This document shows positions 1 through 64,000 of a DNA stretch of 64,000 nucleotides, in pieces (within the stretch, counting starts at the first letter, position 1; every line of letters starts with the position of its first letter). The position numbers and the translations under genes were made by a program. Where the stretch lies: NCBI GenBank assembly GCA_013138735.1, contig WTCE01000030.1:1-64000 (forward strand), in the 5' to 3' direction. The notes beneath the pieces are model-generated. The model searched no databases and was not told the DNA's origin. It saw only the letters and a program-made list of their open reading frames with translations. The stretch comes from Crocinitomix sp. GTDB lineage: Bacteria; Bacteroidota; Bacteroidia; Flavobacteriales_D; Crocinitomicaceae.

Positions 1-2
1 GG

Positions 3-761
3 GTCATCAGTATTTTACACACTTGGACACAAAAATTAGAATACCATCCACACTTGCATTGTATTGTGCCAAGTGGTGGACTCACTGCTAGTGGAGAATG
101 GAAAGCCAAATCAGGTAAGTTTTTATTTTATGTACCCAATTTAAGCAAAGTGTTTAAGGCTAAGTTTTGCGAAGGTTTTAAGCTGCTCTACAATACTCAA
201 AAATTAAAAACACCCACAGGCTTTAATCCTACTGAATTCAAAGCTTTTGTTAACGCTTTATTCGACAAAGACTGGGTGGTAAACAGCAAACCTGGCTTCA
301 ATGGTAAAGCTCATGTTTTAGAATACTTAGCCCGCTATACGCACAAAATTGCCATTAGTAATTACCGTCTAAAATCAGTAGAAAACGGATTGGTTAATTT
401 TACTTATCGAGATCGTAAAAAAGGAGATATTAAGCGCTTAACAAAGCTGCCAGTAGTCGCCTTTTTACAGCGTTTTGCGCAGCACATACTTCCCAAGTAT
501 TTTGTTAAAATAAGGCATTATGGCATTTTTAGCACAAGAGTAAAAAAGCAAAAATTAATACTCATCCGCAAAGCTCTAAACCAAACTGCTCCACCTAAAA
601 AGGATAAAATGACCTTGGCACAAGTTGTTTTAGAAACTACTGGAATTGACGTAACGCGTTGCACAAGCTGTAACGAGGGGGAAATGATTGTCTTTAAAGT
701 CATTCATCCAAGCCGCGGATCGCCCAGAAAACTATTACCAAATAAACTAGAATACTCATGA
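3..761 (+). CDS. IS91-family transposase, 5' end outside window
   Basis: This is the C-terminal part of a rolling-circle (HUH/Y2-type) transposase of the IS91 family. The frame is already open at the first bases and reads VISILHTWTQKLEYHPHLHC, so the gene starts before the window; the HPHLH metal-binding motif and the following CIVPSGGL are hallmarks of the family. Further on are the LARYTHKIAISNYRL block and a late CTSCNEGEM zinc-ribbon-like pair, also usual for IS91 proteins. The family nicks one strand at the element end and replicates into a new site. No frameshift is visible in the part seen, but whether the whole element is intact cannot be judged. The neighbourhood (palindrome, orphan gene) fits a mobile or hitch-hiking segment. 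Confidence 0.9.
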   Translation, partial: VISILHTWTQKLEYHPHLHCIVPSGGLTASGEWKAKSGKFLFYVPNLSKVFKAKFCEGFKLLYNTQKLKTPTGFNPTEFKAFVNALFDKDWVVNSKPGFNGKAHVLEYLARYTHKIAISNYRLKSVENGLVNFTYRDRKKGDIKRLTKLPVVAFLQRFAQHILPKYFVKIRHYGIFSTRVKKQKLILIRKALNQTAPPKKDKMTLAQVVLETTGIDVTRCTSCNEGEMIVFKVIHPSRGSPRKLLPNKLEYS

Positions 762-1070
762 TAATAAGACCAGTAAACTACCTCGAATTGGGTGGACGCA
801 ACAGCTATTGCCCTATGATAAATACTAACCATAACGGAAAAATAAAAAATTACCAAATGGCAAAAAAAACAAAGCCCAGGTAAAGAAAATGACTCAATTT
901 AGCGACTCAAATACCAGATGTAAAACACAGTAATTAGAAAGCCAATTTATTGAAATTACACAGTAAGGAAAAAATTCTAAAAGCCAAAGCGTAGCGGCAT
1001 AGTGCAACACTTAGAAAAAATCAGTGGGGACGCCCTGCGCCCACGTGATTTTGGGTTCTAATTGTTAGGG
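762..1070. other. Gene-free stretch between transposase and orphan gene
   Basis: No convincing reading frame is present. The only structured element is the long bulged palindrome at 1006-1066. The stretch probably contains the right end of the IS91-type element, because a GTTC tetranucleotide, the kind of target sequence flanking IS91 ends, lies at 1055-1058 just after the palindrome core. Confidence 0.5.
1006..1066. repeat. Bulged 61-nt palindrome (IS end, attC-like site or terminator)
   Basis: The arms pair in blocks: AAC/GTT at the outer ends, TTAGAA (1011-1016) with TTCTAA (1056-1061), AAAATCA (1017-1023) with TGATTTT (1046-1052), GTGGG (1024-1028) with CCCAC (1040-1044), and CGC with GCG around a CCT loop. 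Unpaired bases sit mainly on one arm. It begins 4 nt after the stop codon of the minus-strand gene ending at 1071, and on that strand the stem is followed by TTTTTT, so it could be that gene's terminator. The bulged architecture also resembles an integron attC site or an IS91 ori-IS hairpin. The structure is seen directly; the role is open. Confidence 0.6.
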
Positions 1071-1526
1071 TTAGTTTTTTACTACGTACCCTAATATTTC
1101 GCAACCCTTTATAAATTCCGCTCTAAATTTTTCGGGTTTGAACCCTTTAAATTTTGATTTTTTATCGATTAAAATTGCCGTCGAGTCATACATGAGTTTC
1201 ATGACATATTCTAAAGGATTTGTCGATTCCTGAAGTATTTTGAAATCAGGAAGTACGCCATAGTTTCCAACATTATAACTGTCTTCCAATTTTACACCAG
1301 AAATTATTTTAGATTTCCCTGATACTCGCTTTTGAAACCTAAAAGGGAATGGCGGACAAGAATTAGCCGACATGACCGAAAGATTAAGGTCAATCCATAA
1401 ATTTTCCATTTCACCACCATATTCTTGGGTTAAATATTTACTTAATTTCTCAAATGGCTCTTGAAGTTGGAACATGATGTCTTTGGTGCTAATGTCGCAA
1501 AGACTGGCATGGAGTGATACATTCAT
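1071..1526 (-). CDS. Hypothetical protein, 151 aa
   Basis: I do not recognise this family. The frame is complete, starts with ATG, and has no signal peptide or membrane segment, so the product is probably cytosolic. It has mixed alpha/beta-looking composition with a basic C-terminal third (KKSKFKGFKPEKFRAEF). It is a single gene with no operon partner, facing away from the transposase, and ends right at the palindrome 1006-1066, as a gene cassette ends at its recombination site. Size and position would also suit an immunity-type accessory protein, but no motif supports this. Confidence 0.6.
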   Translation of the reverse strand: MNVSLHASLCDISTKDIMFQLQEPFEKLSKYLTQEYGGEMENLWIDLNLSVMSANSCPPFPFRFQKRVSGKSKIISGVKLEDSYNVGNYGVLPDFKILQESTNPLEYVMKLMYDSTAILIDKKSKFKGFKPEKFRAEFIKGCEILGYVVKN

Positions 1527-1663
1527 AATTAACCCTATCTAAAAAATAAAACCCAATATGAGTTTCATCTTTATAAAAAAAAATCTAAATCAAGCATTAA
1601 TGCCCTTTGAATAGGATTACAAATTCAATAATACAAAATTCTCGGTGAGCATCTTCAATACTC

Positions 1664-1720
1664 AAAAAAAAATGATGTGATGTAGAATTCTGCCTTGGCA
1701 AAATCATTACATCACATCAT
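1664..1720 (-). terminator. Intrinsic terminator of the PKS gene
   Basis: The arms ATGATGTGATGTA (1672-1684) and TACATCACATCAT (1708-1720) are perfect 13-bp inverted repeats, with a smaller TGCC/GGCA hairpin in the loop. Read on the minus strand the stem is followed by a run of T (1664-1671). It lies about 30 nt after the PKS stop codon, where a strong rho-independent terminator for the 8.4-kb transcript would be expected. Confidence 0.85.
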
Positions 1721-1749
1721 ATAAATAATAGAATTAAAGTCTTAGAACC

Positions 1750-4700
1750 CTAGTCTAAAACTGCAACTTTCAGTTCTTCAGTTACTATTGCTAATAAGTC
1801 TTCTTTATTATCTCTACAGAACAAGTGACCACCAGGCACAACTCTGAATGTGAATTCAGCATTAGTATGTTGGTCCCATCCTCTTACTTGATCTTCGGTA
1901 AATACAGTATCATCTGCACCAGCAAATGCCGTTAATGGGCAATTTAATGGTTCATCTTTAATGAATTTATAACGTTTACCTAATAAAATATCCGCTCTTA
2001 ATGCCGGAAGCATTTCGTTGAATACCGCATCATTATCAATAACCTCTGAAGGAATTTCTAATGAACGCAAGTGATCTTTGATATTCGGGATATTCTTCTC
2101 TTTGTAAACTTCATCATCACCGATTGCTTCTAAGAATTTGAACGGGCTCACTAAATGCGGAGCTCTCCATCCACCAACCATAAACTTGGTAGGTTGAACG
2201 TCTAGTTCTCTATTTAAGTGACGCGTTAATTCTAATGCTACACCTGCTCCTGAAGAGTGGCTATAGAATGCACAAGGTGTCGTCAATAATGGTTCCATTA
2301 CTTCAGCCATCTTAGCAACTAATGCAGCTACATCATCAAATGCTCTCTCATCTCCTCTTTCTTCTCTTCCTGGGAATTGGATAGCACATACCTCAACATC
2401 ATCTGGCAAAAACTCGTGCCATGTTGAGAATATTGAAGCTCCACCTGCAAAGTAAGGAAGACAGAATAATCTTAATCTAGGATTATCTACTTTCTTATAA
2501 CGGATTACCCATTTATCTAATTCAGATTTAGCTTCACCTTCTAGTCCAGTACCACCACCGGCACCGTTCAATTCATCAAGAATTGCCTCTGTCATCTCTT
2601 CCATAGTTGGTCCTCTCATGATTTTCATCATTGAGTAATCAATACTAACGTTAGATTGAATCCAGTTTCTAATTTGATTTGCCATTAATGAATCCAGACC
2701 ATATTTAGTTACTGGTTCAGCAGTATCTACTTTTTCAGAAGTTGTACCCAATACTCTTGCGAATGTGTCTTTCAACTGATCTAAGAAGATCTCTGTTTGT
2801 TCTTCTGGTTTAGACTCTAGTAATGTTGCTTTTAAAGCACCATCTCCAGAACCAGCTCCTGATCCTGCATTTAAATCTCCTTCTGTCACTAAGTGAGCAA
2901 AACGACTCGACTTAGCAGTATGCGGATAGAATCCACCAATTGTTTCCCAATCAGAATCTGTTCCAACTCTTTGGATAGGATTGTTTAATAACATTTGTTC
3001 TAATATCCAACATGCTTGATCAATAGAGAACGTTTTCCATCCTTGTTTATAAAGAAGGTCAATAACAACTCCATTTTCTTCAACATTTCTTGCTACGAAT
3101 CCAACATCACCAATTACACCCCAGTTAACTGTAGTAGCTGGTAACCCCTGAGCTCTTCTCCAATGAGAGAAGTTATCTAAGAAACTATTTGCACCTACAT
3201 AACTCACTTGACCTGGGTTACCATAAATGGCAGAGATAGAAGAGTAAGATAAGAAATGATCTAATTCCATATCCTTCGTTGCTTCGTGTAGCATCCAACA
3301 ACCTACGGCTTTTGGATTAAACACTTTCATGTACTTATCATAATCAATCTCTGGAATAGAAACATCATCTAATACCATGGCAGCATGCTGAATTCCTTTA
3401 ATCGGAGGCATTGTCTCAGCCACTTCTTTAAAGATTCTGTCAACGTCTGCTTGGTTGTTTACACTTCCTTTCGCAATCATGATGTTTACACCATCATCCT
3501 CCATGCTCTGAACGATAGCTCTTTCAAAGTCAGTTTTAACACCACTTCTACTCATTAGAACTAAGTTTCTAGCACCTTTAGTTGTCATCCATTGAGCAAC
3601 TGATAATCCAAATCCTGAAGCACCACCTGTTAATAGGTATGTTCCATCTTCTTTGAATTTAATTTCAGTAGCTGGAGCGATATCAACTTCGCCTTCCATT
3701 GATACAATTACTTTACCAATATGTCTTGCTCCACCCATGAATTGGAATGCATCTGCTAGTTTACCTATTGGGAATACAGTCACTGGATGTGGTGCAAATT
3801 TGTTTTCAACGAAGTAGTCAATAGACTCTTGGAATAATTTACCTCCAAAGGCCTTCTTTTGCTCGAACAATCTGTCAACATCCACACCAAAGTATGTTAA
3901 GTTGTTACCAAATGGTTGAAGCCCTAGTTTAGAGTTTCTATAGATATCTGTTTTACCAATTTCAATGAATCTACCATAGGCAGATAAACATCTAACTGAT
4001 TTAAATATCGCTTCACCCGAAAGTGAATTTAAAACTACATCAACACCTACACCATTTGTTTTCTCCATGATTTCATCAGCAAAATCTAATGTTCTGGAGT
4101 TCATGATATTTTCAGGTTTAACACCTAAACTGATAATGTAATCTCTTTTTACTTGTGTACTTACTGTTGCGTAAATCTCAGCTCCTACTGCATTTGCAAT
4201 ATTAATAGCTGCGATACCAACACCACCTGCTGCTGCGTGAATCAAAACAGTTTCACCTGCTTCTAATCTACAGTGATGGATTAAAGAAAAATAAGCTGTC
4301 GTATATACTACAGGTAAACTTGCTGCTTCATGCCAGTTAATGTTCGCTGGTTTCTTCACACAGTGTACTCCGTAAGCATAAGCAAATCCACCTAAACAAG
4401 AAGGGGCAGTTGCCATCACTTCGTCACCAACTTTGACGTTAGTCACATCAGCTCCTACTTTAGTAATTATACCAGCACATTCTAAACCGAATGTTTTACC
4501 GAATAATCCACCATTTACAGCATCATCAGATAAAAGACCCATAGCAATCATAATATCTCTAAAGTTTAGAGCAGATGCTTTGATTTGAATCTCTACTTGA
4601 TTCGCTTCAGGAGTTCTTCTTGCGCTTTCTCTTAATACAACATTATCAAGTACACCAAATTCTTCAATTGTACCTGTATAAGCAGAACCTTCAGCAGGAA

Positions 4701-7700
4701 CAGATTTCATAGCTTGTTTCGCTATGTTATCCATTGATAGTCTTTCTAACTTGTTGATGTATCTTCTTCTTCCTCTAAATGCAATCTCATCCGTTTTATC
4801 ACCAGCAAACATTTCGTCAACTAATACTTCAACTTCTACATCTTGCACAGGAGAACTCAAATCAACAACAGTTGTTGGGTAATTCGGGAACTCATTCACA
4901 ATTACTCTTGCTACACCTCTTAGTCCTTCTTGACCAAGATTTAAAAATTCAGGTGATCCAGCAACAGTTTGTGATCCACTTAAAACAACCCAAATACTTG
5001 GATTCACTTTATAAGAGGAGTTGTTCAGTTTCCGCATGATGTTCATCAACATGATGCTTCCTAAACCTTCAGCTTGTTCTATAGACTCAGCAGTAAGGTC
5101 TTCATTACTTACTAGATCTATACCCCAGCCAAATACTATCCCTTCAAGTTTACCTCTTGAATTAACGTGGTCAATTACTTTATCACAATCTACTTGTGAC
5201 ATAGCGCCAACCTCAAACTCAGTATCAGAAATCTGCTTGAATTCTGAACCTATTGTTACGTTGATGCTTGTTTTATTTAAATCTCCTAATTGAGCAGATA
5301 ATTTATCTGTTACTCCTTTATGATCTCCGAAAACAAGATAATCTGCAACTGCAGTCTTCGTTTCGTTTACAACAATCTTATCTGTGAAGTCAATTTTCTC
5401 AGCTCTCGCCATGATAACAGATTGACAAGAAATTGAGTTATCAGGAATATCACTAAAGTAAGCTGTGTTGTTATATCCGTTATCTGTCAGTACTTTTTCC
5501 CACATTTCTGGAGGCATAGTAGCATGATCAGTTCTGAAATCTTCATACAACCACCATCCTTCAGTCATACCAAAGATGAAATCAAGATATACTGGAGAAT
5601 TAGTCACCTCTAACATCATTAACACACCTTCAGAAGCTAATAATTTTCTAGCATTTCCTAAAGAAACACTTAAGTCTCTTGTGGCGTGAATAACATCAGA
5701 TGCGATAATTAAATCAAATGAATTCAAATCAACTCCTTGATCAGCAGGGTCTTTTTCGATATCCATAATTTTGTATTGAACAAATGGATATTCTGCAAAA
5801 CGTTGCTGTGCCTTGATCATGAACATGTGAGATAAATCTGTAAAGACATACTCTGTTCTATCAGCCGGTAACATTGGAAGGATAGCTTGTGTCATACCTC
5901 CTGTACCTGCACCAATCTCTAATACTCTGATTGTTTGATCTACTGGGATGTTCTTAATCAATTCTGCAATTGATCGTCCAGCTATATCGTTGTATTTCTT
6001 AAATGCGAATCCTTCAACATAATATTGAACAATTGCATCCCACTTATCTTCAGGGAAGATTAATTGAATTGGATCAACAGTTCCTTGTAATACACCAGCA
6101 ATATCTGGCCCACATCTACCTAATAATGTAGACTCGTGGTGGAATTGTGGATATCTCTTATTCAAATCTTCCATCCAAGCTCTCAAATCTTTGAAGTCTG
6201 GCGTTTTCACCACTTCATAACTTGAACCAGATCCAGTTAGGATTCCTCCTATTTGGATTAGCTTGAACATGTGATAGAAAAGACGTTTTTGAACTTCAAT
6301 TACTCCAAAATCTTTATATAACTGGTCCACATCAATCTTTGTTCCTGCCGCAAACGACATTCCCATTTCTTGAAGTGATTCGCAGATATAAGCCAATGTC
6401 AAATCATATTGCTCTGGCTCGTATTGCTCGTAATATTCTTTTTGAACAACTCTTCCGTTTACTTCATCAATTGTTTCTTGAACTCCTGTTCTAATTGATT
6501 CAGGATTTGGAAGATATTCTCCTGGATTACGCATTAACTCCTGATCAGCACGCGACTTCATGTTCCAATTGTACTCATAGAACCATCTGTCAGCTTCTCC
6601 TCCTGATTCACCTCTAGAACCTTTAAGGTACTGAGATTTGAATCCGTGGAATTCCGCAACTAAACTACCATCAGCATTGAAAATCCATAATTCACCTATT
6701 GCTTCTTCATCAGTCCATTCTCTTAATGTACCGTGAACAAATAATTTAGTAGAATTTACATCACCATGCCACTTGATTCTATCAATGTGACGTGGTACAT
6801 AAACTCCCATTTTCTTAGATTGATCTTCTCTCTCGTTAAAGATTCCGAATACAGTCTGGAAACAGCTATCTAATACACCAGGGTGAATATTAAATTGGAA
6901 AAATTCTGATTTTACACTCTCATGTACATCAATTTCACTTAAAGATTCCCAGTTACCATCACTTCTCCAAAGATTTGTGATTCCTCTAAAGCTTGGCCCT
7001 AAATATAAACCAGACTCCAATAACTCATCATGCATTGGTTTAACCGCAACAGGAATCGTAATTCTTTTCTTGATTGCTTCTAAGTCAACTGGTTTTGCAA
7101 CAAACTTATCTGCGATATGATTAATCTTTCCGTTTGAACACATAGTCCATTGCTCATCTCTACCTTTTGGTTTGGTATAAATAAAGTAATCTCCACTATC
7201 ATGAGAAATATCTATTTGGATATGTGGTGGCTCACCATTATCTGGTAAGAATAAGGCATTATCAAAGTTAACATCTTCAATAAATCCAAAGTTTTCACCA
7301 AATGATGCTTTAGCAGCACCAATCATTAAATCAACATGTCCTGCACCAGGGAATACAATTGGCCCTTGTACTTTATGATCTTCAATGTATGGGTATGTTC
7401 TTTTGTCTAAGTCAACCTCCCAAAGGATATTGTTGCTCTCTCTTGCCGAAACCGCTTTACTCTTCAAGTGTGGATGTCCAAATTCGACAGTTCCTAAACG
7501 TGTTTTCCTTCCTGCTTCACTTTCTACCCAATAAGAATCTTTTTGCCATGGGTATTTTGGAAGTTGAACAAAATTATTGTCTTCACCATAGAATGCTTTC
7601 CAATCTATATTAACTCCCCAAGTATGTAATTTGCCTACGTTCGATAAGAAAGTTTTCTTTTCATCCTCTTTTCTTCTCAAAGATCCAACAGCAATACCTT

Positions 7701-10176
7701 TTGCCTTATTGATTTCTAATAAATCATTTACGCCAATTGCGTGAATTGGATGTGGCCCTAATTCTATAAATGTATCAAAACCATCTTTTATTTGTGCGTC
7801 AATCGCATCTGTAAATAATACAGCCTCTCTCACGTTTCTGAACCAATACATTGGATTCAAATCTTCTCCTTTAACAACTCCACCTTCAACAGTTGAATAG
7901 AATGGAATGTCAGTAGCTTTTGTTTTGAATTCACCTAATGATGCTAATAACTCATCCTTTAAAGGTTCCATATGATGACTATGGAAAGGTACCCTTACCA
8001 CCAATAATTTATGGAAGATATCTTTTGAATCACAATCAGCTGCGATTTCCTCAATCACATCAGTATCTCCGGAAAGTGCAACCATTTCTGGTCCGTTTAC
8101 CGCTCCAACTGAAACTCTGTCTTCTTTTCCTTTAATCAACTCTTTGGCTGCTTCATGAGAAATTCCGACTGCCAACATTTTTCCTTTATCCGTTGCTTTG
8201 AACTGAACTCTTGATCTGTTAAAGATTAAAAGAACCGCTTGTTCTAACGTCAATGCTCCAGAAACATATCCAGCAGCAACTTCACCAATACTGTGACCAA
8301 CTACAGCTTTTGGATGAACACCCATTGCTTTCCACATTTCGTATAACGCAATTTGAATCGCGAAAATCGCAGGTTGAGCAATATTGGTTTCACTAATTTT
8401 TGATGTTTCTTCGTCTCTAGATAACTCTTCAATTAATGACCAGTCAGCATGAACAGCTAGCATTTTTTCAAGCTTTTCTATCGTGCTTTTGAAAATTGGT
8501 TCATTTTCTAATAATTGTCTCCCCATTGCAAACCACTGAGGTCCCTGTCCTGAGAAGATGAAAACAACTTTATCTTTCGTTTCTAGTGCTCTATTATCAG
8601 CAACTTCAGTCAATGTTTCACCATTCAAATAAACTTGAAGGCTTTCAGCTAATTCTTCTTTCGATTCTGCAACAACTGATAATCTGAAATCATGTTGTGA
8701 ATTTCTAACTGCAGTTGAGTAACAGATATCACTGAAAGTTGCCGTATTATCTTTGTCTTTTAACCAATCAATATATGATTGTGTTAATTCTTGCAATGCA
8801 TCAGCATTTCTAGTTGATAATGTACAAACTTGAAGTCCCTTTTTATCCGTAGAATTTTTTGGCTGATCATTTTGATTGTGACCTTGTAATACAACATGCA
8901 CATTTGATCCTCCAAATCCAAAAGAGTTCACTCCAGCAAAACTTTCTTCACCAGAAGCTGCAGGCCAAGGATGTTGGTCGGTTGGAACAACTAATTTTAA
9001 TTCTTCAAAAGGAATATTCTTATTTCCATTTTTGAAATGAATATTTGGTGGAATCGTTCTGTGCTTCATTGCTAAAAGCAATTTGCTAATTCCAGCAACT
9101 CCCGAAGCGGGCTCAAGGTGTCCAATATTTGATTTTATTGAACCAATAAAACAATCATCTTCTCTGTCTGTTCCAATTATTTTTCCAATTGAATTCGTTT
9201 CAATTGGATCTCCAACGAATGTTCCAGTTCCGTGCGCTTCAACATATTGAACAGCATGCGGATCAACGTTGGCATCTATATAAGCATCTCTTAATAAATC
9301 TTGTTGCGCTAATGGGTTTGGAACCGAGATTCCTTTTGTAGTACCATCTTGATTAACTGCAGACCCACGAATTACGCCGTATATATTATCTCCGTCAGCT
9401 TCTGCTTGAGAAAGCGGTTTTAAGAAAATTAATCCAGCACCTTCACTTCTAATATATCCATTTCCTCTTTCATCAAAAGAGTAACATGTTCCGTCAGGAG
9501 ATAAAAACCCACCTTTACTGAAGCCCATTTGAGGTTCAGGTTTCAAGATTGAATTCACACCACCAGCAAAAGCAGCGGTAGCATCACCTTCCCAAATTGC
9601 ACGACAAGCCATGTGTACAGCATTCAAAGAAGATGAACAAGCTGTGTCTAGGGCAAATGAAGGCCCTTTTAAGTTATATGCATAAGAGACTCTATTAGCA
9701 TTAATACAAAGTGCAGAACCTACATTTGTATGTGAACCAATGTTCACGCGCTCTTCATATGCATTTTGAAGATCTCCATAATCATGGGCAGAAATCCCAA
9801 CGAATACAGCCGTCTTACTATCATCTAAATCACTTAAATTCAATCCAGCATCTTGAATCGTTTCGTATGAAACCTCCAATATCATTCTTTGTTGTGGATC
9901 CATTCTCTTCGCCTCTAAAGGTGAAATCCCGAAGAATCCTGCATCAAATTTATCTACGTCTTTGATAAAACCTCCGCGATTTACACTGATTTTTCCAGCT
10001 CTTCTCCATTCAGGTGCATACATTGCATCCGAATCCCATCTATCCGCAGGTATAGGACCTAAGGCATCTTTTTTATCGCATATTAACTTCCATAGTTCTT
10101 CTGGTGAATTAGCTTCTCCAGGGAATCTACATCCCATCCCAATAATCGCGATTGGTTCTTTTAATTGTTTACTCAT
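1750..10176 (-). CDS. Stand-alone reducing type I polyketide synthase (KS-AT-DH-cMT-ER-KR-ACP-TE)
   Basis: This 2808-residue single-module synthase carries every reductive domain. KS: DTACSSS near residue 180, then HGTGT and NIGHLE. AT: FSGQGPQW, GHSIGE near 629, and VPFHSHHM, whose FH suggests malonyl-CoA. DH: HKVQGPIVFP near 935 and GVLDSCFQ near 1103. C-methyltransferase: VLEIGAGTGG near 1420. ER: LNFRD, then HAAAGGVG near 1980. KR: TGGASGFG near 2185, LDD (B-type) and SYVGAN. ACP: YGLDSLM near 2495. C-terminal GrsT-like thioesterase: YSHSSGAG near 2641 with GGHLF. Gly-rich linkers flank the ACP. The domain order is that of iterative highly reducing synthases, so the likely product is a reduced, methyl-branched chain released by the TE; that is inference. 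No phosphopantetheinyl transferase, loading or tailoring gene lies nearby. The ATG start runs straight into the KS domain. Confidence 0.95.
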   Translation of the reverse strand: MSKQLKEPIAIIGMGCRFPGEANSPEELWKLICDKKDALGPIPADRWDSDAMYAPEWRRAGKISVNRGGFIKDVDKFDAGFFGISPLEAKRMDPQQRMILEVSYETIQDAGLNLSDLDDSKTAVFVGISAHDYGDLQNAYEERVNIGSHTNVGSALCINANRVSYAYNLKGPSFALDTACSSSLNAVHMACRAIWEGDATAAFAGGVNSILKPEPQMGFSKGGFLSPDGTCYSFDERGNGYIRSEGAGLIFLKPLSQAEADGDNIYGVIRGSAVNQDGTTKGISVPNPLAQQDLLRDAYIDANVDPHAVQYVEAHGTGTFVGDPIETNSIGKIIGTDREDDCFIGSIKSNIGHLEPASGVAGISKLLLAMKHRTIPPNIHFKNGNKNIPFEELKLVVPTDQHPWPAASGEESFAGVNSFGFGGSNVHVVLQGHNQNDQPKNSTDKKGLQVCTLSTRNADALQELTQSYIDWLKDKDNTATFSDICYSTAVRNSQHDFRLSVVAESKEELAESLQVYLNGETLTEVADNRALETKDKVVFIFSGQGPQWFAMGRQLLENEPIFKSTIEKLEKMLAVHADWSLIEELSRDEETSKISETNIAQPAIFAIQIALYEMWKAMGVHPKAVVGHSIGEVAAGYVSGALTLEQAVLLIFNRSRVQFKATDKGKMLAVGISHEAAKELIKGKEDRVSVGAVNGPEMVALSGDTDVIEEIAADCDSKDIFHKLLVVRVPFHSHHMEPLKDELLASLGEFKTKATDIPFYSTVEGGVVKGEDLNPMYWFRNVREAVLFTDAIDAQIKDGFDTFIELGPHPIHAIGVNDLLEINKAKGIAVGSLRRKEDEKKTFLSNVGKLHTWGVNIDWKAFYGEDNNFVQLPKYPWQKDSYWVESEAGRKTRLGTVEFGHPHLKSKAVSARESNNILWEVDLDKRTYPYIEDHKVQGPIVFPGAGHVDLMIGAAKASFGENFGFIEDVNFDNALFLPDNGEPPHIQIDISHDSGDYFIYTKPKGRDEQWTMCSNGKINHIADKFVAKPVDLEAIKKRITIPVAVKPMHDELLESGLYLGPSFRGITNLWRSDGNWESLSEIDVHESVKSEFFQFNIHPGVLDSCFQTVFGIFNEREDQSKKMGVYVPRHIDRIKWHGDVNSTKLFVHGTLREWTDEEAIGELWIFNADGSLVAEFHGFKSQYLKGSRGESGGEADRWFYEYNWNMKSRADQELMRNPGEYLPNPESIRTGVQETIDEVNGRVVQKEYYEQYEPEQYDLTLAYICESLQEMGMSFAAGTKIDVDQLYKDFGVIEVQKRLFYHMFKLIQIGGILTGSGSSYEVVKTPDFKDLRAWMEDLNKRYPQFHHESTLLGRCGPDIAGVLQGTVDPIQLIFPEDKWDAIVQYYVEGFAFKKYNDIAGRSIAELIKNIPVDQTIRVLEIGAGTGGMTQAILPMLPADRTEYVFTDLSHMFMIKAQQRFAEYPFVQYKIMDIEKDPADQGVDLNSFDLIIASDVIHATRDLSVSLGNARKLLASEGVLMMLEVTNSPVYLDFIFGMTEGWWLYEDFRTDHATMPPEMWEKVLTDNGYNNTAYFSDIPDNSISCQSVIMARAEKIDFTDKIVVNETKTAVADYLVFGDHKGVTDKLSAQLGDLNKTSINVTIGSEFKQISDTEFEVGAMSQVDCDKVIDHVNSRGKLEGIVFGWGIDLVSNEDLTAESIEQAEGLGSIMLMNIMRKLNNSSYKVNPSIWVVLSGSQTVAGSPEFLNLGQEGLRGVARVIVNEFPNYPTTVVDLSSPVQDVEVEVLVDEMFAGDKTDEIAFRGRRRYINKLERLSMDNIAKQAMKSVPAEGSAYTGTIEEFGVLDNVVLRESARRTPEANQVEIQIKASALNFRDIMIAMGLLSDDAVNGGLFGKTFGLECAGIITKVGADVTNVKVGDEVMATAPSCLGGFAYAYGVHCVKKPANINWHEAASLPVVYTTAYFSLIHHCRLEAGETVLIHAAAGGVGIAAINIANAVGAEIYATVSTQVKRDYIISLGVKPENIMNSRTLDFADEIMEKTNGVGVDVVLNSLSGEAIFKSVRCLSAYGRFIEIGKTDIYRNSKLGLQPFGNNLTYFGVDVDRLFEQKKAFGGKLFQESIDYFVENKFAPHPVTVFPIGKLADAFQFMGGARHIGKVIVSMEGEVDIAPATEIKFKEDGTYLLTGGASGFGLSVAQWMTTKGARNLVLMSRSGVKTDFERAIVQSMEDDGVNIMIAKGSVNNQADVDRIFKEVAETMPPIKGIQHAAMVLDDVSIPEIDYDKYMKVFNPKAVGCWMLHEATKDMELDHFLSYSSISAIYGNPGQVSYVGANSFLDNFSHWRRAQGLPATTVNWGVIGDVGFVARNVEENGVVIDLLYKQGWKTFSIDQACWILEQMLLNNPIQRVGTDSDWETIGGFYPHTAKSSRFAHLVTEGDLNAGSGAGSGDGALKATLLESKPEEQTEIFLDQLKDTFARVLGTTSEKVDTAEPVTKYGLDSLMANQIRNWIQSNVSIDYSMMKIMRGPTMEEMTEAILDELNGAGGGTGLEGEAKSELDKWVIRYKKVDNPRLRLFCLPYFAGGASIFSTWHEFLPDDVEVCAIQFPGREERGDERAFDDVAALVAKMAEVMEPLLTTPCAFYSHSSGAGVALELTRHLNRELDVQPTKFMVGGWRAPHLVSPFKFLEAIGDDEVYKEKNIPNIKDHLRSLEIPSEVIDNDAVFNEMLPALRADILLGKRYKFIKDEPLNCPLTAFAGADDTVFTEDQVRGWDQHTNAEFTFRVVPGGHLFCRDNKEDLLAIVTEELKVAVLD

Positions 10177-11162
10177 GTATGTAAATATTATTTAATTAGA
10201 TAAGTGTCGGCTTTATTATTTGTTATATCGAGTAATCTTTATATCTCATTTTACTTCCATAAAGATAGAAAAAACAATCTTTTTAAAAAAATAGTCTTTT
10301 CTGAAGTTACTTCACTATTTGCTGTTGTAATATACAATAATGAAGCTATCAAAAGGAATGAAAAGCACTACCTATTCTCAATTAGGTCAAATCTAAAAAA
10401 AAAATACGCCTTTAAAAAACAATAATAAACGCTGTAAATCGCTGATAAGCAAGCTACAGAAGATTTGCGATTCTGACATGAATACTTTGCTTTCTAATGT
10501 GTTAAATTTCGCTCAACTATTTTGCAACAATCGTTAATCCAAAAAAGAAGGTTCAAAAACTATCTACCATTCTTTGATTTTATTGCCCAATACTGGCAAA
10601 ATTGTTACCGTTTATCTGACCACAATTCGTCATTTACAGAAACTTGATTTGGCTTTGCACACATATAAATCCGATTACCAGCAAACCAATAATGGCTGGG
10701 TTAGTATATGAATTAAATTTGAACCTGATATAATACAGCCATCATCTATGTACCATTCGCCAAAAGTGAAATCACCTGCATTGATTAAAGTTTCTTCTTC
10801 GAAACTTTAACCTGCTAAAGTGATGTTGGGACCATTGGAATATTATTTAATGTTAACTGATAAACCGACAGTAAGGCATTCGGTTAAAACAGTTTTTCAT
10901 TACTGCTCGTAATCAAACTGTAACTTCTGAATTCCAAAAAACTTCCTTAAGCCAGCGTTGTTCACTTTGATACATGCTGTTTTTAGTAGCTAGATAGCTC
11001 ATAAAAGTTCATGCAAATCATTATGATTGTGCTATGAAGCATCAGTAGTATCCAAGCGGCAGGTTTCTTGGCAGTATGTAATTCTGCCTTACAAGCTAAA
11101 AGGTGTTTTAGGAATGAGGGTTCCAAGAATTAAAAACACAACATCAGTTAATATAGAAATAC
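10177..11162. other. Decayed intergenic region upstream of the PKS
   Basis: No intact gene is visible in nearly 1 kb. The part next to 10176 must hold the PKS promoter, but I cannot place a confident TAnnTTTG box. On the minus strand, around 10730-10850, broken frames read like protein (ETLINAGDFTFGEWYIDDG) but are interrupted by stops. A short hairpin (AAAGTTTC/GAAACTTT) lies at 10787-10808, and a copy of the sigma-factor 5' region at 10641-10720. It looks like a graveyard of one or more minus-strand genes. Confidence 0.5.
10641..10720 (-). repeat. Degenerate copy of the sigma-factor gene 5' region
   Basis: This 80-nt stretch aligns along its length with 14195-14285, the start and leader of the ECF sigma-factor gene. 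Shared blocks include TTGATTT-GCTTTGC, ATAAATCC-ATTACCA and CCAATAA-GG-TGGGTT. The copy lacks about 9 nt, and the base pattern that gives the TTG start at 14228 is changed to TCG. No sigma-factor reading frame continues beyond it. A decayed duplication is the simplest reading; shared regulatory DNA is an alternative. Confidence 0.6.
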
Positions 11163-11618
11163 CTAATCAACCCACATATGGCTTGTGGTGTTCCCATGAC
11201 AACTCATACAGTTTCCTGTTGTAATAGGTGAAGACATGTGTTTTGTTCCACCATCTCCGGTTATACTTGGATAAAGGCCATCTTTAAACTTTATTTTTTT
11301 AGTCGTATAGAAATTTCCTTTCGCATCACCTTCAATAGAATATTTCAAATCTCCCGTACCGTTTGCACCTGTATATAATTCTACCAACATATTGGGATAA
11401 ACTGTTGAAAAACTTGGATCATAAACTGTTCCCGCGGCTTCAAACCATCCTTCAACACCACCTATTTTCGAATGGCAGGCCATACAATTTTCACCTGCGT
11501 TATGGCTTTCATCATCACCATACGTGCTAATCTTTTTTTCAAATCGATCCCCTTCGCAAGATTGAAATAGGAATAGTGTTGAAATTGCGAATATAAATTG
11601 AATACTTTTTCTCATCAT
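11163..11618 (-). CDS. Lipoprotein with two CxxCH motifs
   Basis: This is a 151-residue exported lipoprotein: a hydrophobic leader ends in LFQSC with the lipidated Cys at about 21. CMACH (45-49) and CMSCH (137-141) match the c-type heme attachment motif, so it may be a small diheme cytochrome facing the periplasm. Between them lies a domain with YPNMLVELYTGANGTGDLKY that is shared with the gene just upstream. The two genes are tandem paralogues with a 9-nt gap and are surely co-transcribed. They follow the sigma/anti-sigma pair and the metal-efflux genes. An electron-transfer or metal-sensing role is inference; the two motifs could instead bind a metal without heme. Confidence 0.75.
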   Translation of the reverse strand: MMRKSIQFIFAISTLFLFQSCEGDRFEKKISTYGDDESHNAGENCMACHSKIGGVEGWFEAAGTVYDPSFSTVYPNMLVELYTGANGTGDLKYSIEGDAKGNFYTTKKIKFKDGLYPSITGDGGTKHMSSPITTGNCMSCHGNTTSHMWVD

Positions 11619-11627
11619 TTAATAATT

Positions 11628-12125
11628 TTATTTTGTCCAAATTTCACTTGTTGTATTGCCGTGACAACTAGTGCAATTACCTGTTACAATTGGGCTATTC
11701 ATATATTGCGTAGTCAAATCTCCTTCAACAGCAGGGTATAGTCCTGATTGTAAATTAATAGTAGAAGACGAATAAAAATTTCCTCTACCATCTACTTCAA
11801 AGGTATATTTTAAATCACCCGTTCCACTTGGCCCCGTGAACAGCTTCACTGTTGTATTTGGGTAGGTTGTCACTAGTGATTCGTCATAAACTGTTGAAGC
11901 AATTGTAAACCAACCTTCTCCTGTTCCTCCCGAATAGTGACAACTGGCACATGCAAGTCCCATATTATGACTTTCCATATCTCCATAGCTACTTAGCTTA
12001 TATTCACCCCCACCTTCTATTACTATATCCGCTGGCACAGCTTCTTCATAAGGTTCTGTTTTGTCCTTTGCACAAGACATAAATGTTAAAATAGAGAGTA
12101 AGAATAAACTTGTTACTAATTTCAT
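11628..12125 (-). CDS. Lipoprotein with two CxxCH motifs, paralogue of the next gene
   Basis: A 165-residue exported lipoprotein with its lipobox at LTFMSC (Cys 18) and two heme-type motifs, CASCH (59-63) and CTSCH (151-155). It shares order and spacing with the downstream 151-residue protein, including SYGDMESHN before the first motif, YPNTTVKLFTGPSGTGDLKY in the middle and SPIVTGN before the second. It is the first gene of the tandem pair, 53 nt after the barrel protein gene. Diheme cytochrome c is the leading reading, but no axial ligand or partner can be assigned from sequence alone. Confidence 0.75.
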   Translation of the reverse strand: MKLVTSLFLLSILTFMSCAKDKTEPYEEAVPADIVIEGGGEYKLSSYGDMESHNMGLACASCHYSGGTGEGWFTIASTVYDESLVTTYPNTTVKLFTGPSGTGDLKYTFEVDGRGNFYSSSTINLQSGLYPAVEGDLTTQYMNSPIVTGNCTSCHGNTTSEIWTK

Positions 12126-12178
12126 TTTTCTAAGTGTTTTCTAATAAGATAAACAAGTGCAAAAAAGGTTGGGAAGGA

Positions 12179-13627
12179 TTAAAAATATTTTTTAATTCCA
12201 AGTCCAACCCCTATCGAATAAGGTTTTATTACAACATTTTCATCTGAAGAAATCGAGTTAAGCATTAGACTATATCTAAAATCCGAAACAATGGAAAAAC
12301 CGCTTTTAAAATTGTATTGCGTTCCAATTCCTAATCCAAAAGAAAAAGTTAGCGGTAAAATTGTTGTTTGATTTCCTAAACTAATATAGGATTCATTTCT
12401 ATTGGACTGATTCATCAAATAGTTGATCAATAAATCTCCTTTTAGATTTAAAAGCCATTTGTCTCTTGCAATAAAATTGTAGCGAATTCCGATAGGCATT
12501 TCCAAGTAATAAAAATAACGCTCAACATAGAAAAAATCATCCTCATCCTGATATTCTCCTTCTTCAATATGCACTTCACCAAAAGCAGTTTGAAAATCAA
12601 AATTATCAACTTCAGTTCTTAAACGCTGTTCAAGCTCCGTTTTTTCAAAATTCAAGCCTGTAAACAGTTCAATTCTCTTGTTAATCTTTATACCAAACTG
12701 GGCGTGTAGACCAAATCCGTCAGCTAGTTCAATCTCCTCGTTTTGTCCAGTGGCTAGTCCATTATTCTTATAAAAAGCTGAAGTTCGAATGCTTTGTGCT
12801 GCTAATTCAATATACTTTATGCGTTTAAATTTTCCAGGAATATCAATGGCCGTCGTATCGGCTAATCTGTTTATGGCTTGTTCAGTAGCGAGCGTGTCTG
12901 AATTTGATGGTTCTAATACCATTGCAATCGTATCATTTATTTCTGGAGTTTCTTTTGCTATATCGTCATTTTGCAATCCATCATCCCCCTCTGTTTTCAT
13001 ACTATTATCATCAATGGAATCTGCCTTTACAGTAGCCATTTTCATCCCTTTCTTATTATCAATTACATTTTCAATAGCATCAATTATTGGTTCATTTTCA
13101 GCTAAATTCGTTGCACTACTTGTTTCATTTTCCTGCGCCCATTTTTGGCCAACGGCATTGGTATTATTGTTATTTCCTGCTTCATTCAGATCTGTTTTTT
13201 TGACAGTATTTGAAAAATTCATGTTTTGGGTATTTGTCTGAGCAAACTGTTTGTTTTCATATTCAGTTGAATCAGACTTATTGTTAGAATCAGCTTGCAC
13301 CATCTCATGCTCTGTTTCTCTATGTTTAGAATCGTTTAAAGTGCTGTATAATGAAATAGGTTTTGCGCTTTGAGCAGAATTAATGTCGTCCTCAATAAAG
13401 TTTCTAGGCTGAAATTGATAAAAGTAGATCCCAACTATTAAACCCGTTATAGAAATTAACCCCAACCACATATAAAATCCGGGTCTTCGTTTCTTTTTTT
13501 CGGCATCAAGTTGTGCAACATTTTTTTCTATTGCAGCCCATAATCCTTCTGTACCAGAAGCAACATGATTTCCTATCTTCTCTCGAATTGCTTTGTCAAA
13601 CGCCTTATGTTTCTTCTCTTCTCGCAT
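12179..13627 (-). CDS. Membrane-anchored anti-sigma-like protein with C-terminal beta-barrel-like domain
   Basis: Residues 1-45 are a charged cytoplasmic segment (HVASGTEGLWAAIEKNV), followed by one membrane helix at about 49-70, a long Asn/Ser/Glu-rich low-complexity linker (80-270), and a C-terminal region (275-482) of alternating strands ending in IGVGLGIKKYF, like outer-membrane porin-type proteins. The gene follows the sigma-factor gene with only 1 nt between stop and start, so the pair is translationally coupled; this is how Bacteroidota sigma/anti-sigma pairs are arranged. The protein probably holds the sigma factor at the inner membrane and senses envelope state through its periplasmic part. 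Whether the barrel-like part inserts in the outer membrane while the N-terminus sits in the inner one is an open question. Confidence 0.75.
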   Translation of the reverse strand: MREEKKHKAFDKAIREKIGNHVASGTEGLWAAIEKNVAQLDAEKKKRRPGFYMWLGLISITGLIVGIYFYQFQPRNFIEDDINSAQSAKPISLYSTLNDSKHRETEHEMVQADSNNKSDSTEYENKQFAQTNTQNMNFSNTVKKTDLNEAGNNNNTNAVGQKWAQENETSSATNLAENEPIIDAIENVIDNKKGMKMATVKADSIDDNSMKTEGDDGLQNDDIAKETPEINDTIAMVLEPSNSDTLATEQAINRLADTTAIDIPGKFKRIKYIELAAQSIRTSAFYKNNGLATGQNEEIELADGFGLHAQFGIKINKRIELFTGLNFEKTELEQRLRTEVDNFDFQTAFGEVHIEEGEYQDEDDFFYVERYFYYLEMPIGIRYNFIARDKWLLNLKGDLLINYLMNQSNRNESYISLGNQTTILPLTFSFGLGIGTQYNFKSGFSIVSDFRYSLMLNSISSDENVVIKPYSIGVGLGIKKYF

Positions 13628-13628
13628 C

Positions 13629-14228
13629 CTATTGGGTTTTAACCTTCATTTGCACATTCTCATTCGCTCTAATCCATTTTTGCAACATTTTTCGAGCATC
13701 ATGGAGTTGGGATTTGCTCGTGCCAACAGAAATACCTAAATGCTCTGCTATTTCCTTATGAGAATAGCCGTCGATTGCATACATATTAAAAACAGTTCTA
13801 CATCCCGCTGGCAAATTTTCAATCATATTCATAATAACCTCTACTTCCAAATTGTCAATAGCCTGGTTCTGGTTCTCAAAACCATTGTTTGCATCCGACA
13901 ATTCACCAATAAGATAGAGCCGTTTTTTACTATTCAAGTTGGTTAACGCTGCATTGACAAAAATTTGTTTTATCCAACCACTTAATGTTTTTGGATCTTT
14001 CAGTTGCTTTAAATTCTTAAAAACATTAAAAAATGCTTGTTGAAAGACTTCTTTGGCAGCTTCGTCATTTTTTAAATAACGATAACATACACTCATCATT
14101 TGAGGAGCGTATAGGTCGTAGAGCTTTTTTCTTGCTTTTTGGTCCCCCTTCAAACAAGCTTCAAGTAATTTATTATTAGTTTCTAATTCGATCAAGTTTG
14201 ATTTAGCTTTGCGCGCAAATAAATCCAA
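13629..14228 (-). CDS. ECF-type RNA polymerase sigma factor
   Basis: Region 2 spans about 30-100 (LYAPQMMSVCYRYLKNDEAA, then FQQAFFNVFKNL and SGWIKQIFVNAALT) and region 4 about 125-190 (AGCRTVFNMYAIDGYSHKEI, then HLGISVGTSKSQLHDARKML with its helix-turn-helix). Length, 199 residues, is normal. No ATG exists upstream of region 2; the frame opens with TTG directly after an in-frame TAA, so the TTG at 14228 or a later TTG (near residue 12) must be used. It directs RNA polymerase to an unknown regulon and is coupled to the membrane-anchored partner downstream. A decayed copy of its 5' region lies at 10641-10720. Confidence 0.9.
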   Translation of the reverse strand: MDLFARKAKSNLIELETNNKLLEACLKGDQKARKKLYDLYAPQMMSVCYRYLKNDEAAKEVFQQAFFNVFKNLKQLKDPKTLSGWIKQIFVNAALTNLNSKKRLYLIGELSDANNGFENQNQAIDNLEVEVIMNMIENLPAGCRTVFNMYAIDGYSHKEIAEHLGISVGTSKSQLHDARKMLQKWIRANENVQMKVKTQ

Positions 14229-14377
14229 TTACCAACAAGACAAAACAAACCAATAAAGGTTGGGTTGGCTAATGAATTTTATTTGATACACATGTTAAAA
14301 ATGGATTTTATAAGCTAATTTATAAAGCGTGTTTCAATTCAATTGTGTTTTAAATAAAACAGAAAAGTGAAGAAGAA

Positions 14378-14857
14378 TTAATCATCATCCGATTCCAATT
14401 CTGTCACATGAATATAATCGCTTCTAATTTCAGGGTGACTGATTTCTCCTCCGCTAGTGCCTGTCACTTTTCCAACAACAATTAAACTGATTGAGAGCAA
14501 TAAGGCTGCTAAAAATCCATATTTCGTTAATTTATGATTCTTGATAGACAGAAACAAAGTTATAATTGAAACAACTCCAAGAATAATTGAGAGGATCAAA
14601 AAAGTTTCAGCATATTCTTCATGGATGTGAATGAGAGTTTCACTGATTCCCGACAGGTCCTCTACCACTTCTTCTCCCGCTTCTCCCGTTAAAAATGCTG
14701 CAACGCCGGTAATTGCTGAAAAAATATTGATTCCTAATGCGGTTTGTTTTATTTGATTTTTTCTCAGTAAAAACCCGGTAATCATCACAAGAGTTCCTAT
14801 TATAACACCTACAATAGGTAAATGATTTACGATTAAATGAAAATGTGCTCCGTTCAT
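14378..14857 (-). CDS. DUF2231-like four-helix membrane protein
   Basis: This 159-residue protein has four predicted membrane helices (about 8-30, 38-58, 82-104, 112-130). The N-terminal HFHLIVNHLPIVG is the conserved histidine-rich signature of the DUF2231 family, whose molecular role is not established. It ends in an acidic tail. It lies 45 nt or more downstream of the CusB-like adaptor on the same strand, so it probably belongs to the efflux transcript; His residues at 5, 7 and 12 could bind heme or metal. A metal-related role is inference from context. Confidence 0.8.
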   Translation of the reverse strand: MNGAHFHLIVNHLPIVGVIIGTLVMITGFLLRKNQIKQTALGINIFSAITGVAAFLTGEAGEEVVEDLSGISETLIHIHEEYAETFLILSIILGVVSIITLFLSIKNHKLTKYGFLAALLLSISLIVVGKVTGTSGGEISHPEIRSDYIHVTELESDDD

Positions 14858-14902
14858 AATTTTTAGTTTAAAATTTATAATTGTTCACTTCTTTTTCCAT
14901 CC

Positions 14903-16042
14903 TTATTCTTGGATGAGATTAAATGCTCCTTTGATTAGAAATTCAGTTTTCGCTGTGAACTCATGCGTATTCAATATCTCTATATAATCAGCATTGATTT
15001 GACCAACTTGAACTTCTACTTGATCCAACTCATAACCTTCGGCTGTTTTATTTTTATTAACTAAAACATAATGTTTATTCTCGACTGAAATAATTGCTTC
15101 TTTTGGCAATGCCATGGTTGAATCACTTGAAGCGTAAATATCAGCTTCAACATACATTCCGGGAGTGAAAAGAGCGGTTTCATTTTCGTTTACTAAGTGA
15201 CAATGAATATTTATGGTACGCTTTTCAGGATCAATGGCTTTATTTATTAAATGAATAATTGCTTGGTATCTAGTTGGATTATTTTGCACGCCAAAAGAAA
15301 CTTCTTGACCAATTGCCACCTGCGCTAAATCCTTCTCAAAAACAGTTAATTCTACGTGCATGTGCTCGGTATTCATTATTGTCAATGCCACATCAGAGGG
15401 ATTTAAAAACAATCCTTTTGTTGCTAAAACGGCTGTCACATAGCCCGAAATAGGTGCTCTAACCACAATAGATGTTCGTAAATTGGTTTCATTCAATGAA
15501 TTTGGATCAATATTCATTAACTGCAATTTCTTTTTTAGCGATTCATAACGGGTTAGCATCACCCGATAGTCTGACTCTGATTTTAAAAAAACCTTTTGAG
15601 AGTTTACGTTATCCTTTGCCAGTTCTTTTTGTCTTTTATAATCCGATTCTAAATAGTTTAATTGATTTTTAGCCTCCAAAAAATCTTGTTGCACCTGGAT
15701 ATAGTCAGGATTTTCTAAAGTGAATAAGGTTTGACCTTTCTTGATTTCTTGACCTTCTAAAAGTGATATGTTTTTCACATACCCTCCAAAATAAGCCGAA
15801 ACTGTCGCTTTATTTTCAGGTGGAACATCTAACATTCCTGTTGTCTTAATTACCCTGTGGAAAGGTTGATTTGTAAACGAATCAAACTCCATTTCCCCCA
15901 AGTCAAATTGAGCGTCCGTAATGATAATATTCTCCGGTTCGATTTCGGTTAGTACAAATTCTGAATCGCTAGGATTTTCAGTTCCGCAAGACATCATCAG
16001 CGAAATTGTTAGGACGGATAAAATCAAGTGTTTGAGCTTCAT
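14903..16042 (-). CDS. cusB: RND efflux periplasmic adaptor lipoprotein, CusB/CzcB family
   Basis: This membrane-fusion protein bridges the inner-membrane RND pump and the outer-membrane channel. I chose the ATG at 16042 because it begins a canonical lipoprotein leader (MKLKHLILSVLTISLMMSCG); an ATG nine codons upstream (16069) is also open. After the lipidated Cys come the beta-barrel/lipoyl half (VSAYFGGYVKNISLLEGQEI), a coiled-coil hairpin (about 110-170), the second lipoyl half (VVRAPISGYVTAV) and the C-terminal barrel. There is no His-rich metal-binding N-terminus. It directly follows the pump gene (30 nt from its stop to this ATG), so the whole complex is made from one transcript. The metal ion cannot be told from this protein. 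Confidence 0.9.
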   Translation of the reverse strand: MKLKHLILSVLTISLMMSCGTENPSDSEFVLTEIEPENIIITDAQFDLGEMEFDSFTNQPFHRVIKTTGMLDVPPENKATVSAYFGGYVKNISLLEGQEIKKGQTLFTLENPDYIQVQQDFLEAKNQLNYLESDYKRQKELAKDNVNSQKVFLKSESDYRVMLTRYESLKKKLQLMNIDPNSLNETNLRTSIVVRAPISGYVTAVLATKGLFLNPSDVALTIMNTEHMHVELTVFEKDLAQVAIGQEVSFGVQNNPTRYQAIIHLINKAIDPEKRTINIHCHLVNENETALFTPGMYVEADIYASSDSTMALPKEAIISVENKHYVLVNKNKTAEGYELDQVEVQVGQINADYIEILNTHEFTAKTEFLIKGAFNLIQE

Positions 16043-16071
16043 TTGTGAATTGTTATTATTGATTTTCATGA

Positions 16072-19000
16072 CTAATTAAGGATGTAGTTTGCTTCAATAG
16101 CTGTTAAATTGAAAAAGAAACGGTTTTGTAAATAATTGAGTTTGATTTTATTTGCATGATCAAGAAATGCAACAAACTGGAGGTAATCAATTTCTCCTGA
16201 TTGAAAGGATTTATTGGCGTTTAATAAAGTTTTCTCAAATAATTCCTTACCATAATTGGTATAATTATCTATCCCTTTTTGGTAAGCTGCCAATTCAAGA
16301 ATTAAGGATTGATAATTTGCTATTAATTGAGTGGACAAATTTTCATATTCATTTTGCCGCATTAAAATTTCAGTTTTATTTGCTCGAATTTTTGCTTTAT
16401 CAGCTCCATAAAAAAGTGGAACAGCTATACCTGCCTGAAATCCAAAATAACGGTTCGGACTTGCGCCATTATTTGATCCTTGAAAAACACCCAAATTAAT
16501 ATCAGGCAAAAGTCCTTGTTTGGTTACTTTTAATTGTTCTTCACTCAATATTACCGATTGGTTTAAATAGGCCAAGGAAGGATTAGATGTCGTGTCCAAC
16601 GGAGATATTACAACTGTTTCAATTTCATTTTCAAGAATTGCATAAACAGTGTCAGACTGAATCCATTTATTGAATTGCAAAATTGATTTCTCATAATTGA
16701 GCTGACTTTGATCTAATAAAACGCCTACCTCTTTTCGTTTCGATTGCGCCAATAAAAGCTCTAAATTATTAGACTCTCCTAATTCAAATCGCTTTGTAGC
16801 AGCAGCCAAAAATTTTTGATAGACACTATCTAAATAACTATAATTGACAAGCAATTCACGCCAATGGGAAACGGTATAGTAGCTTGTCGTAATTTCTTTT
16901 TTTATACGTTGCTCACTAATTTCACGACCATTTTCAGCCAAAGCTGTTTGCTGCTTTAACACTTTTTTTTGTGCACTATAAAAAGAAGGGAATTGAATGG
17001 ACTGATTTATTCCCCAAATGTTTAGCGGAATATTATTAGGTGCAATATTATTCTGATCAAAATTGTAATAGATCTCTGTTTTATCAATTGTATAGGCTGC
17101 GCCCTCAGCCTGCTTCGTCATTTCAACTTGATTCAAAGCAGCTTGGATGTGCTTATTGTTTTTCAATCCTAAATCAAGGGCTTTATTTAATGAAATCTCG
17201 AATGTTTGCGCACTGGAATAGGTTCCTAATCCAAGTATTAGAATCAATCCTCCTGCTTTTATTAAACTAGGCTTTCTTTTGTTTTTTATTTTGCCTTTCC
17301 GATCAAATAAAGCATAAAGCACAGGAAGAACGATTAAGGTTAATAAGGTTGCTGAGATTAAACCTCCAATGACAACCGTTGCTAATGGCCTTTGCACCTC
17401 TGCACCCGCATTGGTAGAAATAGCCATAGGTAAAAAACCTAATGCAGCGGCGGCGGCGGTTAGTAAAACAGGGCGTAATCTTAATTGAGTCCCCATAATT
17501 ATACGTTTATTGATATCTAGGATGCCATCATGTTTCAGTTCCTTAAATTGCTCAATGAGCACAATTCCATTCAATACAGCAATACCGAATAGCGCAATGA
17601 AACCTACTCCGGCAGAAATACTAAAAGGCAAATCGCGGAAATACAAGAAAAGCACACCACCAACTGCTGAAAGCGGAATTGCACTGTAAATCATTAAAGC
17701 TTCTTTAATAGATTGAAAGGCAAAATAAAGCAAAAAGAAAATTAGCACTAAGGCTATTGGAACAGCCACCATTAAACGGTTTCTTGCCGAACGCAAGTTT
17801 TCAAATTGACCTCCATATTCAACCATATATCCTTGCGGAATTTCAATTTGAGTTTCTATAATTTCTTGTACATCTTTTACGACGGACTCCAAATCACGAT
17901 TACGCACATTGACGCCAATCACAATTCTTCTTTTGGTATTATCTCTGGATATTTTCGCAGGACCAGTTGAGTAACTTATTTTTGCGAATTCTGAAAAAGG
18001 CAAGGTATTTCCATTAGGTAAACGGATAGATGTTGTCTCTATGTTCGAAATATCTTTTCTATGCGCTTCATCATATCGCACCACTAAATCGAATTGTTTT
18101 TCACCTTCAAAAATTGTTCCGGCTGTTTTACCAGCAAAACCCATTGTTAACACTTCATTTAGATCGGCAATATTAACGCCGTATTTCGCAATTTTCTGCC
18201 GATCATAATGCACAGTCATTTGCGGTAAACCTGCCACCTTTTCAACTGAAATATCAGATGCCCCCTCGACGTTTTGAATCGCCTTTTCAATTTCTGTGGC
18301 TGTTTTGTATAAAACATCTAAATCTTCTCCAAAAATCTTAATCGCCAAATCTGCCCTAACCCCGGTAATCAGCTCATTGAATCGCATTTCAATTGGTTGC
18401 GTGAATTCATAATCTATCCCCGCTATATCCGTTAAGGCTTCTTTAAATGCATCTGTTAACTCATCTTTAGTCTGAGCAGTAACCCATTCACTTTTTGGTT
18501 TTAGTTTGACAATTACATCACTTTCCTCCATTGACATTGGATCAGTAGGCACTTCAGCCGCTCCAATTCGAGATACGACTTGTTCAACTTCAGGAAAAGT
18601 CATTAAAATTTTCTCGATTTGTGTAGTCGTCTCTACAGTTTTTGTCAAAGAAGTTCCTGTTTTAAGCACGGGCTGAATAACCAAATCTCCTTCATCTAAA
18701 GTGGGAACAAACTCTCCGCCCATTCGTCCAAAAAGAATGACTACCAAAACTAGTAAAGCACTTGCACCACCTAAAACAAGAGCCTTTCTTCTTAATGCCC
18801 AAATAATAACTGGCTTATACATTCGTCCTAAAAATGACACCAAGCGAGTTGAAATATTTTTCTTATTTGGATCGGTTGGCTTTAGAAATAAAGACGCCAT
18901 TACAGGCACATAAGTAAAGCAAAGTAGCATTGCTCCAATCAATGCAAAACAAAACACCAAAGCCATTGGTCTAAACATTTTTCCTTCTACACTAACCAAT

Positions 19001-20406
19001 GAAAGGATAGGGATAAACACGATAATAATTATGATTTGTCCGAAAATTGCAGAACGCATCATTTTGGTCGTACCCAAAAAAGTGATCTTATCAATAAACG
19101 CAGCTCTTTCTTCTTTTGGCAAGGCATTAATGGCTAACCTTTCAGATGTAATTTTGAATGCTATAAATTCGACAATAATGACTGCCCCGTCAATGATGAT
19201 ACCAAAATCTATCGCCCCCAAACTCATTAAGTTTGCATCCACACCAAAAATATACATCAAGGTTAATGCAAATGCTAAACACAATGGAATAACCGAAGCG
19301 ACAACTAAACCTGAACGGAAGTTCCCCAATAACAAAACAACAACAAAAATCACAATCAAACATCCTAGAATAAGGTTTTCACTAACTGTAAATGTTGTTT
19401 TTGCAATTAATTCACTTCGCTCTAAAAAGGCATTAATTCGAACGCCTTCTGGTAACGCTTTTTGAATATCTTCCACACGTGCTTTAACGGCATCAATTAC
19501 TTTTTTAGAATCTCCTCCTTTGAGCATCATAACTTGCCCGAGTACTTTTTCACCCTCCCCATTTCCGGTTATTGCACCAAATCTGTTAGCTGCTCCAAAT
19601 CCAACATTAGCAATGTCTTTGACGTAAACCGGCTGATTATCGCGAGTGGTCACAACGATATTTTCAATATCTTCAATCGAAGTGGCTAGTCCTTCTCCTC
19701 GAATAAAATAACTCTCATTTCCTTTCTCAATATAGCTACCGCCAGCAATACTATTGTTATTCTCTAAAGCCTGATAAACCTCTGTTATAGAAATATCCAT
19801 TGCTCGCAATTGTGCTGGATTAACTGCTACTTCATATTGTTTTAAAAAACCTCCCCAAGTGTTCACTTCAACAACCCCCGGAATTCCTGACAATTGTCTT
19901 TTTACCACCCAATCCTGAATAGTCCTCAAATCAGTAATAGAGTATTTATCTTTGTATTCTGGATCAACATCTAAAACGTATTGATAAATTTCGCCAAGAC
20001 CCGTGGTAACAGGCCCCATAAAAGGCGAACCGAACCCTGCAGGGATCTTTTCCTCGGCGCTTTTAATTTTCTCTGCAATTAATTGTCGTGGAAGGTATGT
20101 TCCAATTTCATCATCAAAAACGATTGTAACAACTGATAGACCAAACTTAGAAATGGATCGGATTTCTTTAACGTTGGGTAAGTTGGCCATTTCCAATTCA
20201 ACTGGATAGGTCAAAAACTTCTCAACATCTTGCGTTGCCAAGTTCCGGGAGGTTGTAATTACTTGAACTTGATTGTTAGTAATGTCAGGAACTGCACCAA
20301 TTGGAATATTCATCAAAGAATAAACCCCACCACCAAGTATAAACGCTGTTAACAGCAGTACAATTAGTTTGTTCCGAATACTGAAATTGATTATTTTTTC
20401 TAACAT
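16072..20406 (-). CDS. cusA: CusA/CzcA heavy-metal RND pump fused to a TolC-type outer-membrane component
   Basis: Residues 1-1035 form an RND transporter of the heavy-metal efflux family: VPDITNNQVQV near the N-terminus, the proton-relay helix DFGIIIDGAVIIVE near 400, two large periplasmic loops (SRIGAAEVPTDPMS) and a second set of membrane helices ending VLPVLYALFDR. A basic stretch and a hydrophobic segment ending YSSAQ (about 1046-1066) then look like an internal signal peptide with its cleavage site, followed by about 375 residues of a TolC/CzcC-like efflux channel (ISLNKALDLGLKNNKHIQAA, ELGESNNLELLLAQ). Pump and channel are thus one reading frame, an arrangement known in Bacteroidota. 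It probably exports Cu/Ag or Zn/Co/Cd ions using the proton gradient; the ion is not resolved. Four 11-bp repeats lie 46-90 nt upstream of the start. Confidence 0.93.
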   Translation of the reverse strand: MLEKIINFSIRNKLIVLLLTAFILGGGVYSLMNIPIGAVPDITNNQVQVITTSRNLATQDVEKFLTYPVELEMANLPNVKEIRSISKFGLSVVTIVFDDEIGTYLPRQLIAEKIKSAEEKIPAGFGSPFMGPVTTGLGEIYQYVLDVDPEYKDKYSITDLRTIQDWVVKRQLSGIPGVVEVNTWGGFLKQYEVAVNPAQLRAMDISITEVYQALENNNSIAGGSYIEKGNESYFIRGEGLATSIEDIENIVVTTRDNQPVYVKDIANVGFGAANRFGAITGNGEGEKVLGQVMMLKGGDSKKVIDAVKARVEDIQKALPEGVRINAFLERSELIAKTTFTVSENLILGCLIVIFVVVLLLGNFRSGLVVASVIPLCLAFALTLMYIFGVDANLMSLGAIDFGIIIDGAVIIVEFIAFKITSERLAINALPKEERAAFIDKITFLGTTKMMRSAIFGQIIIIIVFIPILSLVSVEGKMFRPMALVFCFALIGAMLLCFTYVPVMASLFLKPTDPNKKNISTRLVSFLGRMYKPVIIWALRRKALVLGGASALLVLVVILFGRMGGEFVPTLDEGDLVIQPVLKTGTSLTKTVETTTQIEKILMTFPEVEQVVSRIGAAEVPTDPMSMEESDVIVKLKPKSEWVTAQTKDELTDAFKEALTDIAGIDYEFTQPIEMRFNELITGVRADLAIKIFGEDLDVLYKTATEIEKAIQNVEGASDISVEKVAGLPQMTVHYDRQKIAKYGVNIADLNEVLTMGFAGKTAGTIFEGEKQFDLVVRYDEAHRKDISNIETTSIRLPNGNTLPFSEFAKISYSTGPAKISRDNTKRRIVIGVNVRNRDLESVVKDVQEIIETQIEIPQGYMVEYGGQFENLRSARNRLMVAVPIALVLIFFLLYFAFQSIKEALMIYSAIPLSAVGGVLFLYFRDLPFSISAGVGFIALFGIAVLNGIVLIEQFKELKHDGILDINKRIIMGTQLRLRPVLLTAAAAALGFLPMAISTNAGAEVQRPLATVVIGGLISATLLTLIVLPVLYALFDRKGKIKNKRKPSLIKAGGLILILGLGTYSSAQTFEISLNKALDLGLKNNKHIQAALNQVEMTKQAEGAAYTIDKTEIYYNFDQNNIAPNNIPLNIWGINQSIQFPSFYSAQKKVLKQQTALAENGREISEQRIKKEITTSYYTVSHWRELLVNYSYLDSVYQKFLAAATKRFELGESNNLELLLAQSKRKEVGVLLDQSQLNYEKSILQFNKWIQSDTVYAILENEIETVVISPLDTTSNPSLAYLNQSVILSEEQLKVTKQGLLPDINLGVFQGSNNGASPNRYFGFQAGIAVPLFYGADKAKIRANKTEILMRQNEYENLSTQLIANYQSLILELAAYQKGIDNYTNYGKELFEKTLLNANKSFQSGEIDYLQFVAFLDHANKIKLNYLQNRFFFNLTAIEANYILN

Positions 20407-20451
20407 TTGAACGAATACTTTAAATTCATGTTCAAATGTAATTCCAACTAC

Positions 20452-20495
20452 CTAAAGGTTTCCTTAGGGGTTTCTTAAGATTTCCTTAAAATTCA
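20452..20495 (-). promoter_or_regulatory. Four 11-bp repeats upstream of cusA (response-regulator box)
   Basis: Four consecutive 11-mers on the + strand read CTAAAGGTTTC, CTTAGGGGTTT, CTTAAGATTTC and CTTAAAATTCA. An 11-bp direct-repeat period is the pattern bound side by side by OmpR/PhoB-family regulators. The 17-nt core TCTTAAGATTTCCTTAA (20473-20489) recurs with two changes at 22570-22586 before the response-regulator gene. The array overlaps the end of the kinase gene and sits where an activator of cusA would bind. Confidence 0.7.
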
Positions 20496-21861
20496 CATTG
20501 AGCTCTGTTCCTTGCTCAAATTCGCTTGAAACATCTAATGTTGCATTAATTGCTAAAGCTGCTTTTTGGGCAATAGAAAGTCCTAAACCAGCTCCCTTTA
20601 TTTCTTTATGGCTTAGCGCATCTGAACGAAAGAATGGCGTAAAAACTTGATCAATATCTTCTTTTTTAATCCCAATTCCAGCATCTTTAATCGTGCAACG
20701 AACCTGATCTTCTTTTTCTGTTAATGTTATTAAAATTATGCCATTCGGGTGTGAATATTTAATGGCGTTTCCAATCACATTGTCTAAAATTAGACTGGCA
20801 TAAAAACTATTGACTTGAACAGTATTACTGCAGTTCGTTGAATCAAAGTCAATCGTAATATTTTTTTTAGATATTAACGGCATGCGCAATACCAATATTT
20901 GATCCAGCAATGCTTGAATTGGAATTGCCGATTGTGAGTTTAATTCAGGATTAGAATCGAATCGCGCTAAGGCTAATAATTGGTCAATTATATCTGCCAT
21001 GCGGTCAATTTCGGTTAATCCATACTTTACCTTCTCCTCGTACTCTTCTTTTGAACGCTCTTTTCTAATTAAAACTTCGAGCGTTCCTCTTAAAACAGAA
21101 AGCGGTGTTCTCAATTCATGAGACGCATCAGATGTAAATTGTTTTTCCCTTTCCAAGGCACTTCCAAGACGATCTAATAAAGAATTAATTGCGCTTGACA
21201 AATCATGTAATTCATCCTTGTTTTGCGGTAATACAATTCGCTCATTGAGGTTGTTTTTAGTGATCCTGTCAGCCGTATTTGTGATTGCAACAACGGGAAT
21301 AATACTTCGACCTGCCAAAAATGCAGAAATAAAGAACAAACCAATCATGACAATTGGGAACAAAATGAATAAGGTGAAGCGCAAGTTTTCAAGCACCATC
21401 AAGGAACTATCGAGCGACATAGCAGCAACTATATACCCTTTAATCTTTCCATTCCGTTCAATTGGAATTTGCACTTGGCGGATTGTGCGCTGATTCAACT
21501 GAGTATTGAAGTGGTCACCAAATTTATTTTCACCATTATACGGAAGTTCATTTTCCTTTAAATTCGGAGATTTATCCATTAATTTCCCTTGCTTGTCAAT
21601 TAATTGGATAAATACGGGATTAACTTGGACTTCTCTATGCTCACTCTCTTCCCATTCGCCTTTGTTAATGAAGCGAATTCCACCATCATTCAGTTCAATC
21701 TCATGCGTATGTTTGTTTGCTTCAAAAGACAAGTCGTTGTCAATGTTTTGATAAACGCTTTGCTGAACGATAAAATAAACCACCCCAAACACGAATGCAA
21801 TAATTAATGCCGTTGCCAACATAAAATGGGTCGCTATTCTTTTTTTAAAACTTAAACTCAT
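20464..21861 (-). CDS. Sensor histidine kinase, CusS-like
   Basis: A classic membrane sensor of 465 residues: TM1 at about 10-33, a periplasmic sensor domain of about 125 residues, TM2 at about 162-184, HAMP (185-238), a HisKA dimerisation domain with the phosphoacceptor in SDASHELRTPLS (His 248), and an ATPase domain with N (DNVIGNAIKYSH), G1 (DAGIGIKKED) and G2 (GAGLGLSIA) boxes. The start overlaps the response-regulator stop by 4 nt, so the two are translationally coupled. Location directly upstream of the metal pump suggests it senses periplasmic metal; the sensor domain shows no obvious Cys/Met-rich site, so the ligand is unknown. Confidence 0.92.
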   Translation of the reverse strand: MSLSFKKRIATHFMLATALIIAFVFGVVYFIVQQSVYQNIDNDLSFEANKHTHEIELNDGGIRFINKGEWEESEHREVQVNPVFIQLIDKQGKLMDKSPNLKENELPYNGENKFGDHFNTQLNQRTIRQVQIPIERNGKIKGYIVAAMSLDSSLMVLENLRFTLFILFPIVMIGLFFISAFLAGRSIIPVVAITNTADRITKNNLNERIVLPQNKDELHDLSSAINSLLDRLGSALEREKQFTSDASHELRTPLSVLRGTLEVLIRKERSKEEYEEKVKYGLTEIDRMADIIDQLLALARFDSNPELNSQSAIPIQALLDQILVLRMPLISKKNITIDFDSTNCSNTVQVNSFYASLILDNVIGNAIKYSHPNGIILITLTEKEDQVRCTIKDAGIGIKKEDIDQVFTPFFRSDALSHKEIKGAGLGLSIAQKAALAINATLDVSSEFEQGTELNVNFKEILRNP

Positions 21862-22526
21862 ATTTCCTTTGCAATATATCCAACACCTCTAACCGTTTGG
21901 ATGTAATTTTCAGTAATACTTAAATTAAGTTTTTTTCGCAGTGCATTGATGAACACATCAATCACGCTTGTATTATAATCAAAATGTATATCCCAAACGC
22001 TTTCAATAATTTTGGTTCTAGAGCAAACTTTTCCTTTATTACGAATGAGCAATTCCAAGAGTGCAAATTCTTTTTGAGTTAGTGCTATTTCATTGTTTTC
22101 CTTTGTTACTGTATGACTGTTCAAATTTAAAACGATAGTTCCCAATACTAGCTCATTCGTTTCGCTTGTTTTTGTTCTTAACTGAACTCTTATTCGTTCC
22201 AACAACTCTTCAAAATGAAAAGGTTTTTTGATATAGTCATTTGCTCCTATTTGTAAACCGAAAATTGTTTCTTTCACGGTATCCTTTGCTGTTAGAAAAA
22301 TTACGGGTGTGTCTTTAAACTCTTTTCTAAATTGAGTGCAGATCTCAATTCCACTTTTTTCAGGTAACATCCAATCCAGAATCAGCAAATCATACTCACC
22401 CGTCAGCGCAAGCATCAACCCTTCGTCACCTGCATTAGCAACATCTACGGCAAAAGACTCCTCTTCCAATCCTTGCTTCAAAAAATTGGCTATTCCTATT
22501 TCGTCTTCAACGATAAGTATGCGCAT
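21858..22526 (-). CDS. OmpR-family response regulator, CusR-like
   Basis: Receiver domain 1-120 with the acidic pocket (VEDE, residues 6-9), phosphoacceptor Asp 51 (LILDWMLPEKSGI) and conserved Lys (YIKKPF), followed by a winged-helix DNA-binding domain (LTQKEFALLELLIRNKGKVC, SVIDVFINALRKKL, TVRGVGYI). It is the first gene of the minus-strand series that continues with the kinase, the pump, the adaptor and DUF2231. An 11-bp repeat site at 22570-22592 lies 44 nt upstream of its start, and the same sequence recurs before cusA, so autoregulation plus pump activation is the likely circuit. Confidence 0.93.
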   Translation of the reverse strand: MRILIVEDEIGIANFLKQGLEEESFAVDVANAGDEGLMLALTGEYDLLILDWMLPEKSGIEICTQFRKEFKDTPVIFLTAKDTVKETIFGLQIGANDYIKKPFHFEELLERIRVQLRTKTSETNELVLGTIVLNLNSHTVTKENNEIALTQKEFALLELLIRNKGKVCSRTKIIESVWDIHFDYNTSVIDVFINALRKKLNLSITENYIQTVRGVGYIAKEI

Positions 22527-22569
22527 ATTACAAATGTCAGGTTATCTTTTCTAAAAGTAAAGCATCTTG

Positions 22570-22592
22570 TCTTAAGTTTTGCTTAAAAAATG
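22570..22592 (-). promoter_or_regulatory. Response-regulator box upstream of the regulator gene
   Basis: The sequence TCTTAAGTTTTGCTTAA (22570-22586) matches 15 of 17 bases of the site at 20473-20489. It contains two CTTAA half-sites 11 bp apart. This pair of matching sites in front of the regulator and of the pump is the expected layout for an autoregulated OmpR-type system. Confidence 0.65.
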
Positions 22593-22635
22593 ATTTAGGA
22601 AGTATATAAGCGCATAAGTTCATTTAAAAAATTGA

Positions 22636-22824
22636 TTGAGTTCGGCGATTATGCCTTTATTCGTTTTATGGGACGGCATAGTTTCTTCTTTGCGGACATA
22701 TTCCGTTAAAGAAATGAATGCATTGGTAGCTGGTTTGGATGGTGCAGGTAAATTCGACTGGGACATTAAGAGAGTTAAGTCTGGTCCGAGTGTGGTGCTT
22801 TATTTATTAGGAACTAAAAAGTAA
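22636..22824 (+). pseudogene. C-terminal remnant of a SAM-dependent methyltransferase
   Basis: The frame encodes about 60 residues with LWDGIVSSLRTYSVKEMNAL and VKSGPSVVLYLLGTKK, which to my eye is the C-terminal end of a class I SAM-dependent methyltransferase common in Bacteroidota. There is no SAM-binding Rossmann part: only 110 nt separate it from the divergent regulator gene, and no other frame supplies it. The only possible starts are a TTG or an internal ATG. It is best read as a deletion relic; translation as a small protein is unlikely. Family assignment is from memory of the motif. Confidence 0.6.
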
Positions 22825-22852
22825 ATGCACTAATTTTAGCTTTTATATTGTT

Positions 22853-24445
22853 TTGTTAAAACACTTTCATATAGCCCTAGTTTTGCTCCTTAGTTTTAAT
22901 GGATTTGGTCAAACCTTAACCGAAAAATTAATCTTACAAGACAGCTCTGATTCTGTTTACTTAAAAGAGTCAAGCGGAAGATTTGATAAAGATGGAAATT
23001 ACTGCTTTCAAATAAAAATAGACACCCTTGAATACTTTATCACGAACAAAGATACATTCGGCGGTTTAAAGTCCATAAGAGGGATTGGCGGTGGCGGCGG
23101 GGGGGCCATTAGCTATGGTTCCGCTGGTTGGAAAGATCGAAGCACCCCATATTATTATAAAAATGGTTTAGGCACTCGCGTTTATGGAACTGCAATCGGA
23201 AAAGTTGAAGATTTCCAGTCGAATGTCAGCCATGAGAGTATTTCATTTGTATCAACGACAGATGACTCGGTTTATTATCACCTGAATGGACATCTTGTTT
23301 CTAGCGCTTTAAAAAATCCCAAGACTTATTACAGAACAGCAAATGACTTTGCGGCTTTTAGTGAAAATGGCAACGCCATATATTGGATTTTTGAAGATAG
23401 TACCTTTCAATTATTTGTAAATAATCAACTCATTGATAGCAGTAAATTTCGATTTATTCAAATGGCAATTAACGATAATGGCGATTATATTTATGCCAAA
23501 GGCCATAAGCCGAAAAAAAAGATTGGTCGTTATGATTATATCTTTTATATCCACGCTAATAATATAACGTTTGATTATGTGCGCACCGTCTGGGATTATG
23601 AATTGAAGCCCAATGGCGCCTATTATTATTCAGGAGATGATAATGGGACTGATTATATTGCCATCAACGATAAACTATATAGAGACTTAGATTACGTGAG
23701 TAATATCACCTTACTTGATAAAGAAAATTTCTTCTTTACTTTTGGTGAAAACGATAAAACAAAAATCAATGTAAATGGTCAGGTATTCAGTTATAATTAT
23801 GATGAAATTTTGAAGCCAACAATGGACAAAGCTGGTAATTTCTCATGTTATACAGTCATAGATTATTACCTCTATAAAATTGTGAACGGTAAAAAAATTG
23901 AAGCGCCAATTTCGAAGTATGGTGTTCGAGGAGTGCCAGTTTATATCAGCCCCACCGGAAGTTCTATTCATTATTTTAAAACAGACGATTCAACCTACTT
24001 GTATAGAGATGAAAAATTACTTTTTAAGCCTATCTCCAATAAAACGCAATTTAGAATTGAACCGACAAAATTTCTTATTTCAAATTATTATAAACGCGGT
24101 AAAACTAAGAATGGAAAATCTCTTTTCTACATGGAATATGACGACAAAGCCTATTTCGTTTACAATGGAGAATTATCGCAACAAACAATCCCAAAGGTGA
24201 CAAGAAGCTACGCTAGAACAGCAACAATTGGAAATATTGTCATCAGTCAACATAACGATTTGGGCTATTTCGTTGTGCAACAAACCGGGGAACAACAATT
24301 TATGATCACCATGAACAATCAGGTATATCAAGAATTGAACGGAGTGGATAAAATATTGGATTACAGTTACTTTTTCAGTGAGAATGGATTAGTTTTATAT
24401 GGAATCAAGAACGCGGCTTATTATCAATATAAACTAACATGGTAA
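22853..24445 (+). CDS. Secreted protein of unknown function, 530 aa
   Basis: I do not recognise this family. The frame starts with TTG (MLKHFHIALVLLLSFNGFGQ), a clear signal peptide cleaved after GFGQ. The mature part is strand-rich and repeats a pattern of short units ending in aspartate-serine-valine-tyrosine or similar (DDSVYYHLNGHLVSS, DDSTYLYRDEKLLF, DSTFQLFVNNQLIDS), suggestive of a beta-propeller or other repeated beta fold. No sorting tail is present at the C-terminus. Its last codons overlap the start of the TPR gene by 7 nt, so the pair is co-translated and may act together in the envelope. Confidence 0.75.
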   Translation: MLKHFHIALVLLLSFNGFGQTLTEKLILQDSSDSVYLKESSGRFDKDGNYCFQIKIDTLEYFITNKDTFGGLKSIRGIGGGGGGAISYGSAGWKDRSTPYYYKNGLGTRVYGTAIGKVEDFQSNVSHESISFVSTTDDSVYYHLNGHLVSSALKNPKTYYRTANDFAAFSENGNAIYWIFEDSTFQLFVNNQLIDSSKFRFIQMAINDNGDYIYAKGHKPKKKIGRYDYIFYIHANNITFDYVRTVWDYELKPNGAYYYSGDDNGTDYIAINDKLYRDLDYVSNITLLDKENFFFTFGENDKTKINVNGQVFSYNYDEILKPTMDKAGNFSCYTVIDYYLYKIVNGKKIEAPISKYGVRGVPVYISPTGSSIHYFKTDDSTYLYRDEKLLFKPISNKTQFRIEPTKFLISNYYKRGKTKNGKSLFYMEYDDKAYFVYNGELSQQTIPKVTRSYARTATIGNIVISQHNDLGYFVVQQTGEQQFMITMNNQVYQELNGVDKILDYSYFFSENGLVLYGIKNAAYYQYKLTW

Positions 24446-25275
24446 AAACAGTCCTTTTTAGCATAGCACTACTCTGCGCCTTTATAGTGAATGCCCAAAA
24501 AATGCCTGAAGATTATTTTGATGAAGCTAGTAATTATTATGAAGAAGAAGCCTATACTAAAGCGCTTGAGTCTTACCAATACCTTATTGAAAATCATCCT
24601 AAAAATGTGCTCTATCCACGTGCTTTTTATAATGTGGGCTACATCCATTTTGTATTAGAAAATGATACAGAAGCACTTAAAATATTTAAGGCAATACTTG
24701 AAAGCAATTTCAACGAAAAAGAAGATTTAGGAGGAGGTATCATGTCAGATCCTTTTACCAATTATAGACATAGATCATGCGAGATCATCAGTAAAATTTA
24801 TTTTAATAATAAAGAATATGAATCTGCGCTAAAATATTTTGAATTGGCCGATACTGCTTATCCCTACTTAAGTTTTTGTGGTTTTGCTGCGAGTTATAAC
24901 GAGATTCAAACTGCCGCCCGTTACGGCTTTATTTATTACAAATTGAAGCAGCCGCAAAAAGCACTCAAAAAGCTTCTACCGCATGCTTTCACTACCTATA
25001 CTGACAACGATTTAATAATTAAATACCTTAAAGAGCTCCTTTCAACTGAAAAGGACCTAATCAGCAAATTGGAATTGGCGATAAAGGATTTATACTTCAA
25101 AGAATTCGGTGTAGGTGAATTAGAGTTCAATCAATATTATCTAAACTTTTATGATGTAAAAATCGCGGTACCGAATCAACATTATTATGATGCCGAAAAT
25201 TTTGATCATGCAATGATCATTGATTATATTCGATCATCAGCATTTTATAAAATGATTGTAAGTTTAGACCAATAA
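24439..25275 (+). CDS. Secreted tetratricopeptide-repeat protein
   Basis: A signal peptide (MVKTVLFSIALLCAFIVNAQ) is followed by at least three TPR-like helix pairs: YFDEASNYYEEEAYTKALES, AFYNVGYIHFVLENDTEALK and YESALKYFELADTAYPYLS, with another around 165-185. TPR arrays mediate protein-protein contacts, and in this cell the protein would face the periplasm. It overlaps the 530-residue gene by 7 nt (TGG TAA shares bases with ATG GTA). No enzymatic domain is visible. The C-terminal 80 residues are not recognised. Confidence 0.8.
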   Translation: MVKTVLFSIALLCAFIVNAQKMPEDYFDEASNYYEEEAYTKALESYQYLIENHPKNVLYPRAFYNVGYIHFVLENDTEALKIFKAILESNFNEKEDLGGGIMSDPFTNYRHRSCEIISKIYFNNKEYESALKYFELADTAYPYLSFCGFAASYNEIQTAARYGFIYYKLKQPQKALKKLLPHAFTTYTDNDLIIKYLKELLSTEKDLISKLELAIKDLYFKEFGVGELEFNQYYLNFYDVKIAVPNQHYYDAENFDHAMIIDYIRSSAFYKMIVSLDQ

Positions 25276-25289
25276 ACAACACGTTTAAT

Positions 25290-25312
25290 TAACTCTGTCT
25301 GGTTGAGAGTTA
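25290..25312 (+). terminator. Possible terminator after the TPR gene
   Basis: TAACTCT (25290-25296) and AGAGTTA (25306-25312) form a 7-bp stem with a 9-nt loop, 15 nt after the stop codon. Only TTTG follows instead of a real T-run, so termination would be weak. Confidence 0.35.
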
Positions 25313-25356
25313 TTTGATCACGGCTTTCATGAAGCTTAAACATAAATAGAAAAATA

Positions 25357-25836
25357 ATGGATGATTATGCTCTGGCACGTGTTATACATGTAATCGCGGT
25401 CATTTTATGGATTGGCGGTGTGGCTATGGTTACCACTGTCATCATTCCTGCTGTCAAAAAATTAAAGACTAAAGAAGAACAAATCAAAACATTTGAGGAG
25501 ATAGAAGGCCGATTTGCATTTCAAGCCAAAATCACAACTCTTTTAACTGGTCTTAGTGGTTTTTATATGATGTACGTTCTTGATGCATGGGATCGCTACT
25601 TTGATTATCGGTTTTGGTGGATTCATGCCATGACATTAGTATGGATATTATTTACATTAGTTTTATATGTTTTAGAACCGCTAGTTTTGCATAAGCTTTT
25701 CAAAAAATATGCTAGCGAAAATCCCACTAAAACATTTGCCTTTATTCATAGAGCCCATTGGATATTACTCGCAATGAGTTTAATCACAACTGCTGGCGCA
25801 GTAGCTGGAAGTCACGGTTGGTTCCTCGTTAAATAG
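25357..25836 (+). CDS. CopD-like four-helix membrane protein
   Basis: A 159-residue integral membrane protein with helices at about 8-30, 55-75, 84-108 and 132-152. The first helix carries RVIHVIAVILWIGGVAM, the His-containing signature of CopD/DUF2269-type proteins, and a second histidine sits in FIHRAHW before the last helix. Such histidine pairs in membrane helices often coordinate heme or copper. The gene stands alone on the + strand. Copper handling is plausible given the efflux genes nearby but is not shown by the sequence. Confidence 0.7.
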   Translation: MDDYALARVIHVIAVILWIGGVAMVTTVIIPAVKKLKTKEEQIKTFEEIEGRFAFQAKITTLLTGLSGFYMMYVLDAWDRYFDYRFWWIHAMTLVWILFTLVLYVLEPLVLHKLFKKYASENPTKTFAFIHRAHWILLAMSLITTAGAVAGSHGWFLVK

Positions 25837-26001
25837 TGTTTAGTCGGAAGTAGTTCTGACACGGGCCTTATAAATATCTTGTACTCCTATATTGCAATAT
25901 AATTTGCTCTGTGATCAAAATCATATTGCAGTGCTACTATCATCAGCCATTCCAGGCAAGTTATTATCGAACTTTGTAGATCACAATTGTAAAATCAACT
26001 G

Positions 26002-26505
26002 ATGAAAAAGAAAATATTAATAGTAATAGGTTTGTTTATTGTATTTGCTTTTGCTGGACTTGTTTGGTTTGAAGCGACCTACTCTATGGATGATGTTGAG
26101 TCCTATACAATAGGAAATGAAGAAGCGGAAAAAACGGTTTTAATTGCAACGCAGGGAAGCGAATATAAAAATAAGTTAACGGATTCATTGGTGGATTTCC
26201 TTACAGCCTATGATATTTACATCAGTGTTAAAGATGTAAAGTTGCTGCCTGAAGTTGTAGTGGACGATTGGGATGCAATTGTAATCATACACACGTTTGA
26301 AATTTGGAAGCCACAAGAGGATGCCGACGCGTTTTTAAAGGAACATTATGACGCTGGAAAAATGATTGTACATGGCACTTCTGCCACTGCAGGTAATAAA
26401 ATTGAGGATGTTGACGCAATAACAGGCGCTTCAATCATAAGTGACATTCCAAGTCAATTTAAAATAATAGAATCGAAACTTAGTAGTATTTTAGCGTTGA
26501 ATTAA
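26002..26505 (+). CDS. Membrane-anchored flavodoxin-like protein
   Basis: One N-terminal hydrophobic segment (about 4-23) is followed by a soluble domain of alternating strands and helices: KTVLIATQGSEYKNKLTDSL, WDAIVIIHTFEIWKP, GKMIVHGTSATAGN. This order resembles a flavodoxin-like fold with GTSATAG in the place of a phosphate-binding loop, but the usual T/S-x-T-G-x-T motif is absent. Function is unknown. The next gene follows 23 nt later on the same strand, so the two probably share a transcript. Confidence 0.55.
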   Translation: MKKKILIVIGLFIVFAFAGLVWFEATYSMDDVESYTIGNEEAEKTVLIATQGSEYKNKLTDSLVDFLTAYDIYISVKDVKLLPEVVVDDWDAIVIIHTFEIWKPQEDADAFLKEHYDAGKMIVHGTSATAGNKIEDVDAITGASIISDIPSQFKIIESKLSSILALN

Positions 26506-26528
26506 GCAATTTAAAAACAAAAAACAGT

Positions 26529-26999
26529 ATGAAATTAACACTTGTAACAGCAGCAATCGCAGGAAGCTTTTTGCTATTCAATTGTGACGGAAATGAACCA
26601 GTTATTAAAGATGAGTTGGTGACAATTGAAGATGTCGTTGAAGATATAACTGAAGCCGTTCCTACTCCTCATGATTTAGTAATGGTTGACAATCAAAAAT
26701 GGGTAATTGATGAAGGAATGAAAGTTTCAATCGATTCAATTGAATTGCGAATGGAAGATTTTCATGGAGAAACAATGGATGATTTCGCGAATTTATCGAC
26801 CGATTTAGAACGTCATACAAAATCAATTATTTCGAATTGTACCATGAAAGGTCAAGCACATGACGAATTGCATAAATGGTTATTGCCTTTTATCGATCTA
26901 AGAAAAACTATGGATAACATTGGTCACCCAGTAGAAGGTGAAACCATTGCGATAGCCATAAAAAATGAATTAGTTATTTTCGACATGTATTTCGAATAA
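26529..26999 (+). CDS. Lipoprotein of unknown function, 156 aa
   Basis: The leader MKLTLVTAAIAGSFLLFNC is a lipoprotein signal with the modified Cys at about 19. A long acidic linker follows (KDELVTIEDVVEDITEAVP), then a mostly helical domain containing SNCTMKGQAHDELHKWLLPF and ending IFDMYF. The His-Cys-Met content of the NCTMKGQAHDELH segment could be a metal site; this is inference. It is paired with the flavodoxin-like gene upstream. Confidence 0.7.
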   Translation: MKLTLVTAAIAGSFLLFNCDGNEPVIKDELVTIEDVVEDITEAVPTPHDLVMVDNQKWVIDEGMKVSIDSIELRMEDFHGETMDDFANLSTDLERHTKSIISNCTMKGQAHDELHKWLLPFIDLRKTMDNIGHPVEGETIAIAIKNELVIFDMYFE

Positions 27000-27071
27000 G
27001 GTTCAATCCACTTTCCAGATATTTTAACAACTTTTGGAGCGTATAGAATTGCTATTTAAGAATTAAACTAA

Positions 27072-27698
27072 ATGGAATTAGAATTATTACTTTCCTTTAT
27101 TGGCATTTCGCTCTTGCTTGCGATCATGCCTGGCCCTGATAATATTTTTGTCTTATTGGAGAGTCTGAAGAATGGCAGTAAAACAGGGATTCTCATTTCA
27201 TTAGGATTAGTAATAGGTGTCTTAGGACATACACTTATTGCCGCCACGGGACTATCTATTGTTATTCAAAAATCAGATTTTGTATTTGAGTTGATAAAGT
27301 ACGCCGGAGCTGGATATCTGCTTTATTTGGCCTATCTCGAGTTCAGAGAAAAAGTTGTTGCAATTGACATTAATGAAAGTGAAATTTCAAAGAAAAATCG
27401 TTCGAAATTAATTCGGAAAGGGTTTTTCATGAATATTCTCAACCCCAAAGTATCGCTTTTCTTTATTGCATTTTTTCCACAGTTTGTAAGTCCAACTGGT
27501 TTTCACATCTCTATTCAAATGGTAATATTAGGGGTGATTTTTATGGTTGTTACATTTATCATTTTTAGTGGTTTTGCATTGCTCGCCCATCAGTTAAGTT
27601 CTTATTTGCAATCTATCCGATTTTTGAAAATCATGAAAGTGGTTAAGGTGCTTACTTTTTGTGTATTGGCGATACTATTAGTGCTGAGTACCCGATAG
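27072..27698 (+). CDS. LysE/RhtB-family exporter
   Basis: A 208-residue, six-helix inner-membrane protein with the family signature MPGPDNIFVLLESLKNGSKTG at about residues 19-39 and LIRKGFFMNILNPKVSLFFI around 115-135. Members export amino acids such as lysine, homoserine or threonine; the substrate here cannot be read from the sequence. Length is normal for the family. It is a single gene on the + strand with no regulator beside it. Confidence 0.9.
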   Translation: MELELLLSFIGISLLLAIMPGPDNIFVLLESLKNGSKTGILISLGLVIGVLGHTLIAATGLSIVIQKSDFVFELIKYAGAGYLLYLAYLEFREKVVAIDINESEISKKNRSKLIRKGFFMNILNPKVSLFFIAFFPQFVSPTGFHISIQMVILGVIFMVVTFIIFSGFALLAHQLSSYLQSIRFLKIMKVVKVLTFCVLAILLVLSTR

Positions 27699-27802
27699 AA
27701 TCTCAACCTTAACATTATTTTCATCATATTCCTTAATTAACATCTCAAATAATGCCTTATTTTTATGAGCAAGCGAAGGCGTCAATAAATTAACTAGCTC
27801 AA

Positions 27803-30800
27803 ATGAAGAACAGACTTACAACAGATGAAGTTTTTAATAGTCATGTTCGTATAATGGCTTATTTATCGTCCAAAAATAGCCTATTTTCAGATTCTGACCG
27901 ACTTGACATTTTAAAACTAGCCAATCATAGTGCGTCATATCCTTATGAAGTACAATTCAAAATAGCAGAACTGTTTGTCAAATACAGTACTGAACTTAGC
28001 CCACCGAATTGGCAATATGCCGATATGCCTAAAAAAGTTGAATTGGAATGGTTAAAAGCCTGCTTTCTAAATAATGAGAATTGGAAACTTGATCATGAAA
28101 ATCCATTTCATATTCAAATTCTCATGGATTTATTGTCAGAATCCTACATTATACCACAATTACGGATTAGTCATTTTTTAGAATCTAAATCTTATGTTTT
28201 ACAAAAACAGGGGCTTCTTTTCTTAAAAAAAGGCTTAAAAAACGGTCATTATAATTCTAATTGGGCTAAAAAATGTGTTCAAAATCTAATGAGATCAGAA
28301 AACGATTCATTGATACTTGGGGCATTAGATATTGTTCAAGACAATCCATTTATATTTGATGATTTCCCAGAGAAGGTATTTTGGATTCTTAGTAAGAAGA
28401 GTGAAACTGTTCAAATTGCTTTGATTCAACGTTTACGTCTCCATGCCAACAACGAACTATTCCAACGGATTTTAGAAGGAGAAAGTTGGTCCTTGGAAGT
28501 AAAAAGAGCAACGATTAAAAACCTTAAATACGCTAGCAATTCTGCTATTATAAAACCCTTAATTACTCTTTTAAATAGCAAGGACGAAAGATTGGGCCCA
28601 GAGATAATAGAGACGCTACTTGCATTGAACAGAGGCGGTTTTAAACTTGACAAAAAACAGCAAAATATTGTACTGGAGGCCTATGCAAAAAACGATTACT
28701 TTTCAAGCTCAAAAATTGCAGAATTAATTACCTTAATCGACGAGAAAAAGCTCTATGAATTTACTCAGGATAAAAATGTTCGTCTTAAAAGGATACTGAA
28801 CTTACTTGTCTCGCTTAATAACAAGAATGCGCACACAGTGCTGTGCAAGCTATACCCCAATCTTAAAAACAACGCAGAAAGGTCAACAGTTTTAGATACC
28901 TTTCTTACTCTATCCACCTTTGAATCAGAGGATATAGTATTGGCGCATTTTGACGAATTGCCAGGACAAAGCATGCGCGTGCTTTACTATCTTGGCAAAG
29001 ACAAAACCGTCCAATTTCTAGTCAAAAAACTCAACCTAGACAATCCTACATTTGAAAAAATTAATGTTTCCGATTGGGAAGAGCAAGCTCTTACTTTTTT
29101 ATTAGAAAATGATCCTAAACCAATTGACCTACTCAATAAAATAGCGCTTTGGAACCCACCTTATTTTAAGTCCATTTCGGCGACCTTGCATCCTCAAATT
29201 GACGGTGCCTTTTTCGACTCTCTTGCTCCAATATTGGCAGCTAGTTCGGCAACATCAGATTTAAATCGCCTGATGAAACAATTAATTACTTTTCAAGACA
29301 AAAGGGGGCTATCAATTCTCAATAAATTAGTATTGCATAGCAATGAAATCGTTCGTGATAAAGCCTTTAAAACAATCAAAGAATTATTAGGGAAATTATA
29401 TGAGAATAAAAGCATTGAGCCGCGAACTCTGCTCATGGAAGATAAGGCTGATGCTGTTTTAAAAGCGCAAACTGTTCTATTGATTGATTTGCTCAAACAA
29501 GAACGAAATAATTTTGAAAACCAAACAATCATTCTTCAATATTTAGCAAAGTCTGCTGATCCGCATCAAGTTCTCCAATCGGTAACTGCCTTCTTAAACC
29601 TATCAAACGTTCATTTAGAAAAAATTGGTCTTGAAATTATAGGCAATACTAAATTGATTGAACTGTCAGCTGTATTGTTGCCCTATTTGAAACTTGACGG
29701 CGATATTTTCAGGATGCGACAAGCGATTATTGCGAGTGAAAAAATTGGCAAATTTGCACTAACACAAAGCATAGTAGAACTTTTACAGCACCGCAATATG
29801 AACATTAAAAAGGCGGCTGTTGCTTACTTAATTGTGCATGGCGATTATTTAGCCGTTTCACCTTTATTTAGCATTCTAAAATACAACGATAATAGCGGAT
29901 TGAGAGCCGCCGTGAAATCTGCCTTAGAAAACATTTTAAGTGATCATTACTTAAGCTATGCCCTTAACACGCTCGAATACGCTAAAACTAAGCGTGAAGC
30001 AGAACTCATACTTAAAGCAATCGAATCAACAAATTATGCGTTGATTAATGAAATTGGACGCGTTCATCCTAACAGAGGATTCAAAATAGAAATGCCTGTT
30101 GACCTTGATCCGGAAAAGAAACCTGGGCTGAAACTTAATTCAACCGCAATAACATCCTGCGAAAATGCCTTGCAAGAATTAATCTTTGACGCTTCTGAAA
30201 AGAACAAAAAAGGGTTGCGTGTTAAGGTATTGTCACTTGATGAAAATGAATTTATTTTGCTCACAGATCAATTAAGATCTAGTAGTGAAAATCATCCAAA
30301 ACTAGCGCCAATATTATTAGATATTTTACGCGAAAATGGCGGTGTAATTGATTCACAAAACCTTTACTTAGCAGCTTCATCTGACAATAACTCGGTTAAA
30401 AACTGGGCTTTTCCTAGTTTTCTTCAAACAGAAAATGATTTTGAAAAGGTTCAACAACTAAAACTGAATGAGAATTTTGCTGCCAAAACAATGCAGTATT
30501 TTATCGCTACAGATTCAAGCAAAACAGTCAATTGGGCATTAGAGATCTATGGAACTAGACTTGTAAGCCAAGTCTTTAACAGCTTTAAAACATGGGAGTT
30601 TGGACAGTTTAATCAACTTAATTCGGAATTTCTGAGTAAGCACGCCGTCCAAGCAACAAAATGGTTAGCTACAAATCCACCGATAAAAACAATTGCACTT
30701 CCTTACCTTTTTAGTGTTTGTAAAACTGAGGATAAAATTTCCTTCATTGATCAACTTTCTGACGCGGACATTCTTTCCATTCAAGCAAGTATTCAATCAT

Positions 30801-32368
30801 TTTACGATAATCTTGAGACGAAAGGACGGCATGACTTTATAGTCACCCTCAGTTCTAAGAGGAACCTATTTCCATTCTTAAATACTACTTTCGTAAATGA
30901 TATTATCGAAGGACATCTGTATATTACTGATGCTTTTCTCACCGAAAATCAAAAGGAGGAGCTACAAACAATTTATTCAAAACTTTTATCAGGATCACGA
31001 AAGGAACTTGTTGAAGATCAACAAAAGCTGCAACGGCTGTTTAACCTCCTCAAAGAATGTGAAACTTTAGTTGGTGAAACTGTCGAAAAATTAATTGAAA
31101 CTGATTTATTTTGGGAGGAGGATTTTAGTTTTGTAATGGAGACAATCAAAATCAAATCAATCGATTATAGGTGGCGTTTATTGTCAAAATACATAAAAAA
31201 TGGCAGTATAGAATTCATCCAATTACTGCATAAGCACACCCCTATTCACAGTGAACTTTTGCCACTCATAAATGACGCTAATCCGGCAGCAAAACTGGGA
31301 ATACTTAACTGGCTGGTTCAAATACCTGAGGAGACATTATATTTTCCACAATTATTTGACACTTTAACCGCAAGTAGACAAAACATTGAGCTAACGCCAA
31401 TTGTGTTGCGTTTGATGTATAAAATGTGCGCTTATAATCAAAAGTTTGTTCCAGGAACCTTTGACTTTATAAAAACCACACTATCTCATTCTGACCTACA
31501 ATTACAAAGCGCTATTTTAAATAGTTTGATAGCGGGTTCTTCAAAGGATATTCTTGCAATTGAAGGTGCAAAGGAATTTTTACTTTCTAAATTCGAACTA
31601 ACAGAATTACATACACTAGCAATTACATGTATCATTCAATCCATTAATTGGTTGAATACATCTGATAAGGCATTTTTATTCCAACATTATAAACGACAAC
31701 AACATTTTGATTCAGAAATTATTTCAATTACAATCACTTCGATTGAGACTTTAACAGCAGAACAACAAATTCCTGTTCTAATAGAACTGAGTGAGATTGG
31801 GCCATTCAATATTGAAGCATCCCGCGCAATTATACATTATTTTGGAGCAGATTATCAAGTATTGGAATTATTAAATGAAGCAGATAAATCCAACATAATT
31901 GAATTCACAAAAACGCAAATACTTAGCCAAAACATAGGAGATGAGCATGAATTAAAAGCCATAATTAAAAGTATGGGCGCTTATGGTGTCCCTGATTATG
32001 ACCAACTTCTTGAAAGGTTATTGAACGAACATAAATCGTCCAAAATTAGGAGTTTGGCATTAAGGGAACTTAAAAAAAATGTTCCCAAATCATCTTATTT
32101 AGAAATATGTAAATCACTTTTAACGCACAAAGATATTGGTCTGCTAAAACAAGCCATTAGCACTCTTGCGCATTCAAAAAAAGCAGAAATTACTTCAGCT
32201 CTTATTCCATTATTATTTCACAAAAACTCGCGCATTTCGAAATTAGCAATTAATGGTTTTAATGTTTTAGGCGAACTGGCTATTCCATACCTCAAGAAGG
32301 AAATTGCAAAAGTACGGCCTGATAAACGTAATAAAATTGAAGCCCTGCTATCGCGTTTGGAACACTGA
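27803..32368 (+). CDS. Very large HEAT-repeat-like protein, 1521 aa
   Basis: No signal peptide or membrane segment is present, so this is a cytosolic protein. Nearly the whole length consists of amphipathic helix pairs of the HEAT/armadillo kind, for instance TIKNLKYASNSAIIKPLITL, AVAYLIVHGDYLAVSPLFSI and ISKLAINGFNVLGELAIPYL near the end. Such superhelices act as scaffolds. No catalytic motif is visible and length is far above the usual HEAT-domain proteins of bacteria. The ATG is preceded by an A/T-rich leader without other starts. It stands alone between the LysE gene and the convergent T9SS gene; the partner is unknown. Confidence 0.8.
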   Translation: MKNRLTTDEVFNSHVRIMAYLSSKNSLFSDSDRLDILKLANHSASYPYEVQFKIAELFVKYSTELSPPNWQYADMPKKVELEWLKACFLNNENWKLDHENPFHIQILMDLLSESYIIPQLRISHFLESKSYVLQKQGLLFLKKGLKNGHYNSNWAKKCVQNLMRSENDSLILGALDIVQDNPFIFDDFPEKVFWILSKKSETVQIALIQRLRLHANNELFQRILEGESWSLEVKRATIKNLKYASNSAIIKPLITLLNSKDERLGPEIIETLLALNRGGFKLDKKQQNIVLEAYAKNDYFSSSKIAELITLIDEKKLYEFTQDKNVRLKRILNLLVSLNNKNAHTVLCKLYPNLKNNAERSTVLDTFLTLSTFESEDIVLAHFDELPGQSMRVLYYLGKDKTVQFLVKKLNLDNPTFEKINVSDWEEQALTFLLENDPKPIDLLNKIALWNPPYFKSISATLHPQIDGAFFDSLAPILAASSATSDLNRLMKQLITFQDKRGLSILNKLVLHSNEIVRDKAFKTIKELLGKLYENKSIEPRTLLMEDKADAVLKAQTVLLIDLLKQERNNFENQTIILQYLAKSADPHQVLQSVTAFLNLSNVHLEKIGLEIIGNTKLIELSAVLLPYLKLDGDIFRMRQAIIASEKIGKFALTQSIVELLQHRNMNIKKAAVAYLIVHGDYLAVSPLFSILKYNDNSGLRAAVKSALENILSDHYLSYALNTLEYAKTKREAELILKAIESTNYALINEIGRVHPNRGFKIEMPVDLDPEKKPGLKLNSTAITSCENALQELIFDASEKNKKGLRVKVLSLDENEFILLTDQLRSSSENHPKLAPILLDILRENGGVIDSQNLYLAASSDNNSVKNWAFPSFLQTENDFEKVQQLKLNENFAAKTMQYFIATDSSKTVNWALEIYGTRLVSQVFNSFKTWEFGQFNQLNSEFLSKHAVQATKWLATNPPIKTIALPYLFSVCKTEDKISFIDQLSDADILSIQASIQSFYDNLETKGRHDFIVTLSSKRNLFPFLNTTFVNDIIEGHLYITDAFLTENQKEELQTIYSKLLSGSRKELVEDQQKLQRLFNLLKECETLVGETVEKLIETDLFWEEDFSFVMETIKIKSIDYRWRLLSKYIKNGSIEFIQLLHKHTPIHSELLPLINDANPAAKLGILNWLVQIPEETLYFPQLFDTLTASRQNIELTPIVLRLMYKMCAYNQKFVPGTFDFIKTTLSHSDLQLQSAILNSLIAGSSKDILAIEGAKEFLLSKFELTELHTLAITCIIQSINWLNTSDKAFLFQHYKRQQHFDSEIISITITSIETLTAEQQIPVLIELSEIGPFNIEASRAIIHYFGADYQVLELLNEADKSNIIEFTKTQILSQNIGDEHELKAIIKSMGAYGVPDYDQLLERLLNEHKSSKIRSLALRELKKNVPKSSYLEICKSLLTHKDIGLLKQAISTLAHSKKAEITSALIPLLFHKNSRISKLAINGFNVLGELAIPYLKKEIAKVRPDKRNKIEALLSRLEH

Positions 32369-32381
32369 TTCATTTTTGTAT

Positions 32382-32413
32382 AAAAAAAGGCAGGCCTCTA
32401 AAAGAAACCTACC
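32382..32413 (-). terminator. Terminator of the T9SS protein gene
   Basis: On the minus strand GGTAGG and CCTGCC form a 6-bp stem (one G-U pair) followed by seven T (the A-run at 32382-32388). It lies 20 nt after the stop of the gene ending at 32434, between two convergent genes, and may act weakly for the HEAT-repeat gene too. Confidence 0.65.
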
Positions 32414-32433
32414 CTTGATATAAAACCAATTAT

Positions 32434-33405
32434 TTACTCAATAATTAACTGTTTGAAAGCTCTATTTTCTTCGTCTTCTTCATTAACCAATACATAATAA
32501 ATTCCTGGTGCTAAATGTTCTAAATTCATTTGAACTTCGCTGAGATTAGCAATAGCCTTCTCAGAATGAAGCATTTCACCCATAACGTTATATACTGTAG
32601 CAGATTGAATTGTTAATCCGTTGGAGGACTGTAAAGTGAACTCACCGCTAGTCGGGTTTGGGAATACCGAGATATTATCTGAGGAAATCGGAGCTTCTTC
32701 AATTACTTCATCTGTAATATCGGTTACTTCTAATGACTTGCCTTCAACATAGTTTACTCTTTTGGTAACTTTACGACTGCAGCATGTGCCCGTTGCTGGA
32801 TTGAAATAGAAGATGGTAATACTAAATGCGTAGCTTCCATCATCAAAATAAACCAAAGTAAATGGAAGTGATTGGTTATAGATTCTTCCGTCACCATAAT
32901 CAACCAAATAACCGAAAACGTTTGCAGAAGGAAGCGAACACCAAAGCTCTACCAAAAATGGTCCTGTTCCTGAAACTTTGAAATCAAAATTGTCTAGTTG
33001 CTCACATAGATCACAAGCTCCAGTTACAACAACATCTCTACAATAGGTTGTTTGGCAGCATTCAACACCATTGGTTGACCACACCGTGGCACAAACAGTA
33101 TATGTTCCAGGCTCGTTAAATATATGCCCCGTGGCGGACGTATTTGTTTGAATGTAGGTGCTGCCATCTCCAAAATCCCATTTCACATTTATGGCGTACA
33201 CTCCAAGCAGGTTATAAATAGCCAAAATATCCTGGTAAAACCAATAGTAACAGTCATATCCGCCAACGGGTAAAGCATAAAATTCCAAATCAACAGTATC
33301 CATACATGGATCTGGAAGTACGGGAACAGGATCTATATCAATTTGACTAAATGAGTTGCTAGATAAGCCTAGCAGTAGTAATGTAAAAAGGTAAATACTT
33401 TTCAT
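32434..33405 (-). CDS. T9SS-exported protein with PKD-like domain
   Basis: An N-terminal signal peptide ends at NSFSQ (about residue 20). A PKD-type domain carries WDFGDGSTYIQT and EPGTYTVCATVW at about 75-115, and a second similar unit follows (LVDYGDGRIYN, YAFSITIFYF). The last 80 residues are a type A sorting domain: VFPNPTSGEFTLQS, VYNVMGEMLHS, LAPGIYYVLV, which directs export across the outer membrane by the type IX system and anchoring at the cell surface. Many Cys residues suggest disulfides. It is a single gene with its own terminator. An adhesive or structural surface role is likely for PKD proteins but not proven here. Confidence 0.9.
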   Translation of the reverse strand: MKSIYLFTLLLLGLSSNSFSQIDIDPVPVLPDPCMDTVDLEFYALPVGGYDCYYWFYQDILAIYNLLGVYAINVKWDFGDGSTYIQTNTSATGHIFNEPGTYTVCATVWSTNGVECCQTTYCRDVVVTGACDLCEQLDNFDFKVSGTGPFLVELWCSLPSANVFGYLVDYGDGRIYNQSLPFTLVYFDDGSYAFSITIFYFNPATGTCCSRKVTKRVNYVEGKSLEVTDITDEVIEEAPISSDNISVFPNPTSGEFTLQSSNGLTIQSATVYNVMGEMLHSEKAIANLSEVQMNLEHLAPGIYYVLVNEEDEENRAFKQLIIE

Positions 33406-33595
33406 AATATTATTGTTTTAAGATTTACAGTAAAGTTAAGTGGCGCGTAGTGTCATTAAAAACCACAATTCCATCAAAAGTCATTTTGAAAAAAGGAAAA
33501 ACAAACCACTAAATGGTTGACAAACAATTACTTAACCCATAGGTAGATCACTTTAAAGTTGGTCAATTAGAAATTATTTTGACAAGGGTACACCG

Positions 33596-34909
33596 CTAAT
33601 AAGCATTTTTACTTTTGAAAAATAGTAAATCTACCACGGTTTTATAGATGATGACCAAATCTAGAAAAAGCGTCCAACTGCGCAAATAAAGAATGTCTAT
33701 TCGAATGCGGTTCGACATGGAAGCATTTCCATTGGTTTCTCCTCGGTGGCCCGTGATTTGTGACAATCCTGTAATGCCCGGTTTTACTAAAATTCGATCA
33801 TTATAATTGCTGATTGTTGCGTCGTATTTATCGTTCAAATCTTTGATATGCGGCCTTGGACCAACAACGGACATTTGCCCTCTAAAAACATTTACAAACT
33901 GCGGCAGTTCATCAATGCTCAATTTTCGGATAATACGCCCAATTTTTGTGATTCTAGGGTCATTTTCCGTGGCTTGTTTCACCCCAGAATTTTGTCGCAT
34001 TGATCTGAATTTTAAACACATAAAATATTTGCCATTTCTACCCGCTCTAGGTTGGATAAAGAAAACGGGGCCTTTTGATTCTAATTTGATTAAAATACCA
34101 ACGATCAGTGTTACCCAACTTAATACGGTAATGATAACAATGGTAGAAAATAGGAGATCAAAACAACGCTTGATTATCAAGTTTTTTTGGTCTATTAAAG
34201 GATAGTTTTCTAAATCTAGTTCTGAATATTCTAAAGCCATTGATTCGAAACTTTCTTCGCTTTCCTCCTTCGCACTATTATCAGATACTACATGCACGTT
34301 AACACCGTATTGAAATGAAAAGGCCAGTAATTTTGAGATATCTTCTTGCGTTACACAACGCGAAGAGCAGTAGATTTCATTAATACCATTGTTCAGTATC
34401 AATTCTTGAATTGGTTCTTGCGAAAACGCTTCCAATTTCCCCTCTAAAATATGACCATAACTCTTCCTTGATAAGAACCGATTGATCAATTGTTCCATAA
34501 CTGGTGTATCTCCGATAATCAAAAAACGGTTATATCCTCGTCCTCGAATCCGGTAAAACTGCAATAGAAATACGAAGATCAAACGACTCAACATAATAAA
34601 GAGCACGGGCAGAACTTGCCAGAAATTTGGCCAAGATATCTGCGAATTTAAAACTGCATACCCTAAACCATAAAGGATAAAAAATGTAATCAATTGCCGA
34701 ACTGTTAAGCCTAATAACTTATAATGACTAATATATCTTCGACCAACTACGCGCGGATAATTCATCAAATTTGCAATTACCCATAAAGCCAAAATCACCA
34801 AAAGATAACTGGGTGTGAAAAACAAATAATGAATCCCGACCAAAATCAAGGAATCAAAAAGCACACAAGCTAAAAAGTAATGAAAGTATTTGGGAGTTTT
34901 TCTGCTCAT
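33596..34909 (-). CDS. Polyprenyl-phosphate sugar-1-phosphate transferase, WcaJ/WbaP-like
   Basis: This initiates a glycan chain by moving a sugar phosphate from a nucleotide sugar to undecaprenyl phosphate at the inner membrane. I prefer the ATG at 34909 (MSRKTPKYFHYFL) because it begins just before the first membrane helix; a TTG 19 codons upstream is also open. Four N-terminal helices are followed by a nucleotide-binding-like middle domain (FLIIGDTPVMEQL) and a further helix before the catalytic C-terminal domain with KRCFDLLFS, KFRSM, DELPQFVNVFRG, VVGPRP and PGITG. The catalytic Asp-Glu and Arg-Pro motifs are intact. It opens a region with nucleotidyltransferase and radical SAM genes, which suggests exopolysaccharide or lipid-linked glycan synthesis. 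Confidence 0.9.
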   Translation of the reverse strand: MSRKTPKYFHYFLACVLFDSLILVGIHYLFFTPSYLLVILALWVIANLMNYPRVVGRRYISHYKLLGLTVRQLITFFILYGLGYAVLNSQISWPNFWQVLPVLFIMLSRLIFVFLLQFYRIRGRGYNRFLIIGDTPVMEQLINRFLSRKSYGHILEGKLEAFSQEPIQELILNNGINEIYCSSRCVTQEDISKLLAFSFQYGVNVHVVSDNSAKEESEESFESMALEYSELDLENYPLIDQKNLIIKRCFDLLFSTIVIITVLSWVTLIVGILIKLESKGPVFFIQPRAGRNGKYFMCLKFRSMRQNSGVKQATENDPRITKIGRIIRKLSIDELPQFVNVFRGQMSVVGPRPHIKDLNDKYDATISNYNDRILVKPGITGLSQITGHRGETNGNASMSNRIRIDILYLRSWTLFLDLVIIYKTVVDLLFFKSKNAY

Positions 34910-35093
34910 TGAATTGTATATCGTAAAAATAGAAATTTCCACGACAATAAACGCACTATCACTCAATCATGACTACTTCCAAACAAATCAAGTATTAATT
35001 AGAGCCATTTCCAAAGCGCTTGTCTTAATTTATCATTATCTTTTGGCTTTGAATTAAACTTCTGACAGCTATCGGGATTGCCCAACTTATACT

Positions 35094-35993
35094 TTGAAAA
35101 CTGAAATTTTAAAATACCTGTGTTATTTCGACATTTTTAATCATCCTTTACAAAAGAGGGAACTGGTTCGTTTATGCGCAACAACCGAAGCGGATTTAAT
35201 TCAAGTGTTAGAAGAGTTAAAACTAGCAGGTACTTGCTTTGAATTAGATGATTACATCAGTATTCAAGCCGATATTGAAGCCTTGGTTCAAGAGCGTCAA
35301 GTCAAAGAAAAACGGGCCAAAAAATACTTTGACAAACTCCCTTTTTATGCTAAATTGATTCGCGCATTCCCTTTTGTAAAGGGAATTGCTATTTCGGGAT
35401 CAATGTCTAAAAATGTGATGCACGAAGATGGTGACATTGACTATTTTATAATTACAGATAAAGGTCGCTTATGGATTTGCAGAACCTTTTTAGTGGTCTT
35501 CAAAAAAATATTTTTACTCAATTCTAAAAAATACTTTTGTGTAAATTATTTTGTGGATGAAGAGAACCTCTTTATTCCTGATGAAAATATCTTCACCGCC
35601 ATTGAGATTCAATACTTATTGCCAGTTTACAATCAAGAAATCATTTCGCAATTCAGAGCTGAGAATAATTGGACGAGTAAATTTATTAATGAGTTTGAGC
35701 GTTTTATTGATGTAAAAGAGGTGAAAGGTAAAAGTTGGATTGGCCGCTTTATTCAGTTTACTTTTAAGGGAAAAATGGGAGACCGTTTTGATTTGTATTT
35801 AATGAAGTTCACTTATAAGAAATGGGAAAAAAAGTTTAAGCATTTTGATGCCGCCAAGTTTAACTTAACCATGCGATCTAATCGCGGAGTTTCAAAGCAT
35901 CATCCAAGAGATTTTCAAAACAGAGTTTTAAAAGAGTACGCTCAACGAATGGAGCAATTTGAATCCAACGTTGAATCAAATCATGTAAAATGA
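35094..35993 (+). CDS. Nucleotidyltransferase-like protein
   Basis: After an N-terminal helical or winged-helix-like part (YLCYFDIFNHPLQKRELVRL), residues 95-120 show the nucleotidyltransferase core: IAISGSMSKNVMHEDGDIDY, with GS at the start of the loop and the D-x-D metal pair in the DGDID that follows. The remaining 170 residues are not recognised. The frame opens with TTG at 35094; no ATG is available before the conserved N-terminus. Its stop overlaps the start of the radical SAM gene by 4 nt, so the two proteins are made together and probably act on the same substrate. Confidence 0.75.
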   Translation: MKTEILKYLCYFDIFNHPLQKRELVRLCATTEADLIQVLEELKLAGTCFELDDYISIQADIEALVQERQVKEKRAKKYFDKLPFYAKLIRAFPFVKGIAISGSMSKNVMHEDGDIDYFIITDKGRLWICRTFLVVFKKIFLLNSKKYFCVNYFVDEENLFIPDENIFTAIEIQYLLPVYNQEIISQFRAENNWTSKFINEFERFIDVKEVKGKSWIGRFIQFTFKGKMGDRFDLYLMKFTYKKWEKKFKHFDAAKFNLTMRSNRGVSKHHPRDFQNRVLKEYAQRMEQFESNVESNHVK

Positions 35994-37447
35994 AAATTTT
36001 ATTTACACATAGTTACTTTCTTTATTTCGATTCGAAACAATTCGAATTAAGTAAGCCCTATCCCCCACTTGGAACAATTACGGCTGCCGCTTATATGCGC
36101 GAACAGGGCTATGACGTTGGGCTTTTTGACACATATTTTTCACGGGACCCACAAGATGTAAATGCAGAATTGGATAAACATGAACCTGAAGTATTGGTGA
36201 TTTATGATGATGGGTTTAACTATCTGACTAAAATGTGTTTGACTAGGATGCGTGAAGCGGCTTTTGCAATGATTCAATGTGCCAAAGCAAAAGGCATTCA
36301 TGTAATTGTTGCCAGCAGTGATTCTACTGATCATTATGAAGAGTATTTGCGAAAAGGAGCAGACGAAATTATATTAGGAGAAGGTGAATTAACGCTTTTA
36401 GAAGTCCTAAACACTTTAAAAAGCAAAGGCGCCGTGCAAGCGTTAAGCGGAATTGCTTTTAAAAAAGGCGACGAAATTATTAAAAACCCAAAACGCGCCG
36501 TTTTAACTGACTTGGACAGTTTACCCATTCCTGCCTGGGATTTAATTGACATTGAACCTTACCGAGAAGCTTGGAGCAAACACGGTTATTTTTCGATAAA
36601 CTTGGCTACTACGCGCGGTTGTCCTTATAAATGCAATTGGTGCGCTAAACCTATTTACGGCAATCGTTATAATAGTCGATCGCCGCAGCACGTTGTGCGC
36701 GAAATCCAATATATGCAGTCACTTTTTGAGTTTGATCATGTTTGGTTTGGGGACGATATTTTTGGATTAAAACCAAGTTGGGTACAAGAATTTAATCAAG
36801 AATTAAAAAAGCAAGGCGTTAGCATTCATTACAAAATTCAATCGCGGGCCGATTTATTGTTAAAAGATGATACAATTGTCAATTTAGCTGAATCTGGTTG
36901 CGAAGAAATATGGATTGGGGCAGAAAGTGGTTCTCAAAAAATATTGGATGCCATGGACAAAGGAACTTCCTTGGCTCAAATAAAAGAAAGTACGCTTTTA
37001 ATGAAGCAAGGTGGAATAAAACCCTGCTATTTCTTACAATTTGGTTATTTGACTGAAACTTGGGAGGACATTAAAATGACCTTGAATTTATTGTTTGAAC
37101 AAATGCCGCATGACATTGGTGTATCCGTTTCATATCCATTACCTGGCACAAAATTCTTTGACATTGTTAAGTCACAATTAAACGATAAAGCCAATTGGGA
37201 AGATTCGGATGAATTGTTATTAATGTATAAAAGCACGTATTCACCCGAATTTTATAAGCGATTACACCGCTATATCCACAAGCGGTTCCGTCAAAAGCAG
37301 GCGGTTGCTCAGATGAAAAAAGGCAATTTTAAAAATTTCCTGAAATGGGGCTATTTTAAAATGACTTCGAATTTAATCTATATGCAGTTGTTGCAGTTGA
37401 AACGAAATAGCAATGAAACAGCCGCAATTGTTCCACAGGCAGTTTAG
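35990..37447 (+). CDS. B12-binding-domain radical SAM protein
   Basis: Residues 1-150 resemble the cobalamin-binding Rossmann domain (PPLGTITAAAYMREQGYDV, ADEIILGEGELTLLEVL) and residues 195-400 hold the radical SAM barrel with the 4Fe-4S motif GCPYKCNWCAKP (Cys 211, 215, 218). The cobalamin-ligand D-x-H-x-x-G is not visible, so B12 may bind base-off or not at all. Family members methylate unreactive carbons or rearrange lipids, sugars and peptides. It is translationally coupled to the nucleotidyltransferase-like gene and faces a second, related enzyme at 38288-39799. Confidence 0.88.
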   Translation: MKILFTHSYFLYFDSKQFELSKPYPPLGTITAAAYMREQGYDVGLFDTYFSRDPQDVNAELDKHEPEVLVIYDDGFNYLTKMCLTRMREAAFAMIQCAKAKGIHVIVASSDSTDHYEEYLRKGADEIILGEGELTLLEVLNTLKSKGAVQALSGIAFKKGDEIIKNPKRAVLTDLDSLPIPAWDLIDIEPYREAWSKHGYFSINLATTRGCPYKCNWCAKPIYGNRYNSRSPQHVVREIQYMQSLFEFDHVWFGDDIFGLKPSWVQEFNQELKKQGVSIHYKIQSRADLLLKDDTIVNLAESGCEEIWIGAESGSQKILDAMDKGTSLAQIKESTLLMKQGGIKPCYFLQFGYLTETWEDIKMTLNLLFEQMPHDIGVSVSYPLPGTKFFDIVKSQLNDKANWEDSDELLLMYKSTYSPEFYKRLHRYIHKRFRQKQAVAQMKKGNFKNFLKWGYFKMTSNLIYMQLLQLKRNSNETAAIVPQAV

Positions 37448-37479
37448 TGCACTTTACTGAATTAGTCAATAGAACGCAG

Positions 37480-37497
37480 TCCCGATCACTATCGGGA
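37480..37497. repeat. Short palindrome between convergent genes
   Basis: TCCCGAT and ATCGGGA form a 7-bp stem around CACT. Half of the same motif (GCTATCGGGA) recurs at about 35068-35077, so it resembles small dispersed palindromes of Bacteroidota genomes. It sits between genes that converge and could help terminate both, though no T-run follows directly. Confidence 0.5.
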
Positions 37498-37578
37498 ACG
37501 CAGGTTTAGCAGATGCTCGCTGATTTTTTTGACTCAACCGATCACTTAAAATCCAAATTTAATCTTCGATTGTAGGCG

Positions 37579-38280
37579 TCAGTTCGAGTGATTAATTTTG
37601 ACGGTGTCAAAATTAATTGTATCGAGAACAAGCCGATATATAAAACTAACCTCACCCCACTTTTTCTTTTGCAGTACAGTTGAAAATGTCAATTGACTTT
37701 TTGCAGCAATGGCTTTGATGCGCTCAAATTCACAATCTTCTGACAGAATCATAAACACTTCAGAATCCGCATTAAAATATTGTGGTAATGCTGGAAATAA
37801 TTTTTCGAAATATTCGAAAGCTGAACCACAGAACCAAGCCTCCTCTGCTCTATTTTTTGGATCTTTTGGATAATAAGGCGGATTGATGATTACTGTATCA
37901 AAAATTTGGGTCGGAATTTCCGTAAATAGATCGGATAAAATAGTTTGAATTTTTACGGCATTCCGTTTGGCATTATCCTTCGCATTTTCAATTGCCGCTG
38001 GGTTGATATCTGAAGCTGTGACATTTGCTCCACGTTGAGCTGCCATTACACTTACCAAACCTGTTCCACAACCTAATTCTAAAAATTGTTGACCCTTCAA
38101 TTCCTTTACCTCTAAAAATTGAAGCAACATTTTTGTACTAATGGTGAATTGCGGAAAAAAAACGCCTGGATGAACGATTCCTTTTATGCCTTTATAACGA
38201 TATGGTCGCGGTTTTTTAAAATAATGTTTGACATAAATTTGTAAAGCCGGACTGATTATTTTAGCAGGAATTCTTCTCAT
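37579..38280 (-). CDS. SAM-dependent methyltransferase with NPPY motif
   Basis: The SAM-binding motif I is LELGCGTG (67-74), with an acidic residue at the end of strand 2 (ASDIN) and the catalytic NPPYY (133-137), the signature of methyltransferases acting on amide, exocyclic amine or Gln nitrogen, such as PrmC/HemK and N6-adenine enzymes. Length is 233 residues. It follows the radical SAM gene with 7 nt between stop and start, so it is the second gene of that operon. The substrate (protein, RNA or small molecule) is unknown; its coupling to the radical SAM gene argues for the locus product. Confidence 0.82.
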   Translation of the reverse strand: MRRIPAKIISPALQIYVKHYFKKPRPYRYKGIKGIVHPGVFFPQFTISTKMLLQFLEVKELKGQQFLELGCGTGLVSVMAAQRGANVTASDINPAAIENAKDNAKRNAVKIQTILSDLFTEIPTQIFDTVIINPPYYPKDPKNRAEEAWFCGSAFEYFEKLFPALPQYFNADSEVFMILSEDCEFERIKAIAAKSQLTFSTVLQKKKWGEVSFIYRLVLDTINFDTVKINHSN

Positions 38281-38287
38281 GAATGTA

Positions 38288-39799
38288 CTATTCGCTATAA
38301 AAACCTTCTATTTCTGGTTGCCGATATTTCCAAATTTTATGCAAAGCCTTAATTTCATAAGGATAATTGTAAATACCTGATCGATAACGCCACCATGCCG
38401 CAGTTCGCAATACAGTGCGTTTCACGCCCGACACACGGAAATCTGAACTCGTTGGATAATAACCATTGAGTACAGTTTCAAAATTCTTTATTTTATCCAC
38501 CATTGCCGAAGTTAACCAAGGCGTTAATGGGTTCTTTCTTAGATCAAAATTCTCCCAAGCTGGATCGAGCCATTCTTCTAAATTGGCTGGAAACGCAAAC
38601 CCTGCTTTTGTAATTTGTTCGTACAATTCAGACCCTTCAGTAGGTACTGGACTGTACAAATAAATGATTATTTCTGTTTTTGGATTTAGGCGTTTAATTT
38701 TTTTGATAAAGTTGATATCAGCATCAATTTGCTTCATCACTTTCACCTTATCATCACCTGGCATCCCTAAAACGAAGGAATATTCTGGAGTAATATCAAA
38801 TTTACTTAAACGAACTGCAAATTTTTCAATTTGTTCGGCAGTTTGTGTTCCCCCTTTATCCATTTGTTTTAATACTTCATCACTGCCTGATTCTGCTCCA
38901 AAAAAGATCATTTTGCAACCTGCATCACTCATCAACTGCAACTCTTCATCTGTATATTTATCCAAAGTATCGATTCTTCCTTCTCCCCACCATTTTATAT
39001 TATCATTCAAGACTAATTTTGAAAATTCGACGACGCGTTTTCGTGAAGTGAAAAAATTATTGTCATGAAATTCTAAGGAATCGACACCATACGTGTCTAT
39101 TAACGATTTAACTTCTTGATACATTATTTCGGCTGACTTCCCTTTCCAACGTGCATTATAAATAGGAACAACTGCACAAAACGAACAGGTAAACGGACAA
39201 CCAAAACTAGAATGATAAGCCATGGTTTTATTGCCCATAAAGGTCTTTGCCAAATAATTTTTAATCGGATAGGCCGAATTAAAGTCTGAATAAGGCATGC
39301 CTGGTAATGTATCTTGATCCAATAATTTTTGCTTGCGCGTTTTTACAATAATCCCTTCAGCATCTCGATAAATTAAATTTTCAACCTCAGCAATGGATTC
39401 GTCGTTTTCCCATGCATTTAAGAGGTTAGGAAAAGCCGTATCACCAGGCCCCGCAATCACAACATCAACAAAATTACTCTCCAGCACAACCTGAAATTGG
39501 TTCGTGGCAAAATAACCACCCCAAATAATTTTAACAGTTGGTAATTCTTCTCGAATCAATTTACTAATTGGAATTGCTTGTCTCAATTGTGGTCCAGGCA
39601 TGACCGTACAACCAAAATAATCAATGCTATTTTCGCGTATTAAATTTAGAATTTTAGTAGTTGGATCCTTTTCTAGGTTTCCATCCACATAAATAACTTC
39701 ATGTGTATCTTGTACAGATGCAGCTACTTGAAGAATGGAGTTTGGAACGCGGTGCTTCCATTTACCACTTCGCGGATTGAATAGTAGAATTTTTTTCAT
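38288..39799 (-). CDS. B12-binding-domain radical SAM protein
   Basis: The N-terminal Rossmann-like domain (YFGCTVMPGPQLRQAIPISK, IIWGGYFATN, DVVIAGPGDTAFPNLL) is of the cobalamin-binding type, and the barrel carries GCPFTCSFCAVV with Cys 201, 205 and 208. GAESGSDEVLKQMDKG is the usual SAM-binding segment. It differs clearly from the enzyme at 35990-37447 and is not a simple duplicate. A good promoter lies at 39841-39870, and the NPPY methyltransferase is the next gene. Together with the coupled nucleotidyltransferase pair it makes a two-operon radical SAM locus. Confidence 0.88.
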   Translation of the reverse strand: MKKILLFNPRSGKWKHRVPNSILQVAASVQDTHEVIYVDGNLEKDPTTKILNLIRENSIDYFGCTVMPGPQLRQAIPISKLIREELPTVKIIWGGYFATNQFQVVLESNFVDVVIAGPGDTAFPNLLNAWENDESIAEVENLIYRDAEGIIVKTRKQKLLDQDTLPGMPYSDFNSAYPIKNYLAKTFMGNKTMAYHSSFGCPFTCSFCAVVPIYNARWKGKSAEIMYQEVKSLIDTYGVDSLEFHDNNFFTSRKRVVEFSKLVLNDNIKWWGEGRIDTLDKYTDEELQLMSDAGCKMIFFGAESGSDEVLKQMDKGGTQTAEQIEKFAVRLSKFDITPEYSFVLGMPGDDKVKVMKQIDADINFIKKIKRLNPKTEIIIYLYSPVPTEGSELYEQITKAGFAFPANLEEWLDPAWENFDLRKNPLTPWLTSAMVDKIKNFETVLNGYYPTSSDFRVSGVKRTVLRTAAWWRYRSGIYNYPYEIKALHKIWKYRQPEIEGFYSE

Positions 39800-39840
39800 A
39801 ATAAAAGTCTGCCGCGTTTTATTGATTTGGGCGCCTTTAC

Positions 39841-39870
39841 CAAAGATACATTTTTGTTTGTCCCTTACAA
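39841..39870 (-). promoter_or_regulatory. Bacteroidota-type promoter of the radical SAM-methyltransferase operon
   Basis: On the minus strand TTG is followed after exactly 19 nt by TATCTTTG, matching the -33 TTG and -7 TAnnTTTG elements of Bacteroidota. The box ends about 41 nt before the ATG at 39799. Confidence 0.75.
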
Positions 39871-39899
39871 GAGAAAATAGCTCGAATTGTAAAATTCCC

Positions 39900-39907
39900 T
39901 AACTTTG
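39900..39907 (+). promoter_or_regulatory. Possible -7 element of the CxxCH lipoprotein gene
   Basis: TAACTTTG matches TAnnTTTG exactly and lies 16 nt before the ATG at 39924. No good TTG sits at the expected distance upstream, so the call is tentative. It is divergent from the promoter at 39841-39870. Confidence 0.45.
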
Positions 39908-39923
39908 CACGTTAATAAACGAA

Positions 39924-41048
39924 ATGCTAAAATTTCATAGAAAATATATCTTAATCGTTAGCCTGCTTATGCTGGTCAGCTGCTTAAAGGATAAAACAGC
40001 TCGACAAGATTATATCATTCATTTAAAATGGAACCAATCCTATGCGGAAGATAGCTTTGAAAAAGCAGTAGTAGGACTTTCATGGGCTTTTTCGCATGTT
40101 GGCGCCATTAAGACCAATCAATTGTATGATATGCCTGTGGCAGGACATGTACTCACCGTTAACATTCAACAATTAGGCTTTAGTGCTACAGCTGAAGGGC
40201 ATTTAGAAAGATTAAATCGCGTGTTGGTAGATTCAGAAGAATTTGCTACCAATGCTTCTATTGACATGGGCCGATATGTTGCCTTGTTAATTGGTGCGTC
40301 TGAACATTATTATGCTTTAACAGAAATGCCTTTAAAATTCACCGATTTGTTGAATGAATATGAACTATTGCCTGTTTTGGGCTTAGTAGATAATTCCGCC
40401 ATTTCAGAAAAGAACCGCATTCTTAAATTGTCAAATCAAACTGGGTTGAAGCAATTCTTTATTATGGAGGAAACGGATCCAGAAACTGGAGAAATATTGG
40501 AAATTGAAACCGTTGATTTAATGTCGAATGGGCAACCACGTTTTGGGATTTTTGATGTGAGTGGCAATCGCCTAAACGTAGCAACTGCTGAAAGTTCAGA
40601 AGCTGGGAAACCTGCAAAGTGTATGTGGTGTCACGAATCAGGTATTCAACCTCTTATTTCGCTTCAAAGTACAGAGGTTGGTTATATGACCTATTTTCAA
40701 ACACGAGATACCCTATTCCATTTTAGATATGCGCTCCAAGCCAAACAACAAGAAATTACAACTGGTGTTGATTATGATCAGGTGACAGAACATATTGAAA
40801 TGGAATTACTTTATATTGGTTTTATGGAACCATCTGCCGAGCGCTTAAGTCGCGAATGGAATATCTCACTCACTGGTGTGAATAAATTATTAGAAGGCTA
40901 TCCAACACATGAACAAGAGGAATTTCCTTTTTTAGGGGAATTATATGACCGGGCTATGATTGAAGACTTGGCGCCTTATCAATCTGTTCAAGTTTCAAGT
41001 AGTGTTCGTGAGAAATCGGATGTGGAGGTTAATTATATGGAACCTTAA
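39924..41048 (+). CDS. Lipoprotein with one CxxCH motif, 374 aa
   Basis: The leader MLKFHRKYILIVSLLMLVSC is a lipoprotein signal with Cys 20. A single heme-type motif CMWCH is at 233-237, preceded by a strand-rich stretch and followed by a helical C-terminal third. I do not recognise the family. It is divergent from the radical SAM operon and almost touches the convergent gene at 41057 (8 nt). A monoheme cytochrome of the envelope is possible; the large non-heme part suggests another function in which heme is an accessory. Confidence 0.7.
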   Translation: MLKFHRKYILIVSLLMLVSCLKDKTARQDYIIHLKWNQSYAEDSFEKAVVGLSWAFSHVGAIKTNQLYDMPVAGHVLTVNIQQLGFSATAEGHLERLNRVLVDSEEFATNASIDMGRYVALLIGASEHYYALTEMPLKFTDLLNEYELLPVLGLVDNSAISEKNRILKLSNQTGLKQFFIMEETDPETGEILEIETVDLMSNGQPRFGIFDVSGNRLNVATAESSEAGKPAKCMWCHESGIQPLISLQSTEVGYMTYFQTRDTLFHFRYALQAKQQEITTGVDYDQVTEHIEMELLYIGFMEPSAERLSREWNISLTGVNKLLEGYPTHEQEEFPFLGELYDRAMIEDLAPYQSVQVSSSVREKSDVEVNYMEP

Positions 41049-41056
41049 AAGGTTGT

Positions 41057-41515
41057 TTAGGCAAAAATCACATCAAGTCTAAGCGTAAAATACATAGCTA
41101 TCATAAAAAATGTTGCGAGTGTGCCAAGTATAAATAAGCTCCATCTTGCTATTGGATGCAAACATTTGCTGCTTAAGATGTAATGTGCAGTTAGCTCTAG
41201 TCCCCAACCTAAGGCATAAAATAAATTCGCACCCAACACAATTAAAAACGCTTCAAAAACAATTTGATTCCCCCCGATAATTCCTCGCATTGGGAATTCC
41301 CAAAAATCATAAACAACGAGGCTAGTTACAGCTATAATCAGAAGGTTGTAAATCCATCTTTTCTTTTCCCACCACAAAATTGCATCTTTTACCACTGACT
41401 GATTTTGATCTACGGTTTTGTCAGTGTTTTTATGTTGCTCTTTTGAATTCAATTGAATTAAGTGTTTTGTTTTTAATAGTTGTTGAATAAAGATAATGCT
41501 TGGGCAGAAACCCAC
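41057..41515 (-). CDS. Small membrane protein, 2TM-like
   Basis: A 152-residue protein with a polar N-terminal 45 residues and then DAILWWEKKRWIYNLLIIAV followed by about three hydrophobic segments. The WEKKRWIYN motif before the first helix is reminiscent of Bacteroidota 2TM-domain proteins. No ATG exists before the membrane region; the frame opens with GTG at 41515, but a later TTG near residue 22 could be the true start. It begins the long one-directional series of small genes that runs to about 61 kb. Confidence 0.6.
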   Translation of the reverse strand: MGFCPSIIFIQQLLKTKHLIQLNSKEQHKNTDKTVDQNQSVVKDAILWWEKKRWIYNLLIIAVTSLVVYDFWEFPMRGIIGGNQIVFEAFLIVLGANLFYALGWGLELTAHYILSSKCLHPIARWSLFILGTLATFFMIAMYFTLRLDVIFA

Positions 41516-41532
41516 AAGTGTTAACGTTCACT

Positions 41533-41847
41533 TTATTTGTTTGGATGAAGATATTCAAGAATAGGAGTCGAACTAAATTTTTCTATTAATTGATCGATTA
41601 AACGCGCTTCTTTATCACCTCGAACAAACTCAATTTCCTCTCTGAATTTTGCTATTATTTCCTGAAGCAATTCTCTGACATAATTATTTTCAATCTTTTG
41701 GATATGTACGTCTATCTCAGCAAGGCTTCTGAACAATTTTTCTTTCGCATTATCATATTCAAACGAATGGTGCCGCTTTGAACAAAAAAAATAGAAATCT
41801 TTCTTCAATTCTTTTGCAGCTGCTATGGCAATATCATATTTATTCAT
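41533..41847 (-). CDS. Hypothetical protein, 104 aa
   Basis: A small cytosolic, helical protein with many charged residues (AIAAAKELKKDFYFFCSKRH, EEIEFVRGDKEARLIDQLIE). No family is recognised. The start is a clear ATG. It lies 27 nt after the membrane gene upstream on the same strand and 17 nt before the next one, so these three small genes are probably one transcript. Confidence 0.6.
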   Translation of the reverse strand: MNKYDIAIAAAKELKKDFYFFCSKRHHSFEYDNAKEKLFRSLAEIDVHIQKIENNYVRELLQEIIAKFREEIEFVRGDKEARLIDQLIEKFSSTPILEYLHPNK

Positions 41848-41874
41848 TCAATTTTATTATTTATGTTCTTTAAT

Positions 41875-42354
41875 TCAATCTGAATCTAATAATTCTTTGC
41901 TAATACTTTCGCGAGTGATATTCGTTCTTTTGCTCCAAGGTTTAAAAAATAGCATTGGAAAAGAAATTCCAACTAATAGAACTACTGACCAATAAAGTGG
42001 AAAAACTTCAGTCACAAGGTATTCTGGTAATAAGGGAGATATTCGGTTATCAAATTGCATGGCAAATAAGCCACCCAGATAAATAAATAGAAACAATGAT
42101 AATACGATAATCAAGTTTGTGCTTATGATCTTTTTTACCGTTGCAGTTGGTCGATAACATAGATAGGACCAAAAGGGTATAAATGCAATTGCTAAAATTT
42201 CGAAAATCGTAATGCGTGGAATAAAATAAATTTGGTGTTTCGCGAAGATATATTCCACCAAGATTCCAACAAAATAAGAAAAGTAGTAATATAGCAAGAC
42301 AGAAAGTATTCCTGAAATAATTAGGCTTGTATCTCTGAGATTTCTGGTTTGCAT
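41875..42354 (-). CDS. Four-helix membrane protein, unknown function
   Basis: A 159-residue integral membrane protein with hydrophobic segments at about 10-33, 45-65, 78-98 and 118-140 and a polar C-terminus (KRTNITRESISKELLDSD). No known family is recognised. It sits 38 nt downstream of the YhcG-type nuclease gene and upstream of two other small genes. Whether it works with the nuclease is unknown. Confidence 0.65.
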   Translation of the reverse strand: MQTRNLRDTSLIISGILSVLLYYYFSYFVGILVEYIFAKHQIYFIPRITIFEILAIAFIPFWSYLCYRPTATVKKIISTNLIIVLSLFLFIYLGGLFAMQFDNRISPLLPEYLVTEVFPLYWSVVLLVGISFPMLFFKPWSKRTNITRESISKELLDSD

Positions 42355-42392
42355 TTTGCTTGTTTATTACTGGTTTTCTAGTGTATAGCTTA

Positions 42393-43502
42393 TTATAAAT
42401 AATGAGCCAAAAGTTTTTGCAACTCTTTTTTGTTAGGCAAATACAGTTTATATTCTTTTGCAAATACCTGCTTATTATTTTCTGGTAATGTATATTCAAT
42501 TACAAAATCATCTTTTTCTTTACACAGTATTATTCCTATTGTCGGATTTTCTGACTCTGTTTTTACATCTCTATCATAGTAATTGACATACATCTGCATT
42601 TGTCCAATATCTTGATGTTTAAGTTTACCAATTTTCAAGTCTATAATGACAAAAGAGCGAAGCAAACGATTGTAGAATACCAAATCAATGTAGAAGTGCT
42701 CTGAACCGGATGAAATACGTTTTTGGCGTGCAACAAATGTAAATCCTTTACCCAATTCTAATAAAAAATCTCCCAAATTATCAATAATGGCTGTTTCTAG
42801 TTCTTTTTCCGAATATTTTGTGTCTTCTTTGAGGTTTAGAAATTCTAACACTAAAGGATCCTTTAGCAAATCTTGTTGTGTCGTTATTTCCTGTCCTTTT
42901 TCTGCTAACTTACCTGCTGCTTGTTTATCCTTACTTAACACCAATCGTTCAAAAAGGGATGATTGTATTTGTCGGTTAAGCTCTCTTTTTGACCAAGCAT
43001 TTTGCGCGGATTCTATAATATAAAAGTTACGTTCATCTTCATTTTTAACACTTAGCAATCTTACCAAGTGGGACCAGCTTAATTTTGAAATAGAGGAAAG
43101 TGCTTTTTTACTGAATTTTGCAGACACTGGCTGCATTTTTTCAAGATTTTCGTTTTCAGAAATAACAGACTTTGTATTCTCATTTACAGTTTCCAATTTT
43201 GCAGCCGGTGGCTGCAAAATTGGAAACTGCTTGTAAAACTCAGTCATATTGTACAAGTTACGCCATGAAAACCCACTACCAAAAGATTGTTTCAACTCTT
43301 TTGAAAGACTTTTCAATAATTGTGTCCCATATTCTGCTCGGTCTTTACCGTCTTGCTCATATTCTACAATATAGCGACCAATATGCCAGTAGGTAGTCAC
43401 CATAGTACTATTTACTATTCTTTCGACCTTTCGCTTTGCTTGTGTCAATAACGTGTCAATGTCTTTTACCAGATTTTTATAAGGTGGTCTGATGGGCTCC
43501 AT
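42393..43502 (-). CDS. YhcG-type (DUF1016) PD-(D/E)xK nuclease domain protein
   Basis: The N-terminal DUF1016 domain (about 1-160) has QAKRKVERIVNSTMVTTYWH, SGFSWRNLYNMTEFYKQFPI and LSWSHLVRLL. The C-terminal PD-(D/E)xK nuclease domain (230-369) has DLVFYN, VIIDLK (Asp 273, Asp 288, Lys 290) and GQMQMYVNYYD. Such proteins are found in restriction and defence contexts; target is not settled. Between FPI and LSWSH, normally adjacent, there is an extra stretch of about 45 residues built from repeats of a QPxxAKL unit (LQPPAAKLE, MQPVSAKFS) and encoded partly by the perfect palindrome at 43187-43229. The frame stays open, so the insertion is tolerated. A small decayed gene lies just upstream. Confidence 0.88.
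   Translation of the reverse strand: MEPIRPPYKNLVKDIDTLLTQAKRKVERIVNSTMVTTYWHIGRYIVEYEQDGKDRAEYGTQLLKSLSKELKQSFGSGFSWRNLYNMTEFYKQFPILQPPAAKLETVNENTKSVISENENLEKMQPVSAKFSKKALSSISKLSWSHLVRLLSVKNEDERNFYIIESAQNAWSKRELNRQIQSSLFERLVLSKDKQAAGKLAEKGQEITTQQDLLKDPLVLEFLNLKEDTKYSEKELETAIIDNLGDFLLELGKGFTFVARQKRISSGSEHFYIDLVFYNRLLRSFVIIDLKIGKLKHQDIGQMQMYVNYYDRDVKTESENPTIGIILCKEKDDFVIEYTLPENNKQVFAKEYKLYLPNKKELQKLLAHYL
43187..43229. repeat. Perfect 20-bp palindrome inside the YhcG-type gene
   Basis: The left arm (43187-43206) and right arm (43210-43229) are exact reverse complements, starting CAGTTTCC and ending GGAAACTG, around the loop GGT. It falls in coding sequence for FPILQPPAAKLETVN. A degenerate relative (TTTTGCAG/CTGCATTTT around ACACTGG) lies about 70 bp away at 43116-43139, giving the second repeat unit of the protein. 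Such strong hairpins in genes are a mark of palindromic insertion elements. Confidence 0.85.
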
Positions 43503-43536
43503 AATTTGTGTTTTTTATAAAAAATAAGTAATCATT

Positions 43537-43765
43537 TCAATTGATTGATTCTTTATTTGTTAAATGTTTGTCTTTAGAACTTAAATAGTCTTCCATTTTG
43601 AATTTAAGCGCCATTAGTTCTATCACCCTTTTTTGTTCGTTTGAGCGTTTTTTTTTTAGATTTGTTTAAGAGAATGGTTTGAAATTCATTAAATTATTTC
43701 GTTCCAACATCCATTATGTCTGTTAAAACTTGTGCTTTATTTTTATTAATTTCTTGCTTGTTCAT
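43537..43765 (-). pseudogene. Small decayed gene upstream of the YhcG-type gene
   Basis: Starting from ATG at 43765 the frame reads MNKQEINKNKAQVLTDIMD, reaches an early TAA at codon 24, and shifts once more in a run of ten A/T bases (about 43648-43657). Ignoring both lesions it continues RSNEQKRVIELMALKFKMED and ends at 43537, about 75 residues in all. The charged helical composition suits a small DNA-binding or antitoxin-like protein partnering the nuclease, but no family is recognised. The 298-nt gap between the flanking genes contains nothing else. Confidence 0.55.
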
Positions 43766-43800
43766 ATTTCTTAAACGTTATATTTTTTCAACTATAATTC

Positions 43801-44952
43801 TTACTCGGTAAAATTTATCACAATCACAAAGCCTTCATCCGTTCTAACGAATAATAGCGAATCTGATTTTGAAAAAAACAGCTGAAACCCTTTATTCACA
43901 AAGTCAACTTCTATCGTTTTTACTAATTCGCACGATTCGTAATCAAAAATAAGAATCTGCGAATTATCTATATATCCACAACCTGCTGCAAAATATTTAC
44001 CATTATTACTGACAGCATAAGTGCCTATACCATTCGCTTTGAATATTGCTCCTGAATGATATTTAAAAGACAAATCGAACTTTTTGAAGATCTCTTTCCC
44101 ATCTTTCATGTCATAAAATTTTGTTCCGGGACTATCAGGACCGCCTTGTACTACTATTTCATCCCTTTTTGAAAGAACATGAACTTTAGTAATGAATTCA
44201 AATCCAGTATCAATCGAAAGCATTAATTCGTTAGCAGTAATATTCATTAGAACCACCATCCCTTCTGGTTTGGCGATAGCTAATACTTCTTTATTAGCAT
44301 GAAGCGAAAACAAAGGTTTTTGATCCGAGCCCATGTGTAATGGAATACTGAAAAATTCTTTTTTATCATCAATCGTTTGAGCAACCAAATCAGTTCCACT
44401 ATTCGCGACCAAGACGGGGTATTGCAATTCAAAATTTGTTTCGGCTTTATAATCACCAATCGTGAGCAATTCAACATTGTTCGGATCATCACCATCAATT
44501 AATGTGATTTTACCTGAATAAATACCAACGAGTTGATTCTTGTTGGCCCATTGTAATTTAAATAAGTCAAAAGAGAGCCAATCTTTTTGCAGCAGGACTT
44601 CAAAAGGATTTAATTGAACTTTATAGTATTCACCTTTTTGAGTTTTAGGCCATGATATGGCTAAAATTCCTGAGGCCTCATTATAATCTTGCCCATAGAA
44701 CCCACTATACTTATTCCCAAATCGGAAGATTAGCTTTGCTTCTCCAAATTCAGCATCTGCGTCCTCATAGATAAACCCTTGATTAAATTTTGCCTGAACT
44801 TTTTTAAAGAAATCCTTGGACGCAAGCATTTCCTTTTCAAATTCCTTTTCCGCTATTCGTTTGCCCGAAGTGCATGTTATTAAACGATCATGCATTTGGA
44901 TTGACCAATCCTTCTTCTTACTCGGGTCAATAAGGGTATAACTCTTTTTCAT
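43801..44952 (-). CDS. WGR-like N-terminal domain with beta-propeller-like region
   Basis: Residues 10-60 fit the outline of a WGR domain (KKDWSIQMHDRLITCTSGKR then EFEKEMLASKDFFKKVQAKF, NQGF), but the W-G-R triplet itself is missing. The remaining 320 residues are repeated strand-rich units (FGNKYSGFYG, GIYSGKITLIDGDD, AVSNNGKYFAAGCGY, IFDYESCELVKTIEV) like a WD40 or similar propeller. There is no signal peptide. Propeller and WGR proteins are common in accessory, conflict-related gene sets of Bacteroidota. Function is not known. Confidence 0.6.
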   Translation of the reverse strand: MKKSYTLIDPSKKKDWSIQMHDRLITCTSGKRIAEKEFEKEMLASKDFFKKVQAKFNQGFIYEDADAEFGEAKLIFRFGNKYSGFYGQDYNEASGILAISWPKTQKGEYYKVQLNPFEVLLQKDWLSFDLFKLQWANKNQLVGIYSGKITLIDGDDPNNVELLTIGDYKAETNFELQYPVLVANSGTDLVAQTIDDKKEFFSIPLHMGSDQKPLFSLHANKEVLAIAKPEGMVVLMNITANELMLSIDTGFEFITKVHVLSKRDEIVVQGGPDSPGTKFYDMKDGKEIFKKFDLSFKYHSGAIFKANGIGTYAVSNNGKYFAAGCGYIDNSQILIFDYESCELVKTIEVDFVNKGFQLFFSKSDSLLFVRTDEGFVIVINFTE

Positions 44953-44985
44953 TTGTTTTCTTTATAGAATAAGTCAATACTATTC

Positions 44986-45531
44986 TCATTTAGCCTTCAA
45001 ATAATCTTGAACTGAAAACCCATCATCCTTTGGTTCATCATACCTTTCTGTTGCTATAAATTCTCCAAAATTATTGATATTCAGATCGGCTGGATTGTAA
45101 ACGCTTTTATCCCAGCCCACTGGTTCCATGTCCATTTCGGATAATGCTACAGACATTAATCCTATTATTTTCAGCTGATCATCAATTGTTGAAATCACAT
45201 ATCCACGCCAAAAGCCACCTTTTTTAGGATCTCTTCTAGGACTTTTGCCAGATGCATAAGCGATCCAAATATTACCATAGACGCTATTCTTATACGAACT
45301 CAGTTTGAATAGATGTCCTGCCATATATTTCTGCTGATATTCCTCCTGATCTAACTCGTCTTCAATCAGAATACCAAATCCTTCATCCAAATCAGTAATT
45401 GCCATAGCATACAAAGCAGTTACTGACTTATTATAATCATCTAAATCATTGAGATCAAGTTTAGTCCAACAGTCAGCTTCTGTTTGCAAAAATTGTCCTA
45501 TAAAACGCCTTACTTTTTCCATGTTATCCAT
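44986..45531 (-). CDS. Hypothetical protein, about 181 aa
   Basis: I chose the ATG at 45531 (MDNMEKVRRFIGQFLQTEAD) rather than an upstream TTG at 45570 that would overlap the preceding gene; both are in frame. The product looks cytosolic, with mixed strands and helices (LYAMAITDLDEGFGILIEDE, NIWIAYASGKSPRRDPKKGG) and no recognised motif; a cone-like NTF2 immunity fold is conceivable from the pattern but unproven. It is 25 nt after the 354-residue gene and 33 nt before the WGR-like gene, so the three probably share a transcript. Confidence 0.6.
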   Translation of the reverse strand: MDNMEKVRRFIGQFLQTEADCWTKLDLNDLDDYNKSVTALYAMAITDLDEGFGILIEDELDQEEYQQKYMAGHLFKLSSYKNSVYGNIWIAYASGKSPRRDPKKGGFWRGYVISTIDDQLKIIGLMSVALSEMDMEPVGWDKSVYNPADLNINNFGEFIATERYDEPKDDGFSVQDYLKAK

Positions 45532-45556
45532 TTTATTTAAAAAAAACCTGAGTTTT

Positions 45557-46621
45557 TTAATATTCTTCAAAGGCTATTTCTTTTTCCAGTGGTTTTGAAA
45601 TTTTCTTTAAGAATTTATTAATCGTAGATTTTGAATTCATTGCTGCATCTGCAAAACAATATAATTCATTTAAGTCAAGCCTGATCCCCAAATTGTCAGC
45701 TAAAGAATTATTAAAAGAATAAGGCCGTTTTAATGTTATATTTCCCTCAAACCTTTCAATTTCAAGCATTGCTTTGAATAAACTTTCATCAGCTGCTATT
45801 TCTTGGCTGACAATATTAGAAATGTTTTCAATTGAAATTTGAGTAGAATTTAATAGCTCAATTAGATTGTCTGGCTTTGTGTAAACAGTCATTTCTCCCT
45901 TGCGCTTAGCGAAAAAGTCAAATTGAATTAGTTTCGTGAAAATTGAGTTGATATCATCTATATTTTCTTCCAGCGAATAATGGATCCATTTACATCCGAG
46001 TGCTGTATTGGTTATTGTATAATTTGGTTTGTCTCCATCAAGCTTCTTAATAACCACACCTTGTGTGTCTTGTTTCCAAGTGTAATCACTACCGTCTGAG
46101 ATTCCAACCTCAGCTATCGCCTTTATTCCTAAAGTGTCTAAAAATGCGTTAAAAACATTTAATCGATACGCTATAATCTCAGCTTGCTTCTTTTTTGATT
46201 TGGCTTTTTTAGCGTCATCTTCAACACGAATAGAAATATTGCAACGGTTCTCTGTTTTTACAAGAACAAGAGCAACTAATGGATAATTATAATCATGCAT
46301 CCATTCATCTTCAGGATCGCCTTTATATTCTTCCTGGTTTAACACTGTAAGATTAAAAAGCTCAAGACTATCATTGGAATAAAACGAGAAACAAGAAGAA
46401 AAGTCAATCTGTTTTTGAAGTGGTATTTTACTTTCTAAGGCTACATCAAAGTTTTTTGAGTTATTAATTCTAGCGACTAATTCCTTAAATGAAGTAATGG
46501 AGTTTGTATTGAATCTAAAATTAAATGTATTGTCACAATCTAAGGCCTGAGAAATTTCTTCAAACTCGGCTTTTATTTCTGCTCGATTAGTCGTTTGATG
46601 TTTAAAATAATATTCACTCAT
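45557..46621 (-). CDS. Hypothetical protein, 354 aa
   Basis: No family is recognised. The sequence is soluble, acidic and alpha/beta (FRFNTNSITSFKELVARINN, YPLVALVLVKTENRCNISIR, LIQFDFFAKRKGEMTVYTKP) with a short Lys-rich stretch (KKAKSKKKQAE) in the middle. The ATG start is clear. It is the first gene of a three-gene minus-strand group. The neighbouring WGR-like and LRR genes suggest accessory function. Confidence 0.6.
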   Translation of the reverse strand: MSEYYFKHQTTNRAEIKAEFEEISQALDCDNTFNFRFNTNSITSFKELVARINNSKNFDVALESKIPLQKQIDFSSCFSFYSNDSLELFNLTVLNQEEYKGDPEDEWMHDYNYPLVALVLVKTENRCNISIRVEDDAKKAKSKKKQAEIIAYRLNVFNAFLDTLGIKAIAEVGISDGSDYTWKQDTQGVVIKKLDGDKPNYTITNTALGCKWIHYSLEENIDDINSIFTKLIQFDFFAKRKGEMTVYTKPDNLIELLNSTQISIENISNIVSQEIAADESLFKAMLEIERFEGNITLKRPYSFNNSLADNLGIRLDLNELYCFADAAMNSKSTINKFLKKISKPLEKEIAFEEY

Positions 46622-46808
46622 ATTGTTTGCAATGCTAAAGGTTTAACAAAACCCACAAGCTTTATTCAATCTGTGCAGGAATTGCACACCTAAAAATAGC
46701 AAATAATCTTCTTATTCCTTTATCAAAAAAACATGGTTCGAAAAAAGTTGAGGCGAATCAAGTCGAAATGAATGTTGTCTTAAAACTAAGATTTGATTTT
46801 GTGATTAT

Positions 46809-47654
46809 TTACCGCAATTCAATATCACTTTTTATTTCCGTGTTTTCGTCGCAAAAACCCTTTAACTTACAACCTTCGGGGAGTAATAATTCTAGTTCTT
46901 TAATCTCAGCTTCGGTTAGTTGAATATAGGGCCAACAGCAAGTGTGGTACATTATGGAGAATTCTCTCATCTGGCTAAGTTCAAAGAGCGAACATTCAAA
47001 CTTCTCAAATTTTGATACAAGAGACAAAACCATATGAAATTTCTCTATATTAATTAATGGCTTTAGAAGACAAGGAGAAATATATTCAGATGTGAAAACT
47101 TCAACCTCTTTTAACCAAGTCATTTTGCAAATTATATCCTCGAACTCTTTGCCGGAAGCGGAACAATGAAGCACCTCTAAGGATTTCATATTCTGCAATT
47201 CAGGAGGTAGTTTTAAATAACCTTTTGTACTTAAAACATCAAGATTTTTGAGCTTAATTAATTCAAATATGGCATTCGGCAATGCTTCAATTTTGTTACC
47301 ACCAATTATTAATTCTTCAAGCTCGCTTAATTGCGACATTTCTTCCGGAATCTTTGTGATCGAATTGTACTCCAAATTTAAATATTTCAAATCCTTGCAA
47401 TTCAAGACACTTTTTGGAAAACTGGTTAGACCGCAAAGGGATAAATTCAATTTTTGAAGATTTTTGAATTCGCCCAATTTCTTTAATTCAGATTTTTTGG
47501 GATCTCCCATCCTCAAATCAAGTTGAAAAACTTTCTCGGGTGTCTTTAAAGCATTTTTTATGTCAATATAAACGTGATCCGCCTGTCCATATAGGCTAAT
47601 TGACCAAAAAATTAAAATAGAGAAAAGAATTTTAGTGGTTTTGTTTGAATTCAT
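46809..47654 (-). CDS. Secreted leucine-rich-repeat protein
   Basis: A signal peptide ends at LYGQ (about residue 24). LRR units follow from about 46 to 165: LQKLNLSLCGLTSFPKSVL, LKYLNLEYNSITKIPEEM, LEELIIGGNKIEALPNAI, LKNLDVLSTKGYLKLPPEL, matching the 23-residue bacterial pattern LxxLxLxxNxIxxLPxxI. The C-terminal half is less regular. Such secreted repeats bind proteins at the surface. It has no T9SS sorting tail, so it probably stays periplasmic. Confidence 0.82.
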   Translation of the reverse strand: MNSNKTTKILFSILIFWSISLYGQADHVYIDIKNALKTPEKVFQLDLRMGDPKKSELKKLGEFKNLQKLNLSLCGLTSFPKSVLNCKDLKYLNLEYNSITKIPEEMSQLSELEELIIGGNKIEALPNAIFELIKLKNLDVLSTKGYLKLPPELQNMKSLEVLHCSASGKEFEDIICKMTWLKEVEVFTSEYISPCLLKPLINIEKFHMVLSLVSKFEKFECSLFELSQMREFSIMYHTCCWPYIQLTEAEIKELELLLPEGCKLKGFCDENTEIKSDIELR

Positions 47655-47760
47655 AGTCCTATAATGTCATGGAATAATTATGTTACCAATTGATGCGACA
47701 AGCTTGAATAAAAGCAAAATCTGCAGCACCACAACTTCCGCGAAACCGTCCTTCTAAATC

Positions 47761-49128
47761 TTAATGGCTATGCCCACTATGATCATGCCCATCATGTTCA
47801 TTATGTGCAGGAGCGGGCTTAACGGTTAGAATATGCGTTGTGAAAATTAAATCAGAATAAGGTGGAATTGCGTCACGACCTTTAGCTCCATAAGCAAGGT
47901 GATAAGGCAAGAAGAAAACTGCTTTTCCTCCAACTCCAAGCATTGCCATTCCTTCTTCCCATCCAGGAACCATTCTATTGACTTTATATATAAATTTCAT
48001 TGGCTCACCCACTCCGTCCAATGTCGAGAAAAACTTAGAGCCGTCTTTGCGGAAGTTTCCTGTACAATGCGCTTCTACCGCTAATCCTGGAGCAACAACT
48101 GTGCTATCTCCTACTGTTTCGATTACATATACCAAGCCTGATGCTGTTTGTTCAGCATTCGGATGAAGTTTTTGAATTTCAGCAAGAAAAAACTTATTAT
48201 AATCCGGTACTGACATGCTTGCACATTGAGAAATACGGGCCTTTTCAGCATTTATTCTTTTATTATTATCAATTACGGCAACTAAATTTTTCTGGCTCGT
48301 TTCTAAGTTTGAAAACTCTAATTTTAATGCACTAATTTCCGTATCAATTTTTAATTTTTTCTTTTCTTTTTTTTGAGCGGCACTCTCTTTCTCTAACGTT
48401 TCAATTTGAGAATTTAAAGTTGCAAGCAATACTTCATTTTTCTTAACCATATCATCTTGACCTTCAGGGGTTTTATAATATGACTCTTCTTTGTAAACTG
48501 CAGTTGCGTCAAATGATTCAGCCAATTTACCTTTTCTAATGATGATGACTTCAGTCATAACATCATCTTTTTCAATTGAATTTAGCACATCTTGACCGAA
48601 AATAACATGACCAAATACTGTATGTAAGCCATCTAAATGTGGCGTAGCTTTGTGCGTAATAAAAAACTGACTCCCATTTGTTTTTCCCGCGTTGCTAAAT
48701 GGCCTTTTGGAATTTCGAGGATCCGAATTAGCCATTGATAAGATTCCAGGTCCGTTGTGACGCAAATCGTCTCTGGTTTCATCATACATTCTATGAACGG
48801 GGCCGCCGCTTCCATTTCCGTCAGGATCACCACCTTGAACCATAAAGTCAGCTATGACGCGGTGAAATATAAGTCCATCATAAAATGGTTTGTCGTAGTT
48901 ATTTGTATCAATAGTGAAGTTCCCCTCAGCTAATCCTACGAAGTTCGCCACTGTCATGGGTGCTTTTTCAAATTCCAATTCACAGAGTATTATTCCTTTT
49001 GTCGTGTTGAATTTGGCATACATGCCATCCTCAAGCTTAGGCAATTCAACTTCTTCAACCTTTTCTCCTTGTGCAAATGCAGGAACCATTAGAGTAAAAC
49101 ACAGTATTGATAAGAGTAATTTATTCAT
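47761..49128 (-). CDS. Two-domain peptidyl-prolyl isomerase (cyclophilin + FKBP)
   Basis: A signal peptide (MNKLLLSILCFTLMVPAFAQ) exports this 455-residue foldase. A cyclophilin domain (about 36-205) has FHRVIADFMVQGGDPDGNGS and GSQFFITHKATPHLDGLHTV; a coiled-coil linker (235-300) follows; then an FKBP-type domain (320-440) with PGLAVEAHCTGN, GWEEGMAMLGVGGKAVFFLP and YGAKGRDAIPPYSDLIF. The protein ends in a His-rich tail (HNEHDGHDHSGHSH) that could bind metal. It catalyses cis-trans isomerisation of proline bonds during folding in the periplasm. The dual-domain arrangement is known in Bacteroidota. It is the only housekeeping-like gene in this stretch. Confidence 0.93.
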   Translation of the reverse strand: MNKLLLSILCFTLMVPAFAQGEKVEEVELPKLEDGMYAKFNTTKGIILCELEFEKAPMTVANFVGLAEGNFTIDTNNYDKPFYDGLIFHRVIADFMVQGGDPDGNGSGGPVHRMYDETRDDLRHNGPGILSMANSDPRNSKRPFSNAGKTNGSQFFITHKATPHLDGLHTVFGHVIFGQDVLNSIEKDDVMTEVIIIRKGKLAESFDATAVYKEESYYKTPEGQDDMVKKNEVLLATLNSQIETLEKESAAQKKEKKKLKIDTEISALKLEFSNLETSQKNLVAVIDNNKRINAEKARISQCASMSVPDYNKFFLAEIQKLHPNAEQTASGLVYVIETVGDSTVVAPGLAVEAHCTGNFRKDGSKFFSTLDGVGEPMKFIYKVNRMVPGWEEGMAMLGVGGKAVFFLPYHLAYGAKGRDAIPPYSDLIFTTHILTVKPAPAHNEHDGHDHSGHSH

Positions 49129-49357
49129 TTTTATAGCTTATGTTAGTTTGATCTGAACACTTAAATTTACAGAACTCTAATTTATTGAATTATTCAAGAA
49201 GCATTGCTCGAATAGCGTCAGAATTTTCAAAAAAGAACCAATTAACTTGTATTCTATTCTGTCCCTCTTAAGTTTCAAACATGAAATATGGTGAATTTTA
49301 TTACTATGTACAGGCTATTTTCAGCTTTTCCATGACTATTTGCTCACTTTTAAGAAA

Positions 49358-50284
49358 TTACCATTTTTTCATTTCATCTGGCGCTTCAACTTTTGTGGGT
49401 TTCTGAGAATTTAGATCATGCAGTAATTCTAAATTCAACAATTGCACAGCCCCATCCTTTAATCGTTTTGAGGCATAAAGTTGGCCGTTTTTTGTAGCAA
49501 TTATTCTTCCATTGTGATCAACGTCTGCCCAGAAAAAACCGTCTAATTTTGTTTTTAGAACTCTTTTTTTAAGGTAAAATGTGGTTAATGTTTTCCCCAT
49601 ATCTGAATGATAATAGGAGATCATCCATAAAAAGGAGCTTTGTGTAATTTTCTTTTCAAATAGCTTTGGCTCCATTGGCGCTTTGCTTTCAGGATTGGTC
49701 TCATTCCAACGTTCAGAAGGTTTTCTTGTCACATTTCCTGAGGTCTCTTTTTCAACAAAGGATTGATTCTCTATCTCGCTCCAACCCTCTCTCTTTAGTC
49801 TATGTTCTAGCAAAGGATTAATATGCCCTTTCCATAAATTATAGTTCTTCAAAACATCTCCCAAAAACACTCCGACTTTTAAATTTTCTGGTAACAGACC
49901 TTCTGTTGCAATAGCACTTCCTCTTATTCCATTAAGTTCCAATTCTGTTTCACTTTTGAAAACGCCACCACCCGATCCAAATAAAGGTGCATGATGTTTC
50001 CACTTATATAGCGCAGCCCAATAAGGCGGTTTGCTAATGGCTGTCGTACTGTCATTTTCTTCAAATTGGTCATCCAAGTAAATCAAGTATTTTCCTGATG
50101 GAGAAAGGTCGCAACATCTTGGTCGCAATTTAACTTTTGACCATTGGCCGTATTCTAGTTCATCAGATTCCAAATCCCATACAATCATTTGTGTCCACTT
50201 TGTAGGACCTCTTCTAAAAACTACAGCTTTATTCGCTTCTCTCGCTAATAGAAAAAATATTCTGGCTGAATGAGTTGTTGACAT
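49358..50284 (-). CDS. Conserved hypothetical protein, 308 aa
   Basis: The segments VVFRRGPTKWTQMIVWDLES, EYGQWSKVKLRPRCCDLSPS and GKYLIYL resemble a conserved hypothetical protein I recall from several proteobacteria and Bacteroidota, usually seen in accessory regions. The product looks soluble and strand-rich and could form a propeller-like fold. No catalytic motif is evident. It is a single gene with loose spacing to its neighbours (225 nt upstream intergenic, 46 nt downstream). Confidence 0.65.
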   Translation of the reverse strand: MSTTHSARIFFLLAREANKAVVFRRGPTKWTQMIVWDLESDELEYGQWSKVKLRPRCCDLSPSGKYLIYLDDQFEENDSTTAISKPPYWAALYKWKHHAPLFGSGGGVFKSETELELNGIRGSAIATEGLLPENLKVGVFLGDVLKNYNLWKGHINPLLEHRLKREGWSEIENQSFVEKETSGNVTRKPSERWNETNPESKAPMEPKLFEKKITQSSFLWMISYYHSDMGKTLTTFYLKKRVLKTKLDGFFWADVDHNGRIIATKNGQLYASKRLKDGAVQLLNLELLHDLNSQKPTKVEAPDEMKKW

Positions 50285-50330
50285 TAAATGTGCTTTTTTT
50301 TATTAAAAACAGTTTGTATTACGTTTACTT

Positions 50331-50864
50331 TTAATTGTTTCCTTTTGGATATAACAAGTTATTTAATTGCTCGAATTCACCAAATTGTCCAAAAAAACGC
50401 GAATCGACTTTTGCACCAATAATATTATACTGAGCGCATGTAAAACAAATTTGAACAATCCCCATGACGTCTTTTTTCTTTCTAAAAATCAGGATATCTC
50501 TGTAAGTTGGCGTGCACTCGGCTGTTGTTATAATATCTGTTGATCGATAAGAGAATATTTCATTCAATTTTCCGAATTGTTTTTTCTTTATCCTATTCCT
50601 AACAAAACCTAAATCGAAAAGCTTTTCAGCTAGTTTAGGATCAAGTTTTTCTGGTAATCTATCAAACAAGCAATTAGGATAACCTTCGTCATTACGCCCT
50701 TTTTGCGACCAGAAGCGACTTACCTCTTCCTTACTTATTTTGAATTTAAAATGTAATACTTGCGTGTAGTCTGTAAAAAACACTTGACCTTCTTCTGGTT
50801 CTGATTGATTTTTCTGAAGTGAAAAACAGATCAAACAAATTATTACGACAAGTGTTATTTTCAT
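50331..50864 (-). CDS. Secreted protein, unknown function
   Basis: I placed the start at the internal ATG at 50864 because it begins a proper signal peptide (MKITLVVIICLICFSLQKNQ); an upstream start at 50906 adds a polar extension. The mature part contains a Cys pair (ECTPTYRDILIFRKKKDVMG, then CFTC) and ends GNN. No family is recognised. It is in the same direction as its neighbours. Confidence 0.6.
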   Translation of the reverse strand: MKITLVVIICLICFSLQKNQSEPEEGQVFFTDYTQVLHFKFKISKEEVSRFWSQKGRNDEGYPNCLFDRLPEKLDPKLAEKLFDLGFVRNRIKKKQFGKLNEIFSYRSTDIITTAECTPTYRDILIFRKKKDVMGIVQICFTCAQYNIIGAKVDSRFFGQFGEFEQLNNLLYPKGNN

Positions 50865-51062
50865 GTTTTGGTAATGGTTGGCGTACGTATGAGTAAATAT
50901 AGCCATTTTTAGATGGTACGACGAGTGCGCTGGCTAAGTTCCAGACATTGTCCTTTATGTGTGACGTAACCCCAAGATACTGGACAAACAAATGGTTTAA
51001 AGGAGTAATACCAAGAAGTGTGGAGATTTGGAATAAAGAGAACTCATGTTAATATGTTACCT

Positions 51063-51968
51063 TCAGTTTTTCACTTCAACAAGCGAAAATTTTTGTTTCT
51101 GAGTCGAAGTCATTACACCCGAAGCATCTAAAGAGAGAATGCCTGTAAGTGATACCCACTTGCCTTGATCCACTGAAAATTCACCTTGCGCACTGTATTG
51201 AAATTCCATCACGGTTTTTGTTGATTCTCCCGATTTCCCGCTAAAAGATGGCGTTACAAAATCACCAGAAACATATTCTCGTATGTTGTAATCAACAATA
51301 GCTATTGTTTCTCCGTCACGATCGACTATATCAGTTAGTGTGACTACATTTTCCTTGATTGCTTCTTGGCAAATGTAGTTTTGATCATTTCCGATTAAAT
51401 TTATATTACCCAATGTCCAAGTATCACCTCTTGAAACAGGTCCTTTTGGTAATTCGAAAAACATTGATAATAAGTTCTTTTGTTCACTTTTGACCCAAAA
51501 GCTATGCAAGGTACCATCTTTATTCACTGTACCTCTTAGGACAATTCCAGTTAGCATAGATTGAAATTTCGCGATTTCAGAATCATCTTCAGAATCTGAT
51601 TCTTTTGGGGTGGCACTCATTTCAATGTCTACAACATCTTGAAATATTTCAGAATTACTTAGAGTTGTTTTAAAAGATGTATTACTTTGAATTTGTTTAA
51701 GTTTGTTGAAGAAATCATTCTTTTTGTCATCAGAGTCTGAATCCTTCATTTTTTCGAATAAGCCGCCTAGTTCAACTTCAAATGTGGACTCTCCAATCTC
51801 TTCCATTACAGTTTCGTATTCAATTTTTTCTCCATCAGGAATTTTCCAATTTAATAGAACTTCATTTTTGTCTGAAGGTTTTTCTTCTGAAATGCTAGAA
51901 CAGGTTATAAATGTGAAAAGAGAGATTCCAAAAAAGATGGTACCTGCGATAATGTGTTTACTTATCAT
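51063..51968 (-). CDS. DUF6263-like lipoprotein
   Basis: The leader MISKHIIAGTIFFGISLFTFITC is a lipoprotein signal. The 280-residue mature domain begins LNWKIPDGEKIEYETVMEE and contains GIVLRGTVNKDGTLHSFWVK, LPKGPVSRGDTWTL and QYSAQGEFSVDQGKWVSLTG, the pattern I associate with the Bacteroidota DUF6263 family of envelope lipoproteins. Function is unknown. An acidic, Ser/Asp-rich loop (KDSDSDDKKND) sits in the middle. Confidence 0.65.
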   Translation of the reverse strand: MISKHIIAGTIFFGISLFTFITCSSISEEKPSDKNEVLLNWKIPDGEKIEYETVMEEIGESTFEVELGGLFEKMKDSDSDDKKNDFFNKLKQIQSNTSFKTTLSNSEIFQDVVDIEMSATPKESDSEDDSEIAKFQSMLTGIVLRGTVNKDGTLHSFWVKSEQKNLLSMFFELPKGPVSRGDTWTLGNINLIGNDQNYICQEAIKENVVTLTDIVDRDGETIAIVDYNIREYVSGDFVTPSFSGKSGESTKTVMEFQYSAQGEFSVDQGKWVSLTGILSLDASGVMTSTQKQKFSLVEVKN

Positions 51969-52072
51969 ATTTGCGGTATTGAAGGTTATTTATGAATAAA
52001 CGTGCTTGATCGTATTAATTTAAATGTCCCTCGAAATTACAAAATCCCCTACTCCTTTTCAAATTAGTGCGT

Positions 52073-52609
52073 CTAATTAGCTTTCCAATAATAATCTATG
52101 CTCAAAATCTTCCATTCTAGCTCAACTTTAGTAAGAAAAACAAATGCACCTTCGCCAGCCATTAAATCGCGATAATAGGGCGTCCAATCTTCAAAATACA
52201 CAAAAGCATATTTAAGGCCCTTAGTAAAACCACAATGTGAAAAAAGTATTTTAGCTGTCTTTTCAGTATGATCAGATGAAAAATAAGTGGTATTCAATTT
52301 TAAACTGTCCGAAAAATGGTCGTTGGCAATTTCGAAATCGTTTACAATTTCTAATATGTACTTTTTGAATAAAGAATCTGGGATAATTGTATAACCCAAT
52401 CCGCGGTTTATATCATGAGACGAACTTTCTTGGCCCTTTCCTATTTCATGATAGCTTGAATCTGTTAAAGTTGTTTGAGCTAAAATGACGTCATAGATTT
52501 CGCGTTCTTCAATAGTGCGCTCTTCTTCTGTTAAAGTGTCCAGCCGAATTGATGAACCGAAGGATAAAGTCAGAAAAACAATTGCCAAGAAGTATAAATA
52601 TTTTGTCAT
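52073..52609 (-). CDS. Secreted protein of unknown function, 178 aa
   Basis: An N-terminal hydrophobic leader (MTKYLYFLAIVFLTLSFGSS) indicates export. The mature part has helical and strand segments (EEREIYDVILAQTTLTDSSY, AKILFSHCGFTKGLKYAFVY) and no recognised motif. It stands 104 nt upstream of the lipoprotein gene that follows. No operon partner can be assigned. Confidence 0.6.
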   Translation of the reverse strand: MTKYLYFLAIVFLTLSFGSSIRLDTLTEEERTIEEREIYDVILAQTTLTDSSYHEIGKGQESSSHDINRGLGYTIIPDSLFKKYILEIVNDFEIANDHFSDSLKLNTTYFSSDHTEKTAKILFSHCGFTKGLKYAFVYFEDWTPYYRDLMAGEGAFVFLTKVELEWKILSIDYYWKAN

Positions 52610-52689
52610 GAAAGTTTCGATTAGAGCCTTAGCTTGTTCTTGAAATTAATGTTCAAATAAATTGGAAGGTAACTAATTGCATGATTATT

Positions 52690-53241
52690 TTATTTGAGCA
52701 AAGGATTCTGTTCATTTATCTCCTTTAATAATTTATCCGATTTTAATTTTTCTTCTTGCCCATCATAAATTCTGTTTTGAGCAAAATGGAATACATCATT
52801 GTGGTGATAGTATAAGGCCCAATTCAAGGTCTTGTCCCAAACTACTAAGTCATAAGCGGAAAAGAGATTTGCTGAATAGTGAATGGCCATTTTCCAAGTC
52901 ATCACAAAAGCGGTATCTGGTTGAAAAGTCATATAAACAAGGCTATTAAATTTCAACTTTTGATTGAAGAGCCATTTTTTAACTTCTTTTTCCATCTCTT
53001 CTCCAAAACTAAACTTTTCGTAATCCTCAAAATATTTTTTTGATTCTGGATCGAAGTTGTTGATCTTGATTTGATCTTCGAAATCCCAAAGTGCTTTTGA
53101 GGCATTTGCATCAAGCGCAAAAATTTGGTCAAGGTGTTCATTGGCTGGAAGTTTCCCTTGAGAATCTTCGAAAAGCCATCTCAATGGGTGTTCGTGGAGG
53201 GGCATTGACCCATTTGTGATATTGCTTAGTTCAGTCATCAT
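52690..53241 (-). CDS. Hypothetical protein, 183 aa
   Basis: A soluble protein without signal peptide; FALDANASKALWDFEDQIKI and FVMTWKMAIHYSANLFSAYD look helical with aromatic clusters. The N-terminus begins MMTELSNITNGSMPLHEHPL, and either Met could start. No family is recognised. It lies 56 nt after the 256-residue gene. Confidence 0.55.
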   Translation of the reverse strand: MMTELSNITNGSMPLHEHPLRWLFEDSQGKLPANEHLDQIFALDANASKALWDFEDQIKINNFDPESKKYFEDYEKFSFGEEMEKEVKKWLFNQKLKFNSLVYMTFQPDTAFVMTWKMAIHYSANLFSAYDLVVWDKTLNWALYYHHNDVFHFAQNRIYDGQEEKLKSDKLLKEINEQNPLLK

Positions 53242-53297
53242 TGATTTCAGCTTGCCGGTTGAATAAAATTAACCGTTTTAATCCCTTCTAAATGATG

Positions 53298-54068
53298 CTA
53301 TGGATATTTTTCTATAAATTTTTCCTCTAAAGATTTTAAGAATTGAGAGAATTGAATTGGATGATGAAGATTTTCAATTACTCGCTCTTTACTAAAAAAA
53401 TAATTTTCACCTATTTGACTTTCTATCGCTTCTAAATCCATGAGGCTTGTGTCCACCATATTTTTATTCGAATAAAAGGCAATTGCCTCATTTTTAGACT
53501 TTCCATAAACAATTCCTTCCAAATCTGATAAATTAGACTTCCCAATTGCGTTTACATAATCCTCTCCAAAAAAATTAAACCAACTTATACCTGGTAAATA
53601 ATCTTGAAAAGCCCACATTGATGATCCTTCCCAACCATAAGAAGATCCTCCAGATTCAAAACGCGTTACCACTTTGTGCCTTTGATCGTAAATTTCTCTA
53701 GAATCTAAACTCGCAAAAATTAGGGCGCCTGAATCATTTAAAATATTAAAAATTTGCATGAGGTCTTCTAAGGCTGAATTAAGATTTTTGATACTCACAG
53801 TTATCCCTCCTCCTCCATGAATCTGACCCGATTGATCTGTACTTAGACTTATATGAAGTCTATTTTTTCCTTTGATCAATATTGACATATACTGTTTCCA
53901 ATGCGCTTTAACATTCGCTTTATAAGAGCTGTCCACTTTGGTCATTTTACTTTCAGAATAGCCAAATTTTTCAAGCACAATTGTATTATACTCTTTGCTA
54001 AAAAGTTTTAACAAGGTTTTCTCTTGAAAAACGTGATAGTTAAGTGTAAGATTGAATGTCAATTCCAT
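53298..54068 (-). CDS. Hypothetical protein, 256 aa
   Basis: A soluble protein with a beta-rich first half (MELTFNLTLNYHVFQEKTLL, GKNRLHISLSTDQSGQIHGG) and an aromatic Gly-rich middle (GGSSYGWEGSSMWAFQDYLP). No signal peptide or family is recognised. The ATG start is clear. It is spaced about 80 nt from the membrane-protein gene upstream. Confidence 0.55.
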   Translation of the reverse strand: MELTFNLTLNYHVFQEKTLLKLFSKEYNTIVLEKFGYSESKMTKVDSSYKANVKAHWKQYMSILIKGKNRLHISLSTDQSGQIHGGGGITVSIKNLNSALEDLMQIFNILNDSGALIFASLDSREIYDQRHKVVTRFESGGSSYGWEGSSMWAFQDYLPGISWFNFFGEDYVNAIGKSNLSDLEGIVYGKSKNEAIAFYSNKNMVDTSLMDLEAIESQIGENYFFSKERVIENLHHPIQFSQFLKSLEEKFIEKYP

Positions 54069-54146
54069 TTGTCAGTTTAGGCTTTAATGCTGTAAATAGT
54101 AATGAATAAAATTAGCGATTTAGGCGCAGTTAACTAAAAGTGACTT

Positions 54147-54926
54147 CTATTTTTCATCAGGAACTTTTTCCTTGCGTTTAAAAATCATGTATAAATCAGA
54201 AATGAGATAGGTTAAGGCAATTGAAATTGTGATGATTGGCAAGATATACTTTCCCGAAGGGATCAAATGAAAGATTGAAACCCAAAGAAAGAAAATGCAA
54301 AGCGGGTATAAAAATAAGCGTGCTAGGACCATTTTCCAGTTCCATTGCGTATCATTTATTTCGCGCATTTTAGTATAATCTTCGCCTAATATGACCTGCT
54401 TGAGGTGCGTTAAGAAGACATCTCGGTCTTTATGAACCAATCCTAACGAAATTGATGATCGTGTTTCTAAAGAGCAGATATTATTGAATAGAAAGCTCTC
54501 TTTTTCTAAAATTATGGTAATCATCATTCCCCAGTTTGTTGTAAACCCCGGTGCAGATTCATATTGATAAACATTCTCCTGATTCAGTTTCAAATGCCAT
54601 TTCCGATCTTTAGCGGTTCTTTTTATGGCTTCTTCTAACTCTTCTTCTGTCACTGAAATGGGGATTTCTTTGAACCTTAACTTTCTATACTTTACAAAAA
54701 CAATTATTGTAGGCATTATTCCTAAGTACAAATAAGCCTGAAGCATTTCTCCCATGGTTCTTACACCGTGCTTTTCTGCAGAAAAGTATTCATCCCAAAG
54801 CACGTAAATTATCATTATTAAAATGACGGCAAAGATCCAGATTGCAGGAGAATAATGTTTCAATTTTTGCTTCCAATTTAGAATCAAACGTTTGTTGTCT
54901 GTTATTATGGAAAGAGGCTTATTCAT
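54147..54926 (-). CDS. Membrane protein, unknown function
   Basis: Two N-terminal membrane segments (about 28-47 and 66-84), a soluble middle of about 110 residues (EEELEEAIKRTAKDRKWHLK, KESFLFNNICSLETRSSISL) and two C-terminal segments (about 203-245) with a basic end. No family is recognised. The topology would place the middle domain on the cytosolic face. Same direction and loose spacing as its neighbours. Confidence 0.6.
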   Translation of the reverse strand: MNKPLSIITDNKRLILNWKQKLKHYSPAIWIFAVILIMIIYVLWDEYFSAEKHGVRTMGEMLQAYLYLGIMPTIIVFVKYRKLRFKEIPISVTEEELEEAIKRTAKDRKWHLKLNQENVYQYESAPGFTTNWGMMITIILEKESFLFNNICSLETRSSISLGLVHKDRDVFLTHLKQVILGEDYTKMREINDTQWNWKMVLARLFLYPLCIFFLWVSIFHLIPSGKYILPIITISIALTYLISDLYMIFKRKEKVPDEK

Positions 54927-55024
54927 TTGATTTTGGTCGTATAATAATTCTTATAATTTATTTTTAAAATCATTTATGATTCTTTCCGCTCAAAAATAAG
55001 TATAGATGTTCATTAATCAGGTAT

Positions 55025-55759
55025 TCAATCAAATAAGCTAAGGATCTTCTTTTGTCTCCATTTCATCATGGTTCGACTCACGTCAAATTTGATGTCTGAA
55101 CGGATTTCTTTTTTTCGTTTCCCTTTACCAAATTGCGAGTCGTAATTTGTTTCAAGGTGCCTAATATGCGCTTCGACAGCTAAGTCAATCATATGTTTAT
55201 CAAACTTTTTGGCATTTGCTGTTCGTCCAACTCTTCCACTGTATTTTTCACAGGCATGTTTGGCAATATCAAACTCTCTTTTGACAGGGCAAGATGGATA
55301 AAATTCACGGATGGCAAGAGCAAAATTTTCGATATACACTGCGTCTTGTTTTACACGAACAACCGCCGCTTTTTCATTTTTTAGATCTCTCGTTTTTTGA
55401 TCGGCGGCACATTCAAGTTTGGCTTTTTCAATTGCTATCGCTTCTACATATTGTCCCTTGCGTTCAAAACGTTTTCGGCGTTGATTCCATGCCAAGAGCA
55501 CTCCACATAGTGCAGAATGCTTTTTTGATCGCCTTGTTAAAGCTGCATTCCCTGGAGGTAATAAAGGATAGTCAACAAAATCAGAACAGGTAAAACAAGT
55601 TCCTTTTGATTTTTCAGTTTCACCAACAAATGCCGCTCCTAGCAAAATAGGCGCATAGCATTTTTGACATTTTAACTTTTGCTTTTTTGTTAAATATATA
55701 TTTTGAGATTCTGTAGCCAAATTGTTGTGTTTTCCCTGTAAATATTGCAAATTTATCAA
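55025..55759 (-). CDS. DUF2293 protein with N-terminal zinc ribbon
   Basis: Two Cys pairs (31/34 and 55/58, LKCQKCY and GTCFTCSD) form a probable zinc ribbon. LPPGNAALTRRSKKHSALCG and the C-terminal block IREFYPSCPVKREFDIAKHA, then YSGRVGRTANAKKFDKHMID and LAVEAHIRHLETNYD, match the DUF2293 family as I know it. The family is widespread but uncharacterised; zinc-ribbon plus basic helices suggest nucleic-acid binding. Start is a TTG at 55759 (a later TTG near residue 14 is possible). Confidence 0.75.
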   Translation of the reverse strand: MINLQYLQGKHNNLATESQNIYLTKKQKLKCQKCYAPILLGAAFVGETEKSKGTCFTCSDFVDYPLLPPGNAALTRRSKKHSALCGVLLAWNQRRKRFERKGQYVEAIAIEKAKLECAADQKTRDLKNEKAAVVRVKQDAVYIENFALAIREFYPSCPVKREFDIAKHACEKYSGRVGRTANAKKFDKHMIDLAVEAHIRHLETNYDSQFGKGKRKKEIRSDIKFDVSRTMMKWRQKKILSLFD

Positions 55760-55792
55760 ATTGTAATAAGAAAAACGGCTTGTGCGTCGTGT

Positions 55793-55955
55793 TTATTCCT
55801 CAACTGATGTATATCCCGCTAAGCCATGCAAATATTTTATAATTTGATTGCCTCCTGGTTCACCTGCGTGATAATGGTAACCTCTTGTATCATCTGAATG
55901 TCCGCCGCATTCGTCCAAATCGCTTGGTTCATTTTTATACTTTTTAGCTACTGTG
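55793..55955 (-). pseudogene. C-terminal remnant of a YHYH-domain protein
   Basis: In the gap between two genes, in a frame different from both, the sequence reads LDECGGHSDDTRGYHYHAGE then PGGNQIIKYLHGLAGYTSVE and stops at 55793. The CGGH...GYHYH arrangement is the signature of YHYH-family secreted proteins. Only about 50 residues survive: a stop precedes it and no signal peptide or N-terminal part is present. It overlaps the last codons of the 295-residue gene, so a deletion or gene replacement probably joined them here. Confidence 0.6.
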
Positions 55956-56831
55956 CTTTTTTATTGCACAATAGACTCTTCTGTTCTTGAATTTATTAAT
56001 CTTGTATTTTTTAAAAACATGAAGCCTAATGTTTTTAAAAATTCGTGTTGTGTTTTGCCCTTTAATTAATTCATTGAGTTGTTTCTTACTTGTTTCTTGG
56101 TAATCATAGCCGTAATTATTTATTAGACCAACTAGCATTAACTGCAATCCAAAAAGGCGATCAGCTTTAAACCCTGCTTTATCGCGTTCAACATTATCTA
56201 AATAATCACCTAAAGGTTCGAAATTAGAATAATTCGCATCATATTTTTCTTCAAATTCATTAAACGAAATCACAGTCTTATCCTCCGTAATCATCCATAA
56301 AAACATTCTCTTAAAAGCATCTCTAAAAATTAGGTCATTTTCAACTTCATTTCTCGGGACATTTAATTCGTTTACTAAGTCTCCATCATGAAAAAATTCT
56401 GGAAAAACTTTTAAATATTTCGCGAAATCAAGGTCAGTCTTAGCTGAAATCGACGTATCAAGAAATATTAAATCTTGCTCGATTATATGAATCCAAGCAA
56501 AAAACCTCAATATTCTATATAAAAAGGATTTGTAGTAATAAGTTTTTCTATCGAGCCATTCAGAAGATAGCGGGTAGTTTTTTGTATAATTTTTAAACCT
56601 GCCATTCAATGAATGTGCTGAATGAATTAGATGTCCTTTATTTTTTGCCAAAACATCTTTAATTAATTTTCGCTGTTCATATTCATAATTGCTTTTAAGT
56701 TTTGAAGAGTGTATTTTCCTTTCAAGAAAATTCTTGCTACTGATTGAAATAATAAACGTTAAAAGAGAAGTTAAAGCCGCAATTAATGCTGCTTGCACTT
56801 TGATGTCTAAGCTAAGAAAGTAATCGATCAT
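55944..56831 (-). CDS. Membrane-anchored protein, unknown function
   Basis: One N-terminal membrane segment (about 14-33: ALIAALTSLLTFIISIS) anchors a 260-residue cytosolic, helix-rich domain with many Lys, Asp and aromatic residues (YYKSFLYRILRFFAWIHIIE, DRLFGLQLMLVGLINNYGYD). No family is recognised; such single-anchor helical proteins occur beside defence or conflict genes but no motif ties it to one. Its stop lies inside the YHYH remnant. Confidence 0.6.
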   Translation of the reverse strand: MIDYFLSLDIKVQAALIAALTSLLTFIISISSKNFLERKIHSSKLKSNYEYEQRKLIKDVLAKNKGHLIHSAHSLNGRFKNYTKNYPLSSEWLDRKTYYYKSFLYRILRFFAWIHIIEQDLIFLDTSISAKTDLDFAKYLKVFPEFFHDGDLVNELNVPRNEVENDLIFRDAFKRMFLWMITEDKTVISFNEFEEKYDANYSNFEPLGDYLDNVERDKAGFKADRLFGLQLMLVGLINNYGYDYQETSKKQLNELIKGQNTTRIFKNIRLHVFKKYKINKFKNRRVYCAIKKHSS

Positions 56832-56906
56832 ATTAGGTTTGGGTTTTGAAGTTAATGGTTGTATAGGTTTGGGTTCTATGCTTACGCCGAAGCTACAATA
56901 TAGACG

Positions 56907-57872
56907 CTAATGCTTTTTTACTAATTCTGATTCTATTTTTGCTTTTAATACTTCTAATAATTTCTCCTCAAAATCTTTTATGATTCGTTCAGCCCAATAA
57001 TTGGCATAGAAGTTCATTTTTGAATTTAAGATATAATCGCAATTTAATGTCAATTTAGTTCTACCATTTTTCAATTTCAGAAGTGAATAGGCTATGTTTT
57101 TAAACTTAAAATAGTCGCTTTGTAATAAATGCTTATCGGTTGGGGTGTCTCTAAGTTCCGATTTATCAATATGAATTTTGAAATTAACGAACTTAAAGGT
57201 GTCAATTTCAGAGATTGTTTCATAGAGTTTTAAACCTTCTGTAAAATACCCTATTCTATATTCTTCCCCATCAATAATTTCAAGTTCAGACTTTATTGGC
57301 CTTGGAACACCAATATAATTATAGAATCCATAGTTGTATTCATCCGCCTTAATTTCTGGAACTTCAATTAAATTATTCCAAACCATTTCGTTATGAGCAT
57401 TAATAATGATTTCAGATTTAACGCTATAAGTTTCTTGACTGTTTGGCAAATAGACCTCGAGAGGATTTAATAATAGGGGTAAAAACACAATCGAATATAG
57501 TTTATTAGATTTCCTGTTTTTAATAAAACTGCCTAATAATAGCCCCACAAGTCCTGCTGATAGCAAAAAGGGAAAGGCTATAATTAAGATACACAACCAA
57601 TCTTCTAAGCCACTTGATAGCGCAAACAAAAAGAATAATATAACGCTAAAGATTGGAAAGAAAAACTGTTTCCATCTGGATTTTAGTATTTCATTCCGTG
57701 CAAATAGAATTGGAATTATTGCAACAATAATTGGGACAACCCAAATAAACGTTACGCTGTAAATATCATAATAGTCATAAATATCACTGGGACCTGCATT
57801 TTCGCAAAGCATACGAAACCCCAAGCCATATAATGCTCCCAGTAGAATTCCTAAATATTGCATGATTTTCAA
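56907..57872 (-). CDS. Membrane protein with SRPBCC-like domain
   Basis: The N-terminal 150 residues contain four or five membrane segments, starting GILLGALYGLGFRMLCENAG. The last 170 residues (KSEIIINAHNEMVWNNLIEV, GYFTEGLKLYETISEIDTFK, GRTKLTLNCDYILNSKMNFY) follow the pattern of SRPBCC (polyketide cyclase-like) hydrophobic-ligand domains. The combination is seen in Bacteroidota but is uncharacterised. It stands alone, 75 nt before the next gene. Confidence 0.65.
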   Translation of the reverse strand: MKIMQYLGILLGALYGLGFRMLCENAGPSDIYDYYDIYSVTFIWVVPIIVAIIPILFARNEILKSRWKQFFFPIFSVILFFLFALSSGLEDWLCILIIAFPFLLSAGLVGLLLGSFIKNRKSNKLYSIVFLPLLLNPLEVYLPNSQETYSVKSEIIINAHNEMVWNNLIEVPEIKADEYNYGFYNYIGVPRPIKSELEIIDGEEYRIGYFTEGLKLYETISEIDTFKFVNFKIHIDKSELRDTPTDKHLLQSDYFKFKNIAYSLLKLKNGRTKLTLNCDYILNSKMNFYANYWAERIIKDFEEKLLEVLKAKIESELVKKH

Positions 57873-57949
57873 TTTGTTGTTTTTAGTGGGTGTTAGTGAT
57901 TTTAGTTAAAACAGGTATTTAAACTATTTCGTTTTATGCTGCCAATCGG

Positions 57950-58501
57950 CTAATTAAGTTTATAATTTTCTAATTGATTACAAAATTCAATGGACTTATC
58001 TAAAATGTCTGTGTTCAATTCAAAAGATTGATAATTTATATTTATTGTTGCTTCTCTATTTTTAGTGTAACATGCTATTACAGGGCTCAGTTCTGACGAG
58101 CCTTTTCCAAAGCTATAAACATCCTTAATCAATTCATTTTCAGAAAGAAAGGCAGCTAATAACTTGTCTTTACTTTTTATACTTAAATCACGACCAAACA
58201 CCCTTCTTCTGAACCAGTCATGTTCCATAATATGAAAAGCATTTAGTGCGCTATTTGTCAATTGGCAGGTTATACTAAACTTATATTTGTCAGGATTATT
58301 TCCCGAAAGAAATGATGGAGCTGTAGATGTTCCCCATAAAAATTCGCATCTAGCGATTAAATTAAAATCTGTTCTATCTTGCTCAAGCGTAATTATTCCT
58401 AATGGAAGATTACGTATTTGGAAACTTAAATCATACGTCCCTTGCCACTGTTTATACTCACAATTGTATTTTTCTGATATTTGTTTTAACCTTTCTTCCA
58501 C
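57950..58501 (-). CDS. Hypothetical protein, 183 aa
   Basis: A soluble protein with short strands and helices (LPLGIITLEQDRTDFNLIAR, FLSENELIKDVYSFGKGSSE). No signal peptide and no recognised family; the start is ATG. Its 5' leader contains the AAAGTTAGAAATTATTGGCT stretch seen after hipA. It may be an accessory gene of the hip region or an unrelated insertion. Confidence 0.5.
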   Translation of the reverse strand: MEERLKQISEKYNCEYKQWQGTYDLSFQIRNLPLGIITLEQDRTDFNLIARCEFLWGTSTAPSFLSGNNPDKYKFSITCQLTNSALNAFHIMEHDWFRRRVFGRDLSIKSKDKLLAAFLSENELIKDVYSFGKGSSELSPVIACYTKNREATININYQSFELNTDILDKSIEFCNQLENYKLN

Positions 58502-58614
58502 TTTCGTTATTAATCGGGACGTTTGTTTAAAGTTAGAAATTATTGGCTGCCGTGCAAAGTGTTGGGCTATTACTATGTCAGTTAGTTAAGACTGTACATA
58601 TGGTTAGCGCATAT

Positions 58615-59913
58615 TTATTTCATTGTCAGTATTAAATTACCTTCTATTATTTCTATTTTTTTCTTACTTATTTCATGTTCTTTTGCAATTGAAGGCCATT
58701 TTGAGAGAGCAGATATAACTTCATCAATAATATCATTCGGTCTCTTGATCATATTGTCATTCGCGATTTTTATTAAATCACTTCTTTTAAAACCTTCTCT
58801 TTTACCATTTATTGACATTTGATGTCTACTTGTATTCCTCCCTTGTTCTGGGTTATAACTATATGTGATATCATAGGCTGGTGCTATTTTCCACCTTTCC
58901 CCCTTAGGCAATAAAAAGGAAATATTTTTAGTGTGATCATCTTGATTTCTTCCGATCACATTAAATACCATCCTTCTGAACATTTGTTCTATTTGATCAT
59001 TACCTAATTTTAGTCTTCTCATAACTTGGAAGAGTTGTTCATATGAAGTTGATCCAATATTGTTGAAATCGTAGTGGGCAATTCCTGACAAGGTTTGCAT
59101 ATGAATTTTTTCTCCAAACTCCCTATCAAACCTTTTTGTCATAAAATGACTTCTATCTGATTCAACTATTAATTTACAGTCATTCATTTCAATACCACAT
59201 TGTTTTGCCATTAAATTATATGCATATTCAATTTTTCCATATCCTTTTGGATCACCTAATTCATTATCTTGAATGCCATCAAATTTAAGCAGCCAATGTT
59301 CGTATTCTTTACTTAGGTTTAAATTGCCCGAGACTATTTTTTTTGTATTTTTTTCTATTGCAATTACTGCTTTCGGCCTCATACCTCCGGCTGATGTTCC
59401 TACTGAAATTATTTGCTCAAGAGCCTTTGTTTTGTCATCTTTGAAAGAAGTATTTAATGATTCTTTCTTTTTCATGATTTTAGAAGCAATTTTCACTAAT
59501 TCTTCAAGTTGGATATCTTCTATTTCATCATTCTGTTTTGTGATTGTTGGTTCAAACTCTAATGCTCCCATTGCTCGATTACCTACATAGCACAACCTTT
59601 CAATTGGAGTGAAGTCATTTGGAGACCTTCCATTTTGACTAAGCCAAATATCTATTAGTGCGTTACCAAATTTATCTGGTAATGAGTCAGACAATAGCCC
59701 AGGTAATTTTTTAAATGTAATTGGATTAAGGTTTGGAAAAGAATAAATTCTTTTCCCCATTTGTAACGCTTCAATTGGCATTATTAATGGTGCTAAATCT
59801 ATTTCTTCTTTTATAAATTCTTTGCTAAATTCAAAAATTGCAACTTGTTTGTCATTATCCCATATTGCAGCTCCTACATTTTTGTTCCAAATTTTAATGC
59901 TTACTTCTGCCAT
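58615..59913 (-). CDS. hipA: HipA-family toxin kinase
   Basis: A 432-residue serine/threonine-type kinase of the HipA family, near full family length. Visible features: N-terminal couple domain (about 1-120), Gly-rich loop GTSAGGMRPKAVIA (172-185), EHWLLKFDG (205-213), catalytic N-Q-D-D-H-x-K-N (323-330) and the metal-binding AYDIT (346-350). The kinase in characterised relatives phosphorylates a tRNA synthetase and stops growth. It follows hipB with no gap (stop and start are adjacent), so it is co-translated and neutralised by its partner. Confidence 0.9.
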   Translation of the reverse strand: MAEVSIKIWNKNVGAAIWDNDKQVAIFEFSKEFIKEEIDLAPLIMPIEALQMGKRIYSFPNLNPITFKKLPGLLSDSLPDKFGNALIDIWLSQNGRSPNDFTPIERLCYVGNRAMGALEFEPTITKQNDEIEDIQLEELVKIASKIMKKKESLNTSFKDDKTKALEQIISVGTSAGGMRPKAVIAIEKNTKKIVSGNLNLSKEYEHWLLKFDGIQDNELGDPKGYGKIEYAYNLMAKQCGIEMNDCKLIVESDRSHFMTKRFDREFGEKIHMQTLSGIAHYDFNNIGSTSYEQLFQVMRRLKLGNDQIEQMFRRMVFNVIGRNQDDHTKNISFLLPKGERWKIAPAYDITYSYNPEQGRNTSRHQMSINGKREGFKRSDLIKIANDNMIKRPNDIIDEVISALSKWPSIAKEHEISKKKIEIIEGNLILTMK

Positions 59914-60225
59914 TTATCTTGATTTTTTTGATGAAGCTCTTTTCTTTTTATTTTTGTTTTTAAGCTTAATAATTTCTATTGGACTTATTTCTTGGACTGG
60001 AACAAGGCTTTCAATATTCTCTAGAATGTGCAGTGCTCGCATTATTTCTATTATTGACGAGAGATTGACTCCCAAGCCTCTTTCTATTTTACTAATTGAC
60101 ACTCTACTTATTCCAGTTTTAGTTGAAAGCTCATTTTGTGTCATATTATATTGCAATCGCTGTTGCTTGAGTCTTTCTCCCAATAATTCTTCTATTCTAT
60201 GATTTGTTAGTGAATACCAATCCAT
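59914..60225 (-). CDS. hipB: HipB-type antitoxin and repressor (XRE HTH)
   Basis: A 103-residue helix-turn-helix protein: RLKQQRLQYNMTQNELSTKT at about 18-37 then GISRVSISKIERGLGVNLSS to about 57, the standard XRE motif. The C-terminus is Lys-rich (KLKNKNKKKRASSKKSR). It should bind the operators at 60267-60376 and repress hipBA, and also bind and inhibit HipA. The two genes together form a type II toxin-antitoxin operon. Confidence 0.9.
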   Translation of the reverse strand: MDWYSLTNHRIEELLGERLKQQRLQYNMTQNELSTKTGISRVSISKIERGLGVNLSSIIEIMRALHILENIESLVPVQEISPIEIIKLKNKNKKKRASSKKSR

Positions 60226-60693
60226 AATGTATATATAAATTTACGTTAACGCTTTATTTGCTCTTTAATGTTAATAAAGAGCTACATTAATTACAAATAT
60301 AGCAAAATGATTCAACAATGTTAATAAATGTTTACATTAATAGCGACAAGCAATGATTAAGTAAACAAAAGTTTACAATGTGTATGTAGATTCTAATAGT
60401 TGCGTAAAACGTCCTTATCAATGCAACTTGATTTGGCATGACTGCTGAAGGTAGGCATGCACATCATTCCTCGACATTATAAACCTACTCTTTTTTAAGT
60501 TGCTAACGAATTATATATTCTATGTGTCGTTGGAATACTAATTGACATTGTGCATGGTTTTAGTGAAATTAGCATACAATGAAACACAGAATAAAAAAAT
60601 ATGCCACAATTGTTTTCGCAGTTTTTTTTAGGTGCATTTGTTCCTTTAATAATCCTTAAGCCTAAAACAGTCTTGTTAAGGCATCTTTGGCAG
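60226..60693. other. Intergenic region upstream of hipB
   Basis: The first 150 nt hold the operators and promoter of hipBA. A TATATATA run near 60230-60236 may belong to the leader or promoter. The rest shows no convincing gene; a 37-codon frame at 60601-60714 was considered and not accepted. Confidence 0.5.
60267..60376 (-). promoter_or_regulatory. hipBA operator repeats
   Basis: Two 25-bp copies at 60267-60291 and 60317-60341 begin AATGTTAATAAA and end TACATTAAT, differing only in three inner bases, with starts exactly 50 bp apart. Each has dyad symmetry (AATGT...ACATT). A third, shorter palindrome GTAAACAAAAGTTTAC lies at 60361-60376 and shares the GTAAAC/GTTTAC core. They sit 42-150 nt upstream of hipB, the expected position for autoregulatory HipB sites. 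Confidence 0.75.
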
Positions 60694-61254
60694 TTATTGT
60701 CTATATGGATCTAAATTATTCATCAAACTTATCCAGTTCAAATGGGGACCAATCGCCATTAAGTTAGCAAGATCAAGATGCCTATTTATAAATGGTCTTT
60801 CATTAAGATTTAATCGTACTAATCTTTCGCATAAAGATGTGAAAATTTCGTGAGAATTCATTTCCTTTCTTATCGATAATTCGAATGCTTTTCCAAAAAG
60901 CTCAAACCTTTTTTTTCTAACACCTTTATTAATTCGCGTTTTTATTGAATGCGACTTGGAAGAGGAAACTTCAAAGAAATATTCACCCCTCAACTGAGTA
61001 CCTAAAACATATAGTTTGATCCATCCAATTATCTCGTTGTATTCGTAAGGATATGACTTATTCTCGAAAAGTCTATTTTCTATATCATCAAGGTTGTATT
61101 CAGGAACTGACTTTCGTTGAGGTTCAAGTGAAGTATGAATATTAGATCTTAATTTATCTAATTCTTGCAAGTATTTTTTTTCAGAACATCTATAAATTGG
61201 TATATCTAAAAAGTAACTTTCCATTTTTTTTTTCAGTTTTGGGCAATAGAGCAT
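60694..61254 (-). CDS. Hypothetical protein, 186 aa
   Basis: A basic, soluble protein (TRINKGVRKKRFELFGKAFE, FTSLCERLVRLNLNERPFIN) with no recognised family. The ATG at 61254 is used; the ATG ten codons later (61224, MESYFLDIPIYRCSEKKY), preceded by an A-run, is an equally good start. Loose spacing suggests its own transcript. Confidence 0.55.
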   Translation of the reverse strand: MLYCPKLKKKMESYFLDIPIYRCSEKKYLQELDKLRSNIHTSLEPQRKSVPEYNLDDIENRLFENKSYPYEYNEIIGWIKLYVLGTQLRGEYFFEVSSSKSHSIKTRINKGVRKKRFELFGKAFELSIRKEMNSHEIFTSLCERLVRLNLNERPFINRHLDLANLMAIGPHLNWISLMNNLDPYRQ

Positions 61255-61332
61255 GACGGTTGTGTAAAAATAGGCCTTTATGGTGAACCAGCTTTGCTGT
61301 AATTTTATTTATTGTTAGGTTTTTGCTTTTAA

Positions 61333-62760
61333 TTATTGAACGAGTAATTTGAACATATCATTCTTTTCAGAACTATTGTTTTCGACATAAACAAAATAGA
61401 TTCCCGGAATTAAAACCTGATCGTTTAATCTAAGTTCAGAGCCCGAAAAATCTGTATTTAAAAAGATTATTTTTCCAGCTACATCATAAATACTTATTCT
61501 TGTTTGGGGTTTTAACTCACGACTAAAATTCAAAAGCTGTGAATGATCATAAGGATTTGGAAAAATTGAAAGCGTATACTTTTCTTGATGTAACTTTTGT
61601 GCGACACTTAAATACTCCAGATGAATTGTATTTATTAAGTTTGGTAAGCCTCTACTCGCGTGAGTTAAAACTTCGGGTTCACTTAAGTTTATACTTTCTA
61701 AGATTAAATTACAATCGGTTCCAATTGCGTCTAGATCATGAATAACAGATAAAAACAGTTCTCCACTACAAGCAATATAAATTTTCCCATCTGGAGCAAT
61801 TTGCATTTGTCCCCAGACAATTTCTTCATTTGAAATAATAACTTCTGAACCTAGAATATCGTCTGCTGTCAAATTATATTGATAAAGCAACGAATACGAA
61901 GGCGAAAAATGAGGGTTTGTAATGTATAATAATTCTCCTGACGGTGAAAATTCGCAACCATACTGACCCCATTCTGGGTAAATTGCTATGTTAGGGAAAG
62001 TAATGGGGTTGCTTATGACCCCGCTACTTTTATCAAAATCCAATACTTGAAAATCATTATGGCGAGTTGCCATTGCGATCTTGTTCCCAAGAGGAGAGCT
62101 TTGTAGTTGACCATTCACGTAATAATCCCATTCAGAATTATCAATTAGAATACCAACTTCGCTTACAATGGGTTCGGCAATAACACCGTCTGGTGTGAGC
62201 AGGTGCGAATAAAATTTATTTCCAGCCAGACTATGTGTAATTACCCATGCGTCACGGCCATTTTCATGGCGTACAGCTGTTATTTTGTCACATACCGAAT
62301 CCATTAAAACAACACCTTTTAAATCAGAGATATCTCCTAAGCCTCCGTTTAAATTCATGTCGATAACCGAATATCTTAATTCTTGTGAGTATCCTCCCCC
62401 AGTCATTTTGAAGAGATAGTAGAGGTTGTTAGAATTTGGTTTGCGTATTATAATTGGAGATTGAGTGTGATGATTATATCCTCCAATTTCATCAGATGTT
62501 GGCATTTCAATTTGATTCCGGTCATAGTTATGAGCTCCATCCGAATAAAACAATAGATTTCCTAGACTGTCACTAATACTTGAACATGCTGTACAACAAA
62601 TTTCGCTATCCTCTATGGGCAATGGAGGGTCATAGTTAAAATCTAATCCAACGTGGCATCCAAAATACCACATATTACCTTCATTTTGGGCAAATGTGGT
62701 AATACTAAGAACCAATATAAATATGACTAATGTTTTTTGAGCATGATTAATAGTTAACAC
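61333..62760 (-). CDS. T9SS-exported WYFG-type surface protein
   Basis: A signal peptide (LVIFILVLSITTFAQ) precedes NEGNMWYFGCHVGLDFN, the opening of a Bacteroidota family of exported beta-propeller-like proteins (repeated units such as GGLGDISDLKGVVL, YGCEFSPSGELLYITN, QMQIAPDGKIYIACSG). The C-terminal 80 residues are a T9SS sorting domain (IFPNPYDHSQLLNF, IYDVAGKIIF, LIPGIYFVYV). The start is a GTG at 62760, preceded by GAGGAG-like purines. It would be displayed on the cell surface; a role in adhesion or gliding is conceivable but not shown. Confidence 0.85.
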   Translation of the reverse strand: MLTINHAQKTLVIFILVLSITTFAQNEGNMWYFGCHVGLDFNYDPPLPIEDSEICCTACSSISDSLGNLLFYSDGAHNYDRNQIEMPTSDEIGGYNHHTQSPIIIRKPNSNNLYYLFKMTGGGYSQELRYSVIDMNLNGGLGDISDLKGVVLMDSVCDKITAVRHENGRDAWVITHSLAGNKFYSHLLTPDGVIAEPIVSEVGILIDNSEWDYYVNGQLQSSPLGNKIAMATRHNDFQVLDFDKSSGVISNPITFPNIAIYPEWGQYGCEFSPSGELLYITNPHFSPSYSLLYQYNLTADDILGSEVIISNEEIVWGQMQIAPDGKIYIACSGELFLSVIHDLDAIGTDCNLILESINLSEPEVLTHASRGLPNLINTIHLEYLSVAQKLHQEKYTLSIFPNPYDHSQLLNFSRELKPQTRISIYDVAGKIIFLNTDFSGSELRLNDQVLIPGIYFVYVENNSSEKNDMFKLLVQ

Positions 62761-62878
62761 GAAATAAATCTCCTCATGGTTGGTTAAATTCAGTTTAGGT
62801 CAAATGGTAATAAAACATAACATCCCGCTATAAACCATCCGTCAGCTTCGAGATTACAACCTAAATTAGCCCGTTTTC

Positions 62879-63826
62879 TCACCCTACCCAAGTTAACTGC
62901 TCAAAAAGATAAGCATAAAATCCGTCAACATCAATATCAGTAACTACATTCACAGCATAGCCTTCAGAACTTTGTACAATATTTCCTTCATCTGAACCTT
63001 CGGTTACATTAAGCAAGAATTGCTGCTCAATAGTATACAATGAAGGTTGATCAAGATAAGCTGTTGTGACGGTATCCCAAAAGGCATAACCATCTTCAAA
63101 GGCCACCATAGAATACATTTGACCAGCTAAAGCATACAAAGGATATTGCTCACTATCTGGTGCAAAGTCAAGCACTATTTGAGGCGATAGCATTACTTCG
63201 TTAGTCGCGTTCAAAGGGAACATGGTTAATGGAATTCCTGAAGCCAAGATTTCTTGTACCGCAAAAGGATCCCAATAGGCATTCCATTCTGCATTGGGAT
63301 TGGCGCCAGGTGACAAACCTGGATCTACATTTCCAGTAGCTGGTGGTAAAGCTCCACCCATCCAAAGAATTTCAGCAATACCATTTCTGATATTAGCATT
63401 CATGGATAAAGCAGTTGTTAAGGGAGTCATTGGTGAAAGCACTAAAATTTTCACATTTTCTCCTCCTTGATCCATATTGTTTTGAATCAAATCCACTATC
63501 ATTTGTTCACCACTTACTGTTGAAGGTGGAACAGTATTGGGCGTAATATTTAACATGGGCAACATATTGGCCATCATTGAATATTGGCGATAAGTCCATG
63601 GAAAAGCATTGATTGCCCGAGCGGTACTGGTTGTTATTGGAATATTGGGTTGCTGCATTAGGTTGAGTACTTTTTGCGTAACATCAACAGTAGGCGCAGC
63701 GCGACAATCAGCATTTACGACTACTATTCCCAATAGATTTATGTTTTGCATTGTGGCTACCAATGCGACAGAAATTAATTCGTCCACGGCACCATCTTGA
63801 AGGATGATTAAAGGTTGTTTGCTCAT
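62879..63826 (-). CDS. Nucleoside hydrolase-like protein with altered Asp motif
   Basis: The 315-residue fold shows the family's N-terminal LIILQDGAVDELISVALVA, LVLSPMTPLTTAL and ILWMGGALPP segments and the C-terminal YAFWDTVTTAYL. Normally the calcium site is D-x-D-x-x-x-D-D; here it reads DGAVDE, with the last Asp replaced by Glu and the first position changed. Hydrolysis of nucleosides to base plus ribose is therefore uncertain; a related activity or a non-catalytic role is possible. No signal peptide is present. It stands alone on the minus strand. Confidence 0.8.
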   Translation of the reverse strand: MSKQPLIILQDGAVDELISVALVATMQNINLLGIVVVNADCRAAPTVDVTQKVLNLMQQPNIPITTSTARAINAFPWTYRQYSMMANMLPMLNITPNTVPPSTVSGEQMIVDLIQNNMDQGGENVKILVLSPMTPLTTALSMNANIRNGIAEILWMGGALPPATGNVDPGLSPGANPNAEWNAYWDPFAVQEILASGIPLTMFPLNATNEVMLSPQIVLDFAPDSEQYPLYALAGQMYSMVAFEDGYAFWDTVTTAYLDQPSLYTIEQQFLLNVTEGSDEGNIVQSSEGYAVNVVTDIDVDGFYAYLFEQLTWVG

Positions 63827-63910
63827 AGTTTTGGTGTTAGGTTTAATATTGTTTTTCTCCTACTACTGCAAGCCGTCTACCTTTTAAATGTACAAAAATG
63901 TTCTGAATTA

Positions 63911-64000
63911 ATGGGTTTAAAATCAATGACCTATTCTGAATTTTCATCTCGTTATTTCAAGAAAACGCTCTTCCTCTCCTTCAAGGATTACTTGTTTGGT
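63911..64000 (+). CDS. Possible start of a gene leaving the window
   Basis: From the ATG at 63911 the frame stays open to the last base and reads MGLKSMTYSEFSSRYFKKTL then FLSFKDYLFG; an internal ATG at codon 6 is also possible. The Phe/Tyr/Lys-rich, alternating pattern looks protein-like, but 30 codons are too few for certainty. Confidence 0.35.
   Translation, partial: MGLKSMTYSEFSSRYFKKTLFLSFKDYLFG

Follow-up and report, generated by a model that had tools for sequence, protein, structure and literature searches.

The window analysed here, the first 64 kb of a 135-kb contig (C49) in a 6.84-Mb genome assembled into 188 contigs, carries one gene for a type I polyketide synthase (PKS) near the contig end. 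Its frame is unbroken at 1750-10176 on the minus strand, begins with ATG and comprises 2,808 codons. The features in and beside it are as follows.

3-761, plus strand: Y2-type transposase (PF04986, Pfam), cut by the contig end
819-1060, no strand: repeat; 819-1060 is also found at the start of contig C46, and 945-1060 at the ends of contigs C40 and C19
1662-1720, minus strand: intrinsic terminator 3' of the PKS gene, with a hairpin at about 1672-1720 and a T run; inverted repeat
1750-10176, minus strand: type I PKS gene, 2,808 aa, KS-AT-DH-cMT-(structural KR)-ER-KR-ACP-TE, from ORF and Pfam
1783-2472, minus strand: thioesterase (TE), residues 2569-2798, type II-like (RifR), from Pfam, alignment and structure match
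2581-2781, minus strand: ACP domain, residues 2466-2532, GLDSL, from Pfam and alignment
3112-3645, minus strand: catalytic KR domain, residues 2178-2355, LDD motif, from Pfam and alignment
3703-4605, minus strand: ER domain, residues 1858-2158, from Pfam and alignment
4810-5337, minus strand: structural KR-like segment, residues 1614-1789, Pfam match under the cut-off
5401-6408, minus strand: C-methyltransferase (cMT), residues 1257-1592 by the CurJ match, Pfam core 1419-1519
6625-7476, minus strand: DH domain, residues 901-1184, from Pfam and alignment
7609-8565, minus strand: AT domain, residues 538-856, GHSIGE and VPFHSHHM (malonyl-like, not xASH)
8884-10158, minus strand: KS domain, residues 7-431, with the Cys and the two His motifs unbroken and with DPQQ and HGTGT in canonical form

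The KS, AT, DH, cMT, ER, KR and ACP domains all lie in one chain with their active-site residues. Pfam domains were read from the best 25 of the 27 families in the hmmscan output, where the KS appears as two matches (residues 7-258 and 266-381). The motifs seen are DTACSSS, EAHGTGT, GHSIGE, HKVQGPIVFP, LEIGAGTGG, AAAGGVG, GLDSL, HSSG and GGHLF, together with HAT and LEVTN in the cMT and the S-Y-N set in the KR. A first-pass annotation had described a single 8.4-kb gene with this order of catalytic domains and all their catalytic motifs, and the intact frame, the Pfam matches and the motifs agree with it. Nineteen complete or nearly complete proteins were aligned, 17 from the family and two plasmid outgroups; DTACSSS is present in 16 of the 17 rows with letters at that position, GHSIGE in all 19, the SAM motif in all 17 rows having a cMT domain and AAAGGVGIAA in 17 of 19; broken KS, DH, KR or ACP motifs are found chiefly in one relative (L025) and both outgroups, with a few changes in another (L019). 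The terminator that the annotation had placed behind the gene also stands: the hairpin folds at -27.7 kcal/mol (z -6.4) and none of 200 shuffles was equally good, even though a simple terminator scan does not have it in its list. The region upstream is indeed nearly gene-free, the sole frame between 10176 and 11163 being one of 73 aa. Beyond it (11163-12125) lie genes for two small paralogous proteins in tandem, each beginning like a lipoprotein and bearing two CxxCH motifs (cytochrome-like). The G+C content of the PKS gene (0.36-0.38) falls in the range of its surroundings (0.34-0.38) and gives no sign of foreign base composition.

At the left end of the window, the transposase is of what we take to be the IS91 type. 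The repeat query ended at 1060, so that the repeat at 819-1060 may extend rightward, and the assembly probably broke because of the transposase and the repeat to its right. A hairpin near 1010-1060 was considered as an integron attC site, but a transposon end is the simpler reading. Between this transposon end and the PKS terminator lies a 151-aa frame (1071-1526) that matches no Pfam or NCBIfam model. The Pfam scan covered 49 of the 50 window ORFs of at least 150 aa (all except the antisense ORF at 12789-13241), and, the PKS itself aside, none of these 49 matches a family of PKS, NRPS, PPTase, acyltransferase or acyl ligase; on the whole of contig C49, neither a PPTase nor a second PKS-type KS was found. 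A search of Rfam at the gathering cut-off gave no RNA elements. Elsewhere in the window, a 1,444-aa frame (16072-20406) fuses an RND efflux pump (ACR_tran) to an outer-membrane efflux (OEP) domain; the RND efflux operon (14903-20406) was rejected as an exporter for the PKS, since in the clustering of flanking ORFs only its membrane-fusion protein has a homologue, in L019. The segment 35094-39799 holds a nucleotidyltransferase-like gene, two radical SAM/B12-binding genes and a methyltransferase, arranged as two opposed pairs, and its radical SAM/B12 and methyltransferase genes (35990-39799) were set aside as PKS tailoring genes given their distance of 26-30 kb. Seven same-strand ORFs of 178-308 aa at 49358-54926 have no Pfam match.

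In the genome as a whole one PKS-type KS was found, the other three PF00109 matches sitting in frames of 392-425 aa, and on this ground we reject an assembly line of several genes encoded at other sites of the genome. The possibility, raised in the first-pass annotation, that the protein is a subunit of a scattered multi-gene cluster holds in a mild form, in that it belongs to a small pathway, but the synthase itself is complete. Because there is a single fully reducing, methylating module and only one PKS-type KS was found in the genome, iterative use of the module would be the likely mode, as that annotation had also proposed. A probable NRPS-like group of the same genome (L080, G000:C126:78000-95886) has one frame of 1,587 aa, another that stands alone and resembles the TE of the window PKS, and a third that is PPTase-like.

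The AT and cMT domains offer clues to the building blocks. In the alignments, the AT motif VPFH takes the place of HAFH in CurL, VASH in MAS and YASH in DEBS module 3, and it is conserved in all 19 alignment rows. MAS and DEBS module 3 are methylmalonyl enzymes, and a methylmalonyl-type AT (xASH) is not favoured for the window PKS, which has VPFH where MAS has VASH. VPFH also differs from HAFH, the textbook malonyl motif; in the accessible part of the paper on Swf, IAFH is taken as a sign of malonyl-CoA (PMC3908369). The nearest solved relative of the cMT is CurJ. Because the AT carries VPFH and the CurJ-like cMT is intact, backbone and branches likely derive from malonyl units and SAM, respectively. 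The nearest relative of the TE is the type II enzyme RifR, and the TE has a Ser aligned with the position that is replaced by Ala in the second RifR chain, 3flb.

We compared the PKS protein with the GTDB species genomes by a scan for exact short peptides, which gave 23 loci, all labelled as Bacteroidota, with 59-93% identity over the best segment; since exact short peptides reach close relatives only, this is no proof of confinement to Bacteroidota. The flanking ORFs of these loci were clustered and the family representatives were profile-scanned. Downstream counts refer to the 20 loci with at least 1.7 kb of sequence there (L024, L028 and L030 are without downstream DNA). An Sfp-type PPTase (F1, PF01648) follows the PKS in 17 of the 20 loci, being missing in L014, L016 and L025, and in all 17 its start lies at most 206 bases from the PKS end, with an overlap in L019 and L022. 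An AMP-binding acyl-CoA ligase (F2, PF00501), whose best model is FadD11, under its cut-off, occurs in 11 of the 20. Some contigs being short, a PlsC-type acyltransferase (F3, PF01553) was seen in 7 of all 23 loci, an LpxL-type acyltransferase (F6) in 3 and a family named here F4 in 5. The best model for the PlsC-type family is the Aas acyl-ACP-phospholipid acyltransferase, far below its cut-off, and the NHxxxxD motif is present in 8 of 8 members. F4 is a family of 380-400 aa without a Pfam match that adjoins the PKS (for example, L023:20969-22117 and L021:21163-22332); an AlphaFold model from three sequences has a mean pLDDT of 41, and no match to the Deinococcus GNAT was found. None of the identified recurring ORF families beside the PKS is a transporter, regulator or tailoring enzyme (F4 being unnamed), and in L014 and L016 no partner lies near the PKS within the 2.6 and 9.0 kb of downstream sequence covered.

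In the window's own genome, the same three partners lie together near the left end of a 33.9-kb contig, C128: the PPTase at 1256-2002, the ligase at 5859-7634 and the PlsC-type acyltransferase at 7688-8488. They are 79, 84 and 70% identical, respectively, to those of the nearest relative (G006/L009), in the same gene order, and in that relative the PPTase starts 48 bases past the PKS. All three frames and their motifs are intact, the PPTase retaining GLDLE and WTIKEAYLK. Contigs C27, C130, C28 and C140 begin with sequence shared with parts of the leftmost 147 bases of C128. In the debris before the PPTase is a repeat of about 140 bp (L078:896-1035), pieces of which occur in many contigs of the genome. 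The simplest reading, drawn from synteny and not from a joining contig, places C49 next to C128 across an insertion rich in repeats. The first-pass annotation had called the gene solitary and self-contained. The PPTase beside the PKS in 17 of 20 relatives, and the homologues of PPTase, ligase and acyltransferase together on C128, speak against the former; the impression of self-containment, seen against a PPTase next to the PKS in relatives and partners on C128, would be largely an effect of the contig end and a local rearrangement. The lack of a PPTase that it had noted holds for the 49 scanned window ORFs but not for the genome, which has four PPTase-family matches in frames of 216-248 aa.

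The co-occurrence of the four genes was examined in 59 genomes, the window's own and those of relatives. A full-length PKS orthologue is present in four (G000, G006, G016 and G027), and these four, with no others, also hold the PPTase (E at most 1e-20) and the PlsC-type acyltransferase (E at most 1e-30); assuming independence and ignoring kinship, such a coincidence of four genomes among 59 has a probability of 2.2e-6 per partner. Ligase matches occur in 55 of the 59, mostly as one copy at about 43-51% identity. The four PKS genomes have a second, closer copy, with 61-84% identity in the three relatives; a further copy (45-46%) is likewise present in G003 and G005, where there is no PKS. On a wider scale the gene is rare, and its description as uncommon in Bacteroidota is upheld: a full-length close orthologue is found in 1 of 395 genomes across the phylum, namely the window's own, and in 5 of 399 genomes of the order. 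Nine other genomes of the phylum were matched through remote PKSs (29-37% identical). In the plasmid collection, the best matches outside the phylum are 30-36% identical (among the best 30 of 2,899 records). Viral carriage was rejected, as no PKS relative was found among the viral contigs scanned.

To place the enzyme among known systems, we used a KS tree of 33 rows, a quick tree in which 9 of 30 inner branches reach at least 95 and which has no SupA, HglE, LovB or FAS rows. The PKS family is one clade (support 100) and thus, on this tree, a group of its own among the references, which include no Sup. Its neighbours are the Persicobacter and Aureibacter plasmid enzymes (94), followed by PKSs of Deinococcus (85) and by one of Paraburkholderia that lies among capsule genes (86); MAS, DEBS and CurL are placed elsewhere. 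The nearest KS group, the megaplasmid PKSs of Persicobacter psychrovividus (L082) and Aureibacter tunicatorum (L083), are 44 and 42% identical to the window PKS and are immediately followed by a PPTase gene, which carries an annotation in Aureibacter and is a homologous ORF in Persicobacter; unlike the window PKS, they are without a cMT and their TE is clearly different.

Several known systems share features with the window PKS. Its best-scoring solved relative over the whole length is MAS (1008 bits), and its best NCBIfam match is the phthioceranic acid synthase (Pks2-type) model. MAS and Pks2-type synthases are stand-alone iterative reducing PKSs for multimethyl fatty acids with acyl ligase and acyltransferase partners; their methyl groups come from methylmalonyl-CoA, and they have no cMT and no TE. 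Membership of the mycocerosic acid synthase family was rejected, as the Pks2-type model failed (1240 bits against a cut-off of 2400) and the AT is not xASH. LovB, a fungal highly reducing PKS, and animal FAS have the same general domain order, the FAS with a C-terminal TE; they match the window PKS in two or three stretches, best over KS-AT-DH, with 712 and 687 bits, below MAS. A PUFA-type grouping, which the first-pass annotation had named as a finding that would speak against its reading, is not borne out, and PfaA/PUFA synthase is rejected, the PfaA model scoring 362 bits against a cut-off of 1010.

As far as the accessible parts of the papers go, the nearest published kind comprises the mono-modular synthases Sup and Swf, both from sponge symbionts. 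Swf, like the window PKS, has one fully reducing module and a malonyl-type AT; SwfA is KS-AT-DH-ER-KR-ACP without an MT and has DPQ[I/V] and HATGT in its KS, and its partners are a reductase-sulphotransferase and a radical SAM protein, whereas those of the window PKS are a PPTase, a ligase and an acyltransferase (PMC3908369). Identity with Swf is excluded by its defining motifs, since the window PKS has DPQQ, HGTGT, a cMT and a TE. Sup (SupA) is a single-module PKS proposed for mid-chain-branched fatty acids (PMC4245539), and the texts as available place it in unrelated bacteria, in sponge-symbiont MAGs of Chloroflexota, Spirochaetota, Proteobacteria and Acidobacteriota, without naming Bacteroidota (PMC9426513, PMC9864124). 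The window PKS is mono-modular and has a cMT; any likeness to Sup, defined as a mono-modular PKS proposed for methyl-branched fatty acids, is one of description only. In the parts available, an uncharacterised mono-modular clade (PMC10308959) has a PTM-like PKS-NRPS architecture and was rejected as a match, the window PKS being unlike it; PMC9765116 merely counts PKS clusters, and in PMC9248904 polyketide synthase appears only in the reference list. The literature searched, with most subscription papers outside it, contained no paper on this PKS family in Bacteroidota.

The history of the gene was assessed against RpoB, which 14 of the 17 genomes yielded, in one case as a partial sequence, and which was not found in those of L012, L015 and L019. 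The PKS is more similar than RpoB in 33 of 91 pairs, and the rank correlation of the two is only 0.20. For the 42 pairs with RpoB below 78% identity, excluding L025, the PKS-minus-RpoB difference ranges from -6.6 to +8.1 points with a mean of +2.4; with L025 included, the mean over 51 pairs is -0.8. Within the family of the window's genome, the PKS is much less similar than RpoB (69.7 against 92.0 for the window and L027; 74.8 against 88.9 for the window and L017). AU tests, on quick trees under one model with L025 omitted, reject the grouping in one clade of the four members whose place in the family preceded the tree (p 2e-50), and also a five-member clade including L023, whose family place was found later (p 1e-104). 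On this tree evidence the PKS gene has moved horizontally between lineages, because its tree contradicts the family relationships, and the earlier suggestion that the gene is transferable is strengthened accordingly. Its RpoB-like conservation between distant groups suggests one fixed product.

Two relatives are unusual in this respect. The PKS of L018 (L018:3014-14985) is 91% identical to that of the window, with about 81.5% DNA identity, even along the gene. The PPTase, ligase and acyltransferase of L018 share 47, 67 and 55% identity with their counterparts in the window's genome and are closest to L012 or L030 (64, 75 and 73%); unless the contig is chimeric, the synthase has apparently been swapped without its neighbours. 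In L025, the open frame of 2,472 aa (L025:1371-8789), the sole copy found in that genome bin, has KS Cys changed to Gly, HGTGT to HGAGN, DH His to Tyr and KR Tyr to Asn, and the ACP Ser and the TE are missing; it retains the AT, cMT and ER motifs. Judged from these residues, it is a catalytically dead relative.

Taken together, we think it reasonably probable that the window PKS is an iterative, fully reducing, single-module FAS-like enzyme whose product is an acyl chain with methyl branches and few double bonds, and that a small pathway dedicated to lipids is built around it. We envision that the PPTase would arm the ACP and the AT would load malonyl, upon which the KS, KR, DH and ER would work in repeated cycles while the cMT puts a SAM-derived methyl group on chosen alpha carbons. 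The type II-like TE would then release the free acid, the ligase would re-activate it to an acyl-CoA (or acyl-ACP), and the acyltransferase, PlsC-type in the window's genome, would place the chain on a glycerophospholipid or another lipid. In this genome, transposon and repeat debris would have parted the PKS from its PPTase, leaving a synthase gene that ends at its own terminator and partners that lie on C128. This pathway has its difficulties: freeing an acid with a TE only to re-activate it with a ligase looks roundabout; the ligase was not seen in 9 of 20 loci and the PlsC-type acyltransferase in 16 of 23 (some contigs being short); L014 and L016 show no partner nearby; the AT motif departs from the textbook HAFH; a second, more distant ligase is found in G003 and G005 without the PKS; and the PKS and its partners in L018 have different histories.

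Alternatively, the ligase might activate an ordinary fatty acid as a starter, to which the PKS adds a few branched units before the TE or acyltransferase ends the chain, as in the use made of MAS. The rank of MAS as best solved relative, the below-cut-off match to phthioceranic acid synthase and FadD11 as the best, likewise below-cut-off, ligase model all point in that direction, yet the AT has VPFH and not VASH, a cMT is present and the KS falls outside the MAS group, and we regard this use as unlikely. The retention of TE motifs in all orthologues except L025, together with a rarity and horizontal transfer that are usual for secondary metabolism, would also fit a product that stays free or is secreted, be it a methyl-branched fatty acid or a polyketide (a signal, antibiotic or surfactant), with the ligase and acyltransferase serving self-protection or recycling. 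That such a product is made seems doubtful indeed, as the identified recurring neighbours (F4 unnamed) include no transporter, regulator or tailoring enzyme, and near-RpoB conservation between distant groups would be unusual for a weapon. Finally, the window PKS could be an orphaned relic, cut from its PPTase by insertion and heading for loss; the PPTase is no longer adjacent, transposase or repeats lie at both contig ends, and a dead but open-frame relative exists in L025. We consider this very improbable, since the frame and catalytic motifs of the PKS are intact, it has its own terminator, and the frames and motifs of the PPTase, ligase and acyltransferase are intact on C128.

Returning to the dedicated lipid pathway, branched fatty acids in Bacteroidota normally arise from iso and anteiso starters through type II FAS. 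RpoB-like conservation, transfer between lineages and the association with PPTase, ligase and lipid acyltransferase genes would together point to a lipid of fixed structure, of a kind not described for the phylum in the literature searched, as far as its texts were accessible. The case also carries a caution, in that a biosynthetic gene that seems solitary where a contig breaks off may have its partners elsewhere. It is possible, though we advance it only tentatively, that a four-gene pathway, spread horizontally, gives scattered free-living Bacteroidota membrane lipids with PKS-made, SAM-methylated chains, amounting to a Sup-like system outside sponges whose synthase gene can be exchanged by itself and which may contribute branched fatty acids to sediment and water. 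The PKS gene would help to trace such lipids in bacteria that are not in culture, and its protein would serve as a compact programmed methyl-branching enzyme for study, with L018 as what may be a natural case of a synthase swapped while its partners stay.
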